This document shows positions 1-64,000 of a DNA stretch of 64,000 nucleotides, piece by piece. The stretch is from Hyphomicrobiaceae bacterium. GTDB taxonomy: Bacteria; Pseudomonadota; Alphaproteobacteria; Rhizobiales; Aestuariivirgaceae. The stretch is from contig OMIC01000024.1 of the NCBI GenBank assembly GCA_900298995.1, positions 1 to 64,000 on the forward strand, read 5' to 3'. Made by a program: the position numbers and the translations under genes. How positions within the stretch are numbered: the first letter of the stretch is position 1; the number at the start of each line of letters is the position of its first letter. A model generated the notes under the pieces. That model searched no databases. It saw only the letters and a program-made list of their open reading frames with translations, and was not told the DNA's origin.

Positions 1-508
1 ATTCTCTTATATTCCAAAACGCTTACGACCATGTCTCTTGCTGCCCCAGGTTACCCCAGGACACGCCAAAACACACGCCGTCCGCGTCTCTCTTCCTCTC
101 TTCACTTGTCAATCAGCAAGCAGAGCAGCCATCCCGGCCGGCATCCGAAAGGACCCCGGACCACGACGTCAGCTCTGAACAGCAAACAAAGGAACCGCAG
201 CGCTTCAAGCACCACGACCCCCTCAGCTGGGAGCGGTCCTATAGAGTGTGCCACCGGCAGGAGTCAAGCGCGCCGAGGGGAAACTCGCCATGAATCTGAC
301 AAGCATCTGATATGAAGGGGTTATCAGGCTGTCATCCTGGGCGCTGCGCGGCTGCCGGACGCGACCGCCGGGCGGGCGGCCGCGGACGGCCCGCACTATT
401 ATCAAAGGAGAGCGGCATCCGGCCTTGCACGATGGCGCCGCCGCGGGCGAACGGGGCTGTTTCAATCGGGCCGGATATTGCTCTAAGCTCCCTCCAACGG
501 AGGCTGCC
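1..508. other. gene-free leader region upstream of the sugar-acid dehydratase
   Basis: No reading frame here looks like a real protein: the frames are short, rich in Arg/Ser/Pro and without family motifs. Positions 1-130 are less GC-rich than what follows. The end of the stretch carries the GGAGG ribosome binding site (499-503) of the dehydratase. It probably holds the promoter of that gene, but I cannot place a convincing -35/-10 pair. A gene to the left of the window may end before position 1. Confidence 0.5.
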
Positions 509-2311
509 ATGACACAATCGCCCAAGACGCCGCTCAAATACCGGTCCCAGGCCTGGTTCGACAATCCCGCCAACGCCGACATGACGGCGCTCTATCTCGA
601 GCGCTATCTGAACTACGGACTGACGCGCGCCGAGCTTCAGGGTGGCAAGCCGATCATCGGCATTGCCCAGACCGGTTCCGACCTCTCGCCCTGCAACCGC
701 GTGCATGTCGAGCTGGTCAGGCGGGTGCGGGACGGCATCTATGAGGCAGGCGGCATTCCGCTGGAGTTCCCCATCCACCCGATCCAGGAGACCGGCAAGC
801 GCCCCACCGCCTCGCTGGACCGCAATCTCAGCTACCTCTCGCTCGTCGAGGTGCTCTACGGCTATCCGCTGGACGGCGTGGTGCTCACCATCGGCTGCGA
901 CAAGACCACGCCCGCCTGCCTGATGGCAGCGGCGACCGTCGACATCCCAGCCATCTGCCTCTCGTCAGGCCCCATGCTGAACGGCTGGTACAAGGGCCAG
1001 CGCACCGGCTCGGGCACCATCGTGTGGATGGCGCGCGAGAAGCTCGCGACCGGCGAGATCGACTATGAGGGCTTCGTTGAACTCGTCGCCACCTCCGCGC
1101 CCTCGACCGGCTTCTGCAACACCATGGGCACGGCCACCACCATGAACTCGCTGGCCGAGGCGCTCGGCATGTCTCTGCCCGGCAATGCGGCAATTCCCGC
1201 GCCCTACCGCGAGCGCGGCCAGATGGCCTATGCCACGGGCCGGCGCATCGTCGACATGGTGAAGGAAGATCTGACGCCCTCGAAGATCATGACGCGCGAG
1301 GCCTTCGAGAATGCCATCGCCGTCAACACCGCCATCGGCGGCTCGACCAACGCCCCCAATCACCTCAATGCCATTGCCGCGCATCTTGGCATCGAACTCA
1401 CCGTGGCCGACTGGGAGAAGCATGGCTACGATCTTCCGCTCCTCGTCAATCTCCAGCCGGCTGGCGAATATCTGGGCGAGGACTATCACCGCGCCGGCGG
1501 CGTTCCCGCCGTGCTGGCCGAACTCATCGCGGCCGGCAAGATCCACGAGGGCTGCGTCACCGCCAATGGCCGGACGATCGGCGAGAACTGCAAGGGCAAG
1601 TTCTCCTGGGACCGCTCGGTGATCCGCGCCTTCGCAGAGCCGCTCAAGGAACATGCCGGGTTCAAGCGCCTCTCGGGCAATCTCTTCGACAACGCCATCA
1701 TGAAGACCAGCGTGATCTCGGAGGAGTTCCGCAAGCGCTATCTCTCCAACCCGAAGGACCCCAACGCCTTCGAGGCCAAGGCGATCGTCTTTGACGGGCC
1801 GGAGGATTACCATGCCCACATCGATGATCCCAAGCTGGGCGTTGACGAGAACACCATCCTGTTCATCCGCGGCGTCGGCCCGCTGGGCTATCCCGGCGCG
1901 GCGGAGGTCGTGAACATGCGCGCGCCGAACTACCTGCTCGAGAAGGGCATCCGCTCGCTGCCCTGCGTGGGCGATGGCCGCCAGTCCGGCACGTCGGGTT
2001 CACCCTCGATCCTCAACGCCTCGCCGGAGGCCGCGGCAGGCGGCGGGCTTGCCCTGCTGCAGAACGGCGACAAGGTTCGCATCGACCTCAACACGGGCAG
2101 CTGCGACATGCTGGTGCCGGCGGATGAGATCGCCCGGCGGCGCGCCGAGCTGGAGAAGAACGGCGGCTACAAGGTTCCGCCCAGCCAGACTCCCTGGCAG
2201 GAGATCTTCCGCAAGGAAGTGGGCCAGCTCGCCGAGGGCATGGTGCTGAAGGGCGCCACCAAGTTCCAGCGCGTGGCCAAGACCATGGGCCTGCCGCGCG
2301 ACAACCACTAG
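509..2311 (+). CDS. IlvD/Edd-family sugar-acid dehydratase (L-arabinonate/D-xylonate dehydratase type)
   Basis: A 600-residue dehydratase of the IlvD/Edd family, which removes water from an aldonic acid to give a 2-keto-3-deoxy acid using an Fe-S cluster and Mg2+. The three expected cluster cysteines are visible: C62 (SPCNRV), C130 (GCDKTTPAC) and C203 (GFCNTMG). Length and motifs resemble the L-arabinonate/D-xylonate dehydratases more than the branched-chain amino acid enzyme IlvD. The reading frame is open further upstream to 425, but the ATG at 509 has a GGAGG site 5 bases before it, so I start there. It is followed after 8 bases by an aldose 1-epimerase, which fits sugar oxidation. The exact sugar acid is not resolved. 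Confidence 0.88.
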
Positions 2312-2319
2312 CGGCCAGC

Positions 2320-3243
2320 ATGCTGGAGCTTCGCTCCGAGTCGATCCGCGCGCGCTTCACCACTCTCGGCGCGCGCCTCGTCGCGCTCGATTTCGCGGGC
2401 GCGGACGTGGTGATGGGTGGAGGTGATGACGGCGCGTTCCTCACCGGCGACTGGACGGCGGGCGCGGTGATCGGCCGGATGGCCGGACGCATCGCCGGGG
2501 CTCATGTGACGATTGACGGCACGCGCCATGCGCTCGCCCCCAACCACGGCCAGGACCAGCTGCACGGCGGCCCGGACAATTTCGCGGTCCGCCACTGGGA
2601 TGTTCAGCATACGGAGGACATGCTGCGCTTCACGCTGCACTCGCCCGATGGCGACCAGGGCTACCCCGGCGCCTTGGAGGCTGCCGCCACCTATACGCTT
2701 TCGGGGGCAACCCTGGCGCTCGACCTCGAGGCCCGAACCACCCGGCCCACCGTCATCAACCTCACCAATCACGCCTACTGGAACCTCTCGGGCGGCGCGC
2801 GCGGCGCCTTCGAGCACGAGATGCGCATCCTGGGCGCGGCCTATCTGCCCCTCGATGACGCGCTCCTGCCCTCGGGCGAGATCCGCGGCGTGGCCGGCAC
2901 GCGCTGGGACTTCCGGCAACTGCGGACCGTGGGTGGCGTCTACGACAATTGCTGGGCGCTCGACGGCGTGCGCGGCCAGCTGCGCCACGGGCTGAGCCTG
3001 CGGGATCCCGTCTCGGGCCGCGGCATGGAGGTCTGGACCACCGAGGCCGGCATGCAGATGTACACGGCCGAACACTGGAACCCGGGCTTTCCCGGCAAGA
3101 CCGGCCCGCTCCGGCCCTATGCCGCGATCGCCATCGAGCCGCAGAACTTCCCCGATGTGCCGAACCATCCCGGGTTTCCGAGCGCGGAGCTGCGGCCGGG
3201 CGTGGCCTACCGCCACAGGATCGAGTGGCGGTTCTCGCACTGA
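2320..3243 (+). CDS. aldose 1-epimerase (galactose mutarotase family)
   Basis: A 307-residue mutarotase interconverting alpha and beta anomers of a free aldose. Family motifs are in order: the LHGG His near residue 83, the NHAYWNL motif with its catalytic His near 151, and a C-terminal IEPQNFPD with the catalytic Glu near 272. The length fits the short bacterial forms. It probably shares a transcript with the sugar-acid dehydratase 8 bases upstream and would supply the right anomer to a sugar dehydrogenase not present here. Confidence 0.88.
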   Translation: MLELRSESIRARFTTLGARLVALDFAGADVVMGGGDDGAFLTGDWTAGAVIGRMAGRIAGAHVTIDGTRHALAPNHGQDQLHGGPDNFAVRHWDVQHTEDMLRFTLHSPDGDQGYPGALEAAATYTLSGATLALDLEARTTRPTVINLTNHAYWNLSGGARGAFEHEMRILGAAYLPLDDALLPSGEIRGVAGTRWDFRQLRTVGGVYDNCWALDGVRGQLRHGLSLRDPVSGRGMEVWTTEAGMQMYTAEHWNPGFPGKTGPLRPYAAIAIEPQNFPDVPNHPGFPSAELRPGVAYRHRIEWRFSH

Positions 3244-3270
3244 GGGCGCTCAGGCGGAAAGAGAATTCAC

Positions 3271-3360
3271 AATGTCAATCAGCACAGGCACGGCACGTCA
3301 CGCACCCGTCCTAGCAGATGTTAGGAATAAAGTCAACGCCTTTTCGGAAGTTTTTTCCTA
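3271..3360 (+). CDS. possible 29-residue small ORF
   Basis: ATG to TAG, ending in NAFSEVFS, starting 27 bases after the epimerase stop with a weak GA-rich leader (GAAAGAG). It has no known motif. It ends where an inverted repeat begins, in the gap before the convergent priA gene. It may be only chance open sequence. Confidence 0.2.
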
Positions 3361-3376
3361 GGCAGAGATTGCCTAG
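3358..3376. repeat. 7-bp inverted repeat at the end of priA
   Basis: CTAGGCA and TGCCTAG flank a 5-base loop, a perfect stem. It spans the priA stop codon and lies between two convergent genes, where a bidirectional terminator is expected. There is a T-run (3351-3356) before it on the plus strand but no T-run after it on either strand, so intrinsic termination is doubtful. Confidence 0.35.
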
Positions 3377-5541
3377 AGGAAGTTGTAGGGATCGACATCC
3401 ACCTGCAGCGCCAGCGATCCCCGTGGCTTCACGTCCTTCAGCCACAGCCTGAGATAGGCCTGCAGGTTCACCTCGCGCCGCGCCTTGACCAGCAGCCGCC
3501 AGCGGTGCCGCCCGCGCACCATGGCGATGGGTGCTGCGGCCGGGCCCAGCACGCTCACGCCCTCGGCCAGCGGCGCGCTGTGGCCGAGCTGGCGCGCGAA
3601 GCGTTCGCTGTCCGGCCCATCGGGGCCCGAGACGACGAGGGCCGCGAGCCGCCCGTAGGGCGGCAGTCCCGCCTGCTCGCGAATGGCCTTCTCCTGCGCG
3701 AAATAGGCATCGCGATCGCCCTTCCTCAGCGCCTGCATCAGCGGATGCTCGGGAAGATAGGTCTGCACCATGGCGCGCCCCGGCTTGGCGCCGCGTCCTG
3801 CCCGCCCCGCCACCTGCGCCAGCAGCGCCCAGGTGCGTTCGGCCCCGCGCGGATCGGTCGACTCGAGCGCCAGATCGGCATCGACCACGCCCACCAGAGT
3901 CAGATGCGGAAAATGGTGGCCCTTGGCCACGAGCTGCGTTCCGATCACCAGATTGTAGCGGCCCTCCTCGACGTCGCGCAGCGCATCGCTGAGCAGCGTG
4001 CCGCGGGCGAGGTCACTCGAGAGGACGGCGATCCGCGCCTCGGGGAATTGCAGTGCTGCCTCCTCCGCCAGCCGCTCGACCCCCGGTCCCACCGGCACCA
4101 TCTTTCCCTCCGCCTTGCAGCTCGGACAGGCGGGCGGCATGGGCTCGAGATGTCCGCAGTGATGGCACATCAGCTGGCGGCGGAAGCGGTGCTCGACCAG
4201 GGCGGCCGCGCACTGCGGGCATTCGAGCCTGTGGCCGCAGGCCCGGCACAGGGTGAGCGGCGCATAGCCGCGGCGGTTCAGGAACAGCAGCGCCTGATCG
4301 CCCTCCGCTAGGGTTCGCCTGACCTCGTCCACGAGCGGCGGCGACAGCCACTGCCCCGGCTCCGGACTGGCGCGCTTCAGGTCGATGAGGCCGATCTCGG
4401 GCAGTTCCGGCCGGCCATGCCGGTCCCTGAGACGAACCACGCCATAGCGGCCGCGATCGACGTTGACGAGCGTCTCCAGCGAGGGCGTGGCAGAGGACAG
4501 CACCACGGGAAAACGTCCGAGCGAGCCATAGAGCACAGCCATGTCACGGGCGTGATAGGGCACGCCGTCATCCTGCTTGTAGGCGCTCTCGTGCTCCTCA
4601 TCGACGACGATCAGCTTCAGGGTCTTCCACGGCAGGAACAGCGCCGAGCGCGCGCCCACCACGATCCGTGCCGTACCCTCGGCAACCCCGCGCCAGACGC
4701 GCTCGCGTTCACGCGGGCGCAGGCCCGAGTGCCAGGCCGCGGGCTCGGCGCCGAAGCGGCGCTCGACGCGCGCCAGGAATGGCGGGGTCAGCGCGATTTC
4801 AGGCAGCAGCAGCAGCACCTGCCCGCCCGCGGCGAGGGCCGCCGCCATGGCCTCGAAATAGACCTCCGTCTTGCCGGAGCCGGTGACGCCGTCGAGCAGC
4901 ATCACCTTGTGCTGACGCTGGGCCACCACGGCGCGCAGGGCTTCCGCCGCCGCCTGCTGATCGGCGCTCAGCGCGAAGCCGCCGGCGCCGGGATCGGGCG
5001 TCGCGAAGGCGCGGAGCGCCGGAAGCGCCACGGCCTCGAGCGCGCCGTCCCTGGCGAGCGCCTTGACGACCGACACGCCGACACCGGCCGCCTCGGCCAG
5101 TTCGCCCGCGCGCAGGGCAAACCCCTCGCGGGCAATCTCGAGGACGCGGGCGCGCTGCGGCGTCATGCGCTTGGGGACCGTGCCCGCCGCGCGCCAGGCA
5201 ATCTGCTCGCGCGGGCCCTCGAGGGCGCCCGGCGCACGCAGCACCATGCGCAGCACATTGCCCGCCGGTTCGAGATAATAGGCGGCCAGCCAGTCGACGA
5301 ATTTGCGATGTGTCTCGGAGAGCGGCGGCATGTCGTTGACAGCGCTGACATCGCGCAGCGCCCGGCCGGTCGCGGTCGCGCTGCCAAGCGACCAGACCAC
5401 ACCCGTCACCTGCCGGGGGCCCAGCGGCACGCTCACATAGGCGCCGGGCTCCAGTCTCAGCCCGGCGGGCGCCCGGTAGGAATAGGGCCCGTCCAGCGCC
5501 AGCGGGAGCAGCACCTCGGCTATGGCGGAATCGCCGGTCAT
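3373..5541 (-). CDS. priA: primosomal protein N' (replication restart helicase PriA)
   Basis: A 722-residue superfamily 2 helicase that recognises stalled replication forks and reloads the replisome. Visible parts: an N-terminal DNA-binding region, Walker A GVTGSGKT near residue 218, the DEEH Walker B box near 312, and a zinc-binding insert with two paired CxxC groups (CRACGH, CPQC, CHHCGH, CPSC) at about 432-475. The typical family length is about 730. It is divergent from pabB with a 54-bp gap and convergent with the epimerase gene. Confidence 0.96.
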   Translation of the reverse strand: MTGDSAIAEVLLPLALDGPYSYRAPAGLRLEPGAYVSVPLGPRQVTGVVWSLGSATATGRALRDVSAVNDMPPLSETHRKFVDWLAAYYLEPAGNVLRMVLRAPGALEGPREQIAWRAAGTVPKRMTPQRARVLEIAREGFALRAGELAEAAGVGVSVVKALARDGALEAVALPALRAFATPDPGAGGFALSADQQAAAEALRAVVAQRQHKVMLLDGVTGSGKTEVYFEAMAAALAAGGQVLLLLPEIALTPPFLARVERRFGAEPAAWHSGLRPRERERVWRGVAEGTARIVVGARSALFLPWKTLKLIVVDEEHESAYKQDDGVPYHARDMAVLYGSLGRFPVVLSSATPSLETLVNVDRGRYGVVRLRDRHGRPELPEIGLIDLKRASPEPGQWLSPPLVDEVRRTLAEGDQALLFLNRRGYAPLTLCRACGHRLECPQCAAALVEHRFRRQLMCHHCGHLEPMPPACPSCKAEGKMVPVGPGVERLAEEAALQFPEARIAVLSSDLARGTLLSDALRDVEEGRYNLVIGTQLVAKGHHFPHLTLVGVVDADLALESTDPRGAERTWALLAQVAGRAGRGAKPGRAMVQTYLPEHPLMQALRKGDRDAYFAQEKAIREQAGLPPYGRLAALVVSGPDGPDSERFARQLGHSAPLAEGVSVLGPAAAPIAMVRGRHRWRLLVKARREVNLQAYLRLWLKDVKPRGSLALQVDVDPYNFL

Positions 5542-5595
5542 CCCGTCTGAAATAGACTTGGGGGGTGGCAGCTTCCAGCCTTATATGGCCGGGCC

Positions 5596-6936
5596 ATGAA
5601 GGAACCTCTTGTCCGCGAGATCGTCTGCCTCGAGCCCTCCGCGCTCGCCCAGCGCCTGAAGGGCGAGCGTCACCTGACACTGCTCGAGAGCGTGATGCGC
5701 ACCGAGCAGCTCGGGCGCTACTCCTTTCTCGCCTGCAACCCCAGGGCCACGCTGGAGGTGAACGCCGCCGGGACCTTCCTCGACGGCGTCGCGCAGCAGG
5801 AGAGCGCCCTCGGCCTCATCAGCCGCCTGGTGTCCGAAAACCGCCAGCCCCACCTGCCCGGCCTGCCGCCCTTCCAGGGCGGGCTAGCGGGCTATGTCGC
5901 CTATGATTTCGGGCGGCGTCTTGAACCCGCAGCCAGGATCCCGGACTTCGCCCCGCTCTGCCCCGATCTGATGCTCCACCATTTCGACTGCGTCGCCGCC
6001 TTCGACCACATGCAGGAGCGGGCCTGGATCATCTCGGCATCCACGGAGCGCGCCGATGAGCTCGAGGAGCTGCTCGCGCGGCGGCCGCGCGCGCTCGGCA
6101 GCCATGCCGTCACGGGCTTCGAGTCCAATTTCAGCCGCATCGCCTATGAGGAGGCCATCTCCCGCACGGTCGAATACATACTCGCCGGCGACATTTTCCA
6201 GGCCAACATCACCCAGACCTTCGCGGCGGCCCTGCCGCAGGGCTTCGATGCCCTCGCCTTCTATCTCGCGCTGCGTCGCAGGAACCCGGCCACCTTCGCG
6301 GCCTTCCTCGACTATGGCAGCGTGCAGATCGCCTCGTCCTCGCCCGAACGGCTGCTGCGCGTCGAAGACGCCAGTGTCGAGGCGCGTCCCATCAAGGGCA
6401 CGCGCCGCCGGGATCCGGATCCCGCGCGCGATGCCAGCCAGATCGCCAGCCTCACCTCGAGCCGCAAGGACCGTGCCGAGAATGTGATGATCGTCGATCT
6501 CCTGCGCAATGATCTTTCGCGCGTGGCGCGGCCGGGCAGTGTCCGGGTGCCGGTGCTGTGCGGCCTCGAGTCCTACGCCAATGTCCATCACCTCGTCTCG
6601 GTCATCACCGGCGAGCTCGCCGAGCCCAATGGCATTGGCGAGCTGATCGCCGCGGCCTTCCCCGGCGGCTCGATCACCGGCGCGCCCAAGATCCGCGCCA
6701 TGGAGATCATCGCCGGAATCGAACAGGCCCCGCGCGGGGTCTATTGCGGATCGATCGGCTATATCGGCTTCAATGGCCGGAGTGATCTCAACATCGCCAT
6801 TCGTACCGCGCAGTTCGCCGCAGGCCGGGCGCTTGTGCAGGGTGGCGGCGGCATCACCGCGCGCTCGGACCCGGCGGCCGAATATGACGAGAGCCTGACC
6901 AAGATCCGGCGCGTCATGGAGGCCTTCGCCCCATGA
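5596..6936 (+). CDS. pabB: aminodeoxychorismate synthase component I (PabB)
   Basis: A 446-residue chorismate-utilising enzyme that makes 4-amino-4-deoxychorismate, the precursor of p-aminobenzoate and folate. The PIKGT motif with its Lys near residue 267 marks PabB; anthranilate synthase TrpE has Ala in that place. Other conserved parts are GGSITGAPK and the C-terminal GGGITARSDP. It is first in a tight pabB-pabA-pabC run and overlaps pabA by 4 bases (ATGA), which suggests coupled translation. No strong Shine-Dalgarno site precedes the ATG. Confidence 0.93.
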   Translation: MKEPLVREIVCLEPSALAQRLKGERHLTLLESVMRTEQLGRYSFLACNPRATLEVNAAGTFLDGVAQQESALGLISRLVSENRQPHLPGLPPFQGGLAGYVAYDFGRRLEPAARIPDFAPLCPDLMLHHFDCVAAFDHMQERAWIISASTERADELEELLARRPRALGSHAVTGFESNFSRIAYEEAISRTVEYILAGDIFQANITQTFAAALPQGFDALAFYLALRRRNPATFAAFLDYGSVQIASSSPERLLRVEDASVEARPIKGTRRRDPDPARDASQIASLTSSRKDRAENVMIVDLLRNDLSRVARPGSVRVPVLCGLESYANVHHLVSVITGELAEPNGIGELIAAAFPGGSITGAPKIRAMEIIAGIEQAPRGVYCGSIGYIGFNGRSDLNIAIRTAQFAAGRALVQGGGGITARSDPAAEYDESLTKIRRVMEAFAP

Positions 6937-7496
6937 TCCTCATCATCGACAATTACGATTCCTTCGTGCACAACGTGGCGCGCTATTTTGTGGAGCTGGG
7001 GGCCAGGAGTCACGTCGTGCGCAATGATCAGGTCAGCCCAGGCGATCTCGCGACCGCTGCCGCCATTGTCGTGTCGCCCGGCCCCTGCACGCCGCAGGAG
7101 GCGGGCCAGTCGATGGACATCATCCGGGCGTATTCTGGGCAGCTGCCCATTCTCGGAATCTGCCTTGGACACCAGGCCATCGGCGCGGTGTTCGGCGGCC
7201 GCGTCACCCGCGCGCGAAGGCCCATGCATGGCGAGTCCTCCGAAATCACCCATGACGGCCAGGGACTGTTCGCAGGGCTTCCCCAGCGCTTTGGCGCCGG
7301 GCGCTATCACTCGCTCATCGTCGAGATCGAGGACGAGGGCGGGCCACTCCTGGTCACGGCGCGCAGCGAGGATGGCGAGATCATGGGACTGCGCCACGCA
7401 AGCCACCCCACCTATGGCCTGCAGTTCCACCCGGAATCGATCCTCACGGAGGGGGGCTATGACATGCTCGGCAATTTCCTCGAGCTGACGCGATGA
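6933..7496 (+). CDS. pabA: aminodeoxychorismate synthase component II, glutamine amidotransferase (PabA)
   Basis: A 187-residue class I glutamine amidotransferase that supplies ammonia to PabB. The catalytic triad is visible: the nucleophile C77 in GICLGHQ and H166/E168 in FHPES. The family cannot be split between PabA and TrpG by sequence alone, but the position between pabB and pabC points to folate synthesis. It overlaps both neighbours by 4 bases. Confidence 0.92.
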   Translation: MILIIDNYDSFVHNVARYFVELGARSHVVRNDQVSPGDLATAAAIVVSPGPCTPQEAGQSMDIIRAYSGQLPILGICLGHQAIGAVFGGRVTRARRPMHGESSEITHDGQGLFAGLPQRFGAGRYHSLIVEIEDEGGPLLVTARSEDGEIMGLRHASHPTYGLQFHPESILTEGGYDMLGNFLELTR

Positions 7497-8383
7497 CGCG
7501 CACCTGGTTCAATGGCGCGCTCACCGGCGGCCGGCTTGCCCTCGACCGCGCCGACCGCGGCCTGCTGCTGGGTGATGGCCTGTTCGAGACCATCCTCACC
7601 GTCAACCGCACGCCGCTGTGGGGCAACATGCATTTCGCGCGCCTCGAATCGTCGGCGAAGGAGCTGGGAATAGGCTTCGACCGCAATCTGCTCGATGATG
7701 CGGTCTCCGAGCTTCTGGCCGACGTCCCGCCCGGACATCACGTGTTGCGCGTCACCCTCACCCGGGGCCGCGCGGCGCGCGGGCTTGGCGCAAACGGTGG
7801 TCCGCCCACCCTGCTGCTCACCCTCGATCCCTTCGACCCCGGCCTCATGTTCCGGCCCGTCACGCTCAGCACCAGTTCCATCCGGCGCAATCCGCATGCG
7901 GTGTCGAGCCGACTCAAGACCCTCTCCTACATCGACAACATCGCCGCAGCCCGCGAGGCGGCCTCCCATGGCAGCGAGGATGCGCTGCTGCTCAACACCA
8001 CGGGCGGCCTGGCCTGCACCACCATCGCCAATCTATTCCTTCTCAAGGGGCGCACGCTCATCACCCCGGCGCGCGATCAGGGCATCCTCACCGGCGTGAT
8101 GCGTCAGGCGCTCATCCATTCCGCCACCCATCTGGGCTATGCGGCGGAGGAGCGCGCGGTGAGCCCGGGGGAACTGCGCGCCGCCGATGCGGTGTTCCTG
8201 ACCAACAGCCTGCGGTTCATCCGCCCGGTGACGGCGCTCGACCAGGACCCCGTCGCGCAGGCCGATCTGGCGCCCCTTGCCGAGGCCCTGTGCGCGGCCG
8301 CACGTCTGCAATGCGGCTATGATCCGCGGTTGATTTGGCCGGAGGCGGAGGATAAGCCTGCCGTCCAAGAGGAAGGACGCTAG
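7493..8383 (+). CDS. pabC: aminodeoxychorismate lyase (PLP fold-type IV, PabC)
   Basis: A 296-residue class IV PLP enzyme that cleaves aminodeoxychorismate to p-aminobenzoate and pyruvate. The PLP-binding Lys is K142 in SRLKTLSY, and the TRG motif of the family follows LRVTL near residue 87. The fold also covers branched-chain and D-amino acid aminotransferases; the operon context (directly after pabA, 4-base overlap) is the reason for choosing the lyase. Confidence 0.88.
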   Translation: MTRTWFNGALTGGRLALDRADRGLLLGDGLFETILTVNRTPLWGNMHFARLESSAKELGIGFDRNLLDDAVSELLADVPPGHHVLRVTLTRGRAARGLGANGGPPTLLLTLDPFDPGLMFRPVTLSTSSIRRNPHAVSSRLKTLSYIDNIAAAREAASHGSEDALLLNTTGGLACTTIANLFLLKGRTLITPARDQGILTGVMRQALIHSATHLGYAAEERAVSPGELRAADAVFLTNSLRFIRPVTALDQDPVAQADLAPLAEALCAAARLQCGYDPRLIWPEAEDKPAVQEEGR

Positions 8384-8386
8384 ATC

Positions 8387-9037
8387 ATGAAATTCTTTGC
8401 CGACACCGCCGAAGTGAAGGACATCCGCGAACTGGCCGATCTGGGCCTGCTGGATGGCGTGACCACCAATCCCTCGCTGGTGGCCAAGTCGGGCCGCCAG
8501 TTCAAGGAAGTCATCGCCGAGATCTGCGGGCTGGTCGAAGGCCCGGTGTCTGCCGAGGTGGTCTCGCTCGACTATGACGGCATGATGCGCGAGGCGGCGG
8601 ACCTGCGCAGGATCGCGCGCAACGTGGCGATCAAGGTGCCGCTGACGCTCGATGGCCTCAAGGCCTGCAAGGCGCTCTCCTCCGACGGCTGCATGGTGAA
8701 TGTGACCCTGTGCTTCTCGGCCAATCAGGCGCTGCTGGCTGCCAAGGCGGGCGCGAGCTTCATCTCGCCCTTCATCGGCCGCCTCGACGACATCCACCTC
8801 GACGGCACGGACCTCATCGCCGAGATCCGCCAGATCTACGACAACTACGCCTTCGACACCGAGATACTCGCGGCCTCGATCCGCACCGCGCTGCATGTGA
8901 AGCAGGTGGCGCTGATCGGCGCCGATGTGGCCACCTGCCCGCCCGCCATCATCAAGGGTCTGGTCAAGCATCCGCTGACCGACAAGGGCATCGAGCAGTT
9001 CCTCGCCGACTGGAAGAAGACCGGCCAGACGCTCTGA
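8387..9037 (+). CDS. fsa: fructose-6-phosphate aldolase / TalC-type transaldolase
   Basis: A 216-residue short transaldolase-family protein. It starts with the typical MKFFADTA and has DGVTTNPSL near residue 25 and the Schiff-base Lys K83 in AIKVPLT. Proteins of this size either cleave fructose 6-phosphate to dihydroxyacetone and glyceraldehyde 3-phosphate or act as transaldolases; the sequence does not separate these. A GGAAGGA site precedes the ATG. It lies 3 bases after pabC and 6 before zapE. Confidence 0.9.
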
Positions 9038-9043
9038 CCGCCG

Positions 9044-10168
9044 ATGGCCGCCGTCCTCGACGCATATGAGCGCCGCTGCGCCGCGGGCGCGCTCAGGCCC
9101 GATGCCGGACAGCGCGCCGTTGCGGCGAAACTCGATGCCCTCGCGGTGGCGCTGACGGACACAGCGCCGCAGCCAGGCCTGTTCGGCCGTTTCCGCAAGC
9201 CCGCGCCGCCGCCGCGCGGCCTCTACATCCATGGCGAGGTTGGTCGCGGCAAGACCATGCTGATGGACCTGTTCCACGCCGCGGCCGAGGCCGGACGCAA
9301 GCGCCGGGTCCATTTCCACGCCTTCATGCAGGACGTTCATGCGCGGCTGCACGCGGCGCGGCAGGATCACGCCCAGGACGCCATCGCGCCGGTTGCCAGG
9401 GCGCTCGCGCAGGAATCGCGCCTGCTCTGCCTCGATGAGATGCAGATTGCCGACATCGCCGATGCGATGATCATCGGCCGCCTGTTCGAGGCGCTGATGG
9501 CGCAGGGCGTTGTGATCGTCACCACCTCCAACCTGCCGCCGGACGGACTCTATCGCGATGGGCTCAACCGCCAGCTCTTCCTGCCCTTCATCGCGCTGAT
9601 CGAGGAGCGGATGGACATCGTCGCACTCGACAGCCCCGTCGATTATCGTCTCGGCCGGGTCAGGGCGCATGAGACCTTCCTCACGCCACTGTCACCCGAA
9701 AACGATGCCCGGCTCCAGGACCTCTGGGTGCGGCTCACCGACACCGGGACCGGCATGCCGGTGAACCTCGAGGTGCTGGGCCGCAAGCTCCGCGTGCCGC
9801 AGGCGGCGGCGGGCTGCGCCCGCTTTCACTTCGACGATCTCTGCGCGCAGCCGCTCGGCGCCCCCGACTATCTGGCCCTCACCGCGGCCTTCCGGGTGGT
9901 GTTCGTGGAACGTGTCCCGGCGCTGGGGCCGGACCAGCGCAACGAGGCGCGGCGCTTCGTCCTGCTGATCGACACGCTCTATGACGCGGGCACCCGTCTG
10001 GTGGCCACCTCCGCGCAACCTCCCGAAGGCATCTATCCGGCAGGCGACCATGCCTTTGAATTCGAGCGCACCGTGTCCCGGCTCAGGGAAATGCAGTCGG
10101 CGGCCTGGTGGGGCAAAAAATCGTCGAAACTTGACGTATTGGTCAAGTTTCTCGTTCGAAAGGACTAG
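9044..10168 (+). CDS. zapE: cell division protein ZapE (AFG1-like AAA ATPase)
   Basis: A 374-residue P-loop ATPase of the ZapE/AFG1/LACE1 family, known in Escherichia coli to act on the FtsZ ring. Walker A is GEVGRGKT (residues 64-71) and Walker B LLCLDEMQI (near 127-135). The length matches the family. It is the last gene of the pab-fsa run and directly precedes mdh with a 97-bp gap; zapE beside mdh-suc is a common rhizobial arrangement. Confidence 0.93.
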   Translation: MAAVLDAYERRCAAGALRPDAGQRAVAAKLDALAVALTDTAPQPGLFGRFRKPAPPPRGLYIHGEVGRGKTMLMDLFHAAAEAGRKRRVHFHAFMQDVHARLHAARQDHAQDAIAPVARALAQESRLLCLDEMQIADIADAMIIGRLFEALMAQGVVIVTTSNLPPDGLYRDGLNRQLFLPFIALIEERMDIVALDSPVDYRLGRVRAHETFLTPLSPENDARLQDLWVRLTDTGTGMPVNLEVLGRKLRVPQAAAGCARFHFDDLCAQPLGAPDYLALTAAFRVVFVERVPALGPDQRNEARRFVLLIDTLYDAGTRLVATSAQPPEGIYPAGDHAFEFERTVSRLREMQSAAWWGKKSSKLDVLVKFLVRKD

Positions 10169-10177
10169 GCCCACGCC

Positions 10178-11228
<1,051 letters not shown>

Positions 11229-11263
11229 GCAAGTTGACGCGCACGTAAAGCAAGGACGCGCAG

Positions 11264-12433
11264 ATGAACATTCATGAATACCAGGCCAAGGAACTTCTCC
11301 GTGGCTTCGGCGTCGCCACCGGCCGGGGCATCCCGGCCTTCAGCGTGGACGAGGCGGTCAAGGCGGCGGAAGCGCTCGGCGGCCCGGTCTGGGTGGTCAA
11401 GGCCCAGATCCACGCCGGCGGCCGTGGCAAGGGCGGCGGCGTCAAGGTGGTGAAGTCGGTGGCCGATGTGAAGGCCGAGGCGTCACGCATGCTGGGCATG
11501 CAGCTCGTCACCCACCAGACCGGTCCCGAAGGAAAGAAGGTCCAGCGCCTCTACATCGAGGAAGGCACTGCGATCGCCCGGGAACTCTATCTCTCGATCC
11601 TCGTCGACCGCGAAACCTCGCGCGTGGCCTTCATCGTCTCCACCGAGGGCGGCATGGACATCGAGAAGGTGGCGCATGACACGCCCGAGAAGATCGTCAC
11701 CGTGCAGGTCGATCCCGCCTCGGGCTACTCGGCCTATGTCGGACGCCGCATCGCCGCGGCGCTGAAGCTCGAGGGCGAGCAGGTCAAGCTCTGCGTGAAG
11801 ATGATCGGCCAGCTCTACCGCGCCTTTGTCGAGAAGGACATGAGCCTCCTCGAGATCAATCCGCTGGTCGTCACCAAGGACGGCAATCTCATCTGCCTCG
11901 ACGCCAAGGTCAACTTTGATGACAATGCGATTGAGCGCCACCCCGAGATCCGCGAACTGCGCGACCTCTCGGAGGAAGATCCGAAGGAGATCGAAGCCTC
12001 GAAGTTCGATCTCTCCTATGTGGCACTCGATGGCTCGATCGGCTGCATGGTGAATGGCGCCGGCCTCGCCATGGCCACCATGGACATCATCAAGCTCTAC
12101 GGCGCCGAACCCGCCAACTTCCTCGATGTGGGCGGCGGCGCATCCAGGGAAAAGGTCTCGGCCGCCTTCAAGATCATCACCGCGGACCCGAAGGTGAAGG
12201 GTATTCTCGTCAACATTTTCGGCGGCATCATGAAATGCGACGTGATCGCCGAGGGCGTGATCGCGGCGGTGAAGGAAGTGGGCCTCAAGGTTCCGCTGGT
12301 GGTGCGGCTCGAGGGCACCAATGTCGACCTCGGCAAGAAGATCATCCGCGAGTCCGGCCTCAATGTGATTCCCGCCGATGACCTGAACGACGCCGCCGCC
12401 AAGGTGGTCAAAGCGGTGAAGGAGGCGGCCTGA
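11264..12433 (+). CDS. sucC: succinyl-CoA synthetase beta subunit (ADP-forming)
   Basis: A 389-residue ATP-grasp subunit that with SucD converts succinyl-CoA and NDP to succinate and NTP. It begins with [12 protein letters not shown] and has the Gly-rich ATP-grasp loop (GGRGKGGG) near residue 47. The length is standard. Its stop shares one base with the sucD start. Confidence 0.96.
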
Positions 12434-13308
12434 TGTCCATTCTCGTCAACAAAGCCACCAAGGTCATCTGCCAGGGCATCACCGGCAATAACGGCACCTT
12501 CCACACCGAGCAGGCCATCGCCTATGGCACCCGGATGGTGGGCGGCGTGACGCCGGGCAAGGGCGGAACCACCCATGTCGGGCTTCCGGTCTTCGATACG
12601 GTATGGGACGCACGGCAGGCCACCGGCGCCGATGCCTCGGTGATCTATGTTCCGCCGCCCTTCGCGGCGGATGCCATTCTCGAAGCCATCGACGCCGAGA
12701 TCCCGCTCATCGTGTGCATCACCGAGGGCATTCCGGTGATGGACATGGTGAGGGTGAAGCGGGCGCTCTCGGGCTCGAAGTCCCGCCTCATCGGGCCCAA
12801 CTGCCCGGGCGTGCTCACTCCCAATGAATGCAAGATCGGCATCATGCCGGGCAACATCTTCAGGAAGGGCTCCGTCGGCATCGTCTCGCGGTCGGGCACA
12901 CTCACCTACGAGGCGGTGTTCCAGACCACCCAGGAGGGCCTCGGCCAGACCACTGCCGTGGGCATTGGCGGCGACCCGGTGAAGGGCACCGAGTTCATCG
13001 ACATGCTGGAAATGTTCCTCGCCGATGACGAAACCCAGTCGATCATCATGATCGGCGAGATCGGCGGCGCAGCCGAGGAGGACGCGGCGGAGTTCATCGC
13101 GCGCTCGAAGCGCAAGAAGCCCATGGCCGGCTTCATCGCCGGACGCACTGCTCCTCCGGGCCGCCGCATGGGCCATGCCGGCGCCATCATTTCAGGCGGC
13201 AAGGGCGGCGCCGAATCCAAGATCGAAGCCATGAAGCGGGCGGGGATCGCCGTGGCGGATTCGCCGGCCTTGCTGGGCAAGACACTGGTGCAGAAGCTGA
13301 AGGGGTGA
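12433..13308 (+). CDS. sucD: succinyl-CoA synthetase alpha subunit
   Basis: A 291-residue CoA-binding subunit. The N-terminal Rossmann CoA site contains CQGITG near residues 12-17, and the phosphorylated His is H248 in GHAGAI. The start overlaps the sucC stop by one base (TGATG), typical of coupled translation of two subunits made in equal amounts. Confidence 0.96.
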
Positions 13309-13324
13309 ACACTCCTTCAACTTT

Positions 13325-13347
13325 CGGCGCTTACGCTCCCTGCGCCG
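13325..13347. repeat. hairpin in the sucD-sucA gap
   Basis: CGGCGC and GCGCCG form a 6-bp stem around an 11-base loop in the 64-bp gap between sucD and sucA. There is no T-run after it, so it is more likely an mRNA-processing or stability element than a terminator. Confidence 0.3.
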
Positions 13348-13372
13348 GGAGCCGTGAACTGAGGATGACGGG

Positions 13373-16324
13373 ATGAACAAGACAGACCTGACAACCGCCT
13401 TCGAGCAAACCTCCTTCCTCTATGGCGGCAACGCCCAGTATATCGAGCAGCTCTACGCGACATATCTCGAGAACCCTGCCGCCGTGGACCCCCACTGGCG
13501 GCAATTCTTTGCGAGCCTCGCGGACAACGCCGCGCAGGTGAACGGTCCCTCATGGCAGCGCAAGGACTGGCCGCAGCCGGACATGGGCGACCTGGTTTCG
13601 GCGCTGGACGGCAACTGGCCTCCGGCCACGGCGGCCAAACCCGCCAGGGCCGCACAAGGCGACACGAAGGCGGCTGGCGTCTCCGCCGAGGATGTGCGCA
13701 AGGCCACGCTGGACTCGGTCCGCGCACTGATGATGATCCGCGCCTATCGCATGCGCGGACATCTGGCCGCCGATCTTGACCCGCTCCGTCTCAAGAAACC
13801 GGACAACCATCCCGAGCTCGACCCCGCCACCTACGGCTTCACCGAAGCCGACATGGACCGGCCGATCTTCCTCGACAAGGTCCTGGGGCTTGAATACGCC
13901 ACACTGCGCCAGATCATCGACATCCTTAAGCGCACCTACTGCGGCACGCTGGGCGTCGAGTTCATGCATATCTCCGATCCCGCGCAGAAGGCCTGGATCC
14001 AGGAGCGCATCGAGGGTGCTGGCAAGGCCGTGAGCTTCACAGCCCAGGGCAAGAAGGCGATCCTCAACAAGCTGATCGAGGTCGAAGGCTTCGAGCAGTT
14101 CCTGAACGTCAAATACACCGGCACCAAGCGCTTCGGGCTTGATGGCGGCGAGGCAGTGATCCCGGCGCTCGAGCAGATCATCAAGCGTGGCGGCCAGCTC
14201 GGCCTCCAGGAGATCGTGTTCGGCATGGCGCACCGCGGCCGGCTCAATGTGCTGGCCAACGTCATGTCCAAGCCCTTCTCGGCCATCTTCCACGAGTTCA
14301 AGGGCGGCTCGTCCACGCCCCAGGAGGTCGAGGGCTCGGGCGACGTGAAGTATCATCTGGGCTCCTCCTCCGATCGCGCCTTCGACGGCAACACCGTGCA
14401 TCTGTCGCTGACCGCCAATCCCTCGCACCTCGAGATCGTCGACCCCGTGGTGCTGGGCAAGGCCCGCGCCAAGCAGGACCAGCGCAAGGACAGGGAGCGC
14501 ACCACGGTTCTGCCGCTGCTGATCCACGGCGATGCCGCCTTCGCGGGACAGGGTGTCGTGGCGGAGTGCTTCGGCCTGTCGGGTCTGCGCGGGCACCGCT
14601 CCGGCGGCTCGATCCATGTCATCATCAACAATCAGATCGGCTTCACCACCAGCCCGATCTGGTCGCGCTCCTCGCCCTATCCGTCTGACGTCGCCAAGAT
14701 GATCGAGGCGCCGATCTTCCACTGCAATGGCGACGACCCCGAGTCGGTGGTCTTTGCGGCCAAGATCGCTATCGAATTCCGCCAGAAGTTCCGCAAGCCC
14801 GTGGTCGTGGACATGTTCTGCTACCGCCGCTTCGGCCACAACGAGACGGACGAGCCGGCCTTCACGCAGCCCCTGATGTACAAGCGCATCGGCAGCCACC
14901 CGACTGCCGTGACGATCTATGGCAGGCGGCTCGTCGAGGAAGGCGTCGTCACCGAAGCCGAGTTCGAGGCGATGAAGGCCGACTACCGCAGGACGCTCGA
15001 GGAGCATTTCACGGCGGCGGAGAACTACAAGGCCAACAAGGCCGACTGGCTGGATGGCCGCTGGGCCGGACTAAAGGCGGCAAGGGACCAGGAGGAACCG
15101 CGCAAGGGCGACACCGGCGTGGCAATCGAGAAACTCCGGGACATCGGCCTGAAGCTGACGAAGATCCCCAAGACCTTCAAGGCGCACAAGACCATGCAGC
15201 GCGTTCTCGAACAGCGCCGCAAGATGGTCGAGGACGGTGCCGGGCTCGACTGGGCGATGGCCGAGCAGCTGGCTTTCGGCACGCTGCTTCTCGAGGGCTT
15301 CCCCGTCCGCCTGTCGGGTCAGGACGTGCAGCGCGGCACCTTCTCGCAGCGCCATGCCGTGCTGGTCGATCAGGACACCGAGAAGCGCTACACGCCACTC
15401 AATCATCTGGTGAAGGACCAGCAGGTCAAGCTCGAGGCCATCAACTCCATGCTCTCGGAAGAGGCGGTGCTGGGCTTCGAATATGGCTATTCGCTGGCCG
15501 AGCCCAATGCGCTCACCATCTGGGAGGCGCAGTTCGGCGACTTCGCCAATGGCGCCCAGGTGGTCTTCGACCAGTTCATTTCTTCGGGCGAGCGCAAGTG
15601 GCTGCGCATGTCGGGCCTCACGGTTTTGCTGCCGCATGGCTATGAGGGCCAGGGGCCGGAACACTCCTCCGCCCGCCTCGAGCGCTATCTGCAGCTCTGC
15701 GCGGAAGACAACATGCAGGTGGCGAATTGCACGACGCCCGCCAACTATTTCCACATCCTGCGCCGCCAGCTGAAGCGCGACATCCGCAAGCCGCTGATCA
15801 TCATGACGCCGAAGTCGCTGCTCCGCCACAAGCGCGCCACCTCGCCGCTCTCCATGATGGACGAGGGCACGACGTTCCACCGCCTGCTGTGGGACGACGC
15901 CGAGATGCTGACGGGCGAGGCGGTGAAGCTTGCTCCGGACGAGAAAATCCGTCGGGTCATCCTGTGCACCGGCAAGGTCTATTACGATCTCTATGACGAA
16001 CGCGAGAAGCGCGGACTCTCCGACATCTACCTGCTGCGGGTGGAACAGCTTTATCCCTGGCCGCACAAGGCGCTGATCAACATCCTGCAGCGCTTCCGTC
16101 AGGCGGACTTCATCTGGTGCCAGGAGGAGCCCTATAACATGGGCGCCTGGAGCTTCGTGCAGCCCAACATCGAGCGCGTGCTCGACTTCATCAAGGCGAA
16201 GACGCCGCGCCCGCGCTATGTGGGACGCGCCGCCTCCGCCTCCACCGCAACGGGATTGATGAGCCGCCACATCAAGGAACTGAAGACCTTCCTTGATGAG
16301 GCGCTCGGCGACAGCAAGGCTTGA
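13373..16324 (+). CDS. sucA: 2-oxoglutarate dehydrogenase E1 component
   Basis: A 983-residue thiamine diphosphate-dependent decarboxylase of the 2-oxoglutarate dehydrogenase complex. The N-terminal E2-binding segment has FLYGGNAQYIEQLY, the centre has the GMAHRGRLNVL motif, followed by the TPP region with GDAAFAGQGV and the GHNETDEPAFTQP motif, and the transketolase pyrimidine domain lies in the C-terminal half. Full length for the family. Gap to sucB is 12 bases. Confidence 0.97.
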   Translation: MNKTDLTTAFEQTSFLYGGNAQYIEQLYATYLENPAAVDPHWRQFFASLADNAAQVNGPSWQRKDWPQPDMGDLVSALDGNWPPATAAKPARAAQGDTKAAGVSAEDVRKATLDSVRALMMIRAYRMRGHLAADLDPLRLKKPDNHPELDPATYGFTEADMDRPIFLDKVLGLEYATLRQIIDILKRTYCGTLGVEFMHISDPAQKAWIQERIEGAGKAVSFTAQGKKAILNKLIEVEGFEQFLNVKYTGTKRFGLDGGEAVIPALEQIIKRGGQLGLQEIVFGMAHRGRLNVLANVMSKPFSAIFHEFKGGSSTPQEVEGSGDVKYHLGSSSDRAFDGNTVHLSLTANPSHLEIVDPVVLGKARAKQDQRKDRERTTVLPLLIHGDAAFAGQGVVAECFGLSGLRGHRSGGSIHVIINNQIGFTTSPIWSRSSPYPSDVAKMIEAPIFHCNGDDPESVVFAAKIAIEFRQKFRKPVVVDMFCYRRFGHNETDEPAFTQPLMYKRIGSHPTAVTIYGRRLVEEGVVTEAEFEAMKADYRRTLEEHFTAAENYKANKADWLDGRWAGLKAARDQEEPRKGDTGVAIEKLRDIGLKLTKIPKTFKAHKTMQRVLEQRRKMVEDGAGLDWAMAEQLAFGTLLLEGFPVRLSGQDVQRGTFSQRHAVLVDQDTEKRYTPLNHLVKDQQVKLEAINSMLSEEAVLGFEYGYSLAEPNALTIWEAQFGDFANGAQVVFDQFISSGERKWLRMSGLTVLLPHGYEGQGPEHSSARLERYLQLCAEDNMQVANCTTPANYFHILRRQLKRDIRKPLIIMTPKSLLRHKRATSPLSMMDEGTTFHRLLWDDAEMLTGEAVKLAPDEKIRRVILCTGKVYYDLYDEREKRGLSDIYLLRVEQLYPWPHKALINILQRFRQADFIWCQEEPYNMGAWSFVQPNIERVLDFIKAKTPRPRYVGRAASASTATGLMSRHIKELKTFLDEALGDSKA

Positions 16325-16336
16325 GGGACATAGACG

Positions 16337-17536
16337 ATGGCAAGGGAAATCCGCGTTCCGGCTCTGGGTGAATCGGTCACCGAGGCCACGATTTCGAAAT
16401 GGTTCAGAAAGGCTGGCGAGGCCGTGAAGGCCGATGAGCCGCTGGTGGAACTGGAGACCGACAAGGTCACTGTTGAAGTTCCCGCCCCCGCCTCCGGAAA
16501 GCTCGCCGCGATCGAGGCGGAAGCCGGAAAGACCGTGAATGTCGGCGCCCTGCTGGGTCTCATCGAGGAAGGCGCGGCGGGCACGGCCCCAAAGAAGGCG
16601 GAAGCTCCCGCTCCCGCCGCCGCACCAGCGCCCGCAGCCGCACCCGCCAAGGCTGAGGCGCCACTGTCACCGGCCGTGCGCAAGATGGTGGAAGAAAACA
16701 AGGTGGATACCGCGGCCGTGGCCGGCACCGGCAAGGACGGCCGCCTCACCAAGGGCGATGTCATCGCCCATCTCGAAAAGCCCGCGCCGGTCGCAGCGCC
16801 CGCAGCTTCTGCCGCACCCGCCGCAGCCGGAGAGGCCGGACGCGAGGAGCGCGTGCGTATGTCGCGGCTCCGCCTCACCATTGCCCGCCGTCTCAAGGAT
16901 GCGCAGAACACCGCCGCCATGCTCACCACTTTCAACGAGGTGGACATGACGGCCGCGATGACGCTCCGCAACCAGTACAAGGAGCTGTTCGAGAAGAAGC
17001 ATGGCGTGAAGCTCGGCTTCATGAGCTTCTTCGTGAAGGCCTGCGTGCAGGCCCTGAAGGAAATCCCGGCCGTCAACGCCGAGATCGACGGCGAGGACAT
17101 CGTCTACAAGAACTACTACCACATCGGCGTGGCGGTGGGCACCGACAAGGGGCTTGTCGTGCCGGTGCTGCGCGACGCCGACCACTTGTCCTTCGCAGGC
17201 ATCGAGAAGACCATTGCCGATTTCGGACGCCGGGCACGTGACGGGCAGCTGCAGATCGCCGAGATGCAGGGCGGCACCTTCACCATATCCAATGGCGGCG
17301 TCTATGGTTCGCTGATGTCCACGCCCATCCTCAACGCGCCGCAGTCCGGCATTCTTGGCATGCACAAGATCCAGGACCGTCCGGTGGCGGTGAGCGGCCA
17401 GGTGGTGATCCGTCCGATGATGTATCTCGCACTGTCCTACGACCACCGCATCGTCGACGGCAAGGAGGCCGTGACCTTCCTCGTGCGGGTGAAGGAAAAT
17501 CTCGAAGATCCGCAGCGCGCGATCCTGGACCTCTAG
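16337..17536 (+). CDS. sucB: 2-oxoglutarate dehydrogenase E2 (dihydrolipoyl succinyltransferase)
   Basis: A 399-residue E2 with one N-terminal lipoyl domain (modified Lys K43 in ETDKVTV), an Ala/Pro-rich linker, a peripheral subunit-binding domain at about 111-150, a second linker and the catalytic acyltransferase core ending with the active-site H370 and D374 (DHRIVDG). It transfers the succinyl group from lipoate to CoA. This complete E2 contrasts with the isolated lipoyl domain at 35178. Confidence 0.97.
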
Positions 17537-17543
17537 GCTGTCC

Positions 17544-18290
17544 ATGAACAGGGTCGCGATCGTCACTGGAGGAAGCCGCGGCATCGGTCGTGCCACGGCC
17601 CTCAAGCTTGCGCAGGCTGGCTATGCTGTTGTCGTCAACTACGCCACGAATGAAGTGGCCGCGCGGGAAGTTGTAGCCGCCATCACGGGCGGTGGCGGCA
17701 CGGCCGTCGCCGTCAAGGGCGACGTTGCCCGCGAGGATGATGTGCTGGCGCTTTTCGCCGCTGCCGACCGGCTTGGTCCGCTCAAGGCGCTCATCAACAA
17801 CGCCGGCATTCTGGACAGCCAGAGCCGCCTCGATGACATGAGCCTCGACAGGCTGAGGCGGCTGTTTGACATCAACATTCTGGGCTCCTTCCTTTGCGCA
17901 CGCGAAGCGGTGAAGCGCATGTCCGTCAAGCACGGCGGCACGGGCGGGGTCATCGTCAACCAGTCGTCCGCCGCGGCGGTCCTGGGCGCGCCCGGCCTCG
18001 GCGTCGATTATGCAGCGAGCAAGGGCGCGATGGATGTTCTCACCATCGGGCTCTCGCGCGAGGTGGCGGCCGAGGGAATCCGCGTCAACGCCGTGAGGCC
18101 CGGAATCATCGATACCGAAATCCATGACAGCTCGGGCATCAAGGGCCGCGTGCAGATGATGCGCGAGCACATCCCCATGAAGCGTGAGGGCAAGGCGGAG
18201 GAAGTCGCCGATGTCATCCTGTGGCTCTGTTCCGAGCAGTCTTCCTATGTCACCGGCGCCCTCGTTCCGGTGGCCGGCGGGCGCTGCTGA
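17544..18290 (+). CDS. SDR-family oxidoreductase within the suc operon
   Basis: A 248-residue classical short-chain dehydrogenase. The cofactor motif GGSRGIGR starts near residue 9 and the active-site pair is Y156/K160 (YAASK). The C-terminal VTGALVPVAGG is typical of FabG-like proteins. The substrate is unknown. It sits 7 bases after sucB and 1 base before the HXXEE membrane gene, so it is transcribed with the TCA genes; SDR genes at this place are seen in rhizobial suc operons. Confidence 0.88.
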   Translation: MNRVAIVTGGSRGIGRATALKLAQAGYAVVVNYATNEVAAREVVAAITGGGGTAVAVKGDVAREDDVLALFAAADRLGPLKALINNAGILDSQSRLDDMSLDRLRRLFDINILGSFLCAREAVKRMSVKHGGTGGVIVNQSSAAAVLGAPGLGVDYAASKGAMDVLTIGLSREVAAEGIRVNAVRPGIIDTEIHDSSGIKGRVQMMREHIPMKREGKAEEVADVILWLCSEQSSYVTGALVPVAGGRC

Positions 18291-18291
18291 C

Positions 18292-18900
18292 ATGTTGGAA
18301 ACCGGCGCCGGCCTCTCGCCCGTCACAAGTGATCCCGGCACACGGGCAGAGCGCCTTGCCGACAACTGGGTCTATGGGGGCGCGCTGGCGGGCGTGATGC
18401 TGCTGTGCCTGACACCTGCGCTCACCGCGGGCTGGCCCGCGGCGGATGTGCTGATCTTCCTGACCCTGCCCGTCTACATGATCCATCAGTATGAGGAACA
18501 TGACGCCGACCGATTCCGCCATTTCATGAACGCCACCATGGCGGGCGGGCGCGAGGCGATGACACGGCGTGCGGTGTTTGTCATCAATGTCTTCGGGGTC
18601 TGGGCGCCATTGGCGCTGTGCGTGGCGCTGACCAGAAGCGGGGGCCCGGGCTTTGGCGTGTTCGCGGGCTGGCTCCTGCTCGTCAACGCCCTGCTCCATG
18701 CGGCTCCCGCGCTGCGCATGCGGCGCTACAATCCGGGCCTCGTCACGGCCCTGCTGCTGTTCCTGCCGCTGGGCGCGGCGGTGCTGGCCTCGGCCTGGGC
18801 GCTGGCGTCCCCGGCTCAGGTCTGGACCGGCCTCGCGCTTGCCATCGCCCTGCACGCAGCGATCATCATCCACATGAAGCGGCGCATCGCCCAGTTCTGA
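18292..18900 (+). CDS. HXXEE-motif membrane protein
   Basis: A 202-residue integral membrane protein with several hydrophobic helices. HQYEEH, with H65, E68 and E69, carries the His-x-x-Glu-Glu signature of the HXXEE Pfam family (function unknown). The frame is open further upstream, but the ATG at 18292, one base after the SDR stop, is the natural start. It lies between the SDR gene and lpdA in the TCA operon. The acidic/His cluster next to membrane segments could bind a metal or be catalytic; that is inference. Confidence 0.8.
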   Translation: MLETGAGLSPVTSDPGTRAERLADNWVYGGALAGVMLLCLTPALTAGWPAADVLIFLTLPVYMIHQYEEHDADRFRHFMNATMAGGREAMTRRAVFVINVFGVWAPLALCVALTRSGGPGFGVFAGWLLLVNALLHAAPALRMRRYNPGLVTALLLFLPLGAAVLASAWALASPAQVWTGLALAIALHAAIIIHMKRRIAQF

Positions 18901-18912
18901 GAGGAGGCCGCA

Positions 18913-20298
18913 ATGGCTGCATTTGATCTCGTTGTCATCGGTACTGGCCCCGGCGGCTATGTCTGCGCCATCCGTGCGGCCCAGCTTGGGCTCAAGGTCG
19001 CAGTCGTCGAGAAGCGCGCCACCCATGGCGGCACCTGCCTCAATGTCGGCTGCATTCCCTCCAAGGCCCTGCTGCACGCCTCCGAACTTTATGCCGAATC
19101 GAAGCATTCCTTCGCCAAGATGGGAATCAGGGCCGAAACCTCGATCGACTTCCCGAAGATGATGGGCTTCAAGCAGGAGGCCATCGACGGCAACACCAAG
19201 GGCATCGACTTCCTGCTCAAGAAGAACAAGGTGACGGTATTCCATGGCGAGGGCGTCATTCCCGCGCCAGGCCGGGTCACGGTTGGCGGCGAGACGCTCG
19301 AGGCACCGCATATCGTCATCGCCACAGGCTCGGATGTGGCGCGGCTCAAGGGCATTGCCATCGACGAGGAACGCATCGTGTCCTCGACGGGCGCCCTGGC
19401 GCTGAGGGACATTCCGGCACGACTCGCGGTGATCGGCGCGGGCGTGATCGGACTCGAACTCGGCTCGGTCTATGCGCGGCTTGGCGCCAAGGTCACCGTG
19501 ATCGAATATCTCGACCGCATCCTGCCTGGCATGGACCTCGATGTCGCCAAGACCTTCCAGCGTCTGCTGCAGAAGCAGGGGTTTGCCTTCCGGCTCTCCG
19601 CCAAGGTCACATCCGCCACCGTGGCGAATGGCAATGTGACGCTCGGTGTCGAGCCCGCGGCGGGCGGAGCCGCCGAGCAGATCGAGGCGGATGTGGTGCT
19701 GGTGGCCGTGGGCCGCGTGCCTTACACCCAGGGGCTGGGTCTCGAGAAGATCGGCGTGAAGCTCGACGAGCGTGGCCGCATTGCCGTTGATGGGCATTTC
19801 GCCACCAATGTGCCGGGCATCCACGCCATCGGCGACGTGATCCGCGGACCCATGCTGGCCCACAAGGCCGAGGACGAAGGCATTGCCGTCGCTGAAATCA
19901 TTGCGGGCCAGGCGGGTCACGTGAACTATGACGTCATTCCGGGTGTCGTCTACACCGCGCCGGAGGTGGCCGCCGTGGGCAGGACGGAGGAGGAACTGAA
20001 GGCTGCCGGTATCGACTACAAGGCCGGCAAGTTCCTGTTCCTCGCCAATGGCCGCGCCAAGGCCAACCAGACCACCGACGGCTTCGTGAAGGTTCTGGCG
20101 GATGCAAAGACAGACCGCGTGCTGGGCGTGCACGTCATCGGGCCCATGGCAGGCGAACTCATCCACGAGGCGGCGGTGCTGATGGAATTCGGTGGCTCTG
20201 CCGAGGACCTGGCTCGCACCTGTCACGCCCACCCGACGCTGTCCGAGGCCGTCAAGGAAGCGGCGATGGCCGTGGCGGGCCGCGCCATTCACGCCTGA
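18913..20298 (+). CDS. lpdA: dihydrolipoyl dehydrogenase (E3)
   Basis: A 461-residue FAD enzyme that reoxidises dihydrolipoamide in 2-oxoacid dehydrogenases. The FAD motif GTGPGGY is near residue 11, the redox disulfide is C42/C47 ([10 protein letters not shown]), the NAD-binding [11 protein letters not shown] is central, and the C-terminal HAHPTLSE carries the catalytic His-Glu pair. It closes the suc operon and is the only E3 seen in the window, so it may also serve the lipoyl system at 33-37 kb. The stop abuts the stop of the convergent flavoprotein gene with no base between. Confidence 0.96.
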
Positions 20299-21627
20299 TC
20301 AGAGACCCGTTGTGGGCCGCGGATTGCTGCCGTCGAAAAACCGCGCATAGAGGAAGGCCGCCGGATCGACGCACGGGCGCGCGCCAGTGACGATCTCGGC
20401 CATCAAGCGGCCCGCGCCCGGACCAAGCCCGAAACCATGGCCGGAGAATCCGGTGCACAGATGCAGTCCGTCGAGCTGATCGACCTTGGAAATGACGGGC
20501 ACGGCATCCGGCACGGCATCGATGCAACCCGCCCAGCGCTCGACGATCTGCATGGGCTGGAACACCGGATAATAGGCCTTGAGGTGACGCTCGGCGTCAT
20601 CGAGGATGTCCTGCACGGGCTCGGGATCGAGGATCCGCACCTCCTCGAAGGGCGAAACCTCGTCCAGCTTCCAGCGCCGCCTGAGCTTGGCCTCATCGAT
20701 GAATCGCCGTCCCAGCCTGAGGCGCAGGCCTTTCCTGTCGAGCATCAACGCGGGCAGGAAGTCGCGGAACAGCCGGAAGGAATCCGGCACGATGTCGGCA
20801 ACCGAAAAATGGTTGTGAGTGACCGTGTAACCGCCATCCATGCGCTTGCGGAAAGTGAAATGGCCGCCTGAGCAGGTGCGCGTGAGACCGGTGTCGAGAG
20901 GCGCGGTGCGCATCACCGAATTGACCACGCTGAGCTGCGGCAGTTCCACCCCGATGTTGTGGCAGAAGCGGCGCGACCATGCGCCACCCGCCAGCACCAC
21001 CGTGTCGCAGGCGATGGCACCCTTCTCCGTCACCACGCCGGAGACACGCCCGGCCGTGGTCTCGAGACCGCGCACCGCGCAGCGCGTGAAGAGCTTGCCA
21101 CCCTTGCGGCGGAGCGCTTCCGCCATCAGGGGAACGGCCACGAAAGGCTCGGCGCGGGCGTCATCGGGGGTGTACAGCGCACCCTTCCAGGGCTTGGTGC
21201 AGCCAGGCTGCAGGGCATTGGCCTCATCCGCGCCGATCATGCGGCTGGAAAGACCGGCGGGCTTTGCATTGTCCTCGTACCAGGCGGTCTTGGCGGCGAG
21301 TTGCGCCTCATCCTCGCAGAGATAGAGAATGCCGCAGCGCGTGAAGCCCGTCTCGCCGCCGACTCGCGCGTTCATGCCGTCCCAGATCGCGAGGGACACC
21401 TGGATCAGCGGAATCTCGCGCGCGTCCCGGCCCATCTGGCGGCACCAGCCCCAGTTGCGGCTGGATTGCTCGGCCGCGATCTCACCCTTCTCGAGCAGCA
21501 CCACATCAATGCCGCGCTCGACGAGTTCAAGCGCGGTTGAGACACCCGCAACACCGCCGCCAATCACGCAGACGGCGGCGCGCTTGGGAAGCTCCGTGTC
21601 GGAACGGACAATCTGAATCTTCGGCAT
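20299..21627 (-). CDS. DAO-family FAD-dependent oxidoreductase
   Basis: A 442-residue D-amino acid oxidase-type flavoprotein. The dinucleotide motif GGGVAGVSTALEL is at about residues 23-35, followed by VVLLEKG, and the C-terminal FAD loop FSGHGFGLGPGAG is present. The family oxidises secondary or primary amines such as sarcosine, proline or D-amino acids; the substrate here cannot be told. It is a single gene in its orientation. Confidence 0.85.
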   Translation of the reverse strand: MPKIQIVRSDTELPKRAAVCVIGGGVAGVSTALELVERGIDVVLLEKGEIAAEQSSRNWGWCRQMGRDAREIPLIQVSLAIWDGMNARVGGETGFTRCGILYLCEDEAQLAAKTAWYEDNAKPAGLSSRMIGADEANALQPGCTKPWKGALYTPDDARAEPFVAVPLMAEALRRKGGKLFTRCAVRGLETTAGRVSGVVTEKGAIACDTVVLAGGAWSRRFCHNIGVELPQLSVVNSVMRTAPLDTGLTRTCSGGHFTFRKRMDGGYTVTHNHFSVADIVPDSFRLFRDFLPALMLDRKGLRLRLGRRFIDEAKLRRRWKLDEVSPFEEVRILDPEPVQDILDDAERHLKAYYPVFQPMQIVERWAGCIDAVPDAVPVISKVDQLDGLHLCTGFSGHGFGLGPGAGRLMAEIVTGARPCVDPAAFLYARFFDGSNPRPTTGL

Positions 21628-21687
21628 GGCGGCCTGTCTAACCCAGCCCGTGCCCGGTTTCCACCCTCGGGCGGTGAGCGGTGTGGA

Positions 21688-22623
21688 TCATGCGCGGGGA
21701 TAGGCCTTGCGGTATTGCATCAGCAACTGGGCGCGGTTCACATCGGTATAGACCTGGGTGGTCGACAGGCTGGCATGACCTAGCAATTCCTGGATCACGC
21801 GGAGATCGGCGCCATTAGCCAGAAGATGGGTGGCAAAGGAATGGCGCAGCGCGTGCGGCGTGGCGGTCTCCGGAAGGCCCAGCGCGCCTCGCAGCCTGGC
21901 GATCCGGGCCTGAATTGCGCGGGCGTTGAGCGGCCCGCCCTTCACGCCCCGGAACATGGGTGCGTCGGCTTCGAGCGCAAAGGGGCAGAGTGCGAGATAC
22001 TGCGCGATGGCTGCGCGCGCCACAGGCAGTTGCGGCACGAGCCGCGTCTTGTTGCCCTTTCCGGTGACGGTGAGAACCTCATCGCCTGACTGCCGGGGCG
22101 TGAGCGCCAGCGCCTCGGAAATGCGCAGGCCGCAGGCATAGAGCAGGGTGAGCACAGCCTGGTCGCGCGCCAGAACCCAGGGCAGGCTTTCCTCGGTGAC
22201 AAGCGCGTCGGCCGCAACGAGCCGCGCAGCCTTTTCGGGCGTCAGCGGTTTCGGCACGTGATGCGGAAGCCGGGGCGACCGGATGGCGGAGAGCGCCGGA
22301 TTGCGGAACAGGCCCGCGCGCTCGGCATGGGCATAGAAGGAGCGCAGGCTGGACAATTGTCGCGCCAGCGTGCGGCTGCCCGCGCCCTCCGTCCGGCGAC
22401 GGGCCAGAAAGGCCCGGATATCGGCGGCCGAGAGCGCGGCAAGCGCCCGGTTGTCCGGCAATTCGCCCAGATGCCTCGCCATGAACTGTGCGAACTGACC
22501 GAAATCGCGGGCATAGGCCTCCAGCGTCCGGTTCGCCATGCGGCGCTCGGCCTTGAGCCGCAGGAGCCAGCCCTGCGCGGCGGCAAGCGCATCAGTGGCG
22601 AGGCTCGTGGCGAAATCCGACAT
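21688..22623 (-). CDS. xerC: tyrosine recombinase XerC
   Basis: A 311-residue site-specific recombinase that with XerD resolves chromosome dimers at dif. An N-terminal SAM-like DNA-binding domain is followed by the catalytic residues R167 (CGLRISEA), H257, R260 (HALRHSF), H283 (LLGHASL) and the nucleophile Y292. XerC rather than XerD is my choice from sequence style (SSLRSFYAHAERAG); I see no phage or integron context that would suggest an integrase. Confidence 0.88.
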   Translation of the reverse strand: MSDFATSLATDALAAAQGWLLRLKAERRMANRTLEAYARDFGQFAQFMARHLGELPDNRALAALSAADIRAFLARRRTEGAGSRTLARQLSSLRSFYAHAERAGLFRNPALSAIRSPRLPHHVPKPLTPEKAARLVAADALVTEESLPWVLARDQAVLTLLYACGLRISEALALTPRQSGDEVLTVTGKGNKTRLVPQLPVARAAIAQYLALCPFALEADAPMFRGVKGGPLNARAIQARIARLRGALGLPETATPHALRHSFATHLLANGADLRVIQELLGHASLSTTQVYTDVNRAQLLMQYRKAYPRA

Positions 22624-22663
22624 GGGGCAAGGCTAGAGGCTAATTCTTACCGGTCCGGTAAAT

Positions 22664-23278
22664 TCAGCGGGTCCCACCGATGAGCGGTACCTGCGGACTG
22701 GCCTCCGGCGGCAGGTGGCCGGTGAGGCGCGGGTCCTGATGCACCTCCACCATCACCTGATAGGGCCGGAAGCCGGAGCGCTGGTAGAAGGCCAGGGCTC
22801 CGGGGTGATCGAAGCTGCAGGTGTGCACCCAGAACCGGGAGATGGGCCGCGCCCAGGCGCGCGCCAGCGCCTCGTTCATGAGCATGCGTCCGAGCCCGGT
22901 TCCGACGGCGGAGGGAACAAGGCCGAAGAAGGAAAGTTCGCACTGCCCCTGCTGGCGGAAATCGAGCTCGAGAAGGCCCAGATCGGCGCCATCCTTCACC
23001 AGCGCGAAGCACTCGACCTGCGGATCGCCAATGATGGCGGCCAACGCCTCCTCGGCGAGGATGAGCCGGGAGAACCACATGATGTCCTGGCCCACCGCGC
23101 GGAACAGGGCCCGGAACCTGTCCGTGTGCCCTGCGTCGAGGCGCGCGAGCGAAAGGCCTGCAACAGGCGGGGCGGGCCGGTTCTCCGGCCGCACCGTCAT
23201 CTCGAGGCAGGTCACAACATTGGCAAGGCAGCCGGGCGGCAGCGGGTGATAGCCGATGTTGAGCCGGGCCTCGTTCAT
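22664..23278 (-). CDS. GNAT-family N-acetyltransferase
   Basis: A 204-residue acetyltransferase. The acetyl-CoA binding segment SAVGTGLGRMLM (Q/RxxGxG/A type) and the later HPGALAFYQRSGF motif mark the GNAT fold. I use the ATG at 23278, which overlaps the mmsA stop by one base; a GTG one codon earlier is also possible. The substrate is unknown. It is co-transcribed behind mmsA. Confidence 0.82.
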   Translation of the reverse strand: MNEARLNIGYHPLPPGCLANVVTCLEMTVRPENRPAPPVAGLSLARLDAGHTDRFRALFRAVGQDIMWFSRLILAEEALAAIIGDPQVECFALVKDGADLGLLELDFRQQGQCELSFFGLVPSAVGTGLGRMLMNEALARAWARPISRFWVHTCSFDHPGALAFYQRSGFRPYQVMVEVHQDPRLTGHLPPEASPQVPLIGGTR

Positions 23279-24777
23279 CACCGCATGGTGGGGATGGAGA
23301 ACTGCGCGCCTTCCTTGATGCCCGAGGGCCAGCGTGCCGTCACCGTCTTGGTCTTGGTGTAGAAGCGGATCGAATCCGGCCCATGCTGATTGAGATCGCC
23401 GAAGGACGAACGCTTCCAGCCGCCGAAGGTGTGATAGGCGAGCGGCACCGGGATCGGCACGTTGATGCCCACCATGCCGATCTGGCAGCGCGAGGCGAAG
23501 TCGCGCGCGGTGTCGCCGTCCCGCGTGAAGATCGCGGTGCCGTTGCCGTATTCGTGATCGTTCACCAGCGCGAGGCCCTCGTCATAGGTCTTGGCACGCA
23601 CCACCGAGAGCACGGGGCCGAAGATCTCTTCCTTGTAGATGCGCATGTCCTTGGTGACGTTGTCGAACAGCGATCCACCGAGGAAGAAGCCATTCTCGTA
23701 GCCCTGCATCTTGAAGCCCCGGCCATCGACCTTGAGGCTCGCACCTTCCTTGATGCCGATGTCGATGTAGCCCTTGATGCGGTCGAGCGCCTGTCTGGTG
23801 ACGATCGGGCCGTAGTCGGCCTCGCGGTCGGTGGAGAGGCCCACCTTGAGCTTTTCGACGCGCGGAATGAGCTTCTCGACCAGCAGATTGGCGGTCGCCT
23901 CGCCAACCGGAACGGCAACCGAGATCGCCATGCAGCGCTCACCCGCCGAACCATAACCGGCGCCGATCAGCGCATCGACCGCCTTGTCCATGTCGGCGTC
24001 AGGCATGATCAGCATGTGGTTCTTGGCGCCGCCGAAGCACTGGGCGCGCTTGCCGTTGCCGGTGGCGCGGGCATAGACATATTGCGCGATGGGCGTGGAA
24101 CCAACGAAACCGACGGCGGCGATGTCGGGATCATCGAGAATGCCGTCGACTGCCTCCTTGTCGCCGTTGACGACATTGAAGATGCCCGGCGGCAGGCCCG
24201 CTTCGAGGAACAGCTCCGCCAGCCGCATCGGGCAGGAGGGGTCGCGCTCGGAGGGCTTCAGGATGAAGGCGTTGCCGCAGGCAATGGCGGGCGCCGCCTT
24301 CCACAGCGGGATCATGGCGGGGAAGTTGAAGGGCGTGATGCCCGCCGTGACGCCAAGCGGCTGACGCATGGAATACATGTCGATGCCCGGACCTGCGCCG
24401 TCGGTGTATTCGCCCTTGAGAAGATGCGGAATGCCGCAGGCAAACTCGACGACTTCGACGCCGCGCTGCAGATCGCCCAGCGCATCGGGGATGGTCTTGC
24501 CATGCTCCATGGAGATGAGGGTCGCCAGTTCCTCGGCGTGGATGCGGGCGAGTTCAAGGAAGCGCATCATGACGCGGGCGCGCACCTGCGGGTTCTTGGC
24601 GGCCCAGCCGGGCTGGGCAGCCCTGGCATTGGCGACCGCCGCCTTGAGCTCGGCCGGGGAGGCCAGCGCCACCCGGGCAGAGACTTCGCCGGTATTGGGA
24701 TTGTAGATGTCGGTAAAACGCCCCGACGTCCCCGGCACATGCTTGCCGCCGATGTAATGCCCGATGTCCTTGACCAT
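23278..24777 (-). CDS. mmsA: CoA-acylating methylmalonate-semialdehyde dehydrogenase
   Basis: A 499-residue aldehyde dehydrogenase superfamily enzyme that converts (methyl)malonate semialdehyde to propionyl- or acetyl-CoA with loss of CO2, in valine and inositol breakdown. Typical features are GVTAGITPFNFPAMIP, the nucleophile C282 in GERCMAIS and the C-terminal TFGGWKRSSFGD. It is the same activity as IolA, so it could finish the inositol route whose genes iolD and iolE lie at 51-54 kb. Confidence 0.92.
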   Translation of the reverse strand: MVKDIGHYIGGKHVPGTSGRFTDIYNPNTGEVSARVALASPAELKAAVANARAAQPGWAAKNPQVRARVMMRFLELARIHAEELATLISMEHGKTIPDALGDLQRGVEVVEFACGIPHLLKGEYTDGAGPGIDMYSMRQPLGVTAGITPFNFPAMIPLWKAAPAIACGNAFILKPSERDPSCPMRLAELFLEAGLPPGIFNVVNGDKEAVDGILDDPDIAAVGFVGSTPIAQYVYARATGNGKRAQCFGGAKNHMLIMPDADMDKAVDALIGAGYGSAGERCMAISVAVPVGEATANLLVEKLIPRVEKLKVGLSTDREADYGPIVTRQALDRIKGYIDIGIKEGASLKVDGRGFKMQGYENGFFLGGSLFDNVTKDMRIYKEEIFGPVLSVVRAKTYDEGLALVNDHEYGNGTAIFTRDGDTARDFASRCQIGMVGINVPIPVPLAYHTFGGWKRSSFGDLNQHGPDSIRFYTKTKTVTARWPSGIKEGAQFSIPTMR

Positions 24778-24882
24778 GTGCCGAACCTGCCTCTGTTACA
24801 AATCGCGGCGGAAAATAGAAGCCGTACCCCCCGGCGGCAAGCAATAAAGAGAGGTTCGGGCGTCAGCAGGGACGGTATTTTC

Positions 24883-25317
24883 TCAGGCCGTGAGGCGCAC
24901 CCGGGCGTTTCCACCGTTCAGGGCCCAGTTCACCGTACAGGCGGGGATGCGCCGGGGATCGGCAACGCCGTGGCGCTTCATGGCCAGCAGGAAGACAACC
25001 GCAGCGTCGATGGCCGCCGCGTCATGCCCGGTGGCGGGAAGGCCCTCGCCCAGAAGCTCGATCAGATGCAGGGCGGCGATCTCGCTCATCTCCTCGGCTT
25101 CGGCAGGCGAGAGACCGTCGGTGGCGGCCCAGCTCTCGCTGAGCTGGCCGTCGTCGAGTTCCGCGACAAGGCGGCTGCCCACCGCGAAGGCCAGACGCCC
25201 CGCCGTGGCGGACGCCCCGGCGTGAGAGCCGGTGGACCGGTAGCCCGCACTCACCAGCGTGAAGCCCGGCACGCCGGACACCGCAGACCCAGTCCGCATG
25301 ACGATTTCAGAACGCAT
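24883..25317 (-). CDS. hypothetical protein, 144 aa
   Basis: I do not recognise a family. The protein is soluble-looking, with an acidic centre (SPAEAEEMSEIAALHL) and the C-terminal NWALNGGNARVRL. The composition is that of a real high-GC gene, and it has its own upstream gap with repeats. It lies between mmsA and a sugar kinase on the same strand. A start at the Met codon at 25299 is also possible. Confidence 0.55.
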   Translation of the reverse strand: MRSEIVMRTGSAVSGVPGFTLVSAGYRSTGSHAGASATAGRLAFAVGSRLVAELDDGQLSESWAATDGLSPAEAEEMSEIAALHLIELLGEGLPATGHDAAAIDAAVVFLLAMKRHGVADPRRIPACTVNWALNGGNARVRLTA

Positions 25318-25381
25318 GACGACACCTCACACACGCGACGCACCCACACCCGGCAACAGACTGGGTGCTTATGCTTTCTGC

Positions 25382-25389
25382 ATGGTTAA
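25382..25389 (-). promoter_or_regulatory. TTAACCAT, CtrA-like half site
   Basis: On the minus strand this 8-mer matches the half-site reported for the alphaproteobacterial cell-cycle regulator CtrA. The second TTAA seven bases away is absent, so only a half site is present. It lies about 65-72 bases upstream of the hypothetical gene at 24883-25317. It could be chance. Confidence 0.25.
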
Positions 25390-25391
25390 AC

Positions 25392-25411
25392 AAGCTTGCG
25401 CAAAGCTTGCG
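25392..25411. repeat. 9-bp direct repeat with 11-bp spacing
   Basis: AAGCTTGCG occurs at 25392-25400 and again at 25403-25411, one helical turn apart, in the gap upstream of the hypothetical gene. Such spacing is typical of tandem operator half-sites. Confidence 0.4.
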
Positions 25412-25419
25412 TCCGCAAT

Positions 25420-26814
25420 CTAGCGATAGGCCCGTTGCCGCCAGGCCTGGTGGTAGGCCTCAAGGCCGCCGATTGCGGCCGGGGACACATCGGTGAGCCT
25501 GAGGGCAATGGACGGAAGCCGCCCGTCCTCGATCAGCGCAATGGCCGCCGCGCCCGCGGTGGTGCCGTCGCGCAGAGCCGAGGCCCTGACCCGCTGACCG
25601 GGCCGCAACTGCGCCAGCACGGCGAGCAGCACGGCATTCTGCGAAAATGGTCCGTCGACGATGATATCGCCGCGCGAGGCAACGGCATCAAGCTGTTCAC
25701 TCACCATCTGCGCACAATAGAGGGCGGCGAGCGAGGCCCTCGCGGCATTGGTCTGCGGCGGCGGCCCCTCGATCACCCCCCTGCCCAGCGAATCCGGAAC
25801 CGGTCCGCTGGTCATGGTGAAGGAGGGAATGGCCCGGGTTCCCCTCGCCACCAGCCCGGCCAGTTCGGCGAGGCTCGCCTCCTCGGCAGCAGCGCCATCG
25901 GCCACGGCCTCGAACTCCTTGCCGCCGAAGAAGCGGCTGCAGCACACGATGCGGCCGAGGACATCGGTGTTGGTATTGGTGTCGCGCGCCGGGTCGAGGA
26001 CATCGACAGGGGTGGAGGGGTCGAAGCTGATGCTCCAGGTACCGGTCGACACCAGGGTGAAACGGTCGAGGCCGGCGCATACATAGCGCATGAAATTGGC
26101 GGTCGAGTCATGCACGCCACCCAGCACCCGGCCGGCGCCCCGGAAATGCGGCGTGCGGAATTCGGGCTTGAGCGCGCCGATCGGCTCCCAGGCCTTGGCC
26201 ATGGGCGCATACAGCCGGTCCCAGCCCAGCGTCCGGGCCATCGCCGAGGGCTGCTGGTGGCGGATGTCCATGAGGTGGGTCTGGCATGACATGGAGGAGA
26301 TTTCGGAAACCGCCACGCCCGAAAGCCGGAAGCCCACATATTGCATCCACGGCAGGATGGTGCGCACCCGCGCGAAGGCCTCCGGCCACTGGCGCTGCTG
26401 CCAGTAGAGCTGCAGGCCATGCGTGATGGCGAGCGGCAGCAGCGGACACAGCGCCTCGGCAAAGGACGGCATGATCGCCTTGTAATCCGCCACGATATCG
26501 TCGGGCGGCGCGGAGATGTAATCCATCACCGGCAGCGCCAGTTCGCCGGCCTCGTCGAGACAGGCCATGGCTGCGCCATGGGCGCAGGGCACGATGGCAT
26601 CGACCGGCCGCATCGCATCAAGCTCGGGCAGCGCGGCGCGGCACAGCGCCACCAGCGGCTCGGGATCGATGTGCGGATAGGGCGGGCCCGGCAGGTGGCG
26701 GCTCGGCGCCTTGCGCTCGGCCAGCAGTTCGCCTTCCGGCGTGAACAGGGCGATCTTGGTGTTGGTGTAGCCGACATCGACGACCGCGATGCCGCGTGGA
26801 GTGTTGTCGCGCAT
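25420..26814 (-). CDS. FGGY-family carbohydrate kinase (fuculo-/rhamnulokinase-like branch)
   Basis: A 464-residue sugar kinase. The N-terminal phosphate loop is AVVDVGYTNTKIALF and the C-terminal ATP-binding region has DGPFSQNAV and GTTAGAAAIAL. It is more divergent than the two other FGGY kinases in this window and lacks their GIDxSTTA start. The frame is open upstream to 26868, but the ATG at 26814 has GGAAGG just before it. It is divergent from a class II aldolase, which suggests that the kinase makes a sugar 1-phosphate that the aldolase splits; the sugar is unknown. Confidence 0.82.
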   Translation of the reverse strand: MRDNTPRGIAVVDVGYTNTKIALFTPEGELLAERKAPSRHLPGPPYPHIDPEPLVALCRAALPELDAMRPVDAIVPCAHGAAMACLDEAGELALPVMDYISAPPDDIVADYKAIMPSFAEALCPLLPLAITHGLQLYWQQRQWPEAFARVRTILPWMQYVGFRLSGVAVSEISSMSCQTHLMDIRHQQPSAMARTLGWDRLYAPMAKAWEPIGALKPEFRTPHFRGAGRVLGGVHDSTANFMRYVCAGLDRFTLVSTGTWSISFDPSTPVDVLDPARDTNTNTDVLGRIVCCSRFFGGKEFEAVADGAAAEEASLAELAGLVARGTRAIPSFTMTSGPVPDSLGRGVIEGPPPQTNAARASLAALYCAQMVSEQLDAVASRGDIIVDGPFSQNAVLLAVLAQLRPGQRVRASALRDGTTAGAAAIALIEDGRLPSIALRLTDVSPAAIGGLEAYHQAWRQRAYR

Positions 26815-26881
26815 GGCGCCTTCCATTGTTTGCGGGCCAGTCTCCTGCATCCGGCACGGGGGCGTCAATCACCATGCGCTC

Positions 26882-26910
26882 TTGTGGTCACCGGCACCGG
26901 CGGTTTATAG
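26882..26910 (+). promoter_or_regulatory. candidate promoter of the class II aldolase gene
   Basis: TTGTGG (26882-26887), a 17-bp spacer and TTATAG (26905-26910), 45 bases before the aldolase ATG in the divergent gap. A CAATTG palindrome (26912-26917) follows directly and could be an operator. Confidence 0.4.
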
Positions 26911-26955
26911 CCAATTGATAATCCCCTCACCCGAAACAAGCGGACACAGTTCACC

Positions 26956-27693
26956 ATGCCGAAGCTCAAGTATCCCGATCTGCGCGACGCCGTCATCGAG
27001 ACCTGCCTCAGGATGAATGCCGAAGGCATCAATCAGGGCACTTCAGGCAATGTCAGCGTGCGAACGCCCGAGGGCTTCCTGATGACGGCCTCGGGGATTC
27101 CCTATGACAGGATGAAGCGCGAGCACGTGGTCGAGATGGACCTCGACGGCGGCTACATCGGCGAGTACCTGCCCTCGACCGAGTGGCGCATGCATCTCGA
27201 CATCTTCCGGCAGCGGCCCGAAGCGGGTGCCGTGGTGCACACCCATTCGATCTATGCCACCGCCCTGTCCTGTCTGAGGAAGGACATTCCGCCGTTCCAC
27301 TACATGATCGGCATCGCCGGCGGCACCACGCTGCGCTGCGCGAGCTACGCCGAATATGGCACCGAGGCGCTGTCCAAGGCCATGCTCAAGGCCATGAAGG
27401 ACCGCTCGGCCTGTCTGCTGGCCAATCACGGACAGATCGCCTTCGGCCCGGACCTCGACAAGGCGCTGTGGCGGGCGGGCGAGGGGGAGACCCTCTGTCA
27501 CCAGTATTGGGCCGCACTCCAGGCCGGAAAGCCGGTGCTGCTGAACGAGCGGCAGATGACAAGCGTGCTCGCGCGGTTTAAGACCTATGGCAAGCAGCCG
27601 GGCGAACTGAAGAAGGGCGATGCGATCTCCGTGATCGGCCCCGTCCGGCGCGATGTGCCGGGCGGCAAGCGCAGCGGCAGGAAGGGCAAGTAG
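26956..27693 (+). CDS. class II aldolase/adducin family protein (fuculose-phosphate aldolase type)
   Basis: A 245-residue zinc aldolase of the FucA/AraD family. The metal-binding His pair is in HTHS (H95, H97), the probable catalytic Glu is E76 (STEW) and the third metal His is in LANHGQ near 158. NQGTSGNVSVR near residue 25 is the phosphate-binding region. It probably cleaves a ketose 1-phosphate to DHAP and an aldehyde. The tail (GKRSGRKGK) is unusually basic. The COG4091-type oxidoreductase follows after 5 bases. Confidence 0.86.
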   Translation: MPKLKYPDLRDAVIETCLRMNAEGINQGTSGNVSVRTPEGFLMTASGIPYDRMKREHVVEMDLDGGYIGEYLPSTEWRMHLDIFRQRPEAGAVVHTHSIYATALSCLRKDIPPFHYMIGIAGGTTLRCASYAEYGTEALSKAMLKAMKDRSACLLANHGQIAFGPDLDKALWRAGEGETLCHQYWAALQAGKPVLLNERQMTSVLARFKTYGKQPGELKKGDAISVIGPVRRDVPGGKRSGRKGK

Positions 27694-27698
27694 GCAGC

Positions 27699-29021
27699 GT
27701 GATCGCAGGCGTCTCTCCCCTCGTTGCGGAACTCAAGGCCCGAGCCGAGGCGGGCCGGCCCGTCACCATCGGGCTTGCGGGTTGCGGCCAGATGGGCACC
27801 GACATTGTTGTCCAGCTCGCCCGCATGCCGGGGCTGCGCCTCGGAGCCGTGGCCGAGATGCGTCCGCCCCAGGCGAAGGCGGCAGCCACGCTGGCGGGCT
27901 TCGCCGCCGAGCAGACGGTCTACGCCGAGACGCCCGCCGCCATCGATGCCGCCATCGAGCAGGGCCGGATCGCCATCACCTCGGAGCCCGAGACACTGGC
28001 CCGCGCCGGCCGTCTCGACGTCGTCATCGACGCCACCGGCAACCCCAACACCGGCACCCAGTTCGCATTGACCGCGATCGCGCATGGCAAGCACATCGTC
28101 ATGCTGAACGTCGAGGCCGACATCACCATCGGCCGTCACCTGCATGAGGCGGCCCGCCGCGCCGGTGTGGTCTATACGGGCGCGGCGGGGGATGAACCCG
28201 CGGCGGCGCTGGAACTGATCGGCTTTGCCCAGTCGATCGGACTCGAAGTGGTCTGCGCGGGCAAGGGCAAGAACAATCCGCTGAAGTTCGACGCCGTGCC
28301 GGCGGAATATGAAGCTGAAGCCGCAGCGCGCAACATGAATGCCCGCATGCTGGTGGAATTCGTCGATGGTTCCAAGACGATGGTCGAGATGGTCGCCATC
28401 GCCAACTGTACCGGGCTTGTACCGGACGTGCCGGGCATGCATGGGCCCGCAGCGACGCGCGATGAACTGGCCTCGGTGCTGATCCCCAAGGAACATGGCG
28501 GAGTGCTCTCGCGCAAGGGCTGCGTCGACTATTCGATCGGCAAGGGCGTGGCACCGGGCGTGTTCTGCATCGTGACCACCGATCACCCGCGCCTTCAGGA
28601 ACGCATGATCGACCTCAAGGTCGGCAAGGGTCCCTATTTCACGCTGTTGCGGCCCTATCACCTGACGAGCATGGAGGTGCCGCTGTCGGCGGCGCGCGCC
28701 GTGCTGCACCAGCAGGCCGACATGGTGCCGCTCGAGGGCCCGGTGGCCGAAGCCGTGACGCTGGCCAAACGCGATCTGACGCCGGGCGAGATTCTCGGCC
28801 GCATCGGCGAAACCGACTACCGCGCCTGGGCGATGACCCATGCGCAGGCACGCAGCGCCAATGCCATCCCGCTGGGCCTGGCGCAGGGCGCCAGGGTCGT
28901 GAAGCCGGTGAAGGCCGGCGAGCGGCTGACCTATGACAACTGCGTTCCCGACGACAGCCTGATCGTCACCCAGATCCGCCGCCGCCTAGATCAGCAGGAC
29001 GCGCGCCTCCACGCGCTCTGA
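27699..29021 (+). CDS. homoserine-dehydrogenase-like NAD(P) oxidoreductase with C-terminal SAF domain (COG4091 type)
   Basis: A 440-residue protein starting at GTG. The N-terminal Rossmann domain has GLAGCGQMGTD near residue 27 and VVIDATGNPNTG near 108. The C-terminal part (AQGARVVKPVKAGERLTYDNC, about 395-415) is an SAF domain, found also in sialic acid synthases and antifreeze proteins. Such proteins are annotated as predicted homoserine dehydrogenases, but they usually lie in sugar loci beside a kinase and a class II aldolase, as here. The real substrate is unknown, probably a sugar-derived aldehyde or acid. Confidence 0.8.
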   Translation: MIAGVSPLVAELKARAEAGRPVTIGLAGCGQMGTDIVVQLARMPGLRLGAVAEMRPPQAKAAATLAGFAAEQTVYAETPAAIDAAIEQGRIAITSEPETLARAGRLDVVIDATGNPNTGTQFALTAIAHGKHIVMLNVEADITIGRHLHEAARRAGVVYTGAAGDEPAAALELIGFAQSIGLEVVCAGKGKNNPLKFDAVPAEYEAEAAARNMNARMLVEFVDGSKTMVEMVAIANCTGLVPDVPGMHGPAATRDELASVLIPKEHGGVLSRKGCVDYSIGKGVAPGVFCIVTTDHPRLQERMIDLKVGKGPYFTLLRPYHLTSMEVPLSAARAVLHQQADMVPLEGPVAEAVTLAKRDLTPGEILGRIGETDYRAWAMTHAQARSANAIPLGLAQGARVVKPVKAGERLTYDNCVPDDSLIVTQIRRRLDQQDARLHAL

Positions 29022-29115
29022 CTTCTTCACAGCCCCGTGAGCCGCCGTCTCCAGGGGGACTGCGGCGCATGAAACTTGCATATTTTTCTTTCTTATCAGC
29101 GCCTTATAAAACTGC
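29022..29115. other. intergenic segment ending the aldolase operon
   Basis: Contains an imperfect GC-rich hairpin at about 29041-29066 (GCCGC arms with two mismatches) that could terminate the upstream operon, although the weak T-rich stretch only starts some 15 bases later. The sequence then becomes strongly AT-rich towards the next promoter. Confidence 0.3.
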
Positions 29116-29145
29116 TTGCATAATTATTCAGTAGTTGTATATATT
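29116..29145 (+). promoter_or_regulatory. promoter of the lipoyl/polyol operon with an internal palindrome
   Basis: TTGCAT (29116-29121), an 18-bp spacer and TATATT (29140-29145) in a strikingly AT-rich patch of an otherwise GC-rich window. The spacer contains TGcATAATTATtCA (29117-29130), a 12-of-14 palindrome centred between -35 and -10. That is the expected place for a repressor such as the SorC-family protein encoded third in the operon. Confidence 0.55.
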
Positions 29146-29175
29146 TCAGTCTCAGTTTGCAGATGATCCCCGGAC

Positions 29176-30612
29176 ATGTCCATCGCGTTGCCTGCCACCG
29201 GCCTCACCGATCCGACCAACCTCCCCGGCCTGAGACAGGCACTGGCGGCACTGGACCGGGATTCCCGCCTGGCACCCCTCGAAATTCGCCGGATCGAGAT
29301 TTCGGACACCGCTCATCTGCACGTCGCCAGTGCGGTGGAGGACCTATTCCGGGCCTCCGGAACCACAGCAGCGGCCCCCATTGTCATCCTCACGGACACC
29401 ACGGACATCCGCCGTGACGGCGAACTCCTGAGCAGCCTTGTCGAGCAACAGCTTGCCGGTCGGTACCCCGCGCGCCTCACCAGGCTGGACGATGGACACG
29501 GGACGCTCCACGCCGACGAAAACGTCCTCCACATGGCGACCGAAGCAGCCAGAGGGGCGAGCCTCATCATCACCATTGGCTCCGGCACCATGACCGACAT
29601 CGGCAAGGTCGCCGCCACCCGCAATGACGGCCTGCCGCATGTTGCGCTGCAGACGGCGGCTTCGGTTGACGGCTTCACCGACAATGTTTCGGTCGTGCTG
29701 CGCAATGGCGTCAAGCGCACGATACCCTCGGCATGGCCATCGGTCGTTCTCGCCGATGTCGTGACCATTGGCGGCGCACCTCCGGACATGAATACCGCAG
29801 GCTTCGGAGAGGCAGTCTCGCTGTTCACCGCACCAGCCGACTGGTATTTGTCGTTTCTTCTCGGCCTCGACAACAGCTTCCAGCCAGCCTCGCTTGCCAT
29901 GCTGCAGGCCGTGGCCGCAGAACCACCCGATTGGTCAGCCGGGATCGCCCGCGGCGAGCCTGCATCCATCAGTGCACTGACGAGACTTCTGGCATTGCGC
30001 GGCATCGTCTCGGGCGTGTCCAACACGACTGCTTGTCTTTCCGGCGTGGAGCATGTGATCAGCCACATGCTCTACCTGCATCACGCCGCCAAGCACCAGC
30101 CGATCGGTCTTCATGGCGCACAGGTCGGCGTCGCGAGCCTCGTCGCGGCACGGCTGTGGCGGGAAGCCATCGATACAGACCTGATCCGCCAGGCCCGACT
30201 TACTCCGCCCGACCCCGCCCGAACCGCGCGTGAGATCCGCGAGGCGTTTGGCCATCTCGGCGATGTCATCGTCGAGGAATGCTGGCGCGATGCTCAGGCC
30301 AAGCACCAGCTCGTCACGCAGAACTGGCAGCGCATCGAACAGGTGGTCGCTAACTGGCCGCGCCATGCCTCCGAATTCGGCAAGCTCGTCATTCCTGCTG
30401 AGACGCTGCGCAAGGCGCTGCGCGCCTCGGGCGGGCCCGCGACTTTCCAGCGCCTTGCACCAGCAATCTCGCGTGACCTGACGTTGTGGGCGGTGCGCCA
30501 CTGCTTCCGCATGCGCAATCGCTTCAACCTCATCGATCTTCTCGACATGCTCGGTCTGTGGACGAACGAGCGCATCACCTGGGCCCTGGCCGATACGATG
30601 GAGGAGGCATGA
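29176..30612 (+). CDS. sn-glycerol-1-phosphate dehydrogenase-like (AraM/EgsA family) enzyme, copy 1
   Basis: A 478-residue iron-containing-alcohol-dehydrogenase-fold protein of the glycerol-1-phosphate dehydrogenase branch. NAD-binding IGSGTMTDIGK lies near residue 135. Metal ligands are probably the acidic residue in AGFGEAV, the His in SGVEHVISH and the His in GLHGAQVG. It is longer than AraM (about 390). In a locus with a polyol kinase it more likely oxidises a polyol phosphate to a ketose phosphate than makes lipids; that is inference. It is the first gene of the operon and overlaps the kinase start region. Confidence 0.8.
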   Translation: MSIALPATGLTDPTNLPGLRQALAALDRDSRLAPLEIRRIEISDTAHLHVASAVEDLFRASGTTAAAPIVILTDTTDIRRDGELLSSLVEQQLAGRYPARLTRLDDGHGTLHADENVLHMATEAARGASLIITIGSGTMTDIGKVAATRNDGLPHVALQTAASVDGFTDNVSVVLRNGVKRTIPSAWPSVVLADVVTIGGAPPDMNTAGFGEAVSLFTAPADWYLSFLLGLDNSFQPASLAMLQAVAAEPPDWSAGIARGEPASISALTRLLALRGIVSGVSNTTACLSGVEHVISHMLYLHHAAKHQPIGLHGAQVGVASLVAARLWREAIDTDLIRQARLTPPDPARTAREIREAFGHLGDVIVEECWRDAQAKHQLVTQNWQRIEQVVANWPRHASEFGKLVIPAETLRKALRASGGPATFQRLAPAISRDLTLWAVRHCFRMRNRFNLIDLLDMLGLWTNERITWALADTMEEA

Positions 30613-32126
30613 TGCCGGTTCGCGATCTGGTCATCGGGATTGATTGCTCGACAACTGCATCGAAAGCAGTGGTGTGGGACGCTCAGGGACGCGCCATCGC
30701 GGTGGGACGCCGTGCCTACAGGCTCAGCCATGTGCGATCCGGATGGGTGGAGCAGAATGCCGGTGACTGGTGGCTGGCCACGACAGGCGCACTTGCCGAT
30801 GCGGTGACTCAGGTCGATGCCGTGCGCATCGCCGGATTGGCCATTACCCACCAGCGCGAAACATTCGTCTGCCTCGACAAGGCAGGCGAGGCGATCCGGC
30901 CAGCCATCACCTGGATGGATGTGCGGGCAACGCAGGAAGTGAGCGAATACGGAACACCCGAGGTGCATCGCCTCACCGGAAAACCCCCGAATCCGACACC
31001 GGCCTGGTACAAGCTTCTCTGGCTGCTGAAGCATGAGCCCGAGACCCTCGCACACACCGCGCGGGTGGTGGATGTCGCAGGGTATCTCGTCCAGAAACTC
31101 ACCGGCGAGTGGGCCACGTCCTGGGCCTGCGCCGATCCTCTCGGCATCGTCGACCTGCAGCGTTTCGATTACGATGACGGACTGCTTGCCGCGGCGGGGC
31201 TTGACCGCTCGAAGGTGAGCCGTCTTCTGCCGCCTGGCGCCATTGCCGGCGGGCTGCTGCCGGCCGTGGCAGCTGCCGCCGGCCTACCCGCCGGCCTTCC
31301 CGTGGTGGTGGGAGCGGGCGATGGCCAGTCGGCGGGACTTGGCTGCAACGTGACGCGTCCAGGACGCGCCTATCTCAACCTCGGGACTGGAACAGTCTCG
31401 GGCGTCCATGCGGAAAGCTACAGCCACGCGATGGCCTATCGCACCATGGGAGGCCCCGTCCCGGGCACCTACATCCTCGAGACCTTCATTGGCGGCGGCA
31501 CCCAGAACGTCGTGTGGTTTGCCGAACAACTCGGACTGCCCGACCATGCGGTGATCACCACGGGCTGTCCGCCCGAACAGGTGCTCGAGGCGGCAGCGAC
31601 AGACATTCCGCCCGGCGCGGGCGGCCTCCTGTGCCTGCCCTACTGGACCGGGGCCATGACCCCGTACTGGGATGGCCATGCGCGGGGCGCCTTCGTCGGC
31701 CTGTCCGGGGTTCACAGCAAGGCCCACATGTATCGGGCCGTCCTCGAAGGCATGGCGTTTGAACAACGCCTGCTCACCGACGGCGTCGAGGCGGCAACCG
31801 CACAGCCCATCGACGAGATCCTGATGCTGGGCGGCGGATCGAGAAGCCCGCTGTGGTGCCAGATCATCGCGGATGTTCTGGGCCGCAGCGTGAAACTGGT
31901 ACGCGAACAGGAGAGCACGGCGCTTGGCGCCGGCATTCACGCCGCTGCAGCCCTCGGCCTTCATGCGAACCTGACGGCGGCGGCCGATGCGATGACCGGA
32001 ATCGAGACCGGCTACGAACCGGTTGCCGCTGCGCATGCCCGGTACTCCGATATCTTCGAGGCCTATTGCAGCATGTATCCTGGCCTCAAGACCACATTCA
32101 GGATGCTGGCGGAGAAGATGCCATGA
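30612..32126 (+). CDS. FGGY-family carbohydrate (polyol) kinase, copy 1
   Basis: A 504-residue kinase of the xylulokinase/glycerol kinase superfamily. It opens with VIGIDCSTTASKAVVWD (phosphate loop), has TWMDVRA near residue 100, GGTQNVVW mid-protein and a C-terminal ATP site with MLGGGSRSPLW. GAGGAGG at 30601-30607 favours the ATG at 30612; an ATG at 30609 would overlap the upstream stop as ATGA. It is clearly paralogous to the kinase at 40662, each placed beside a glycerol-1-phosphate-dehydrogenase-like gene. Confidence 0.88.
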   Translation: MPVRDLVIGIDCSTTASKAVVWDAQGRAIAVGRRAYRLSHVRSGWVEQNAGDWWLATTGALADAVTQVDAVRIAGLAITHQRETFVCLDKAGEAIRPAITWMDVRATQEVSEYGTPEVHRLTGKPPNPTPAWYKLLWLLKHEPETLAHTARVVDVAGYLVQKLTGEWATSWACADPLGIVDLQRFDYDDGLLAAAGLDRSKVSRLLPPGAIAGGLLPAVAAAAGLPAGLPVVVGAGDGQSAGLGCNVTRPGRAYLNLGTGTVSGVHAESYSHAMAYRTMGGPVPGTYILETFIGGGTQNVVWFAEQLGLPDHAVITTGCPPEQVLEAAATDIPPGAGGLLCLPYWTGAMTPYWDGHARGAFVGLSGVHSKAHMYRAVLEGMAFEQRLLTDGVEAATAQPIDEILMLGGGSRSPLWCQIIADVLGRSVKLVREQESTALGAGIHAAAALGLHANLTAAADAMTGIETGYEPVAAAHARYSDIFEAYCSMYPGLKTTFRMLAEKMP

Positions 32127-33151
32127 AGCGGCAGTCCACAGCCGAACTGGCGCGGCGCTACGCCACCACTGACATCGACCAATTGCGCCAGATGACGCGT
32201 GCCGCGCGCCTGCATCACATTCAGGGCGCTCGTCAGACCGAGATCGCAGAGAAGATGGGCATTTCACAGGCCGGCGTGTCGCGCCTCCTGCGCATGGCCG
32301 AGGAGCATGGCATCATCCGCTCCATCGTCGTGCCGCCAGAAGGTCTCTATCCCGATCTCGAGGACAGCCTGGCCAAGGCCTATGGCCTCGACGCCGTCTA
32401 TGTCGTCGACATTGACCCCGCTGAAGACAGTGTAGCCCAAATCCTGGGCGCTGCCGCCGCAAACTGCCTGGCGGGCGAGTTTGCGGGCGGTCCCGTTCTG
32501 GGCTTCACCTCCTGGAGCACGACATTGCGCGAAATGGCCCGGCTGATCGAGCCGCGCATGTCGAGCCGCATCAAGCACGTGGTCGAGACGCTCGGTGACC
32601 TCGGCTCACCCATGCTGCAACATGAAGCCGATGTTGCCACACTGCGGATGGCACAGGCGTTCAACGCCGAGGCCGTGTTCCTGCGCGCGCCTGGCGTGGC
32701 GCGCAACCCAGCAATGCGCCAGGCCACATTGGCAGATGCACATCTCCAGAAGGCGATGCGCCTGCTCGACGAGGTTGACATTGTCTTCACGGGGATCGGA
32801 CCGGCTGACTTTCATGGCCCTCTTGAAGAGACCGACAATTTCTTCACGGCCGAACAGCTGGCCGAGGTGCGAGCGTCCGGAGCGGTGGGTCAGCTGCACC
32901 AACGTTTCATCAACCGGGCCGGCCAGCCGGTGAAGACACCCCTCGATGACCTGGTCATTGGCATCTCGCTCGAACAATTGCGCAACGCGGGGCGACGAAT
33001 CGCCGTGGCAGGCGGCAAGGAAAAGCACGAGGCGCTTGCAGCGGCACTCGCCGGAGACTGGATCGACGTGCTCGTCACAGATGTCGAAAGCGCCAATGTG
33101 CTGCTGGCCTCGGCCAGCACGCCTCAAGATCAAGCGAAAGGCATGCCATGA
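32123..33151 (+). CDS. SorC/DeoR-family sugar-binding transcriptional regulator 1
   Basis: A 342-residue regulator. The N-terminal helix-turn-helix (TEIAEKMGISQAGVSRLLR, near residues 38-56) is followed by the SorC effector domain, which binds phosphorylated sugars. It overlaps the kinase stop by 4 bases and the E1 alpha start by 4, so regulator and enzymes are made from one message. It probably controls the promoter at 29116 in response to a phosphorylated intermediate. Confidence 0.9.
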   Translation: MKRQSTAELARRYATTDIDQLRQMTRAARLHHIQGARQTEIAEKMGISQAGVSRLLRMAEEHGIIRSIVVPPEGLYPDLEDSLAKAYGLDAVYVVDIDPAEDSVAQILGAAAANCLAGEFAGGPVLGFTSWSTTLREMARLIEPRMSSRIKHVVETLGDLGSPMLQHEADVATLRMAQAFNAEAVFLRAPGVARNPAMRQATLADAHLQKAMRLLDEVDIVFTGIGPADFHGPLEETDNFFTAEQLAEVRASGAVGQLHQRFINRAGQPVKTPLDDLVIGISLEQLRNAGRRIAVAGGKEKHEALAAALAGDWIDVLVTDVESANVLLASASTPQDQAKGMP

Positions 33152-34134
33152 CAAGACCAAACGACCTTCTCATCGAGATGCAGACGCGGATGCTGCGCAT
33201 CCGCAAATTCGATGAGCGCGCCTCCAAGATGGTCAAGCGTGGCGAGATTCCCGGTACCGTTCACACCTCGATCGGCCAGGAAGCGCAGGTGGTGGGCGCC
33301 TGCATGGCGCTGGCCGAGGGCGACTACATGACGGGCAATCACCGCAGCCACGGACACCCGATCGGCAAGGGCGCAGCGCTGGGGCCGCTCATGGCGGAAC
33401 TCACGGGCAAGGCAACCGGGGTTTGTGGTGGCAAGGGGGGGTCGATGCATCTCGCCGACTTCAAGGTCGGGAGCCTTGGTGAATCCGGCATCGTTGGCTC
33501 GTCAATTCCGATCGCCACCGGAGCCGCTCTCTCGTCGAAGGTGCTGGGCACGGGCCGCGTCGCACTCGCCTTCTTCGGTGATGGCGCCGCCAATCAGGGT
33601 TGCCTCTACGAGGCCATGAACCTCGCATCCGTCTGGGGACTGCCCATCGTCTTTCTGTGCGAGAACAACCAGTATGCGCTCTCAACCCCGGCCCACACAG
33701 TGACCGCCGGGGTTATCGCCGAACGCGCGCCGGGTTTTGCCATGCCGGGCATTCGCGTCGAGGATGGCCAGGACGTGCTGAAGGTCCACGACGCGGTGAA
33801 GACGGCTGTTGACCGGGCCCGGGCCGGCAAGGGGCCTAGCCTTGTCGAGGTGGTGACATACCGCTTCAACGAGCATTCAGAGGGCCTCCGCCTTGGCACG
33901 GACTACCGAAATCCGGCCGAGAAGGAAGCCTGGATGAAGCGCGATCCCGTCAAACTGTTCCGGGCCTATCTGACCGACAACGGCATCACCGACAGCGCCG
34001 CCCTCGACGCACTGGAGGCAGAGGTGACAGCAGAAGTGGAGGCTGCCGTGCAATTCGCCGCAGACAGCGACTATCCGGATTCATCCGTCGCCTTCAAGCA
34101 TCTCTACACCGAACCCTTTGGAGCAAATCTGTGA
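33148..34134 (+). CDS. TPP-dependent dehydrogenase E1 alpha subunit (acetoin/2-oxoacid type)
   Basis: A 328-residue E1 alpha. The thiamine diphosphate motif is complete: GDG at 144-146 through NN near 174. SMH (near 99) and GSSIPIATGAAL are also conserved. Similar in length to AcoA and PdhA. With the beta subunit it would decarboxylate a 2-oxoacid or cleave an acyloin and pass the acyl group to a lipoyl arm. Unusually, no E2 acyltransferase follows, only a single lipoyl domain. It overlaps its neighbours by 4 bases on both sides. Confidence 0.9.
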   Translation: MTRPNDLLIEMQTRMLRIRKFDERASKMVKRGEIPGTVHTSIGQEAQVVGACMALAEGDYMTGNHRSHGHPIGKGAALGPLMAELTGKATGVCGGKGGSMHLADFKVGSLGESGIVGSSIPIATGAALSSKVLGTGRVALAFFGDGAANQGCLYEAMNLASVWGLPIVFLCENNQYALSTPAHTVTAGVIAERAPGFAMPGIRVEDGQDVLKVHDAVKTAVDRARAGKGPSLVEVVTYRFNEHSEGLRLGTDYRNPAEKEAWMKRDPVKLFRAYLTDNGITDSAALDALEAEVTAEVEAAVQFAADSDYPDSSVAFKHLYTEPFGANL

Positions 34135-35144
34135 CAGTCATGAGCTATCTCGGAGCCATCGGCGCCGCACAGCGCGAGGCGATGGAGACCGACCCCCGCG
34201 TCATCATCATGGGCGAGGATGTCGAGGCCAATGTCTACGGCACCATGGGTGGTGGAAAATCACGCGCCGACAAGGGAGACTTCCTGCAGCTGTTCGGTGC
34301 CAGCCGCATCCGAAACACGCCAATCTCCGAAGAAATCATGGTGGGCGCGGCGGCGGGCGCGGCCATGACCGGCCTCAGGCCCATCGTCGACCTGTCCTAC
34401 TCGAGTTTCCTCTACATGGCGATGGACCAGTTTGTGAACCAGGTGGCGAAGAACCGTTACATGTTCGGTGGCCAGGCCTCCCTGCCGGTGGTGTTCCGCT
34501 CTGCCATGTTCTTCGGCCTCAACACAGGCGCTCACCATTCTGACCGGCCCTACCCGATGTTCATGAACGTGCCGGGCCTCAAGATCATGGTTCCAGCGAC
34601 CCCGTCGGATGCCAAGGGGTTGCTGCGTACCGCCGTCGACATGGATGATCCGGTGCTGTCCTTCGAAGCCTGCATTCTGTGGGGCCTCAAGGAAGAGGTC
34701 GACGAACAGGAATACCGGATCCCCTTCGGTGTAGCCCGCACGCACCGTGAGGGAACCGATGTCACCATCGTGGGCATTTCCACCGGTGTCCACGCAGCCC
34801 TGCAAGCCGCGCAGAAACTCGAGGCAGAGGGCATCTCCGCCGCGGTAATCGATCCGCGAACGCTGGTACCTCTCGACTCGGAGACCATTCTCAGGTCGGT
34901 CGCCCGCACAGGCAGGCTCGTCATCGTCGATCCAGCGCACACCACCTGCAGCGCGGCGGCAGAAATCTCGGCAATCGTCGCAGAACAGGCCTTCGACTGT
35001 CTCAAGGCACCGATCATGCGCGTGACGACGCCCGACACGCAGATCCCCTTCAGTCCGGCCATCGAGAAGCAACTCTATCCCGATGCCGCCAAGACCATCG
35101 CCGCCGTACGGAAGACGATGGACGCACGCGCACGCGCCGCCTGA
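34131..35144 (+). CDS. TPP-dependent dehydrogenase E1 beta subunit (acetoin/2-oxoacid type)
   Basis: A 337-residue transketolase-like subunit. Conserved parts are GEDVEANVYG, TPISEEIMVGAAAGAAM with the TPP-activating Glu, and a C-terminal domain with RLVIVDPAH. It starts at GTG inside the E1 alpha stop (GTGA), with GGAG 8 bases before. It pairs with the alpha subunit as an alpha2beta2 E1. The lipoyl-domain gene follows after 33 bases. Confidence 0.9.
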   Translation: MTVMSYLGAIGAAQREAMETDPRVIIMGEDVEANVYGTMGGGKSRADKGDFLQLFGASRIRNTPISEEIMVGAAAGAAMTGLRPIVDLSYSSFLYMAMDQFVNQVAKNRYMFGGQASLPVVFRSAMFFGLNTGAHHSDRPYPMFMNVPGLKIMVPATPSDAKGLLRTAVDMDDPVLSFEACILWGLKEEVDEQEYRIPFGVARTHREGTDVTIVGISTGVHAALQAAQKLEAEGISAAVIDPRTLVPLDSETILRSVARTGRLVIVDPAHTTCSAAAEISAIVAEQAFDCLKAPIMRVTTPDTQIPFSPAIEKQLYPDAAKTIAAVRKTMDARARAA

Positions 35145-35177
35145 GACCAACCCCTCTGAACCAGCGAGAAGACACAC

Positions 35178-35420
35178 ATGGCACGTATCAAGGTTTTGCT
35201 CCCGCAATGGGGCATGGGCATGAGCGAGGGCAAGATCATCAAGTGGCACAAGGCGGTTGGTGACATGGTCAGCGAGGATGAGGCGCTGGCTGAGGTCGAG
35301 TCCGAAAAGTCGACCGACACCATCGAATCGCCGGGTGCCGGCAGGCTGAGCGAGATCCTCGTCCAGGAGGGCGAGACCGTCGCCGTTCGCACTGCCGTCG
35401 CCATCATCGTCAAGGAATAA
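35178..35420 (+). CDS. stand-alone lipoyl-domain carrier protein
   Basis: Only 80 residues: one complete lipoyl/biotinyl domain and nothing else. The Lys to be lipoylated is K44 in ESEKSTD, at the tip of the beta-hairpin; ESEKS replaces the ETDK of standard E2. The N-terminal LPQWGMGMSEGKI resembles E2 lipoyl domains of acetoin and pyruvate dehydrogenases. There is no subunit-binding domain, no linker and no acyltransferase core, and the stop is followed by a separate gene, so it is not a frameshifted E2. It probably works as a free swinging-arm carrier, like GcvH. Confidence 0.88.
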   Translation: MARIKVLLPQWGMGMSEGKIIKWHKAVGDMVSEDEALAEVESEKSTDTIESPGAGRLSEILVQEGETVAVRTAVAIIVKE

Positions 35421-35443
35421 ACCGTCAAGCAAGGACCACAGAC

Positions 35444-36298
35444 ATGCCCTGGACCGACCCCCGAAGACTCGTTGAGGACGCTCGAAAGGGCGGTTATGCC
35501 ATCGGCGCATTCAATATGCACAATGTTGAGACCACCGAGGCACTCGTATGGGCCGCAGAGATCGCAAAGGCTCCTGTGTTCCTGCAGATCGGCCGCGCCA
35601 TCGTTCCACACATGGGCGTTCGCAAGGCTTTCGAAATGACCAAGAGGGTTGCCGAAGAGTCAGATGCCCACTTCGTCGTTCATCTCGACCACGGCCCGTG
35701 GGACGAATGTCTTGAGGCTATCAAACTCGGCTTCAACTCAATCATGTATGATGGCGCGCATCTTCCCTTCGAAGACAACATAGAGACTACGCGTCGGATC
35801 GTGGAGATAGCGCATGACTTCGGCATTCCTGTCGAAGCTGAACTCGGCAAGATCCCAGATGCCGGGGAAAAGGTGAATTGGGCGGACTATTACACCGATG
35901 TCGGAGAGGCCAAGCGTTTCGTCGAAGAAACCGGCGTCGACTATCTGGCCATCTCGGTTGGAATCGTGCATGGCGTCGTTCCGGGCCTTGCGCCGGAGCC
36001 GCTTGCCATCAGCCGGATCGAGGAGATCAGACAGGCGACAGGCATCCCGCTTGTGCTGCATGGGGCATCCGGCATTCCGACCGATGAGGTTCTCGCGGCG
36101 CGTGCGGCCGGCGTACACAAGTTCAATGCCGACACCGACCTCCGCCATGCGTTTCGTGCCGGTCTTGAGGCCGTATTCGCACAGGGTGACCGGCAACTCG
36201 AGGAGGCAATGGCCGAGGGCCGCAAGCGCATGGTGAGTGCGACGATCGAAAAGATGACGCTTTACGGCTGCGCCGGAAAGGCGCTGCGGCAGGCGTGA
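35444..36298 (+). CDS. class II fructose/tagatose-bisphosphate-type aldolase
   Basis: A 284-residue zinc aldolase of the FbaA/GatY/KbaY family. D82 and H83 are in HLDHG, H176 in GIVHG and H206 in LHGASG, matching the catalytic Asp and the three zinc His of GatY. VEAELGKI near 130 is also conserved. Standard enzymes have GTVHG and HGGSG, so two positions near the active site differ, suggesting a substrate other than fructose or tagatose bisphosphate. A retro-aldol cleavage giving DHAP is likely. AAGGA precedes the ATG. Confidence 0.88.
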   Translation: MPWTDPRRLVEDARKGGYAIGAFNMHNVETTEALVWAAEIAKAPVFLQIGRAIVPHMGVRKAFEMTKRVAEESDAHFVVHLDHGPWDECLEAIKLGFNSIMYDGAHLPFEDNIETTRRIVEIAHDFGIPVEAELGKIPDAGEKVNWADYYTDVGEAKRFVEETGVDYLAISVGIVHGVVPGLAPEPLAISRIEEIRQATGIPLVLHGASGIPTDEVLAARAAGVHKFNADTDLRHAFRAGLEAVFAQGDRQLEEAMAEGRKRMVSATIEKMTLYGCAGKALRQA

Positions 36299-37005
36299 GC
36301 ACGGTCTTCGGTGGTCCTGTGCAGCTGGAGCCGGACATCACGATGGACGTCCGATCGAGGCTGTCGCCTGCCGCCGACATGGAGCGGGTTTCCCGACAAC
36401 TTTGCCTGATGCAGCCGGGACATGTGGGCAGCATGCGGGTCTTCCGTCCGCTGCCGACCGCCGCCTTCGCGCCGCGTGACCTATCGCTCGCGGGCTACGC
36501 AGTGGCGGCAAAGCGTTTATGCGAAGACGGTTTCACGCCCGTCGAACGCAGGACAGGCGGACAACTCGCCGTTTATGACGACACCGCTCTGATCATCGAT
36601 CTCGTGGTGGCCCACCCGCAACCGCGCCTTGACGTCATTGAGCGGTTCAGGAGCTTCGCCGCAGCGATCTGCAGCGCTCTCGCTGGCTTCGGCATCGACG
36701 CCGGCGTCGGCCCGGTTCCAGGGGAATATTGCCCGGGCGAGTACAGCGTGAACGCCGGCGGCCTGCGGAAAATCGCCGGGCTGGCCCAGCGCATCGTTCG
36801 CTGCGGCTATCATCTCGGTGCGGTCATCGCGGTTGAACCCTCCCCGCGCGTGCAAGCGGCGACGGCACGGGCATATGACGCCCTGGGACTGCATCTGAAC
36901 GCCACAAGTTTTGGCGCAGCGGTGGACTCCGGGAAGACCGTAGGCTTTGTCGACTTGCGGGACGCCCTCGTGGGTGAGATGCTCCGCCGGATCGAAGTGA
37001 TATGA
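36295..37005 (+). CDS. lipoate-protein ligase / octanoyltransferase-like protein (LplA/LipM/LipB superfamily)
   Basis: A 236-residue protein starting at GTG inside the aldolase stop. RRTGGQLAVYDD (85-96) corresponds to the RRxSGGGAVYHD box of LplA/LipM. GEYSV...RKIAGLAQR (148-166) corresponds to the segment carrying the catalytic Lys (K159) of this superfamily, and C146 lies where LipM-type octanoyltransferases have their catalytic Cys. GYHLGA matches the following HHG segment. Identification is from motifs only. Next to a free lipoyl domain, the obvious role is to attach lipoate or octanoate to K44 of that carrier. Confidence 0.7.
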   Translation: MSTVFGGPVQLEPDITMDVRSRLSPAADMERVSRQLCLMQPGHVGSMRVFRPLPTAAFAPRDLSLAGYAVAAKRLCEDGFTPVERRTGGQLAVYDDTALIIDLVVAHPQPRLDVIERFRSFAAAICSALAGFGIDAGVGPVPGEYCPGEYSVNAGGLRKIAGLAQRIVRCGYHLGAVIAVEPSPRVQAATARAYDALGLHLNATSFGAAVDSGKTVGFVDLRDALVGEMLRRIEVI

Positions 37006-37089
37006 CAGGGATGGTGTCTGGAAGCGACGGGAGATGCTGCACTGCAATATCTCGTTTGCATTGCGAAAGTTGTTTCCTGCTCATGGGTG

Positions 37090-37129
37090 GTGTTGACAGA
37101 CCACGGATTCCCCCGCACTTTTGCAACAC
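37090..37129 (+). promoter_or_regulatory. candidate promoter/operator region of the ABC transporter operon
   Basis: The 175-bp gap has a perfect TTGACA at 37093-37098. The hexamer 17 bp further (CACTTT) is a poor -10, so the exact promoter is uncertain. GTGTTG (37090-37095) and CAACAC (37124-37129) are inverted half-sites 28 bases apart that bracket the promoter and could bind one of the SorC regulators. Confidence 0.35.
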
Positions 37130-37180
37130 TCGGATAACAAATGCGCCATCCGGTGGCCGGCGCAAGGTACAAGGACCCGC

Positions 37181-38119
37181 ATGAGTTCGAACACCGCCAG
37201 CCTGCTGCCTCGCGAGACTGCATCGCCGGAGAGCAAACGCGGCTGGCTGCCGAGCTGGCTGTCTTCCGAGCATCCCTTCCCATGGCTCTTTCCCGCCGCG
37301 GCGCTGATGGTCGTGTTCGGAATCTATCCATTGCTCTACGCGCTCACACTTTCGCTCTACAAGAAAAACGCCGCCACCCGGAAGATGGTGTTCGCGCCGG
37401 ATCACAACTGGACCAAGATACTGTCCGACGAACGCGTCTGGAACGCGCTTTTCAATACGTTTCTTTACACGGGCATCGCACTGGTGTTTCAGCTTGTCCT
37501 TGGGATGCTGATTGCCCTGCTGCTCGACTCGGACCGCAAGGGCTACGGCATATTGCGCGCCATGATGACCCTGCCACTGGTCATTCCGCCAGCGGTCACT
37601 GCCATGATGTTCCTGCTCATGCTCAACGGATCTTTCGGGGTGCTGAGCCGGGGGCTTATCGCCATGGGACTTCTTCCGACCGGCTTCTCGATCCTCGGAA
37701 ACGCCAGCACGGCGATGGCCGGTGTGTTGCTGGCCGAGATCTGGCAGTGGACACCCTTCATGGTCCTCATCATGCTCGCGGGACTGCGCTCCCTGCCGAA
37801 GGAGCCCTTTGAGGCTGCCGCCATCGATGGTGCCAGCGGCGTCCAGGCCTTCTTCAGGCTCACGCTGCCGATGATGTCCAAGGTCATCGCGATTGCCGTG
37901 CTCATTCGCGGCATCGATCTCTTCCGCGCCTTCGACTACGTGAAGGTGATGACCGATTCCGGTCCTGGCACGGCCACCGAAACGCTTACCTCCTACGCCG
38001 GACGCATCTATTTCGGAAACGCCGATTTCCCCTACGCGTCAACCATTGCGCTCCTCACTCTCATTATCGTGATCGTTGTTTCATCCGCCTTCATGAAGGC
38101 GTTCAAGGTCAAGCTGTGA
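37181..38119 (+). CDS. sugar/polyol ABC transporter permease 1 (MalF/UgpA type)
   Basis: A 312-residue inner-membrane permease with six predicted helices and the cytoplasmic EAA loop (EAAAIDGASGVQAFFRLTLP). The N-terminus is long and hydrophilic. AAGGA precedes the ATG at 37181. It begins a transporter set completed by the second permease, the binding protein and the ATPase at 43518. Confidence 0.9.
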   Translation: MSSNTASLLPRETASPESKRGWLPSWLSSEHPFPWLFPAAALMVVFGIYPLLYALTLSLYKKNAATRKMVFAPDHNWTKILSDERVWNALFNTFLYTGIALVFQLVLGMLIALLLDSDRKGYGILRAMMTLPLVIPPAVTAMMFLLMLNGSFGVLSRGLIAMGLLPTGFSILGNASTAMAGVLLAEIWQWTPFMVLIMLAGLRSLPKEPFEAAAIDGASGVQAFFRLTLPMMSKVIAIAVLIRGIDLFRAFDYVKVMTDSGPGTATETLTSYAGRIYFGNADFPYASTIALLTLIIVIVVSSAFMKAFKVKL

Positions 38120-39027
38120 TGGAAGGCTCCCGCCCGCTTCGCATCCTCCGGGACCTCGCGGCAATCACGGTCACGGGGCTATTCATGTTCCCGATCTTCT
38201 GGTGGGCGCTGACATCGATCAAGCCGATCTCGGCAGTGTTCGACAAGGACCGCGTCAATTTCTTCGATTTCGTACCGACCTTCATCAATTACGGCGTCAC
38301 GCTGTTTGGCCAGTCACGCTCGCAACTCGCCATCGACGAGGGACTGGGCATGGGCGTCGCAGGCGCCGACGCCTATGACTCGCGCCAGTCGATACTCGAG
38401 TCGATCATCATCTCGCTGGGTGCCACGACGATCACAATGGCGGTATCCGTGTTCGCCGCCTATGCCATCTCTCGCATGGCCTTCCGGGGCCGAGGGCATT
38501 ACCTCAACTGGGTTCTCGGCCAGCGCTTCATGCCACCGATTGCCATCCTGGTGCCGCTCGTCACCATCTATAAGACGGCAGGCCTTCGCGACACCGACAA
38601 TCTCTACATGGGCTACCTCGGCCTCATGATGATCTACGCACTCATGAACCTGCCCATTGCGGTGCTGCTGATGAAATCCTTCCTCGACGACGTTCCGAAG
38701 GATGTCGACGAGGCTGCAATGATTGACGGCGCCACCCGCTGGCAGACCTTCCGCAAGGTTGTACTGCCCATGGTCAAGGGCGGCGTAGCTGCCTCGGCTG
38801 TTCTCGTTTTCATATTCTCCTGGACGGAATTCCTGCTGTCTCTGTTCCTGACAACGGACATTCGCACCGTACCGGTGAAGATCCAGACCTTCGTGACATC
38901 GACGGGCAATGAATGGGGCTTCATCGCCGCCCTGGGAACGGCGGCGATCATCCCGAGCTTCATCTTCATTCTGCTCGTGCAAAAGCATCTGGTGCGCGGC
39001 CTCACTCTTGGCTCCCTGAAAGAGTGA
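38119..39027 (+). CDS. sugar/polyol ABC transporter permease 2 (MalG/UgpE type)
   Basis: A 302-residue permease with the EAA motif EAAMIDGATRWQTFRKVVLP and six hydrophobic segments. It has an insert of about 40 residues after the first helix (NYGVTLFG to YDSRQSILES). I use the ATG at 38119, one base overlapping the previous stop; a GTG at 38116 is possible. Confidence 0.9.
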   Translation: MEGSRPLRILRDLAAITVTGLFMFPIFWWALTSIKPISAVFDKDRVNFFDFVPTFINYGVTLFGQSRSQLAIDEGLGMGVAGADAYDSRQSILESIIISLGATTITMAVSVFAAYAISRMAFRGRGHYLNWVLGQRFMPPIAILVPLVTIYKTAGLRDTDNLYMGYLGLMMIYALMNLPIAVLLMKSFLDDVPKDVDEAAMIDGATRWQTFRKVVLPMVKGGVAASAVLVFIFSWTEFLLSLFLTTDIRTVPVKIQTFVTSTGNEWGFIAALGTAAIIPSFIFILLVQKHLVRGLTLGSLKE

Positions 39028-39071
39028 GAACGTGCGCGAGAAACTAGGCTCAAACCCATGGGAGGATCCTT

Positions 39072-40592
39072 ATGAGCTTTAAAGACCACGACAAATTGAC
39101 CTTCATTGCCGATGCGGCCCGGGACTTTTCTGCCCGGCGCATTTCCAAGCGAGACTTCCTCAAGAAGATGAGCCTGGCCGGTGTTGGTTTCTCGGCGTTC
39201 AATCTCGGCCTGCTCGGCTCCACGCGTCCGTCGCGGAACCGCAGCTTTGGTATCGGCGATGCTGCCTATGCGCAGGATGCCGATGTCACGAAGTGGCTGA
39301 AGGACGTCTCGGGCCCGTTCAAGGGCACGAAGATCCGCTACACCTCGGAAGCGACCCCGCCGACCGTCGTTCTCGACAAGCTGAAGGGCGAGTTCACCGA
39401 GGCGACCGGCATCGAAGTCGAGATCGAAATCGTGCCGCTCGAGCAGGTTCTCGCGAAGGCCACGCAGGACGTGCAGGGCCAGCTCGGCTCCTACGACCTC
39501 TACTATCTCGACCAGTCCTGGGTTGCGACCTTCGCGCAGGACACAGTCGATCCGATTGCCTACTACAAGGAAAAGCCGGACCTCGCCATGCCGGGCATGG
39601 ATTGGGACGACTTCTCCAAGCCGCTCGTTGATGGTCTTGCCGTGTATGACGGCCACTGGGTTGGAATTCCATTCGACATTCCGATCATGGTGACGATGTA
39701 CCGGAAGGACATCCTCGAGAAGCACAAGATCGCTCCGCCGAACACGGTTGACGAATTCGTCGCTGCGGTGAAGATGATCACCGAGGCCGAAAAGGCGAAC
39801 GGCATGTATGGCACCGGTCTTCAGGCCAAGTCGGGTCACTACTCGCTTGAGTGCGACTGGACCCAGGTGGTTTGGAACAACGGCGGCTCGATCTTCACCA
39901 AGGACAAGAAGTTCTCGGGCAATGACGAAGCTGCTGTCGGCGGCCTGAAGATCTATCAGGAACTGCTGAAGAACGCCCCGCCGGAGTCCACCAACTCGAC
40001 GTGGGACGGTCAGTTCCAGATGATGGCCTCGGGCCAGTGCGCGCTCGTCAATTCCTGGGACGAGTTCTTCCCCGGCCTCGACGCCGACGGCTCGAAGGTG
40101 CAGGGGCTGTGGGAATGCAAGCGTCCGATCCGTGGTGCTTCCTACCGCTCGCCGGGCGATGCAGGTTTCGGAGAAATTCCGAACCCGGCTCACCAGGGTG
40201 GCTCGATCCTTGGGCTGTCGAAGTACTCCAAGAACGTCGACGCGGCCTGGATCTTCATGCAGTGGGCCTGCTCGAAGGACATCATGACCCGCTGCACCCT
40301 TGGCGGCGGCTTTGCTCCGATGCGCATCTCGTCGTTCAACGACCCGCGCGTCAAGGCAAAGGAAGTTGTGGGTCCCGGCACGACGCGCCACCTGCCCATC
40401 GTTCTCGAGACCATCAACAACGACATGGCGTCCGAGCCCGACATGCCCCTGTGGGCCGGTTTCTCGAACAACGAGATCCCGGTTGCGCTGGGCAAGCTGC
40501 TCACCGGCCAGGACTATGGTGGTGACGCCAAGAAGTGCATGGACGACGTGGCGGCCCAGATCGACAAGGCCGTCGCCGAAGCCGGACTCTAA
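39072..40592 (+). CDS. extracellular solute-binding protein of the sugar/polyol ABC transporter
   Basis: A 506-residue periplasmic binding protein (bacterial extracellular binding family 1). The N-terminus has SKRDFLKKMSLAGVGFSAF, which looks like a twin-arginine signal with KR in place of RR, ending near AAYAQDA. GGAGGATCC precedes the ATG, the strongest ribosome site in the operon, as expected for an abundant protein. It is longer than maltose-type binding proteins (about 400). A stem-loop follows the gene. Confidence 0.9.
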   Translation: MSFKDHDKLTFIADAARDFSARRISKRDFLKKMSLAGVGFSAFNLGLLGSTRPSRNRSFGIGDAAYAQDADVTKWLKDVSGPFKGTKIRYTSEATPPTVVLDKLKGEFTEATGIEVEIEIVPLEQVLAKATQDVQGQLGSYDLYYLDQSWVATFAQDTVDPIAYYKEKPDLAMPGMDWDDFSKPLVDGLAVYDGHWVGIPFDIPIMVTMYRKDILEKHKIAPPNTVDEFVAAVKMITEAEKANGMYGTGLQAKSGHYSLECDWTQVVWNNGGSIFTKDKKFSGNDEAAVGGLKIYQELLKNAPPESTNSTWDGQFQMMASGQCALVNSWDEFFPGLDADGSKVQGLWECKRPIRGASYRSPGDAGFGEIPNPAHQGGSILGLSKYSKNVDAAWIFMQWACSKDIMTRCTLGGGFAPMRISSFNDPRVKAKEVVGPGTTRHLPIVLETINNDMASEPDMPLWAGFSNNEIPVALGKLLTGQDYGGDAKKCMDDVAAQIDKAVAEAGL

Positions 40593-40606
40593 GCACAACA
40601 ACGCTG

Positions 40607-40632
40607 CGGAGGCGGCCTCACGGCCGCCTCCG
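40607..40632 (+). terminator. 11-bp GC-rich stem-loop after the binding-protein gene
   Basis: CGGAGGCGGCC and GGCCGCCTCCG form a perfect stem around the loop TCAC, followed by TTCTTGTCT. The partial U-tract suggests a leaky terminator that raises binding protein over the downstream kinase and dehydrogenase, a common arrangement in ABC operons. It could equally protect the upstream mRNA. Confidence 0.75.
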
Positions 40633-40661
40633 TTCTTGTCTCAAAGCGAATAGCAGGCCTC

Positions 40662-42188
40662 ATGCGCCGCGACCTGGTTATCGGCATCGATTCTTCGACG
40701 ACGGCCACCAAGGCCATCGCGTTCGACCGCCGCGGCAGAATCGTCGCGGAGGGCCGCGCCCCCGTTCCCTTGTCAACGCCGCATCCAGGCTGGTTTGAGC
40801 AGGAGGTGTCGGACTGGACCGGCGCTGCCGCCACCGCCCTGAAGCAACTCACCCGCAAGATCGACGCCAGCCGGATTGCAGGGCTCGCCATTTCAAATCA
40901 GCGCGAAAGCTTCGCACAGTTCGACAACAAGGATCGCGCGCTCCGCCGGGGAACACTGTGGCTCGACGAGCGCGCCCAGACGGAAGTGAGCGATCTCTGC
41001 GCCGAGCTTGGCACCGACGCCATTCACCGAATATCCGGCAAGCCCCCCGATGTGACACCCTGCCTGTACCGTTGCCGCTGGTTCTCCACCCACATGCCGA
41101 AAATGTGGGCCAGAACCGCGAAGACCGCGGAGGTGCATGGCATCCTCACCCATTTCCTTACCGGCCAGTGGACGACCTCCATCGCCTCGGCAGACCCGAT
41201 GGGCCTGATCGATGCGGGTGCCTATGACTGGTCGGATGTTCTTCTCAAGGCCGCCCACCTCACGCGCGCCCAGTTGCCGAGCCTGCGGCGTCCGGGGGAG
41301 ATCATGGGCAAAGTCTCGGACAGTGCGGCGAAAAAGACAGGCCTCCGGGCAGGCACGCCGGTCATTGCCGGAGGTGGTGACGGCCAGTGCGCCGGAACAG
41401 GCGCCAATATCTTTCTTGCCGGCCGCGCCTATGTGAATCTGGGAACGGCCGCTGTCTCCGGCAGCTATGGCAAGACCTACGCCACCGACCGCGCCTTCCG
41501 CACCATGATGGCGGTCGGCGAGGAGGGATTTTCCTTCGAGACGGCGATCCGCACCGGTACCTTCCTCATCAATTGGATGGTGGAGCGTCTGTTCAACGTC
41601 AATCCTGCGCGGAACCCGGCAATCCTCAAGAAACTCGAGGCGGAGGCGGCCGCCTCCCCGATCGGCGCCAATGGCCTGGTGCTCGTGCCCTACTGGTCAG
41701 GCTGCATGACGCCCTACTGGGATTCGGGGGCGCGCGGCGTCATCGCCGGCCTGTCCGGCAATCACAGCCGCGGCGATGTCTACCGCGCACTGCTCGAGGG
41801 CGTGGCGCTGGAACAGGCGATGATGACCAACAAGGTGGCGGGAGCCACTGCGCCCATCACCCACTTCGCGGCGGTGGGCGGCGGCTCGCGCTCCGATCTC
41901 TGGTGCCAGATCCTCGCAGATGCGTCCGATCGCGAGGTGAAGCGCCTGGAAACGGCGGAGGCCTCGGCACTTGGCGCCGCCATGGCCGCCGCGCGCGGTG
42001 CCGGCTGGTTCAAGACGGTGGCTGCCGCCTCGGCGGCCATGTCGGGCAGACCATCGCGAACCTTCCGTCCGCGCAAGTCAGAAGCCCGACGCTACCGTGA
42101 ACTTCTCACCATCTATTCCGAACTCTGGCCGCAGCTCTCGGACTGGAACCGGAGGCTCGTGGCCTTTGCCAATGGCTCTGCCCGATGA
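40662..42188 (+). CDS. FGGY-family carbohydrate (polyol) kinase, copy 2
   Basis: A 508-residue kinase starting VIGIDSSTTATKAIAFD, closely patterned like the kinase at 30612: both share GWxEQ, IAGLAI..QRE, GKPP, a GDGQ motif and YW.G.MTPYWD. Its ATP site has AVGGGSRSDLW. It overlaps the next dehydrogenase by 4 bases, as copy 1 does with its partner. Two kinases around one transporter suggest two stereoisomeric or successive substrates. Confidence 0.88.
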   Translation: MRRDLVIGIDSSTTATKAIAFDRRGRIVAEGRAPVPLSTPHPGWFEQEVSDWTGAAATALKQLTRKIDASRIAGLAISNQRESFAQFDNKDRALRRGTLWLDERAQTEVSDLCAELGTDAIHRISGKPPDVTPCLYRCRWFSTHMPKMWARTAKTAEVHGILTHFLTGQWTTSIASADPMGLIDAGAYDWSDVLLKAAHLTRAQLPSLRRPGEIMGKVSDSAAKKTGLRAGTPVIAGGGDGQCAGTGANIFLAGRAYVNLGTAAVSGSYGKTYATDRAFRTMMAVGEEGFSFETAIRTGTFLINWMVERLFNVNPARNPAILKKLEAEAAASPIGANGLVLVPYWSGCMTPYWDSGARGVIAGLSGNHSRGDVYRALLEGVALEQAMMTNKVAGATAPITHFAAVGGGSRSDLWCQILADASDREVKRLETAEASALGAAMAAARGAGWFKTVAAASAAMSGRPSRTFRPRKSEARRYRELLTIYSELWPQLSDWNRRLVAFANGSAR

Positions 42189-43504
42189 CCGACTGGAATG
42201 CACTGATCGCGGAGGTCGTGTCCGGCAACTGGAAGGATCCCGCCACCGGAAAGGCCGCCACCGTGCCTTTCGAGGCCATCCGCATCGAAGATGATCTCGA
42301 TGGCGGCGAAGCCGATCTGCTGGCGCCGCTCGGGCTGGGCAGGCGCATCGCGGTAGTGTCGGACGTCAACACCCACGAGGCCATGGGCCGTCGCGTGGCC
42401 AAACATCTGAAGGGGCTGGCCAGCATCGACGAACTGGTGCTGCCCGGCAATGTCGATTGCGATGAACAGGCGGTGGCGGATCTGCGTGAGAGGACCCGCC
42501 ATGCCGATGCCCTGGTGGCGGTGGGCTCGGGTTCGCTCTCTGACACCTGCAAATATGCGAGCTTCAAGGACGGGCGTCCCTATGCGGTGTTCGGCACCGC
42601 GGCCTCGATGAATGGCTATGCCGCGACCACCGCATCGGTCACGCTCGGCAATGGCTACAAGACCTCGCTTGCCGCCCACGCACCACGAGGCATCTTCCTT
42701 GATCTCAAGGTCTCCGCCGCAGCACCGGTCTGGCTGTCCGCCGCAGGTCTGGGCGACTCCCTGTGCCGGCCCACCGCCCAGGTCGACTGGTGGGCCTCGC
42801 ACCGTCTGTTCGGCACTTTCTACTCGGAAACACCCTATGCGCTGATCGCATCCGATGAACCGGACATGCTGAAATCGGCCGCAGGCCTGAAAACCCACGA
42901 CATCGCCGCCAACGGTCATCTGCAGCGTGTCCTGACGCTCTGTGGCCTCGGCGTGTGTTTCACCGGCACGTCGCACCATGGCTCGATGGGCGAACATCAG
43001 GTCTCGCACTGGATCGACATGTTCGCAGGCAAGGCACATCCGGGCACCACCCATGGCCAGCAGGTAGGCGTGGCCTCACTGGCGATTGCCCGCCTTCATC
43101 ATGAGCTACTGGCGCTCGACCAGCCGCCGCTTATCCGCGCCACGGCCGTCAACGAGCAGGATTTCACCGCGCGCTATGGTCCGGAACTGGGGGCCATCTG
43201 CCTTGCGGAGGCCCGCAAGAAGGCCTTCGACCGCGCCGGTGCCGAAGCCTTCAACCGCAGGCTGGCGGAACTCTGGCCCACCCTGCGCGCCGAACTCCGC
43301 CCGATGCTGATGGACCCTGACGCCATGTCGGCAGCTCTCCGGTCGGCAGGCGGTGCAACGACTGCAACCGAGCTGGGGCTGGACCGCGCGGTCTGGCGCG
43401 CCGCCATGAAATACGGCCGCGACGTGCGCAACCGCTGGTCCTTCCTTGACCTAGCGGATGATGCCGGCCTACTCGACGATTTCCTCGCCCGCGACGAACA
43501 ATAG
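42185..43504 (+). CDS. sn-glycerol-1-phosphate dehydrogenase-like (AraM/EgsA family) enzyme, copy 2
   Basis: A 439-residue paralog of the enzyme at 29176. VGSGSLSDTCKYAS (about 115-128) is the nucleotide loop and TAASMNGYAATTAS the substrate segment. Metal ligands are probably the Asp in AAGLGDSLC, a His in HHGSMGEHQVSH and the His in TTHGQQVGVA. The acidic ligand is Asp here and Glu in copy 1. It probably oxidises the product of the adjoining kinase. Confidence 0.8.
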   Translation: MTDWNALIAEVVSGNWKDPATGKAATVPFEAIRIEDDLDGGEADLLAPLGLGRRIAVVSDVNTHEAMGRRVAKHLKGLASIDELVLPGNVDCDEQAVADLRERTRHADALVAVGSGSLSDTCKYASFKDGRPYAVFGTAASMNGYAATTASVTLGNGYKTSLAAHAPRGIFLDLKVSAAAPVWLSAAGLGDSLCRPTAQVDWWASHRLFGTFYSETPYALIASDEPDMLKSAAGLKTHDIAANGHLQRVLTLCGLGVCFTGTSHHGSMGEHQVSHWIDMFAGKAHPGTTHGQQVGVASLAIARLHHELLALDQPPLIRATAVNEQDFTARYGPELGAICLAEARKKAFDRAGAEAFNRRLAELWPTLRAELRPMLMDPDAMSAALRSAGGATTATELGLDRAVWRAAMKYGRDVRNRWSFLDLADDAGLLDDFLARDEQ

Positions 43505-43517
43505 GATCTGTAATCAC

Positions 43518-44570
43518 ATGTCATCGGTGAACATCAAGAACGTCAGGAAGAACTACGGCAACCTTGAGGTCGTCCACGGTATCAACCTGGAGATCGAGGA
43601 TGGCGCGTTCGTCGTGCTGCTTGGACCGTCGGGCTGTGGCAAGTCTACCCTGCTGCGCATGATTGCGGGACTCGAAAGTGTCACCGCCGGCGACATCGAG
43701 ATTGCCGGCAGGCGCGTGAACGATGTGCATCCGAAGGATCGCAACATCGCCATGGTGTTCCAGAACTACGCGCTCTATGCCCACATGAAGGTGCGCGACA
43801 ACATGAGCTTCTCGCTCCAGCTCGCGAAGCGGCCACAGTCCGAGATCGACGAGAAGGTGGGTTGGGCCGCCAAGATCCTCAACCTCGAACCCTATCTCGA
43901 CCGCTATCCGCGCGAGTTGTCCGGCGGTCAGCGCCAGCGCGTGGCCATGGGCCGCGCCATCGTGCGCAATCCGGCGGTATTCCTGTTCGACGAGCCACTC
44001 TCCAACCTCGATGCCAAGCTGCGCGTGCAAATGCGCACAGAGATCAAGGAATTGCATGAGCGCCTCAAGACCACCACGGTCTATGTGACCCATGACCAGA
44101 TCGAAGCCATGACCATGGCCGACAAGATCGTCATCCTGCGCGATGGCCATATCGAGCAGGAGGGCACGCCGCTCGACGTCTATGACCGTCCTGCCAATCT
44201 CTTCGTCGCCGAGTTCATCGGATCGCCATCGATGAACCTGCTGAAGGGCGATGTGACGGCGCATGGCGTTCAGCTCGGCGATGGCACGGTGCTGCCGTTG
44301 CCGGCCGCGCACCGGGCCAGGCAAGGACAGAAGGTCGTCTATGGCATCCGGCCCGAGCATCTCATGCTGGGGGCCGGCGCAAAGGCCAGGGTCAATGTCG
44401 TGGAACCCACCGGACCGGAAATGCACATATACGCCGAGTTGGGTGGACAGGAGATCTGCGTCGTCACCCAGCAGCGCGTGGCGCCGGCCCGCGGCTCCGC
44501 CATCGAGGTCACGCCGCAGCTCGACCGCGTGCATCTGTTCGATGCGGAAAGCGGAAAGTCTCTGGCGTGA
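43518..44570 (+). CDS. sugar/polyol ABC transporter ATP-binding protein (MalK/UgpC family)
   Basis: A 350-residue ATPase with Walker A GPSGCGKST (36-44), the Q-loop FQNYALY, signature LSGGQRQRVAMGRA (near 134), Walker B FLFDEPLSNLDA, a THDQ switch, and a C-terminal TOBE/MalK domain with YGIRPEHL. It energises the permeases at 37181 and 38119. It is set apart from them by the kinase and dehydrogenase genes. The chosen ATG follows the previous stop by 13 bases. Confidence 0.92.
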   Translation: MSSVNIKNVRKNYGNLEVVHGINLEIEDGAFVVLLGPSGCGKSTLLRMIAGLESVTAGDIEIAGRRVNDVHPKDRNIAMVFQNYALYAHMKVRDNMSFSLQLAKRPQSEIDEKVGWAAKILNLEPYLDRYPRELSGGQRQRVAMGRAIVRNPAVFLFDEPLSNLDAKLRVQMRTEIKELHERLKTTTVYVTHDQIEAMTMADKIVILRDGHIEQEGTPLDVYDRPANLFVAEFIGSPSMNLLKGDVTAHGVQLGDGTVLPLPAAHRARQGQKVVYGIRPEHLMLGAGAKARVNVVEPTGPEMHIYAELGGQEICVVTQQRVAPARGSAIEVTPQLDRVHLFDAESGKSLA

Positions 44571-45619
44571 GCATCATCACCATCCTTGGTGCGGGCGTAA
44601 TGGGCTCCGCGATGACGCTGCCGGCGCGCGATCGCGGCCATGAAGTGCGCCTGGTGGGCACGCATCTCGACCGTGCGATCATCGACAGCATCAGATCGAC
44701 GGGACGTCATCCCAAGCTCAACGTGAAGCTGCCCGACGGGATTGCCGCCTGTCATGCGGAGGAGCTGTCGGGGGCTCTCGAGACAGCGGATCTCGTCATC
44801 CTGGGGGTCAGTTCGGCCGGCATTGGCTGGGCAATCGAGCGCCTGTGCGAGACACTGACCCGCCCCATTCCCGTCGTCATGATCACCAAGGGCATGCATC
44901 CCGAGCCAGACCGGCTCATCTGCCTTCCCGACCATGTCACGGCCGAGGTCCGGCGCCGCTGCGGTCTTTCGCTCACGGTCGCCGCCATTGGCGGGCCCTG
45001 CATTGCAGGTGAACTCGCCGTGCGCCGCCAGACGGGGACCGTCATAACGGCGCGCGCGCCCGACTTCGCGCAGGCGCTCTGCGCCATGTTCGAGACCGAT
45101 TACTATCACCCGCGCCCATCGCCTGATGTGGAGGGTGTCGAGATCTGCGCGGCCTTCAAGAATTTCTTTGCCATCGGCGTGGGCTGGGCTGCGGGCCACC
45201 TCGAGATGATGGCGGCGACCGAAAACCGTGCCTTCAACCACAATGCAGCGGCGATTCTCTTCGACCAGGCGATACGCGAGATGATGGTGCTGGCACAGGC
45301 ACATGGCGGCACGACGCAGAGCGTGTGGGGAATGCCGGGGGCAGGTGATCTCTATGTCACCTGCCAGGCCGGGCGCAATTCGCGGCTTGGCAACAATCTG
45401 GGCCGCGGCCTGACATACAGCGCAGTGCGCAACGGTCCGATGAAGGGCGACACCATCGAGGGTGCAGAACTCGGCGTGAGCGTGGCGGCAACCCTGCGGT
45501 CCATGATGGCGGCGGGCAAGCTCGAGGCGGCGGCATTGCCCCTCACCACCGCGCTGCTCGATGCACTGACCCGCGATGCCGCCCTCGACATTCCCTGGGC
45601 AGCCTTCCACCGGAGTTGA
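44567..45619 (+). CDS. NAD(P)-dependent glycerol-3-phosphate dehydrogenase-like (GpsA family) enzyme
   Basis: A 350-residue protein starting at GTG inside the ATPase stop. GAGVMGSAM at residue 8 is the nucleotide loop. AAFKNFFAIG holds the catalytic Lys, matching the LKN motif of GpsA, and GMPGAGDLYVTC with GRNSRLGNNLGRG matches the C-terminal binding loop. It differs from housekeeping GpsA at several loop positions and sits in a polyol operon, so it probably acts on another polyol or hydroxyalkyl phosphate. Confidence 0.82.
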   Translation: MSIITILGAGVMGSAMTLPARDRGHEVRLVGTHLDRAIIDSIRSTGRHPKLNVKLPDGIAACHAEELSGALETADLVILGVSSAGIGWAIERLCETLTRPIPVVMITKGMHPEPDRLICLPDHVTAEVRRRCGLSLTVAAIGGPCIAGELAVRRQTGTVITARAPDFAQALCAMFETDYYHPRPSPDVEGVEICAAFKNFFAIGVGWAAGHLEMMAATENRAFNHNAAAILFDQAIREMMVLAQAHGGTTQSVWGMPGAGDLYVTCQAGRNSRLGNNLGRGLTYSAVRNGPMKGDTIEGAELGVSVAATLRSMMAAGKLEAAALPLTTALLDALTRDAALDIPWAAFHRS

Positions 45620-45630
45620 GGGAGGCCGCG

Positions 45631-46623
45631 ATGGACGAAGCAGACCCGCTATCGGCTCCGGCACATTCGTTCGGCGGCATTGCCAATATCGACCCTGAGG
45701 AACAACTCGCCACCCGCGCGGCCTGGCTCTATTTCGTTGCCGGACTCACTCAGGCACAGATCGGCAAGAAACTCGGTATCAACCGGACGCGGGTGAACAG
45801 ACTTCTCGCCGAGGCGAGGGACCAGGGCCTCGTGCAGATCAACATCACGGGGCGACTTGCATCCTGTGTCGCACTCGAGGAGAAGCTGCACGAGCGTTAC
45901 GGGCTTGAGGAGGCGGTGGTCGTGCCCACACCGCCTGATCAGGACATGATCCCTCAGGTGATCGCGACGGCCGCCGGGGCCGTTCTCAGTCACCGGCTCA
46001 AGGATGGCATGTCGGTGGGCGTGGGCTGGGGCAGGACCCTGCGGCTGTCCATACAATCCGTGCCACGCCGCCAGATGAACCGACTGTCTGTCGTCTCGCT
46101 GCTAGGGGGCCTGACACGAGGCTCTGCCATGAACCCGCATGAAACCGCCTCCCATCTTGCCGATCTGGTTGGCGCCCAGTGCTATTATGTCGCCGCGCCG
46201 GCGCTGACCGACACGGAGTCAACCCGCAACCTGCTGATCGCCCAGCCCATGCTGCGCGAGATCTTCGAGCGCGGCGCGCGGGTCGATCTGGCCTTCCTGT
46301 CGGTCGGCGCACTCACACACAACTGCACGATGTCACGCGTCGGGCTGATCACCCGCGGCGAGGTCGATGATCTGCTGCAGGCCGGGGCGGTTGGGGATAT
46401 CTGCGCGCACTGGATCAATGCGGAGGGAGACCTCGTGGATCATCCACTCAATGCGCGCGCCATGGCCTTGCCGCCTGACAAGCTCAAGGATGTTCCCTGC
46501 GTCGCAGTCGCGTCGGGCGGGCGGGCCAAGACAGCTGTGCTGCGCGGCGTCCTCCGCGGCGGCATGTGCGACATCCTCATTACCGACGAGCAGGCCGCGA
46601 AGGCCATTCTCGAGATGGACTGA
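45631..46623 (+). CDS. SorC/DeoR-family sugar-binding transcriptional regulator 2
   Basis: A 330-residue regulator with a helix-turn-helix (TQAQIGKKLGINRTRVNRLL, near residues 36-55) and the SorC effector domain. GGGAGG at 45620-45625 supports the ATG at 45631; an in-frame TTG lies 15 bases earlier. It closes the transporter operon, as regulator 1 lies within the first operon; the two may respond to different intermediates. Confidence 0.88.
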   Translation: MDEADPLSAPAHSFGGIANIDPEEQLATRAAWLYFVAGLTQAQIGKKLGINRTRVNRLLAEARDQGLVQINITGRLASCVALEEKLHERYGLEEAVVVPTPPDQDMIPQVIATAAGAVLSHRLKDGMSVGVGWGRTLRLSIQSVPRRQMNRLSVVSLLGGLTRGSAMNPHETASHLADLVGAQCYYVAAPALTDTESTRNLLIAQPMLREIFERGARVDLAFLSVGALTHNCTMSRVGLITRGEVDDLLQAGAVGDICAHWINAEGDLVDHPLNARAMALPPDKLKDVPCVAVASGGRAKTAVLRGVLRGGMCDILITDEQAAKAILEMD

Positions 46624-46648
46624 GTCCGGTCAGGGGACGGTTCCGCCG

Positions 46649-47617
46649 TCAGCGATAGTTGATGGCGTTGGCGTTGACCACCAGCGCCGGACTGAGCTTT
46701 CCCGCGAAATGATCAAGCACGTTCTGTACGGAAGACACCGCCATGCGCGCAGCACATTCAGCAGTAAGGCCGGCTGAGTGAGGGCTGAGCAGCACGCGAT
46801 CATTGCTGAGCAGCGGATGCCCGGCGGGTGGTGGTTCGCTCTCCAGCACATCCAGCCCCGCGCCACGCAGCTTGCCACTGCGCAAGGCCGAATCAAGTGC
46901 CGCCTCATCCACCAAGCCGCCACGCGCCGCATTGACGAGGATGGCGCCTGGCTTCATCACCGCAAGTTCGCGGGCACCGATCAGAGCGCCCTTTGGCGAG
47001 CCGGGCATGTGCAGCGAGAGGTAATCTGCAGTCCCCAGGGCAGCCAGAAGATCAGGCGCGGGCTCGACCCCAAGCTGGACCATCACATCGGCCGCCACGA
47101 AAGGATCATGGGCCATCACACTCATGCCAAAGGCCTGGGCGAGCGCGGCCACCCGGCGCCCGATGCGTCCGAAGCCCAGCAGCAGCAGACGCCCGCCATC
47201 CAGTTCCACGGTCTCAAAACGGTTGCGAACATTCCACACACCCTGGCGCACGGCCTGGTCATGAGGGGCAGCGCGGCGCGCAACCGCCAGCATCAGCATC
47301 AGGGTGTGCTCGGCCACAGCGCGGGAGTTGACATCACCCACGATGCTGAGAGGTATGCGCCGTGCATCGAGTGCCTTTACATCGACCGCGTCATAGCCGA
47401 CGCCATGGCGCGACACGATGGCAAGCCTCGGCGCGGTGGCAATGGCTTCGGCAGTCAGCGGCTGGGTACGCAGCACCAGGGCATCGGCCGCAGGCAGATC
47501 GGGCAGATAGGACTCAAGCGAGATCTCGTCGATCAGCTTGAAACTGATGCCCGGCGTGGCCTCAAGCAGCGCCACGCCTGCGGGATGAAGTTTTCCAGCG
47601 ACCAGAATATGAGACAT
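46649..47617 (-). CDS. D-isomer-specific 2-hydroxyacid dehydrogenase
   Basis: A 322-residue NAD-dependent enzyme of the phosphoglycerate dehydrogenase family. The nucleotide motif is GFGRIGRRV. The catalytic Arg is in AARGGLVDE, the Glu in DVLESEPP and the His in SPHSAG. There is no ACT domain, so it is a short catabolic form (hydroxypyruvate/glyoxylate reductase type). It is the last of three minus-strand genes, 5 bases after the HpcH aldolase, and convergent with regulator 2. Confidence 0.9.
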   Translation of the reverse strand: MSHILVAGKLHPAGVALLEATPGISFKLIDEISLESYLPDLPAADALVLRTQPLTAEAIATAPRLAIVSRHGVGYDAVDVKALDARRIPLSIVGDVNSRAVAEHTLMLMLAVARRAAPHDQAVRQGVWNVRNRFETVELDGGRLLLLGFGRIGRRVAALAQAFGMSVMAHDPFVAADVMVQLGVEPAPDLLAALGTADYLSLHMPGSPKGALIGARELAVMKPGAILVNAARGGLVDEAALDSALRSGKLRGAGLDVLESEPPPAGHPLLSNDRVLLSPHSAGLTAECAARMAVSSVQNVLDHFAGKLSPALVVNANAINYR

Positions 47618-47622
47618 GTCCG

Positions 47623-48441
47623 TCAGTACCCGCTGTTCGTGGGGGCAGGCGCGCCTGCGACCTGTTCGCCCAACATCTTGCGCACGCCATCGACACTCGC
47701 CTTGGCCGCACCCGCCAGAAGGCGCACATCGTTGGACAGCGTCACGAGATCAAACCCCCAGCCCACGGCCTTTGCCGCATAGGCAGGCGTTCCGCAATGC
47801 AGGCAGGCACGAATGCCTGCCGCATGCGACTTGTCGAGGATCGTGCGGATCGCCTGCACCATCTCCGGCTCCTCGCGGTCGAACCCGACCGGATGCTTGC
47901 GGCCCGTGAGGCCCAGGGTGAGATCGGCAGGCCCGATGTAGACACCATCAAGGCCCGGCGTGGATACGATCTCGTCAAGGTTCTTCATGCCATCAGCCGT
48001 CTCGATCATCGCAAGACAGAGAACTTCGGAATCGGCCCAGGCGGAATACTCGCTGCCATGGGCAAAGACCGCGCGGGTCGGCCCCATACTGCGCTGGCCG
48101 TTCGGAGGATAGCGCATGTAGGAGACAAACCGTTCAGCCTCGGCGCGGTTATTGATCATGGGGCAGATGATGCCCATGGCTCCGGCATCCAGAGCCTTCA
48201 TGATGTCACCCGCGGCAAGCCACGGCACCCGTACCATGGGCGTCACCGGGCTGGCTCGGATTGCCTGCAGCATGGGTGCAAGGGCTTCATAGCCGAGGAA
48301 CCCATGCTGCTGATCGATCGTGACGGCATCATAGCCCTGCTGTGCCATGATTTCCGCGGTGAAGGCATTTCCGATCGAAAGCCAGCCATTGACGGCCGGC
48401 TTGCCCTCGGCCCACAGGCGGCGGATGGGATTGCGTGTCAT
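47623..48441 (-). CDS. HpcH/HpaI-family class II pyruvate aldolase
   Basis: A 272-residue metal-dependent aldolase related to 2-keto-3-deoxy-L-rhamnonate and 4-hydroxy-2-oxoheptanedioate aldolases. DQQHG near residue 43 holds the catalytic His, IET and PADLTL hold the metal ligands Glu and Asp. It probably splits a 2-keto-3-deoxy acid to pyruvate and an aldehyde; the aldehyde could go to the adjoining dehydrogenase at 48453. The real substrate is not visible. Confidence 0.88.
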   Translation of the reverse strand: MTRNPIRRLWAEGKPAVNGWLSIGNAFTAEIMAQQGYDAVTIDQQHGFLGYEALAPMLQAIRASPVTPMVRVPWLAAGDIMKALDAGAMGIICPMINNRAEAERFVSYMRYPPNGQRSMGPTRAVFAHGSEYSAWADSEVLCLAMIETADGMKNLDEIVSTPGLDGVYIGPADLTLGLTGRKHPVGFDREEPEMVQAIRTILDKSHAAGIRACLHCGTPAYAAKAVGWGFDLVTLSNDVRLLAGAAKASVDGVRKMLGEQVAGAPAPTNSGY

Positions 48442-48452
48442 GATCTGCCTCC

Positions 48453-49889
48453 CTAGACAGCGACCTGGGTCAGCTTGACGTTCATGTAATCCAGAATGCC
48501 TTCGGTGCCACCCTCGCGACCCATGCCGCTGGCCTTGATGCCGCCGAAGGGCGCTTCGGCAGCGGCAAGCGCATAGGAATTGACGCCGACCATTCCAGAT
48601 TCGAGCCGGGCGGCCGCCTCGCGCATGCGTGCCGGATCACGGGTGAAGACATAGGCCGCCAGGCCATGCTCGCTGCTGTTTGCGCGCTCGTAGACCTCTT
48701 CAGCGGTCCTGAAGGATGTGACGGCGGCAATGGGCCCGAAATTCTCCTCGGCCATGGCCAGCGCATCATCAGGCAGACCCGTGATGACGGTGGGTGCGAA
48801 GAAGAATCCCTTGTTCTGACCCTGCGGGCGCATGCCGCCGGTTTCAATGCGGCCCCCGCGGGCCTTTGCATCAGCGATGATCTTTTCCATGGCATCCACA
48901 CGGCGCTGGTTGATGAGCGGACCCATCTGGCTGGTTTCGTCGAGGCCATGTCCGAGCTTCAGCGCCCTCGCACGGGCCGTGAAGCCTTCGACGAAGGGCG
49001 CCACCAGTTTCTCATGCACGTAGAAGCGATCGGCCGTAACGCAGACCTGTCCGGCATTTGCGAACTTCACGGGGACGGAGAGATCGAGTGCCTGTTCCAG
49101 TTGCGCATCCTCGAAGACCAGGACCGGAGCATTGCCGCCAAGTTCCATCGAAACGCGCTTCAGTGTTCCCGCCGCGTCGCGGATCATCTGCTGGCCGATG
49201 GCCGTAGAGCCAGTGAGCGAAATCTTGCGCACGGCGGGCGATGCCATGATGGGATCATAGGTGGTCGAGGTTGGCCCTATCACCAGGTTGACGGCCCCAT
49301 CCGGAACCCCGGCCTGCTTCACGCAATCAACCAGAAGCATTGCGGTCCCGGGGACCTCGCGCGAGGGCCGGACGATGATGGAGCAACCCGCCGCCAGTGC
49401 GGGAGCTACCTTGCGGGCGATGAGGAAGGCGGGAAAGTTCCATGCGGTGAAGGCGGCGGCGATACCCACCGGCTCATGGCTCACCTCGATCCGGCCTCCC
49501 GGCGCCCGGCTCTCGACGATCCGGCCGTAGATCCGGCGCGCCTCCTCGGCATGCCAGCGGAACTGGTCGATGGAGAGGCCCCATTCACGCCGGGCCTGTG
49601 CGATCGGCTTGCCGGTTTCCAGCGTGATGCGGCGCGCGGCCTCTTCCGTGCGGGCAGACATGAGATTGGCAATGCTGTGCAGAAGGTCGGCACGCGTCCA
49701 GGCGGGCGTCGCGCGCCACGCCTTCAGGCCGCTTGCAGCGGCAGCGATTGCCTCCTCGACATCAGCGACAGAGGCGGCGGGCGCCGCCCCGATCACCTCG
49801 CCAGTGGCCGGATCGGTTACCTCGATCATCCCCGCGCCGCCCTTGGCGCGCCAGTCTCCACCGATTAGCAGGCCATAGGTCTCATACAT
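48453..49889 (-). CDS. NAD(P)-dependent aldehyde dehydrogenase (succinate-semialdehyde dehydrogenase type)
   Basis: A 478-residue aldehyde dehydrogenase. The general base Glu is in ELGGNAP (near 249), the nucleophile is C283 in GQVCVTA, and the C-terminal FGGIKASGMGREGG is of the GabD type. An open frame continues upstream but the ATG at 49889 gives normal family length. It is first in the minus-strand trio and divergent from the RpiR regulator, so both may share the 127-bp control region. Confidence 0.88.
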   Translation of the reverse strand: MYETYGLLIGGDWRAKGGAGMIEVTDPATGEVIGAAPAASVADVEEAIAAAASGLKAWRATPAWTRADLLHSIANLMSARTEEAARRITLETGKPIAQARREWGLSIDQFRWHAEEARRIYGRIVESRAPGGRIEVSHEPVGIAAAFTAWNFPAFLIARKVAPALAAGCSIIVRPSREVPGTAMLLVDCVKQAGVPDGAVNLVIGPTSTTYDPIMASPAVRKISLTGSTAIGQQMIRDAAGTLKRVSMELGGNAPVLVFEDAQLEQALDLSVPVKFANAGQVCVTADRFYVHEKLVAPFVEGFTARARALKLGHGLDETSQMGPLINQRRVDAMEKIIADAKARGGRIETGGMRPQGQNKGFFFAPTVITGLPDDALAMAEENFGPIAAVTSFRTAEEVYERANSSEHGLAAYVFTRDPARMREAAARLESGMVGVNSYALAAAEAPFGGIKASGMGREGGTEGILDYMNVKLTQVAV

Positions 49890-49916
49890 TGCGAAATTCC
49901 ATCCACAGCGGCATTG

Positions 49917-49932
49917 TGCAACGCTTGTTGCA
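49917..49932. repeat. TGCAAC-GCTT-GTTGCA palindrome in a divergent promoter region
   Basis: A perfect 6-bp inverted repeat with a 4-base centre, 28 bases upstream of the aldehyde dehydrogenase start and 85 before the RpiR gene. A second short palindrome, CTTGC-G-GCAAG, follows at about 49940. This looks like an operator; it does not match the GGAA-N6-TTCC pattern. Confidence 0.45.
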
Positions 49933-50016
49933 GTATCTTGCTTGCGGCAAGGGTTTTTTCTTGTCAAGGCTTTGCCGCCGTCTTATGGCAGACGGAACGT
50001 GCACAAGGCAGCAGAC

Positions 50017-50985
50017 ATGCCGGACGGCAAGACCAGGGCAAAACAGTCGACACCGCGCAGCTACGAAGGCGTGGTCGACCTGATCACACGGGAGTATCCC
50101 GGCCTGTCGGCGGGTTCGCAGCAGATTGCGCGCTTCTTTACCCAGAATCCGACCCTGATCGCGCTCGAATCCATCAATGCCATCGCCGAGAAATGTGGCG
50201 TTCACCCCTCAAGCCTCGTGCGCTTCGCCCAGACCCTGGGCTATGCCGGTTTCAAGGACCTCCAGGGCGTTTTCCAGACACGTCTGGCGACTGCGGCGCC
50301 GGGCTTTCGCGAACGGATCAGCGCGCTCGAGCAGGAACTCTCCCGTACCGCCGGTCAGGGAAGCAAGGGATTGATCCGCGATCTTGTTGTGCGCGACATT
50401 GCGGCACTTCAGGGGTTGATGGACAGCGTGGGCGAGGCGGCGCTCGAGAGTGCCGCGCGGCTGCTGACGGCCGCCGACACCATCTACATCGCAGGCCAAT
50501 TGCGCTCGGAACCACTGGCTGGTCTGCTGCGCTATCTGCTCACCATGCTGCACCGGCGGGTCATGCTGCTGGATCCCGCTGGCGGCCTGGCGCCGGAGAT
50601 GGCCCGTACCATGGGCCGGGGCGATGTGCTGGTGGCGATTGCCTTCCGGCATTATGCCAAGGAGGTGGTGAGCATCGCAGAACTGGCGCCCGAGACCGGA
50701 ACGCCGCTCATTGCCATCACCGACAGCGCCCTCTCCCCCCTCGCCAAGAACGCACAGGTGCTGTTCACCGTGCCGGAGGACGAATACTCGTTCTCGCGGT
50801 CGCTGGCCGCTCCCATATGCCTCATCCAGTGTCTTGCGACGGCCACGGCGGCCCACCTCCAGCCCGGAGGGACCATGCCGCACATTCCCAGCGTCACGGA
50901 AATCGCCCGCAACCAAAAAGCCCGCCTGCCCCGCCCTTCCACAGGCTCAAAAATGGAAGCAGCGTTCCAAGGCTTGAAAAAATAG
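50017..50985 (+). CDS. iolR: RpiR-family transcriptional regulator (probable IolR-type inositol repressor)
   Basis: A 322-residue regulator with an N-terminal RpiR helix-turn-helix (SINAIAEKCGVHPSSLVRFAQTLG, about residues 53-76) and a C-terminal SIS sugar-phosphate domain. In rhizobia the RpiR protein IolR represses inositol genes, and iolD starts 41 bases after this stop. Its own 3' end contains a GGAA-N6-TTCC box. Starts upstream are open, but ATG 50017 gives normal length. The gene name rests on context. Confidence 0.75.
   Translation: MPDGKTRAKQSTPRSYEGVVDLITREYPGLSAGSQQIARFFTQNPTLIALESINAIAEKCGVHPSSLVRFAQTLGYAGFKDLQGVFQTRLATAAPGFRERISALEQELSRTAGQGSKGLIRDLVVRDIAALQGLMDSVGEAALESAARLLTAADTIYIAGQLRSEPLAGLLRYLLTMLHRRVMLLDPAGGLAPEMARTMGRGDVLVAIAFRHYAKEVVSIAELAPETGTPLIAITDSALSPLAKNAQVLFTVPEDEYSFSRSLAAPICLIQCLATATAAHLQPGGTMPHIPSVTEIARNQKARLPRPSTGSKMEAAFQGLKK
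50955..50968. promoter_or_regulatory. IolR-box-like site GGAA-N6-TTCC before iolD
   Basis: GGAA, six bases, TTCC, exactly the pattern proposed for IolR binding in Sinorhizobium meliloti. It lies within the last codons of the RpiR gene, 58 bases before the iolD ATG. GTTCCAA from its right arm recurs at 50993-50999. This would place iolD-iolE under inositol control. Confidence 0.6.
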
Positions 50986-51026
50986 ATGAATTGTTCCAAA
51001 ATGACACCCAAATCGGAGGCTTCCCC

Positions 51027-52871
51027 ATGTCCACTGTCCGTCTGACCATGGCCCAGGCGCTCGTGCGCTATCTGTGCAATCAGTTCACCATCATCGACGG
51101 CAAGAAAGAGCCGCTGTTTGCAGGGCTCTTCGGCATTTTCGGTCACGGCAACGTGACCTGCATCTCCGAAGCCCTCGAACGCGTGCAGGATCAACTTCCG
51201 ACCTGGCGCGGCCAGAACGAGCAATCCATGGCTCTCGCCGCCGTCGCCTATGCCAAGGCCATGCGCCGCCGCCAGATCATGGTGGCACTCTCCTCTATTG
51301 GTCCCGGTGCGCTCAACATGGTGACGGCGGCGGGCTGTGCCCACGCCAATCGCTTGCCGATCCTGATCCTCGCGGGCGATGTCTTCGCCAACCGTCGGCC
51401 CGATCCGGTGCTGCAGCAGGTGGAGCACTTCGGCAATCCCACGATTTCGGTCAATGACGCCTTCAAGGCGGTGTCACGCTACTGGGACCGCATCACCCAT
51501 CCCGAGCAGGTCATTTCCTCCCTGCCCCAGGCGGTAGCCTGCATGCTCGATCCCGGCGATTGCGGACCGGCATTCATCGGTCTCTGTCAAGACACGCAGG
51601 AAATCGCCTTCGATTATCCGGAGGCATTCTTCACCCCGACCATCCATGCCATTCCGAGGCCGCGCCCCGACCGTGATCGGCTGGCCGAGGCCGTGGCGCT
51701 CATCAAGTCGGCCAAGCGTCCGCTCATCATTTCGGGCGGCGGTGTGCGCTATTCGGGCGCTGAGAAGGAAGTGGGCGACTTTGCACTGAAGCACGGCATC
51801 CCGATGGCCGAGACCATCGCCGGCAAGGGTGCGGTCACGCACGATCATCCCGCACATGTCGGACCGATCGGCGTCATTGGCTCGACATCGGCCAATGAGA
51901 TGGCAGGAGATGCCGATGTCATCATCGCCATCGGCACAAGACTGCAGGACTTCACCACGGGTTCGTGGACTGTGTTCGGCCATGATGCCCGGTTCGTGTC
52001 GATCAACGCGGCCCGCTATGATGCGGTGAAGCACCGCGCGCTGGCGGTGACTGGCGATGCCCGCGAGACGATCACGGAGCTTGAGGCGGCACTCGGCGCC
52101 TGGAAGGCGGACGCCACATGGACCCAAAAGGGCAAGACGGCCTTCAAGGGCTGGAATGAACTGCTCGATCATCACCAGAAGCCCAGCAACGCCGCCGTTC
52201 CGACCTATGCGCAGGTGGTTGGCGTCGTGAATGCGTGGGCCGCTCCCAATGACACCATGGTGACCGCCGCCGGCGGCCTGCCCGGCGAAACCGCCAAGGG
52301 CTGGCGCGTCAAGAACCCGAACACCTATGATCTGGAATTCGGCTTCTCGGCCATGGGCTATGAAGTGGCCGGTGGCTGGGGCCATGCCATGGCCAAGAAG
52401 GGCGACGGCGAAACCATCGTGATGGTCGGCGATGGCTCGTACATGATGCTCAACTCCGATGTCTATTCATCGGTTCTCACCGGTCACAAGATGATCATCG
52501 TGGTCTGCGACAATGGCGGCTATGCGGTCATCAACCGCCTGCAGAACTTCAAGGGCACGCCGTCCTTCAACAACCTCATCAAGGACAGCCGCGTGAAGCA
52601 GCCCTTTGCGGTCGACTTCGCAGGCCATGCTGCCTCCATGGGCGCGCTGACGCGCCATTGCGAGAGCCTCGCCGATCTCGAGGCCGCGCTCAAGTGGGCA
52701 AAGACGACCGACCGCACCACGGTGATCTCGATCGTGACGGATGCCTTTGCCTGGGTGCCGGGTGACGCCGACTGGGATGTCGGCGTGCCGGAAGTCTCGG
52801 ACCGTCCAGAGGTCAAGAAGGCGCGGGCCCATCAAGACCAGATCCGCAAAAAGCAGCGCATTGGAGTGTAA
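51027..52871 (+). CDS. iolD: 3D-(3,5/4)-trihydroxycyclohexane-1,2-dione hydrolase
   Basis: A 614-residue thiamine diphosphate enzyme that opens the inositol ring after IolE. It begins RLTMAQALVRYL, has WRGQNEQSMALAA with the TPP-activating Glu, a central domain, and the C-terminal GDGSYMMLNSD to NGG TPP/Mg motif. These are typical of IolD rather than acetolactate synthase. GGAGG lies 7 bases before the ATG. The frame stays open far upstream, but that part overlaps the RpiR gene. Confidence 0.92.
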   Translation: MSTVRLTMAQALVRYLCNQFTIIDGKKEPLFAGLFGIFGHGNVTCISEALERVQDQLPTWRGQNEQSMALAAVAYAKAMRRRQIMVALSSIGPGALNMVTAAGCAHANRLPILILAGDVFANRRPDPVLQQVEHFGNPTISVNDAFKAVSRYWDRITHPEQVISSLPQAVACMLDPGDCGPAFIGLCQDTQEIAFDYPEAFFTPTIHAIPRPRPDRDRLAEAVALIKSAKRPLIISGGGVRYSGAEKEVGDFALKHGIPMAETIAGKGAVTHDHPAHVGPIGVIGSTSANEMAGDADVIIAIGTRLQDFTTGSWTVFGHDARFVSINAARYDAVKHRALAVTGDARETITELEAALGAWKADATWTQKGKTAFKGWNELLDHHQKPSNAAVPTYAQVVGVVNAWAAPNDTMVTAAGGLPGETAKGWRVKNPNTYDLEFGFSAMGYEVAGGWGHAMAKKGDGETIVMVGDGSYMMLNSDVYSSVLTGHKMIIVVCDNGGYAVINRLQNFKGTPSFNNLIKDSRVKQPFAVDFAGHAASMGALTRHCESLADLEAALKWAKTTDRTTVISIVTDAFAWVPGDADWDVGVPEVSDRPEVKKARAHQDQIRKKQRIGV

Positions 52872-52875
52872 CGCC

Positions 52876-53769
52876 ATGAAGGCAAAGCTTGGAATGTCCC
52901 CCATCGCCTGGTGGAATGACGATCTCACCGAACTCTCGGATGACGTTTCACTGGAGGAATGCCTCCGGCAATCGCGATCGGCGGGGTTCACCGGCATGGA
53001 ACAGGGCCGCCGTTTTCCCTCCACCGCGGCGGAGATGCTGCCGGTTCTGAAGAAGGCAGATGTCACGCTGTGCGGCGGCTGGTTCTCCGGCACGCTGGTT
53101 GATGACTCGGTCGAGGCCAACCAGAAGCGCATCCAGCCCATGGTGGATCTGTTCAAGGCCGTGAACGCACCCTGCATCGTCTATGGTGAGATCGGACGAT
53201 CCATCCAGGGCGACCGCTCCAAGCCGCTGGCCACCAAGCCGAAGCTCTCTGAAAAGGAAATGCAGGCCTATGGAGCCAAGGTCTCGGAGCTTGGCAAATG
53301 GGTGGAAGCGCAGGACATGCCCATCGTCTATCACCATCACATGGGAGCGGTGGTCGAGACCGAGCCGGAGCTTGATATGTTCATGGCCAATTCGACCATT
53401 TCCCTGCTGTTCGACGCAGGTCACATGGCCTTCGCGGGTGGCGATGTGTTGCGCTGCATCGACAAGCATCACAGGCGCATCCGCCACGTCCACACCAAGG
53501 ATGTGCGCATGGACGTCATCAACAAGCTCGACCGCACGAAGGAGAGCTTCCTCGACGCCGTCATCAAGGGTGCCTTTACGGTTCCGGGAGATGGATCACT
53601 GGATTTCGGTGCCATCGTGAAGAAGCTGGCCTCCTATGGCTATGAAGGCTGGTTCGTGGTGGAGGCGGAGCAGGACCCGCGCAAGGCCCCGCCGCTGAAA
53701 ATGGCGCAAATCGGCCACAGGGAGCTGATGCGGGTGATGACGGCCGCGGGATATGAGGTCGTGGCGTGA
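52876..53769 (+). CDS. iolE: inosose dehydratase (2-keto-myo-inositol dehydratase)
   Basis: A 297-residue TIM-barrel protein of the xylose-isomerase-like family that dehydrates 2-inosose to the dione used by IolD. The opening KLGMSPIAWWNDD and the metal-site segments YHHHMG, FDAGH and RHVHTKDVR are characteristic. It lies 4 bases after iolD and overlaps the next gene by 4. Confidence 0.9.
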   Translation: MKAKLGMSPIAWWNDDLTELSDDVSLEECLRQSRSAGFTGMEQGRRFPSTAAEMLPVLKKADVTLCGGWFSGTLVDDSVEANQKRIQPMVDLFKAVNAPCIVYGEIGRSIQGDRSKPLATKPKLSEKEMQAYGAKVSELGKWVEAQDMPIVYHHHMGAVVETEPELDMFMANSTISLLFDAGHMAFAGGDVLRCIDKHHRRIRHVHTKDVRMDVINKLDRTKESFLDAVIKGAFTVPGDGSLDFGAIVKKLASYGYEGWFVVEAEQDPRKAPPLKMAQIGHRELMRVMTAAGYEVVA

Positions 53770-54890
53770 GCCGCGAACTGGGCATCGGCCTGATCGGTAC
53801 CGGCTTCATGGGAAAGGCGCATGCCTTTGCCTATCGCGCAGCGCTGGCGGCCTTTCCCGACATTCCGGCGCCGCGACTCGAGATGATTGCCGACGTGGAC
53901 GAAGCCCTCGCAGCGAAGGCGGCCCATCAGTATGGCTTCGCGCATTCGACCGGCGACTGGCGCAAGCTGGTTACCGACCCCCGCATCGATGTGGTGTCGA
54001 TCACCACGCCCAACACGCTGCACAAGGAGATGACGCTTGCGGCCATAGCCGCCGGCAAGCATGTGCATTGCGAAAAGCCGCTCTCGCCCACGCTTGCCGA
54101 CTCGCGGCTCATGGTCGAGGCAGCTGAAAAGGCAGGTGTCGTCACGCAGGTCGGCTTCAACTACATCAAGAACCCCCTGCTCAAGCTGGCACGCGACATG
54201 GTGGCGGCAGGCGAACTTGGCGAGATCACGGGATTTCGTGGCATTCATGCAGAAGACTACATGCATGATCCCGAGAGCCCCTACAGCTGGCGCATCGACC
54301 CGGTCGGCGGGCCGGGCGTCATTGCCGATCTGGGCTCGCACATCATCGGCATGGCGCGGTTTCTGCTCGGCCCGATCGCTGAAGTGAGCGCCGACGTCCG
54401 CACTGTCATCACGTCACGCCCCGTGAGCCGTGGGGCAAAAGAACGGAAGGACGTTCGGGTGGATGATGTAGCGCGCATTCTGGTGAATTTCGCGCGCGGC
54501 TGCGGCGGCACCATCGAGGCGAACTGGATCGCCACGGGCCGCAAGATGCAACTCGGCTTCGAGTTGACGGGTGAGAAGGGTTCCCTCGTCTTCAGCCAGG
54601 AGCGCCTCAACGAACTGCAGTTCTACAAGGCGGGCGCCGATTCCAGGACAAATGGCTATGTCAGGATAGAAGCGGGCCCACAACATCCGCCCTATGGCCA
54701 GTTCTGCGTGGCCGGCGGCCACCAGCTTGGTTTCAACGATCTCAAGACCATCGAGATGGGGGAGTTCCTGCAGGCCGTGGCGACACGCAAGGTCGCAGGC
54801 CCTGACTTCCGGGAAGCCTATGAGATCCAGAAGGTGGTTGAAGCTGCCATAGCGTCTTCGAAGACGCGTGGATGGGTGCAGGTGGGCTGA
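53766..54890 (+). CDS. Gfo/Idh/MocA-family oxidoreductase (inositol dehydrogenase-like)
   Basis: A 374-residue NAD(P) enzyme starting at GTG. GTGFMGKAH is the nucleotide loop near residue 12 and E103-K104-P105 (CEKPL) holds the catalytic Lys. Its length exceeds myo-inositol 2-dehydrogenase IolG (about 330-340), so it may act on scyllo-inositol, another isomer or a related cyclitol. Its place directly after iolE supports oxidation of an inositol to inosose. Confidence 0.82.
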   Translation: MSRELGIGLIGTGFMGKAHAFAYRAALAAFPDIPAPRLEMIADVDEALAAKAAHQYGFAHSTGDWRKLVTDPRIDVVSITTPNTLHKEMTLAAIAAGKHVHCEKPLSPTLADSRLMVEAAEKAGVVTQVGFNYIKNPLLKLARDMVAAGELGEITGFRGIHAEDYMHDPESPYSWRIDPVGGPGVIADLGSHIIGMARFLLGPIAEVSADVRTVITSRPVSRGAKERKDVRVDDVARILVNFARGCGGTIEANWIATGRKMQLGFELTGEKGSLVFSQERLNELQFYKAGADSRTNGYVRIEAGPQHPPYGQFCVAGGHQLGFNDLKTIEMGEFLQAVATRKVAGPDFREAYEIQKVVEAAIASSKTRGWVQVG

Positions 54891-54901
54891 CGCCCATCCT
54901 C

Positions 54902-55555
54902 TCAGGCCTCGACGCCCGTGCCGATCGGACAGGTGACGCCGGTCCCGCCAAGGCCGCAATAGCCATTGGGGTTCCGGGCCAGATATTGCTGGTGGTAGTC
55001 TTCCGCAAAATAGAACGGACCTGCTTCGGCGATCTCGGTGGTGATGGGCCCGAGGCCCTGCGCCCGGAGGGCCTGTTCATAGGCGGCCCTTGCAGCAAGC
55101 GCCGCATCGCGCTGGGCAGGCGTCGTCCAATAGATGGCAGAACGGTACTGGGTGCCGACATCATTCCCCTGGCGCATGCCCTGGGTGGGGTCATGTGACT
55201 CGAAGAAGATCTTCAGCAGCCGGTCATAGGAACTCTTCCCCGGATCGAACACCACCAGTACCGCTTCGGCATGGCCCGTGAGACCGGTGCAAACCTCCTG
55301 ATAGGTCGGATTGGGAGTGAAGCCTCCAGCATTGCCCACCGCAGTGACCCAGACACCCGGCGCCCGCCAGAACTTGCGCTCGGCCCCCCAATAGCAGCCC
55401 AGGGCAAAGATGGCCGTCTCCAGTCCCTCGGGATAGGGTCCCTTGAGGGGATGACCGTTCACGACATGGAGGTCAGCAGTCGGAATGGGGGCGGGTCGCC
55501 CTGGCAGGGCCTCGGCTGGCGAGATCATGCGGGCTTTCTGGCGGGCCAAGAACAT
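54902..55555 (-). CDS. msrA: peptide-methionine (S)-S-oxide reductase MsrA
   Basis: A 217-residue repair enzyme that reduces methionine S-sulfoxide. The catalytic Cys is C54 in GCYWGAE, where most family members have GCFWG. C-terminal [12 protein letters not shown] and cysteines near GYCGLG and VTCPIG follow, which may act as resolving residues. The ATG at 55555 has AAGGAG 8 bases before; a longer frame starting at 55624 is unlikely. Convergent with the inositol operon, 11-bp gap. Confidence 0.93.
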
Positions 55556-55634
55556 GGCGCCACTCCTTACAGGGTCGGAATACGCAACAGTGCTTGATTT
55601 GGTGCACTCTATGGTTATAACCACCCCACTTCAA

Positions 55635-55724
55635 GGAAGGGTGGCCGAGTGGTTTAAGGCGCACGCCTGGAACGCGTGTTTACGTGAAAGCGTAACGAGG
55701 GTTCGAATCCCTCCTCTTCCGCCA
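55635..55724 (+). tRNA. tRNA-Ser (GGA)
   Basis: A 90-base class II tRNA including an encoded CCA. The acceptor stem GGAAGGG pairs with CTCTTCC (one G-T pair). The anticodon stem CACGC/GCGTG encloses the loop CTGGAAC, so the anticodon is GGA, reading UCC and UCU. A long variable arm (TTTACGTGAAAGCGTAA) and the T-loop GTTCGAATC are present. Confidence 0.97.
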
Positions 55725-55864
55725 GTTTCCATGACTCGTGATTTAGAAAAAATGGGCCACCCAGCAAACTAATCGCGTGGGCGGTGCTGACTGGGGTGGC
55801 TGATGCTGAAGTTCGATCGAGCGCCAGGGCCGGCAGATCGAGGTTTGCGCAGGGTTATGCGACT

Positions 55865-55882
55865 CTGAATTGCATAATTCAG
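55865..55882. repeat. CTGAATT-GCAT-AATTCAG palindrome
   Basis: A perfect 7-bp inverted repeat with a 4-base centre across the stop codon of the small membrane protein gene. No T-run follows on either strand, so it is at best a weak terminator; it could also be a protein-binding site. Confidence 0.4.
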
Positions 55883-56298
55883 CGGTAATGGGCTGCGTCG
55901 CCGCGTGGGTCCACTGCCCTGTCATTCATGAAATCTTCCAGTGACTCCTCGAAACTGCGCTCCGTTCCGACTTCGAGGCTGCCAAGATGGCCCACAACGA
56001 AAACCAGGCATAGCCAGCCCACAAGTGACGGGAACAGGGCCAGCGAAACAAGAGGCATGGTTCCGTTTGCGCTACCGCCATTGAGCCAAACGACGACCAG
56101 CGCCAGCGACAGGGAGACGATCATGATCAGGCCAATCGCCAGAACATAATCAAACCTTCTCCGGACAAAGGCGACCCCCGCAAACAGCCACGAGCAGGAG
56201 AGAAACATAACAAAGCTGGACAGGTAGGCCCCAACTAGGGTCGAGTAAACAGCCATCAACAAACAGACAAAGAAGAATACGTATTGCAGTTTCTTCAT
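55879..56298 (-). CDS. small integral membrane protein, unknown function
   Basis: A 139-residue protein with about four hydrophobic helices (near residues 5-25, 30-45, 52-73 and 82-105) and a charged C-terminal tail (ERSFEESLEDFMND). I recognise no family. The region is less GC-rich than its surroundings (many TTC/TTT and AAT/ATA codons), which might reflect recent acquisition. It stands alone between the tRNA and the secreted protein genes. Confidence 0.55.
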   Translation of the reverse strand: MKKLQYVFFFVCLLMAVYSTLVGAYLSSFVMFLSCSWLFAGVAFVRRRFDYVLAIGLIMIVSLSLALVVVWLNGGSANGTMPLVSLALFPSLVGWLCLVFVVGHLGSLEVGTERSFEESLEDFMNDRAVDPRGDAAHYR

Positions 56299-56510
56299 GT
56301 CAGTTACCTTGGATTATGTACTAACTATTAGTGTGATTCGCTCAGTCTGCAAGAGGCAGATCCAGTCCCGATCATGGTAACGGACGAGATCCGGCCCGTC
56401 CCGACGGGACAGTTGAAGACCCTTGAGAAAGGGATGATTGAGAGTATGAATGCCTCCGCCAAGGCCGGGGCGACGAGCCCCGGGGCGCGGCATCATTCAG
56501 TGAGGAGACC
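56299..56510. other. divergent intergenic region between the membrane protein and the secreted protein
   Basis: The part near the membrane protein gene is AT-rich (TTATGTACTAACTATTAGTG, 56314-56333) and probably holds promoters for both directions. A GAGGAG ribosome site precedes the secreted protein ATG. I see no further gene. Confidence 0.35.
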
Positions 56511-57224
56511 ATGATGATGTTCACAAAATTCGCCCGCTGGGCACTGCTGTCGGCGGGCCTTGTTCTGGCCACGTCGGTCAGTTCGTCGGCCGACCCGGCC
56601 AACCCGCACGTGCCCTTGCAGAAGACAATCGGGCAACCGGCAAACCAGGCCCCCGTACCGTCCCTTGGCGTGATAAACGCCGACGGTGCAACGCTGGCCG
56701 ATGGCAAGCTGACTCTGACTGGCGTATCTGGCAATGTGATCGTTTTCGCAGACCGTCCCGTGCGCGCAGCCGGCCATGAGACCACGCAGATGTTCATCTC
56801 ACGCTGGGATGAAGGCAAGGACAGCTTCAAGAACGATCCGCCCAATGCAACGGTGTCAGTCCTGGGTGGCGAGAAGGACGGCGTCACGGATGCCGTGGTC
56901 GTGCTGCAGAATCCGAAGCTGGACGGAAGCAATCTGACCTTCGACGTCAAGATTCTGGAGGGTGACCTGAAGGGCCTGAAGGGTCCTGCTGCGGTGTTTA
57001 TCGACTGGTTCGCCGCCGGTGGGCCGCATGGTGGCTTCGCCGTTGGCGGCGGCGGATGGCACGGCCACTATGGCTGGTACGGTGCGGGCGCAGGCTTTGC
57101 AGCCGGGGCTGTAGCTGGCGCAGCCGTGGGGGCTGCGGCCGCTCACCCGTATTATTATGGTGCACCTGCCTATTATGGGGCGCCTGCGGCTTGTGGATAT
57201 TATCCCTATCCGCCCTGCTACTGA
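56511..57224 (+). CDS. secreted protein with Gly/His- and Tyr-rich C-terminus
   Basis: A 237-residue protein with a Sec-type signal peptide (hydrophobic LLSAGLVLATSVSSSA, cleavage near residue 27). The middle (about 45-165) looks like a beta-rich folded domain. The tail is low complexity: a GGFAVGGGGWHGHYGWYG stretch, an Ala/Gly segment (AGAVAGAAVGAAAA) and Tyr-Pro-rich repeats (YYGAPAYYGAPA). Such tails occur in surface or envelope-bound proteins. I cannot name a family. A clear terminator follows. Confidence 0.75.
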   Translation: MMMFTKFARWALLSAGLVLATSVSSSADPANPHVPLQKTIGQPANQAPVPSLGVINADGATLADGKLTLTGVSGNVIVFADRPVRAAGHETTQMFISRWDEGKDSFKNDPPNATVSVLGGEKDGVTDAVVVLQNPKLDGSNLTFDVKILEGDLKGLKGPAAVFIDWFAAGGPHGGFAVGGGGWHGHYGWYGAGAGFAAGAVAGAAVGAAAAHPYYYGAPAYYGAPAACGYYPYPPCY

Positions 57225-57245
57225 GACAAGACAAGATCGATTGCG

Positions 57246-57278
57246 GAGGCCGGCGCGAGACGCCGGCCTCATTTTTTT
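57246..57278 (+). terminator. intrinsic terminator after the secreted protein gene
   Basis: GAGGCCGGCG and CGCCGGCCTC form a perfect 10-bp stem around CGAGA, followed by A and seven T. It is the clearest rho-independent terminator in the window. Confidence 0.92.
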
Positions 57279-57396
57279 GAAGGGCTGACCTGCGCGGACG
57301 ACGGCCGTCTCTAGGTGTATTCGCCGATTGCCCAGTGAAGCTGCAGTAGACGAAATTGATGGTGTTCTTGGCTCAGCACATAGCGGATTGCGCCTC

Positions 57397-58701
57397 ATGA
57401 TGAAAACGATTGCAAATTCCTTGGCGGTCTCGTCTGGCCGTCCCCTCGCCATTCTCAGCACCGCAGTGTTGGGACTGGCCCTGTCCGGCGAGGCGTTCGC
57501 AGCCGGAGCGGGCGGCGTTACAGGACAGGGAAGTTCCGTGAGCTTCTCGGATGTCAGCAGTCCGGGCGGAATGCGCATGATCATAGGCGCAGAGGAAAAC
57601 AACGACTGGGCGGGCGCTGCGGTCTTCTTCAAGCGGAACGACAAGGGCGCCTGGGTGCAGGTCAAGAAAGTGACGGAAGACTTGCCGGTGTCCACACAGT
57701 TTGGAAAGTCGGTGTCCATGTCGGGCAAGGGCACGCTCGCCGTCGTTGGCGCACCCCATGCCTCATCCAATGCAGGCGCCGCCTATCTCTACAAGTTCAG
57801 CGACAACACCTGGCAGAGAGTGACCATCCTGACGGGCAAGAACGTCAAAGGCACGGCACAGCAGGGTGAGAGCGTCTTCATCTCCTATGACGGCAGCACC
57901 GTCTTTGTCGGCGGCAAGGACGACAATGACGGCATTGGAGCGGTCTGGGTCTACACACTTTCAGGATCCGAGTGGAAGCAGCAGACCAAACTCGTCCCTA
58001 AAGATGCTGTCGTGAGTGGCTATGACCGCCCCAGCTTCGGCTACTCGATCAGTTCTTCAGATACCGGTGACTGGGTTGTCATCGGCGGGCCTGGAGACAA
58101 TGGCGGAATCGGAGCTGCATGGGTCTTTCAGCGCAAGAACGGGACGTGGAGCCAGTTCGGAAACAAGATCGTTGCCTCGGGAGGTACCGACTATCAAGGT
58201 CAGGGAAGATCCGTTGCAATGAACAACACCGGCAAGGTCTTTGTTGTCGGGGCGCCGTATGACAACAGTGGGAAGGGCTCTGCAACGCTATTCGTGCGTG
58301 AGAGCACCACCGCGCCATTTTCAGAAAAAAAGAGATTCCAGCCCAACAGCGTCTCGCAAGATTATGAGGTGCCCAATTTCGGCTATTCAGTCGCAATTTC
58401 AGCACGGGCCGGCATGATCGTCGTGGGAGAGCCGGGAACCCTTGTTTCGACTGGCAACAGGGGGCAGGTCTTCAGCTACTCGGGACAACCGGACAAGGAT
58501 TACACGGCCAACCCGGTCGTCAAGGCCAATCCCTGCCAGGTCCTGGGTGAGTCAGTCGCGGTTTCCCAAAGTGCGGATTTCCTGCTCGCAGGAGCACCTG
58601 GCACACCGCCCGGAGAGCCGTCCAGAGGTGGCGCTTGCTTCTACTCGAAGGACGGCAACAAGTGGACGATCCAGGGCGGTGTGATCGCCTACAAACCTTG
58701 A
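57397..58701 (+). CDS. secreted beta-propeller-like repeat protein (FG-GAP/integrin-alpha style)
   Basis: A 434-residue protein with a signal peptide ending near AFAAGAGG (residue 34). The rest is six to seven imperfect repeats of about 50 residues of the pattern FG-S-V-x-x-S-x-x-G then (V)-x-GAP followed by GAAxxF and a Trp, for example VVGAPHASSNAGAAYLY, IGGPGDNGGIGAAWVF and VVGAPYDNSGKGSATLF. This resembles FG-GAP propellers found in surface proteins. The start is the double ATG at 57397; the in-frame extension upstream has no signal peptide. Confidence 0.75.
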   Translation: MMKTIANSLAVSSGRPLAILSTAVLGLALSGEAFAAGAGGVTGQGSSVSFSDVSSPGGMRMIIGAEENNDWAGAAVFFKRNDKGAWVQVKKVTEDLPVSTQFGKSVSMSGKGTLAVVGAPHASSNAGAAYLYKFSDNTWQRVTILTGKNVKGTAQQGESVFISYDGSTVFVGGKDDNDGIGAVWVYTLSGSEWKQQTKLVPKDAVVSGYDRPSFGYSISSSDTGDWVVIGGPGDNGGIGAAWVFQRKNGTWSQFGNKIVASGGTDYQGQGRSVAMNNTGKVFVVGAPYDNSGKGSATLFVRESTTAPFSEKKRFQPNSVSQDYEVPNFGYSVAISARAGMIVVGEPGTLVSTGNRGQVFSYSGQPDKDYTANPVVKANPCQVLGESVAVSQSADFLLAGAPGTPPGEPSRGGACFYSKDGNKWTIQGGVIAYKP

Positions 58702-58749
58702 ACGCGCTAGGCACCGTGAAGATGGTTTGCCCGGCCAGGGCTGCCGCCA

Positions 58750-59358
58750 CTACCGCGACAGCTTTGCCGGGTCGCTGACATCAGCGCCGATATCGGCAAG
58801 GTCCTGATAGCGGTCACCAATACGGTGGTGTGGCCGGCCACCAGTCGCTCCGCCAAAGGCAGCAATCACCTCATCGTCGGCCGGCGCATCGGCGATCGAG
58901 AACTGCACCGTCAGGTAATGTGAACGCCGGCCGGTGTCGTGCCTGTCCATCAGGGGGATCTGGATCTGTGTATTGGCGGGTCCACGCGTATTGGTGAAAC
59001 CGAGATAGGTCTTGGCGCCCAGCGCCTCACGGTAGAAATTGCCGAAGTGCAGGGTGTGGATCAGCGCCGAGGCATGCTCCTGCTCACAGTCGAGTCCGGC
59101 CATCGCAGCTTTGCCATAGGCTTCGATCTTGTCGGCGCCGCCCGCCATCGCAACGATGCGCTCGGTCAGCAGTTTGCCCAGCACCGGCGCGAAGGCCTTG
59201 ATCTCGGGTTTCAGGTCCTCGACATAGCCACGGCCCGCCCATGGGTTTCGCACCACTGCGGCAACACCCAGCATGCGCAAGGGTGGCGTCGCGGCGCGCT
59301 CGCCCTCGAAGCGGATTTCTTCCTCGAAATTGACCAGCTTTCTGATCCTGAGTTCCAT
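58750..59358 (-). CDS. amino acid synthesis family protein (AA_synth, formerly DUF1185)
   Basis: A 202-residue protein recognised from VVRNPWAGRGYVEDLKPEI near residue 35 and the central HALI-like segment (ASALIHTLHFGN). The family function is not established. GGGAGG precedes the ATG at 59358. It is the last gene of a minus-strand run behind the CoA-transferase (10-bp gap). Confidence 0.78.
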   Translation of the reverse strand: MELRIRKLVNFEEEIRFEGERAATPPLRMLGVAAVVRNPWAGRGYVEDLKPEIKAFAPVLGKLLTERIVAMAGGADKIEAYGKAAMAGLDCEQEHASALIHTLHFGNFYREALGAKTYLGFTNTRGPANTQIQIPLMDRHDTGRRSHYLTVQFSIADAPADDEVIAAFGGATGGRPHHRIGDRYQDLADIGADVSDPAKLSR

Positions 59359-59368
59359 GCAATCCTCC

Positions 59369-60565
59369 CTAGCGGGCCGTTGTGGGGTTTTTCGCCAGCT
59401 GATCCAGAATGTCATTGTTCTCGCCGAGCCGCGGCGGCGCGGTCATGTCTACGGCAGTCACGCCCGTGAAATGGACAGGGTTGGCGGCAACGCGCCATCC
59501 GGGCTTGCCGGGGTCGGGGTGTGCAATATCCGCAATCATGCACCGTGCCCGGACATGTTGGTCACTGAAGATATCTGCAGCATCATTGACCGGCCCGAAC
59601 GGCAGACGACCGCCCAGAAGTTGTGTCAGCTGCGCCTTGCTGTGCCGCCGCGTCCAGTCCGAGACGGCGGCATTCACTTCCTCTGCATGCGCGCGCCGCC
59701 CGGTCTTCGAGGCAAGACGCGGATCATCGCGCAGGTCCTGGCGCTGCATGATGCCCGCCAGTTCACGCCAGAAGGCGTCATCCACAACGCCGATCGAAAC
59801 CCATCCGTCAGCCGCCGGAAAGATGCCGAATGGTGCCAGCAGGGGATGGCCGTTTCCCGCAGGCTCGGCAATCCGGCCCTCCATGTCGTAGAGATAGACA
59901 AGCCGCTCACACAGGCTGAGCATCGCGTCATACATGGCGATATCCACGAACTGACCCCGTCCGGTCCTCTCGGCGTGACGCACGGCGGCGAGAATGGCAA
60001 ATGCCATCATCATGCCGGTGAAAATGTCGCCGATGCCGGGGCCGGTCTTCATTGGCTGACCTGGACCCGTGCCGGTCATGCTCATGAGGCCTCCCATCGC
60101 CTGCGCCACCACGTCATAGGAGGGCCAGTTTACATAGGGGCTTTCACCACTGCGCGGGTCGCCAAAACCGCTGATCGCAGCATAGACCAGGGCCGGATTT
60201 TCACGCGCCAGGGACTCATAACCAAGACCCAGCCGATCCATGACGCCGGGCCGGAAATTCTCGACCACCACATGCGAGTCCCTCGCCAGCGCGCGGATCT
60301 GCGCCTTGGCGGCATCACTCTTGAGGTCAAGGACGATGCTCTTCTTGTTGCGGTTGAGACTCACGAAATAGCCCGCCCATTCCTTCGCAGGATCGTCAGC
60401 GCGATATGGTCCGTTGCTGCGGCTGGTGTCGCCCTCGGGACTCTCGATCTTGATCACCTCTGCGCCATGATCGGCCAGCATCATGGTGCAATAGGGCCCG
60501 GACAGCATGCGGCTGAAATCCAGAATCCGCAGGCCGGCAAGAATGCCCTTGCGACTGTCAGCCAT
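59369..60565 (-). CDS. CaiB/BaiF-family (class III) CoA-transferase
   Basis: A 398-residue CoA-transferase. Typical parts are the opening GLRILDFSRMLSGPYCTMMLADHGAEVIKIE, NKKSIVLDLK near 75 and the segment FVDIAMYDAML where the catalytic Asp is expected. It moves CoA between carboxylic acids; the pair of acids is unknown. The frame is open upstream, but that part overlaps the hydrolase gene; ATG 60565 overlaps it by only 8 bases. Confidence 0.9.
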   Translation of the reverse strand: MADSRKGILAGLRILDFSRMLSGPYCTMMLADHGAEVIKIESPEGDTSRSNGPYRADDPAKEWAGYFVSLNRNKKSIVLDLKSDAAKAQIRALARDSHVVVENFRPGVMDRLGLGYESLARENPALVYAAISGFGDPRSGESPYVNWPSYDVVAQAMGGLMSMTGTGPGQPMKTGPGIGDIFTGMMMAFAILAAVRHAERTGRGQFVDIAMYDAMLSLCERLVYLYDMEGRIAEPAGNGHPLLAPFGIFPAADGWVSIGVVDDAFWRELAGIMQRQDLRDDPRLASKTGRRAHAEEVNAAVSDWTRRHSKAQLTQLLGGRLPFGPVNDAADIFSDQHVRARCMIADIAHPDPGKPGWRVAANPVHFTGVTAVDMTAPPRLGENNDILDQLAKNPTTAR

Positions 60566-61358
60566 TGGGCCGTACCCGGTCGAGAAAACCCAGTAATTCC
60601 TTGTTGAACAGACCCGGTGCCTCAGCCAGAGCCATGTGCCGCAGTCCCTGCAGGACCACGAGTTCCGAGCGGGGGATCTCGGCGGCAATGGCGCGGCTCA
60701 TGTCAGGCGAATTGCCGAAATCCTCATCCCCCGTCATCACCAGGGCCGGAACGCGGATCTTCGGATTGGGCGCAACCAGTTCAGAAACTCCGTCCGCCAG
60801 CACCTTGTAGATCGGCCAGTAAACCTCCTTGCGATTGGCAAGGATCCAGCCGCGCACCTGGTCCATCAGCGCAGGATGGGCGGCACGGAACGGATCCGTA
60901 AACCAGCGGGTCAGAGCTGCTTCCACTGTCGCGGAGGGACCTTCCGCCCTGGCCTGCTCCACCCGCCGCGAGATCGCTTCCTGCGCGGCCTGATCGCGCG
61001 CATGGGCCGAATGCAGAACGCCCAGCGCCCACAGCCGCCCGGGATGGTCCATGGCGAAGCGGCGCGCAATCATGCCGCCCAGCGAAAAGCCCAGGACGGC
61101 CGCGCGTGAAATACCGAGATGATCGAGCAGTGCACGGAGTTGTTCGGAAAACAGGGTCAGGCTGGGCGTCTCCTGCGGCGGGGCGCTCTCACCATGGCCG
61201 AGGAGATCATAGGCGATCACGCGGTAGTGCTTCGCAAGAGCGGGAATCTGCCACTGCCAGGACTGCCGGTTGAGACCCAGCCCGTGTACGAGGACCACCG
61301 TTGGGCCATCGCCTCCCCATGTCTGATTGGCCGTACCTTGCGCGGTCGGGTCGGGCAT
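60558..61358 (-). CDS. alpha/beta hydrolase (3-oxoadipate enol-lactonase-like)
   Basis: A 266-residue alpha/beta-fold hydrolase. The oxyanion region is LVHGLGLN (24-31), the nucleophile S92 lies in GFSLGG, the acid is D211 or D213 (MTGDEDFG), and the base is H241. The style is close to PcaD enol-lactonases, but no other protocatechuate genes are near, so an ester or lactone of another compound is the substrate. Confidence 0.85.
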   Translation of the reverse strand: MPDPTAQGTANQTWGGDGPTVVLVHGLGLNRQSWQWQIPALAKHYRVIAYDLLGHGESAPPQETPSLTLFSEQLRALLDHLGISRAAVLGFSLGGMIARRFAMDHPGRLWALGVLHSAHARDQAAQEAISRRVEQARAEGPSATVEAALTRWFTDPFRAAHPALMDQVRGWILANRKEVYWPIYKVLADGVSELVAPNPKIRVPALVMTGDEDFGNSPDMSRAIAAEIPRSELVVLQGLRHMALAEAPGLFNKELLGFLDRVRPNG

Positions 61359-61359
61359 C

Positions 61360-61752
61360 TCAGTTTCCAAGTGGCCTGTAGGCCACGACTTCGACCTCGA
61401 CGCGGACATCGACGAGAAGTTCGCTTACCACGGCAGAGCGGGCAGGCGGATCCTGAGGGAAGTACTCGCCGTAGACCGAATTGAAGCCGGGAAAATCAGC
61501 CCGGTCGCGGAGCCACACCATGGCCTTGACCACATCGGCCAGCGTACATCCGGCCTCCTTGAGCGTTGCCCTGATGTCCTCGAGGACAGCGCGGGTCTGC
61601 TCTTCCACGCTGCCGGTGGTCATCACCTGACCATCCTTGAAGGGGATCTGGCCAGTCAGGAAAACAAAGTCACCAGCCCGGATCGCCTTTGACAGGGAGA
61701 GCTTTCGCCCCCCGATCACCAGGGGGCCGCCGATTACTTGCTTGGCCGTCAT
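61360..61752 (-). CDS. RidA/YjgF-family protein (enamine/imine deaminase)
   Basis: A 130-residue RidA family protein with FLTGQIPF, VEEQTRAVLEDI, an Ala-Met-Val-Trp-Leu strand and the C-terminal PARSAVV, where the Arg is the conserved imine-binding residue of RidA. I use the ATG at 61752, for which AGGA is at good distance; an ATG 9 bases earlier has it too close. It heads the minus-strand run RidA, hydrolase, CoA-transferase, AA_synth. Confidence 0.85.
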   Translation of the reverse strand: MTAKQVIGGPLVIGGRKLSLSKAIRAGDFVFLTGQIPFKDGQVMTTGSVEEQTRAVLEDIRATLKEAGCTLADVVKAMVWLRDRADFPGFNSVYGEYFPQDPPARSAVVSELLVDVRVEVEVVAYRPLGN

Positions 61753-61887
61753 GTCCGTCATTTCCTCGAAGCCTAGAGGGGGCTCTCCCGGGCAATATAT
61801 GAGATTTCCGACAGGCAGCGGCGAAAATATTGTATTGATCTCAGGGAGGGTGGGTCACCCTTTTCCAAAGGCCAGGAGGAGCGGCAC
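61753..61887. other. divergent control region between RidA and aldehyde dehydrogenase genes
   Basis: A 135-bp gap with an AT-rich middle (AAAATATTGTATTGAT, 61824-61839) and the ribosome site GGAGGAG before the plus-strand gene. It must drive both directions. I see no strong operator palindrome. Confidence 0.35.
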
Positions 61888-63372
61888 ATGGGCAAGCTGC
61901 AGCGTTATCAGATGTACATCGACGGCCAGTGGGTCGATTCAGGCGATGGGCGCTCGTTCGCCTCGCTCAATCCTGCCACTGGCGACGATTGGGCGGAAAT
62001 CCCGGAAGCAACGGCTGCCGATGTCGAACGCGCTGTCGAAGCCGCCCACCGCGCGTTCAGCGAGGGTCCCTGGGCCAGAGCGCTTCCCACCGAACGGGGC
62101 CGATATCTGCGGCGCCTTGCCGAACTGCTGGCCCAGAAATCCGAGGAGCTGGGCCGCACCGAAACCATCGATACCGGCAAGATGCTGAAGGAGACGCGCT
62201 GGCAGGCGAAATACATTGCAGAGTTTTTTCATTTCTATGCCGGAGCGGCCGACAAGGTGATGGGTTCGACGCTTCCGATCGACAAGCCTGACATGCTGGC
62301 CATGACGTTGCGCGAACCGCTGGGCGTGGTCGCCGCCGTGGTGCCCTGGAATTCGCAATTGTTTCTGGTCGCGGTCAAGATCGGCCCCGCGCTGGCAGCG
62401 GGAAACACTGTCGTTCTGAAGGCCTCCGAACACGCCTCCGCCCCCATGCTCGAATTTGCGCGCCTCATGGAAGAAGCGGGCTTTCCGCCCGGCGTCTTCA
62501 ATGTGGTGACCGGGCATGGTGATCCCTGCGGGCGGGTGCTGACCTCGCACCCTCTCGTCCAGCGCATAAGCTTCACGGGCGGTCCGCAATCCGCTCGCCA
62601 GATCATCCGCAATTCGGCGGAAAACTTCGCGCAAGTGTCTCTTGAACTCGGTGGAAAGTCTCCGTTTCTCGTATTTGAAGATGCCGATCTCGAAAGTGCG
62701 GTGAATGGTTCGATTGCCGGCATTTTCGGCGCCACGGGTCAATCCTGCGTGGCGGGCTCGCGCCTCTATCTGCAGGAAAAGGTGGCAGACAAGTTTCTCG
62801 ACACGATGGTGACGCGGGCGCGCCAGATCCGTGTCGGCGATCCGCTGCTTGAAGAAACGCAGATGGGCCCGCTCGCCACACCGGGACAGATTGCACGCAT
62901 CGAGAAGGAGGTGGCCTTCGCCCAGGACCAGGGTGGCAAGCTGCTGACTGGCGGCAAGCGGCCAGCCGAGCACAATCGCGGTCTTTTCTATGAGCCCACG
63001 ATCATTGAATGCAACGACCAGAAGATGCGCATCGTCGATACGGAATTGTTCGGCCCTGTGCTCAGCGTGCTCCGCTTCAAGGATGAGGAGGACGTGCTGA
63101 AGCTGGCCAATGATACGAGGCATGGACTGGCCGCCGGTGTGTTTACCCGCAATGGCGCTCGTGCACTGCGGGTGACGAAGCAGTTGCGCGCCGGGATCGT
63201 CTGGGTCAACACCTACCGTGTCGTCTCGCCAATTGCAGAATTTGGCGGCTTCAAGGAGTCGGGGTATGGCCGGGAAAGCGGACTGCAGGCAATCTACGAC
63301 TATACCCGTCCCAAGACGGTTTGGATAAATACCTCGGATCAGCCACTTGCCAATCCCTTCGTGATGCGCTGA
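61888..63372 (+). CDS. NAD(P)-dependent aldehyde dehydrogenase
   Basis: A 494-residue aldehyde dehydrogenase with the general base E253 (LELGGKSP) and nucleophile C287 (GQSCVAG), and a C-terminal FGGFKESGYGRESG. It resembles betaine- and hydroxymuconic-type aldehyde dehydrogenases. It is divergent from the RidA gene and overlaps the 3' end of the minus-strand acyl-CoA synthetase gene by 34 bases. Confidence 0.92.
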   Translation: MGKLQRYQMYIDGQWVDSGDGRSFASLNPATGDDWAEIPEATAADVERAVEAAHRAFSEGPWARALPTERGRYLRRLAELLAQKSEELGRTETIDTGKMLKETRWQAKYIAEFFHFYAGAADKVMGSTLPIDKPDMLAMTLREPLGVVAAVVPWNSQLFLVAVKIGPALAAGNTVVLKASEHASAPMLEFARLMEEAGFPPGVFNVVTGHGDPCGRVLTSHPLVQRISFTGGPQSARQIIRNSAENFAQVSLELGGKSPFLVFEDADLESAVNGSIAGIFGATGQSCVAGSRLYLQEKVADKFLDTMVTRARQIRVGDPLLEETQMGPLATPGQIARIEKEVAFAQDQGGKLLTGGKRPAEHNRGLFYEPTIIECNDQKMRIVDTELFGPVLSVLRFKDEEDVLKLANDTRHGLAAGVFTRNGARALRVTKQLRAGIVWVNTYRVVSPIAEFGGFKESGYGRESGLQAIYDYTRPKTVWINTSDQPLANPFVMR

Positions 63373-64000
63373 GCGGTCTGCATCAGCACATCGACCGCGT
63401 GGCTCGCCTCGGTTCCCACGAAAAGCGGGTTGATCTCGATCTCTGTAATGTTGTGAGCATCCGCCGCAGCAAGGGCTGCAAGCTTCTCAAGCATGTCAAG
63501 CAGCGCCTCCCGGTTGGCGGCAGGTCCACCACGATAGCCGTCGAGCAGACGACTGACCTTGAGTCGATTCAGGGCGCGTGACATGTCCTGCCGGGTTGCC
63601 GGCAGGAGCAACGTTGTTGCATCAGAGAGCACCTCGACCAATACGCCGCCCGCGGCGAGGGTCATGGCAAGCCCGAATTGCAGATCACGCCGGATACTGA
63701 CCATGAGTTCAACAACCGGCGACGCGACCATGCGTTCAACAAGAAACATATCGGTCACAGCTTCTGCATCATAGTTCGTGACGTCGGCCTTCATGCGCGC
63801 GACGGCTTCCGCCACGGCCACTGCGGACCCAAGACCCAGTCTCACCGCTCCGGCCTCGGTCTTGTGCGGCAGCATGGCACTGACCATCTTGAGTGCGACC
63901 GGAAAGCCAAGTTTTTCTGCCAGTTTCGGCACATCTGCTCCGGAACCCGTACGCCCGGGCGGAACAGCCATGCCATTTGCCGCCAGAAGTTTCTTGGCGC
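63339..64000 (-). CDS. acyl-CoA synthetase (NDP-forming), C-terminal ATP-grasp part, cut by the window edge
   Basis: The last 220 residues or so of a larger protein whose 5' end lies beyond position 64000. The visible part begins KKLLAANGMAVPPG and has GFPVALKMVSAMLPHKTEAGAVRLGL, VERMV, GGVLVEVLSD and the closing ITEIEINPLFV, all standard for the ATP-grasp domain of acetate-CoA ligase/Pat-type synthetases. The CoA-binding domains should lie upstream outside the window. Convergent overlap with the aldehyde dehydrogenase gene. Confidence 0.85.
   Translation of the reverse strand, partial: AKKLLAANGMAVPPGRTGSGADVPKLAEKLGFPVALKMVSAMLPHKTEAGAVRLGLGSAVAVAEAVARMKADVTNYDAEAVTDMFLVERMVASPVVELMVSIRRDLQFGLAMTLAAGGVLVEVLSDATTLLLPATRQDMSRALNRLKVSRLLDGYRGGPAANREALLDMLEKLAALAAADAHNITEIEINPLFVGTEASHAVDVLMQTAQRITKGLASG

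Follow-up and report, generated by a model that had tools for sequence, protein, structure and literature searches.

A candidate polyol cassette pairing an E2-less acetoin/pyruvate-type dehydrogenase with a free lipoyl carrier in a Hyphomicrobiaceae bacterium

Described systems closest to the cassette

The acetoin dehydrogenase system (AcoA, AcoB, AcoC, and AcoL) has E1 alpha and E1 beta subunits of the same superfamily as those of the locus described here, an eight-gene cassette in a window of 64,000 nucleotides (contig OMIC01000024.1, assembly GCA_900298995.1) from a Hyphomicrobiaceae bacterium. The best NCBIfam match of the cassette's lipoyl carrier is to the lipoyl part of the acetoin E2 (68 bits, cut-off 307). 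The Pelobacter acetoin cluster, in the portion of the source drawn on here, includes a lipoyl synthase gene, acoS (PMC3543383). Unlike the acetoin system, the cassette has no AcoC-type or other full-length E2, its lipoyl domain forms an 80-aa protein of its own, and it carries genes for a kinase, a glycerol-1-phosphate (G1P)-dehydrogenase-like enzyme, an aldolase, and a SorC regulator. Pyruvate dehydrogenase is the nearest match of the E1 alpha both in NCBIfam (322 bits, below the cut-off of 394) and among structures, but the cassette lacks an E2 bearing a subunit-binding domain and has a catabolic gene neighborhood. GcvH of the glycine cleavage system is a small free lipoyl protein acting in trans between enzymes, and the cassette carrier is likewise small and free. 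However, the carrier matches Biotin_lipoyl (PF00364), with a sub-cut-off match to Biotin_lipoyl_2 and none to GCV_H at an E-value of 0.001 in Pfam, and it is partnered by an E1 that has ThDP domains.

LipL and LipM share the LplA-B_cat domain and conserved Cys and Lys residues with the last protein of the cassette, although this protein reaches 42.8 bits in its best NCBIfam match (octanoyl-[GcvH]:protein transferase), short of the equivalog cut-off of 400, and is encoded in a catabolic cassette. The gene directly upstream of the cassette is homologous to the solved DRL enzyme (residues 8–431; PDB 3upl/3upy, 505 bits) of the DXR-II type, which PMC3847144, in the part used here, treats along with the families DLO1 and DLO2. 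Open-access literature searches (listings, and two papers in part) returned no account of a cassette of this make-up or of an E1 that is paired with a free-standing lipoyl carrier.

Gene content and surroundings of the cassette

The cassette spans 29176–37005 on the forward strand, its left end being set by comparison with relatives. The first three genes encode a G1P-dehydrogenase-like Fe-ADH (29176–30612, 478 aa; Fe-ADH_2, 1e-18), for which the NCBIfam G1P dehydrogenase match (3e-27) reaches 95 bits against a cut-off of 413, an FGGY carbohydrate kinase (30609–32126; FGGY_N, 3e-48; FGGY_C, 2e-36) of 505 aa counted from 30609 (the longest ORF begins at 30486), and a SorC/DeoR-type sugar-binding regulator (32123–33151, 342 aa; Sugar-bind, 6e-51). 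These are followed by E1 alpha (33148–34134, 328 aa; E1_dh, 1e-78), E1 beta (34131–35144, 337 aa, GTG start; Transket_pyr, 2e-31; Transketolase_C, 1e-36), the free-standing lipoyl carrier (35178–35420, 80 aa; Biotin_lipoyl, 9e-17, residues 6–77), a class II FbaA/GatY-type aldolase (35444–36298, 284 aa; F_bP_aldolase, 2e-81), and the LipL/LipM-type transferase-like protein (36295–37005, 236 aa, GTG start; LplA-B_cat, 1e-10). The reading frames of these last five genes are all open, and their successive junctions are a 4-base overlap, gaps of 33 and 23 bases, and a second 4-base overlap. All three E1 domains are above their Pfam cut-offs, as expected of a heteromeric ThDP-binding E1, and the translation places the lysine of the carrier's ESEKST turn at position 44.

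The initial annotation had listed the same five genes with overlaps or gaps of less than 35 bases, had placed K44 in an 80-residue protein consisting of a lipoyl domain, and had pointed to a sugar or polyol context; the ORFs, Pfam matches, measured distances, and translation agree, and the context is borne out by the kinases, G1P-dehydrogenase-like enzymes, SorC regulator, and sugar ABC genes. The unit of 33148–37005 that it drew was, however, too short on the left, the five genes being part of the eight-gene unit. No glpD was found in the window, whereas both relatives described below have glpD genes.

In the LipL-like protein, the catalytic domain (PF21948) is above cut-off and the Cys and Lys are invariant in an alignment of five sequences; we take them to have the roles of the Cys nucleophile and the Lys of this family. 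A better LplA-B match elsewhere in the genome (C29) is probably LipB, so that the cassette protein is a second transferase-type protein, as the proposal of an extra lipoylation enzyme had it. Of the six other genomes viewed, four have LipL-like matches close to E1 genes. Since the Shinella and Rubrobacter plasmids discussed below have no match, the protein is not a fixed part of the cassette.

The flanks belong to an older locus. On the left are an FGGY-type kinase gene on the reverse strand (25420–26868; FGGY_C_2, 3e-47), kept in related loci, and forward-strand genes for a FucA-type class II aldolase (26956–27693; Aldolase_II, 2e-55), which adjoins DRL in related loci, and for the DRL/DXR-II-like oxidoreductase (27699–29021, 440 aa; DRL_cat, 5e-65). 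On the right, also on the forward strand, two ABC sugar permeases (37178–39027; BPD_transp_1) are followed by a solute-binding protein, a second FGGY kinase, a second G1P-dehydrogenase-like enzyme, and a MalK-type ATPase (39072–44570; Pfam), in a gene order shared with loci L078, L079, L223, and L228. Comparison of presence and absence finds the cassette missing from L078 (of which L221 is the same place), L079, and L223, where DRL is directly followed by the first permease gene, at a spacing of 160–170 bases in L078 and L079 and closely in L223. A 23-base match upstream of this permease gene occurs in L079, with a by-eye likeness in L078. Seven other related loci (L080, L081, L082, L220, L222, L228, and L105) have no clean junction of this kind; L225 duplicates L121. 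The comparison suggests that the cassette is accessory and was probably acquired. Base composition does not set it apart as foreign, with a third-position GC of 0.68–0.82 in the cassette, 0.84–0.87 in FucA and DRL, and 0.77–0.82 in the right flank.

Related cassettes and the fate of the acyl group

Related cassettes are found on Shinella sp. WSC3-e pcSHIWSC3 and on a Rubrobacter indicoceani plasmid, which belong to another family and another phylum, respectively. Identity to both is 71–72% for E1 alpha, 72–73% for E1 beta, and 63% for the carrier, while the aldolase is 77.5% identical to that of Shinella and 59% to that of Rubrobacter. At 59–78% identity across such distances, the co-occurrence of E1 alpha, E1 beta, free lipoyl gene, and aldolase is, on sequence comparison, beyond chance. 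The FGGY kinase at 30609 is 52–53% identical to one kinase of each relative. The cassette is nevertheless not conserved as a block, because the G1P-dehydrogenase-like protein (43% to Rubrobacter, 37% to Shinella) and SorC (28–34%) are more divergent and the gene order differs. Matches to E1 alpha at no less than 51% identity over at least 97% of its length occur in nine plasmid records, and a 79–80-aa lipoyl gene directly follows E1 beta in all eight of these that were viewed.

In the E1 alpha tree, the window, Shinella, and Rubrobacter sequences form a group (100/99) that joins Sphingobium and Croceicoccus of the Sphingomonadales (100/99), and all five have a free carrier of 79–80 residues. 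The neighborhood search proposed in the initial annotation thus recovers E1 alpha, E1 beta, free lipoyl gene, and aldolase together on the two plasmids, with the LplA-like gene unmatched there. The make-up is not unique to the window, given the two related cassettes and the Sphingomonadales E1-carrier pairs.

No E2 core and no AcoC-type E2 (alpha/beta-hydrolase or acyltransferase) was found among the 17 proteins scanned with Pfam at 25420–44570, and no E2 with lipoyl, subunit-binding, and catalytic core domains is encoded with the cassette E1, which has the free lipoyl domain in its place. A genome-wide 2-oxoacid_dh search (E-value 0.001) gave three matches, namely the SucB-type E2 in C24 (16337–17536, forward strand; 5e-85, with lipoyl and E3_binding domains), a full-length core in C32, which we read as the pyruvate dehydrogenase E2, and a partial match in C21 (positions 168–231 of 232). 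Downstream of SucB, lpdA (18913–20295, forward strand; 38% identical to a rhizobial dihydrolipoyl dehydrogenase across 484 aa) may provide a shared E3 in trans. These results uphold the earlier view that E1 has no E2 core nearby and that the carrier would have to work in trans. E1 beta alignments gave no clear sign for or against loss of the subunit-binding contact. A short lipoyl/biotin match in C8 was rejected as a second lipoyl carrier, its neighbors being, by eye, a biotin carboxylase and 5-oxoprolinase-type set.

The relatives differ in their E2. Shinella has a stand-alone E2 core of 225 residues (PF00198, 4e-65) in the same gene row, together with lipA, while the Rubrobacter plasmid yielded neither (E2 core by annotation and a scan of stretches). 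The kinase operon of Rubrobacter includes an alpha/beta-hydrolase that weakly resembles AcoC (30%) and may be an AcoC-type partner.

Weighing these observations, we give about even credence to the following reading: the segment 29176–37005 is an accessory, probably acquired polyol cassette with a split, E2-less acetoin/pyruvate-type dehydrogenase, whose carrier acts in trans and delivers the acyl group to CoA. Judging from the protein families, the kinase and the G1P-dehydrogenase-like enzyme would act on a polyol taken up by the cell to give a ketose phosphate that the class II aldolase could cleave. E1 would then split an acyloin or 2-oxo product and load the acyl group onto the lipoyl arm at K44, which the LipL-like enzyme may help to octanoylate or lipoylate. 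Transfer to CoA would take place on a separate E2 core, dedicated in Shinella, where the gene is present, and presumably a housekeeping E2 in the window genome, and LpdA would reoxidize the carrier.

Alternatively, the acyl group may never reach CoA, the carrier passing it to another acceptor or releasing it by hydrolysis to an acid, so that no E2 is needed. This is in line with the unusual acceptor suggested by the initial annotation and with the absence of an E2 core from the window cassette, the Rubrobacter plasmid, and the stretches around the Sphingomonadales pairs. We nevertheless consider it rather unlikely, and favor ordinary transfer to CoA over an unusual acceptor, because the gene row of Shinella retains an E2 core as a stand-alone protein; the row of E1 alpha, E1 beta, stand-alone core, and LipL-like gene in L064 also suggests transfer to CoA.

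The upstream DRL gene and wider implications

The DRL gene upstream of the cassette, absent from the initial annotation, encodes the only DRL match in the genome (DRL_cat, 218.8 bits, cut-off 27). A genome search gave no match for DXR-I, and IspG is present. DRL may therefore serve isoprenoid synthesis in this genome, as the only DXR candidate beside IspG. Elsewhere, DRL-E1-E2 operons occur in 19 of the 80 best DRL loci and recur with a glucitol-type PTS or a kinase, which suggests methylerythritol catabolism. The 1-deoxyxylulose 5-phosphate of such a route (DXP) is an acyloin. We tentatively propose, with somewhat more doubt than confidence, that the PTS or kinase would yield methylerythritol 4-phosphate, DRL running backwards would convert it to DXP, and E1/E2 would cleave DXP to acetyl-CoA and glyceraldehyde 3-phosphate.

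Whether the cassette E1 itself splits DXP produced in this way, giving an acetyl-lipoyl carrier and glyceraldehyde 3-phosphate, is a separate question. The position of DRL directly upstream, the frequency of DRL-E1-E2 operons, and the finding that 14 of 16 non-self E1 alpha matches (E ≤1e-88; 297 genomes of the order) lie in DRL-containing loci all point this way. On the Shinella plasmid, roughly 20 kb separate the cassette E1 genes from a DRL-E1-E2-lpdA operon, and the C21 E1 of the window genome is its own member of the DRL-linked clade, with no adjoining DRL and a degenerate E2 core. However, the window E1 alpha falls outside that clade in both trees, in the first with an AU p of 6e-6 but with long branches (1.99 for the window) and in the second, which includes the nearest relatives and is the better of the two, in a group that forms a separate clade. 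For the second tree, 41 DRL-linked rows were thinned to 18, N_L062 was left out, and L020 was counted as DRL-linked. No E1 alpha was found in L002, and its row was dropped. Moreover, the Rubrobacter plasmid has no DRL match in the three stretches scanned and none annotated, and the DRL of the window genome may be biosynthetic. Owing to the trees, and despite the mostly DRL-linked best matches, DXP cleavage by the cassette E1 seems distinctly unlikely.

It is improbable that the cassette is a decaying or inactive relic that has lost its E2 core. The dedicated core in Shinella and the degenerate core of the C21 E1-E2 locus are consistent with such a loss, but all genes have open frames and are packed with overlaps or very short gaps, as genes of active operons are, E1, carrier, and aldolase remain 59–78% identical to their counterparts from a different family and a different phylum, and other loci have a free carrier without an adjoining E2. 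That the LipL-like protein unloads the carrier as an acyltransferase in place of E2, as its position after the aldolase (that of the E2 core in Shinella) and a conserved Cys able to hold an acyl group might suggest, is very improbable, given that its named relatives are lipoyl/octanoyl transferases, L064 has both a core and a LipL-like gene, and Shinella carries lipA, likewise a lipoylation gene, instead.

The proposed methylerythritol route would be widespread and is apparently undescribed; open-access searches (listings, and two papers in part) found no description of methylerythritol catabolism. PMC3847144, in the part drawn on here, discusses DXR-II in a biosynthetic role, with no mention of E1-E2 or PTS neighbors, and its main text has no occurrence of "catabol" or "transporter". 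The same part reports that Finegoldia has DXR-II but lacks the remainder of the pathway. If the route is real, many bacteria would use DXR-II for catabolism, and those that lost DXR-I would have taken it over for isoprenoid synthesis; the DRL-E1-E2 operons offer a testable explanation for the occurrence of DXR-II alongside DXR-I, and for its presence in Finegoldia. For the cassette itself, the reading of a split dehydrogenase delivering acyl groups to CoA would mean that one E1 clade uses a diffusible lipoyl carrier with a separate or shared E2 core. The free-carrier arrangement in distant bacteria suggests that E1/E2/E3 machines need not always form one large swinging-arm complex, and the split system may offer a simple setting for studying why these enzymes usually assemble into a complex.

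The eight-gene cassette and its E2 cores

The five genes of the initial annotation, which described E1 alpha and E1 beta with a free lipoyl domain, an aldolase and a dedicated lipoylation enzyme, are real, open and spaced as tightly as claimed, and form the right-hand portion of an eight-gene run (29176-37005). The order of this cassette is a G1P-dehydrogenase (G1PDH)-like Fe-ADH, an FGGY kinase, a SorC regulator, E1 alpha, E1 beta, the lipoyl carrier (35178-35420), the aldolase, and a LipL-like lipoyl (octanoyl) transferase-like protein (36295-37005). The carrier has 80 residues, as originally given, with the lipoyl domain at residues 6-77 and the lysine at position 44. The reported absence of an E2 core at the locus was borne out amongst the 17 cluster proteins scanned, and a whole-genome search for the E2 core family returned three hits. 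One is the SucB of the window, the second a full-length core on contig C32, read as the E2 of PDH, and the third, on contig C21, covers just part of the core. Contig C21 carries a second E1 alpha-E1 beta-E2-SorC set (L020:6128-10199), which belongs to the clade linked to DXR-II-like genes (DRL) yet has no adjoining DRL. The E2 of this set keeps its lipoyl and E3-binding domains, the core match is restricted to positions 168-231, and a DHRALDG-type motif was not seen on inspection by eye.

Related cassettes and free carriers in other bacteria

Amongst the E1 alpha matches listed from the order and class samples, none other than the genome's own gene exceeded 52% identity. In the plasmid collection, identity was 72% for two Shinella records, 71% for Rubrobacter indicoceani, and 52-58% for Sphingobium, Novosphingobium, and Croceicoccus. 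On plasmid pcSHIWSC3 of Shinella sp. WSC3-e, E1 alpha and E1 beta are accompanied by a lipoyl protein of 80 aa, glpD, an aldolase, a 225-aa E2 core, ABC genes, a G1PDH-like enzyme and an FGGY kinase. The opposite strand carries a SorC regulator, a second FGGY kinase and lipA. The 225-aa core consists of a plain 2-oxoacid_dh domain (4e-65) and is 37% identical to the window SucB, 32% to the C32 E2, and 41% to a stand-alone core at locus L064. The Rubrobacter (Actinomycetota) plasmid has a row of E1 alpha, E1 beta, a 79-aa lipoyl protein, ABC genes, glpD, glycerol kinase and aldolase, and its G1PDH-like enzyme and kinase lie elsewhere on the same plasmid. Identities of the Shinella and Rubrobacter proteins to those of the window are 71-72% for E1 alpha, 72-73% for E1 beta, 63% for the carrier, 78 and 59% for the aldolase, 52-53% for the kinase, 37-43% for the G1PDH-like enzyme, and 34 and 28% for SorC. 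The annotated neighbourhood of E1 alpha, E1 beta, free lipoyl domain and aldolase recurs on both plasmids. On the 52-kb Rubrobacter plasmid, neither a lipoate transferase nor an E2 core was found by annotation or tblastn. Beside the Rubrobacter kinase, an alpha/beta-hydrolase (L234:18957-19868) weakly matches the AcoC-type E2 core (30% over a part) and is a possible stand-alone unloading enzyme.

In the E1 alpha tree (60 rows), the window, Shinella and Rubrobacter group together (100/99), as do these three with Sphingobium and Croceicoccus (100/99), and a free carrier is present in each of the five. Two other positions in the tree also have free carriers, namely L035/L039 (the carrier was read in L076, and L072 gave only a match) and L067/L068 (read in L067), and the free-carrier label therefore needs three changes. 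At loci L072 (at 9313) and L076 (9452-9700), E1 alpha and E1 beta are joined by a free lipoyl protein, which has 82 aa in L076. The neighbours are TauD- and VOC-like, as judged by eye, and there is no LipL-like match; this free carrier appears to be of separate origin. Nine plasmid records have an E1 alpha at least 51% identical over at least 97% of its length. In the eight viewed, which comprise every record but the second Shinella one, a 79-80-aa lipoyl gene follows E1 beta, and in none does a full-length E2 match lie beside it. Four more records (51-53%) cover just 84-86%; of the two viewed, Mesorhizobium (L246) had no lipoyl match in the scanned stretch and in Pseudoroseomonas the E1 alpha belongs to a DRL operon that includes a full E2.

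The Cys and Lys of the LipL-like protein are invariant in comparison with four other sequences and align with those of the solved LplA/LipL-type proteins 2p0l and 2p5i. The one other LplA-B domain of the genome, on contig C29, is a better match and is likely LipB. Counting the window's genome each time, the LipL-like protein has matches in five of 297 genomes of the order (E 0.001) and four of 385 genomes of the class (1e-8). The surroundings were viewed in six of the seven other genomes: E1 genes lie near the match in four (L064, L066, L067, and L068) and not in L063 or L065, the latter on a contig of just 4.6 kb. A match on a Rhodococcus plasmid (L062) also adjoins E1 genes. L064 combines the LipL-like gene with E1 alpha, E1 beta and a core that stands alone; L067 combines it with E1 alpha, E1 beta and a lipoyl protein of 76 aa. 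A lipoylation gene of their own recurs beside such E1 genes without being a fixed companion.

The cassette dehydrogenase would be a split form, lacking an E2 of its own, of a familiar enzyme type, and no description of such a form was found in one open-access literature library. Judging from the gene families, the kinase and G1PDH-like pair, which is present twice in the window, may convert a polyol to a ketose phosphate for aldol cleavage by the class II aldolase. An acyloin or 2-oxo intermediate of this route would then be the substrate of E1, which would transfer the acyl group to the carrier. The separate E2 core of Shinella points to CoA as the destination of the acyl group. In the window's genome, SucB or the C32 E2 may supply the core, or else the acyl group would go elsewhere. 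For the cassette dehydrogenase, the split-complex reading stands at about an even chance. The kinase of the Shinella cassette has a formaldehyde dehydrogenase gene (L232:2709-3899) a few kb away; as a speculation, formaldehyde would be a product if a tetrulose phosphate underwent retro-aldol cleavage.

The flanking locus and possible insertion site

The cassette is flanked by an older locus, with an FGGY-type kinase (minus strand), a FucA-type aldolase and the DRL (27699-29021) on the left, and two permeases (the first from 37178), a binding protein, an FGGY kinase, a second G1PDH-like enzyme and MalK on the right. At three distinct loci (L078, L079, and L223; L221 duplicates the position of L078 and was not counted separately), the permeases closely follow the DRL with no cassette between, and the genes are 75-91% identical to those of the window. 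The DRL and first permease are separated by about 1 kb in L228 and by about 6 kb, including a MalK-like gene, in L081 and L082, while L105 has the DRL and an FGGY kinase ahead of the permeases. The FucA-DRL loci L080, L220, and L222 had no permease in the stretch examined. Left of the cassette, the DNA matches related loci until about the DRL end in all eight searched, two of which coincide. Ahead of the first permease, 23 bases match L079. Because the flanks match cassette-free loci, the cassette would either have been inserted at this site or lost from those relatives. Third-position GC is lower in the cassette (0.68-0.82) than in FucA and DRL (0.84-0.87) but similar to the right flank (0.77-0.82), and composition therefore decides nothing on origin. 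Upstream of the first permease, TTTGCA...GCAAA-like repeats (37040-37150) resemble, by eye, the DRL-permease spacer of L078 and are a possible operator.

The neighbouring DXR-II-like gene

On plasmids of Pseudoroseomonas, Terrarubrum, Rhizobium, and Sinorhizobium, DRL, E1 alpha, E1 beta and E2 are annotated consecutively, accompanied by either a glucitol-type PTS or ABC genes and a sugar kinase, and by a sugar-binding regulator; a fifth locus (L025) has DRL and an FGGY kinase without an E1 match. Amongst the best 80 of at least 251 DRL relatives in genome_contigs, 19 carry E1 alpha as well as E1 beta in the examined flank, all 19 with an E2 match and 15 with either a PfkB kinase or a glucitol PTS, and 39 have no E1, GutB, PfkB, FGGY or FucA match. 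The DRL-linked E1 alpha rows, including the C21 gene, form one clade (42 rows, 100/100; 19 rows, 100/99). These operons are a candidate methylerythritol/deoxyxylulose catabolic route. The DRL-E1 alpha-E1 beta-E2 order, together with either a glucitol-type PTS or ABC genes and PfkB kinase, and with a SorC regulator, is often found amongst DRL genes; besides the window gene, the loci listed for DRL are L023, L024, L026, L027, L097-L101, L121, L126, L131, L132, L135, L138, L139, L145, L146, L150, L151, L153, L155, L156, and L204-L216. DRL also occurs with glucitol PTS genes, and without E1, in the three Firmicute loci viewed (Listeria innocua, L238; Enterococcus raffinosus, L239; Ligilactobacillus salivarius, L240), the last also having fructose-6-phosphate aldolase and transketolase. 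The window DRL itself lies outside the DRL-E1-E2 arrangement. The window E1 likewise falls outside the DRL-linked clade, and the cassette and DRL are therefore neighbours whose stories are not yet one.

Amongst the 297 genomes of the order, listed by hand, DXR-II-type genes (best match of at least about 212 bits, 489-495 bases long) occur in 46 of the 57 genomes without ordinary DXR (DXR-I) versus nine of the 240 with it, and thus mostly where DXR-I is missing. Genome G104, of the same genus, has IspG, no DXR-I match, and only a weak DRL match (2e-9), leaving its DXR unaccounted for. The window's genome has IspG, one DRL and no DXR-I match. The distribution of DXR-II counts against a purely catabolic role, and one reversible enzyme may serve both catabolic and biosynthetic roles.
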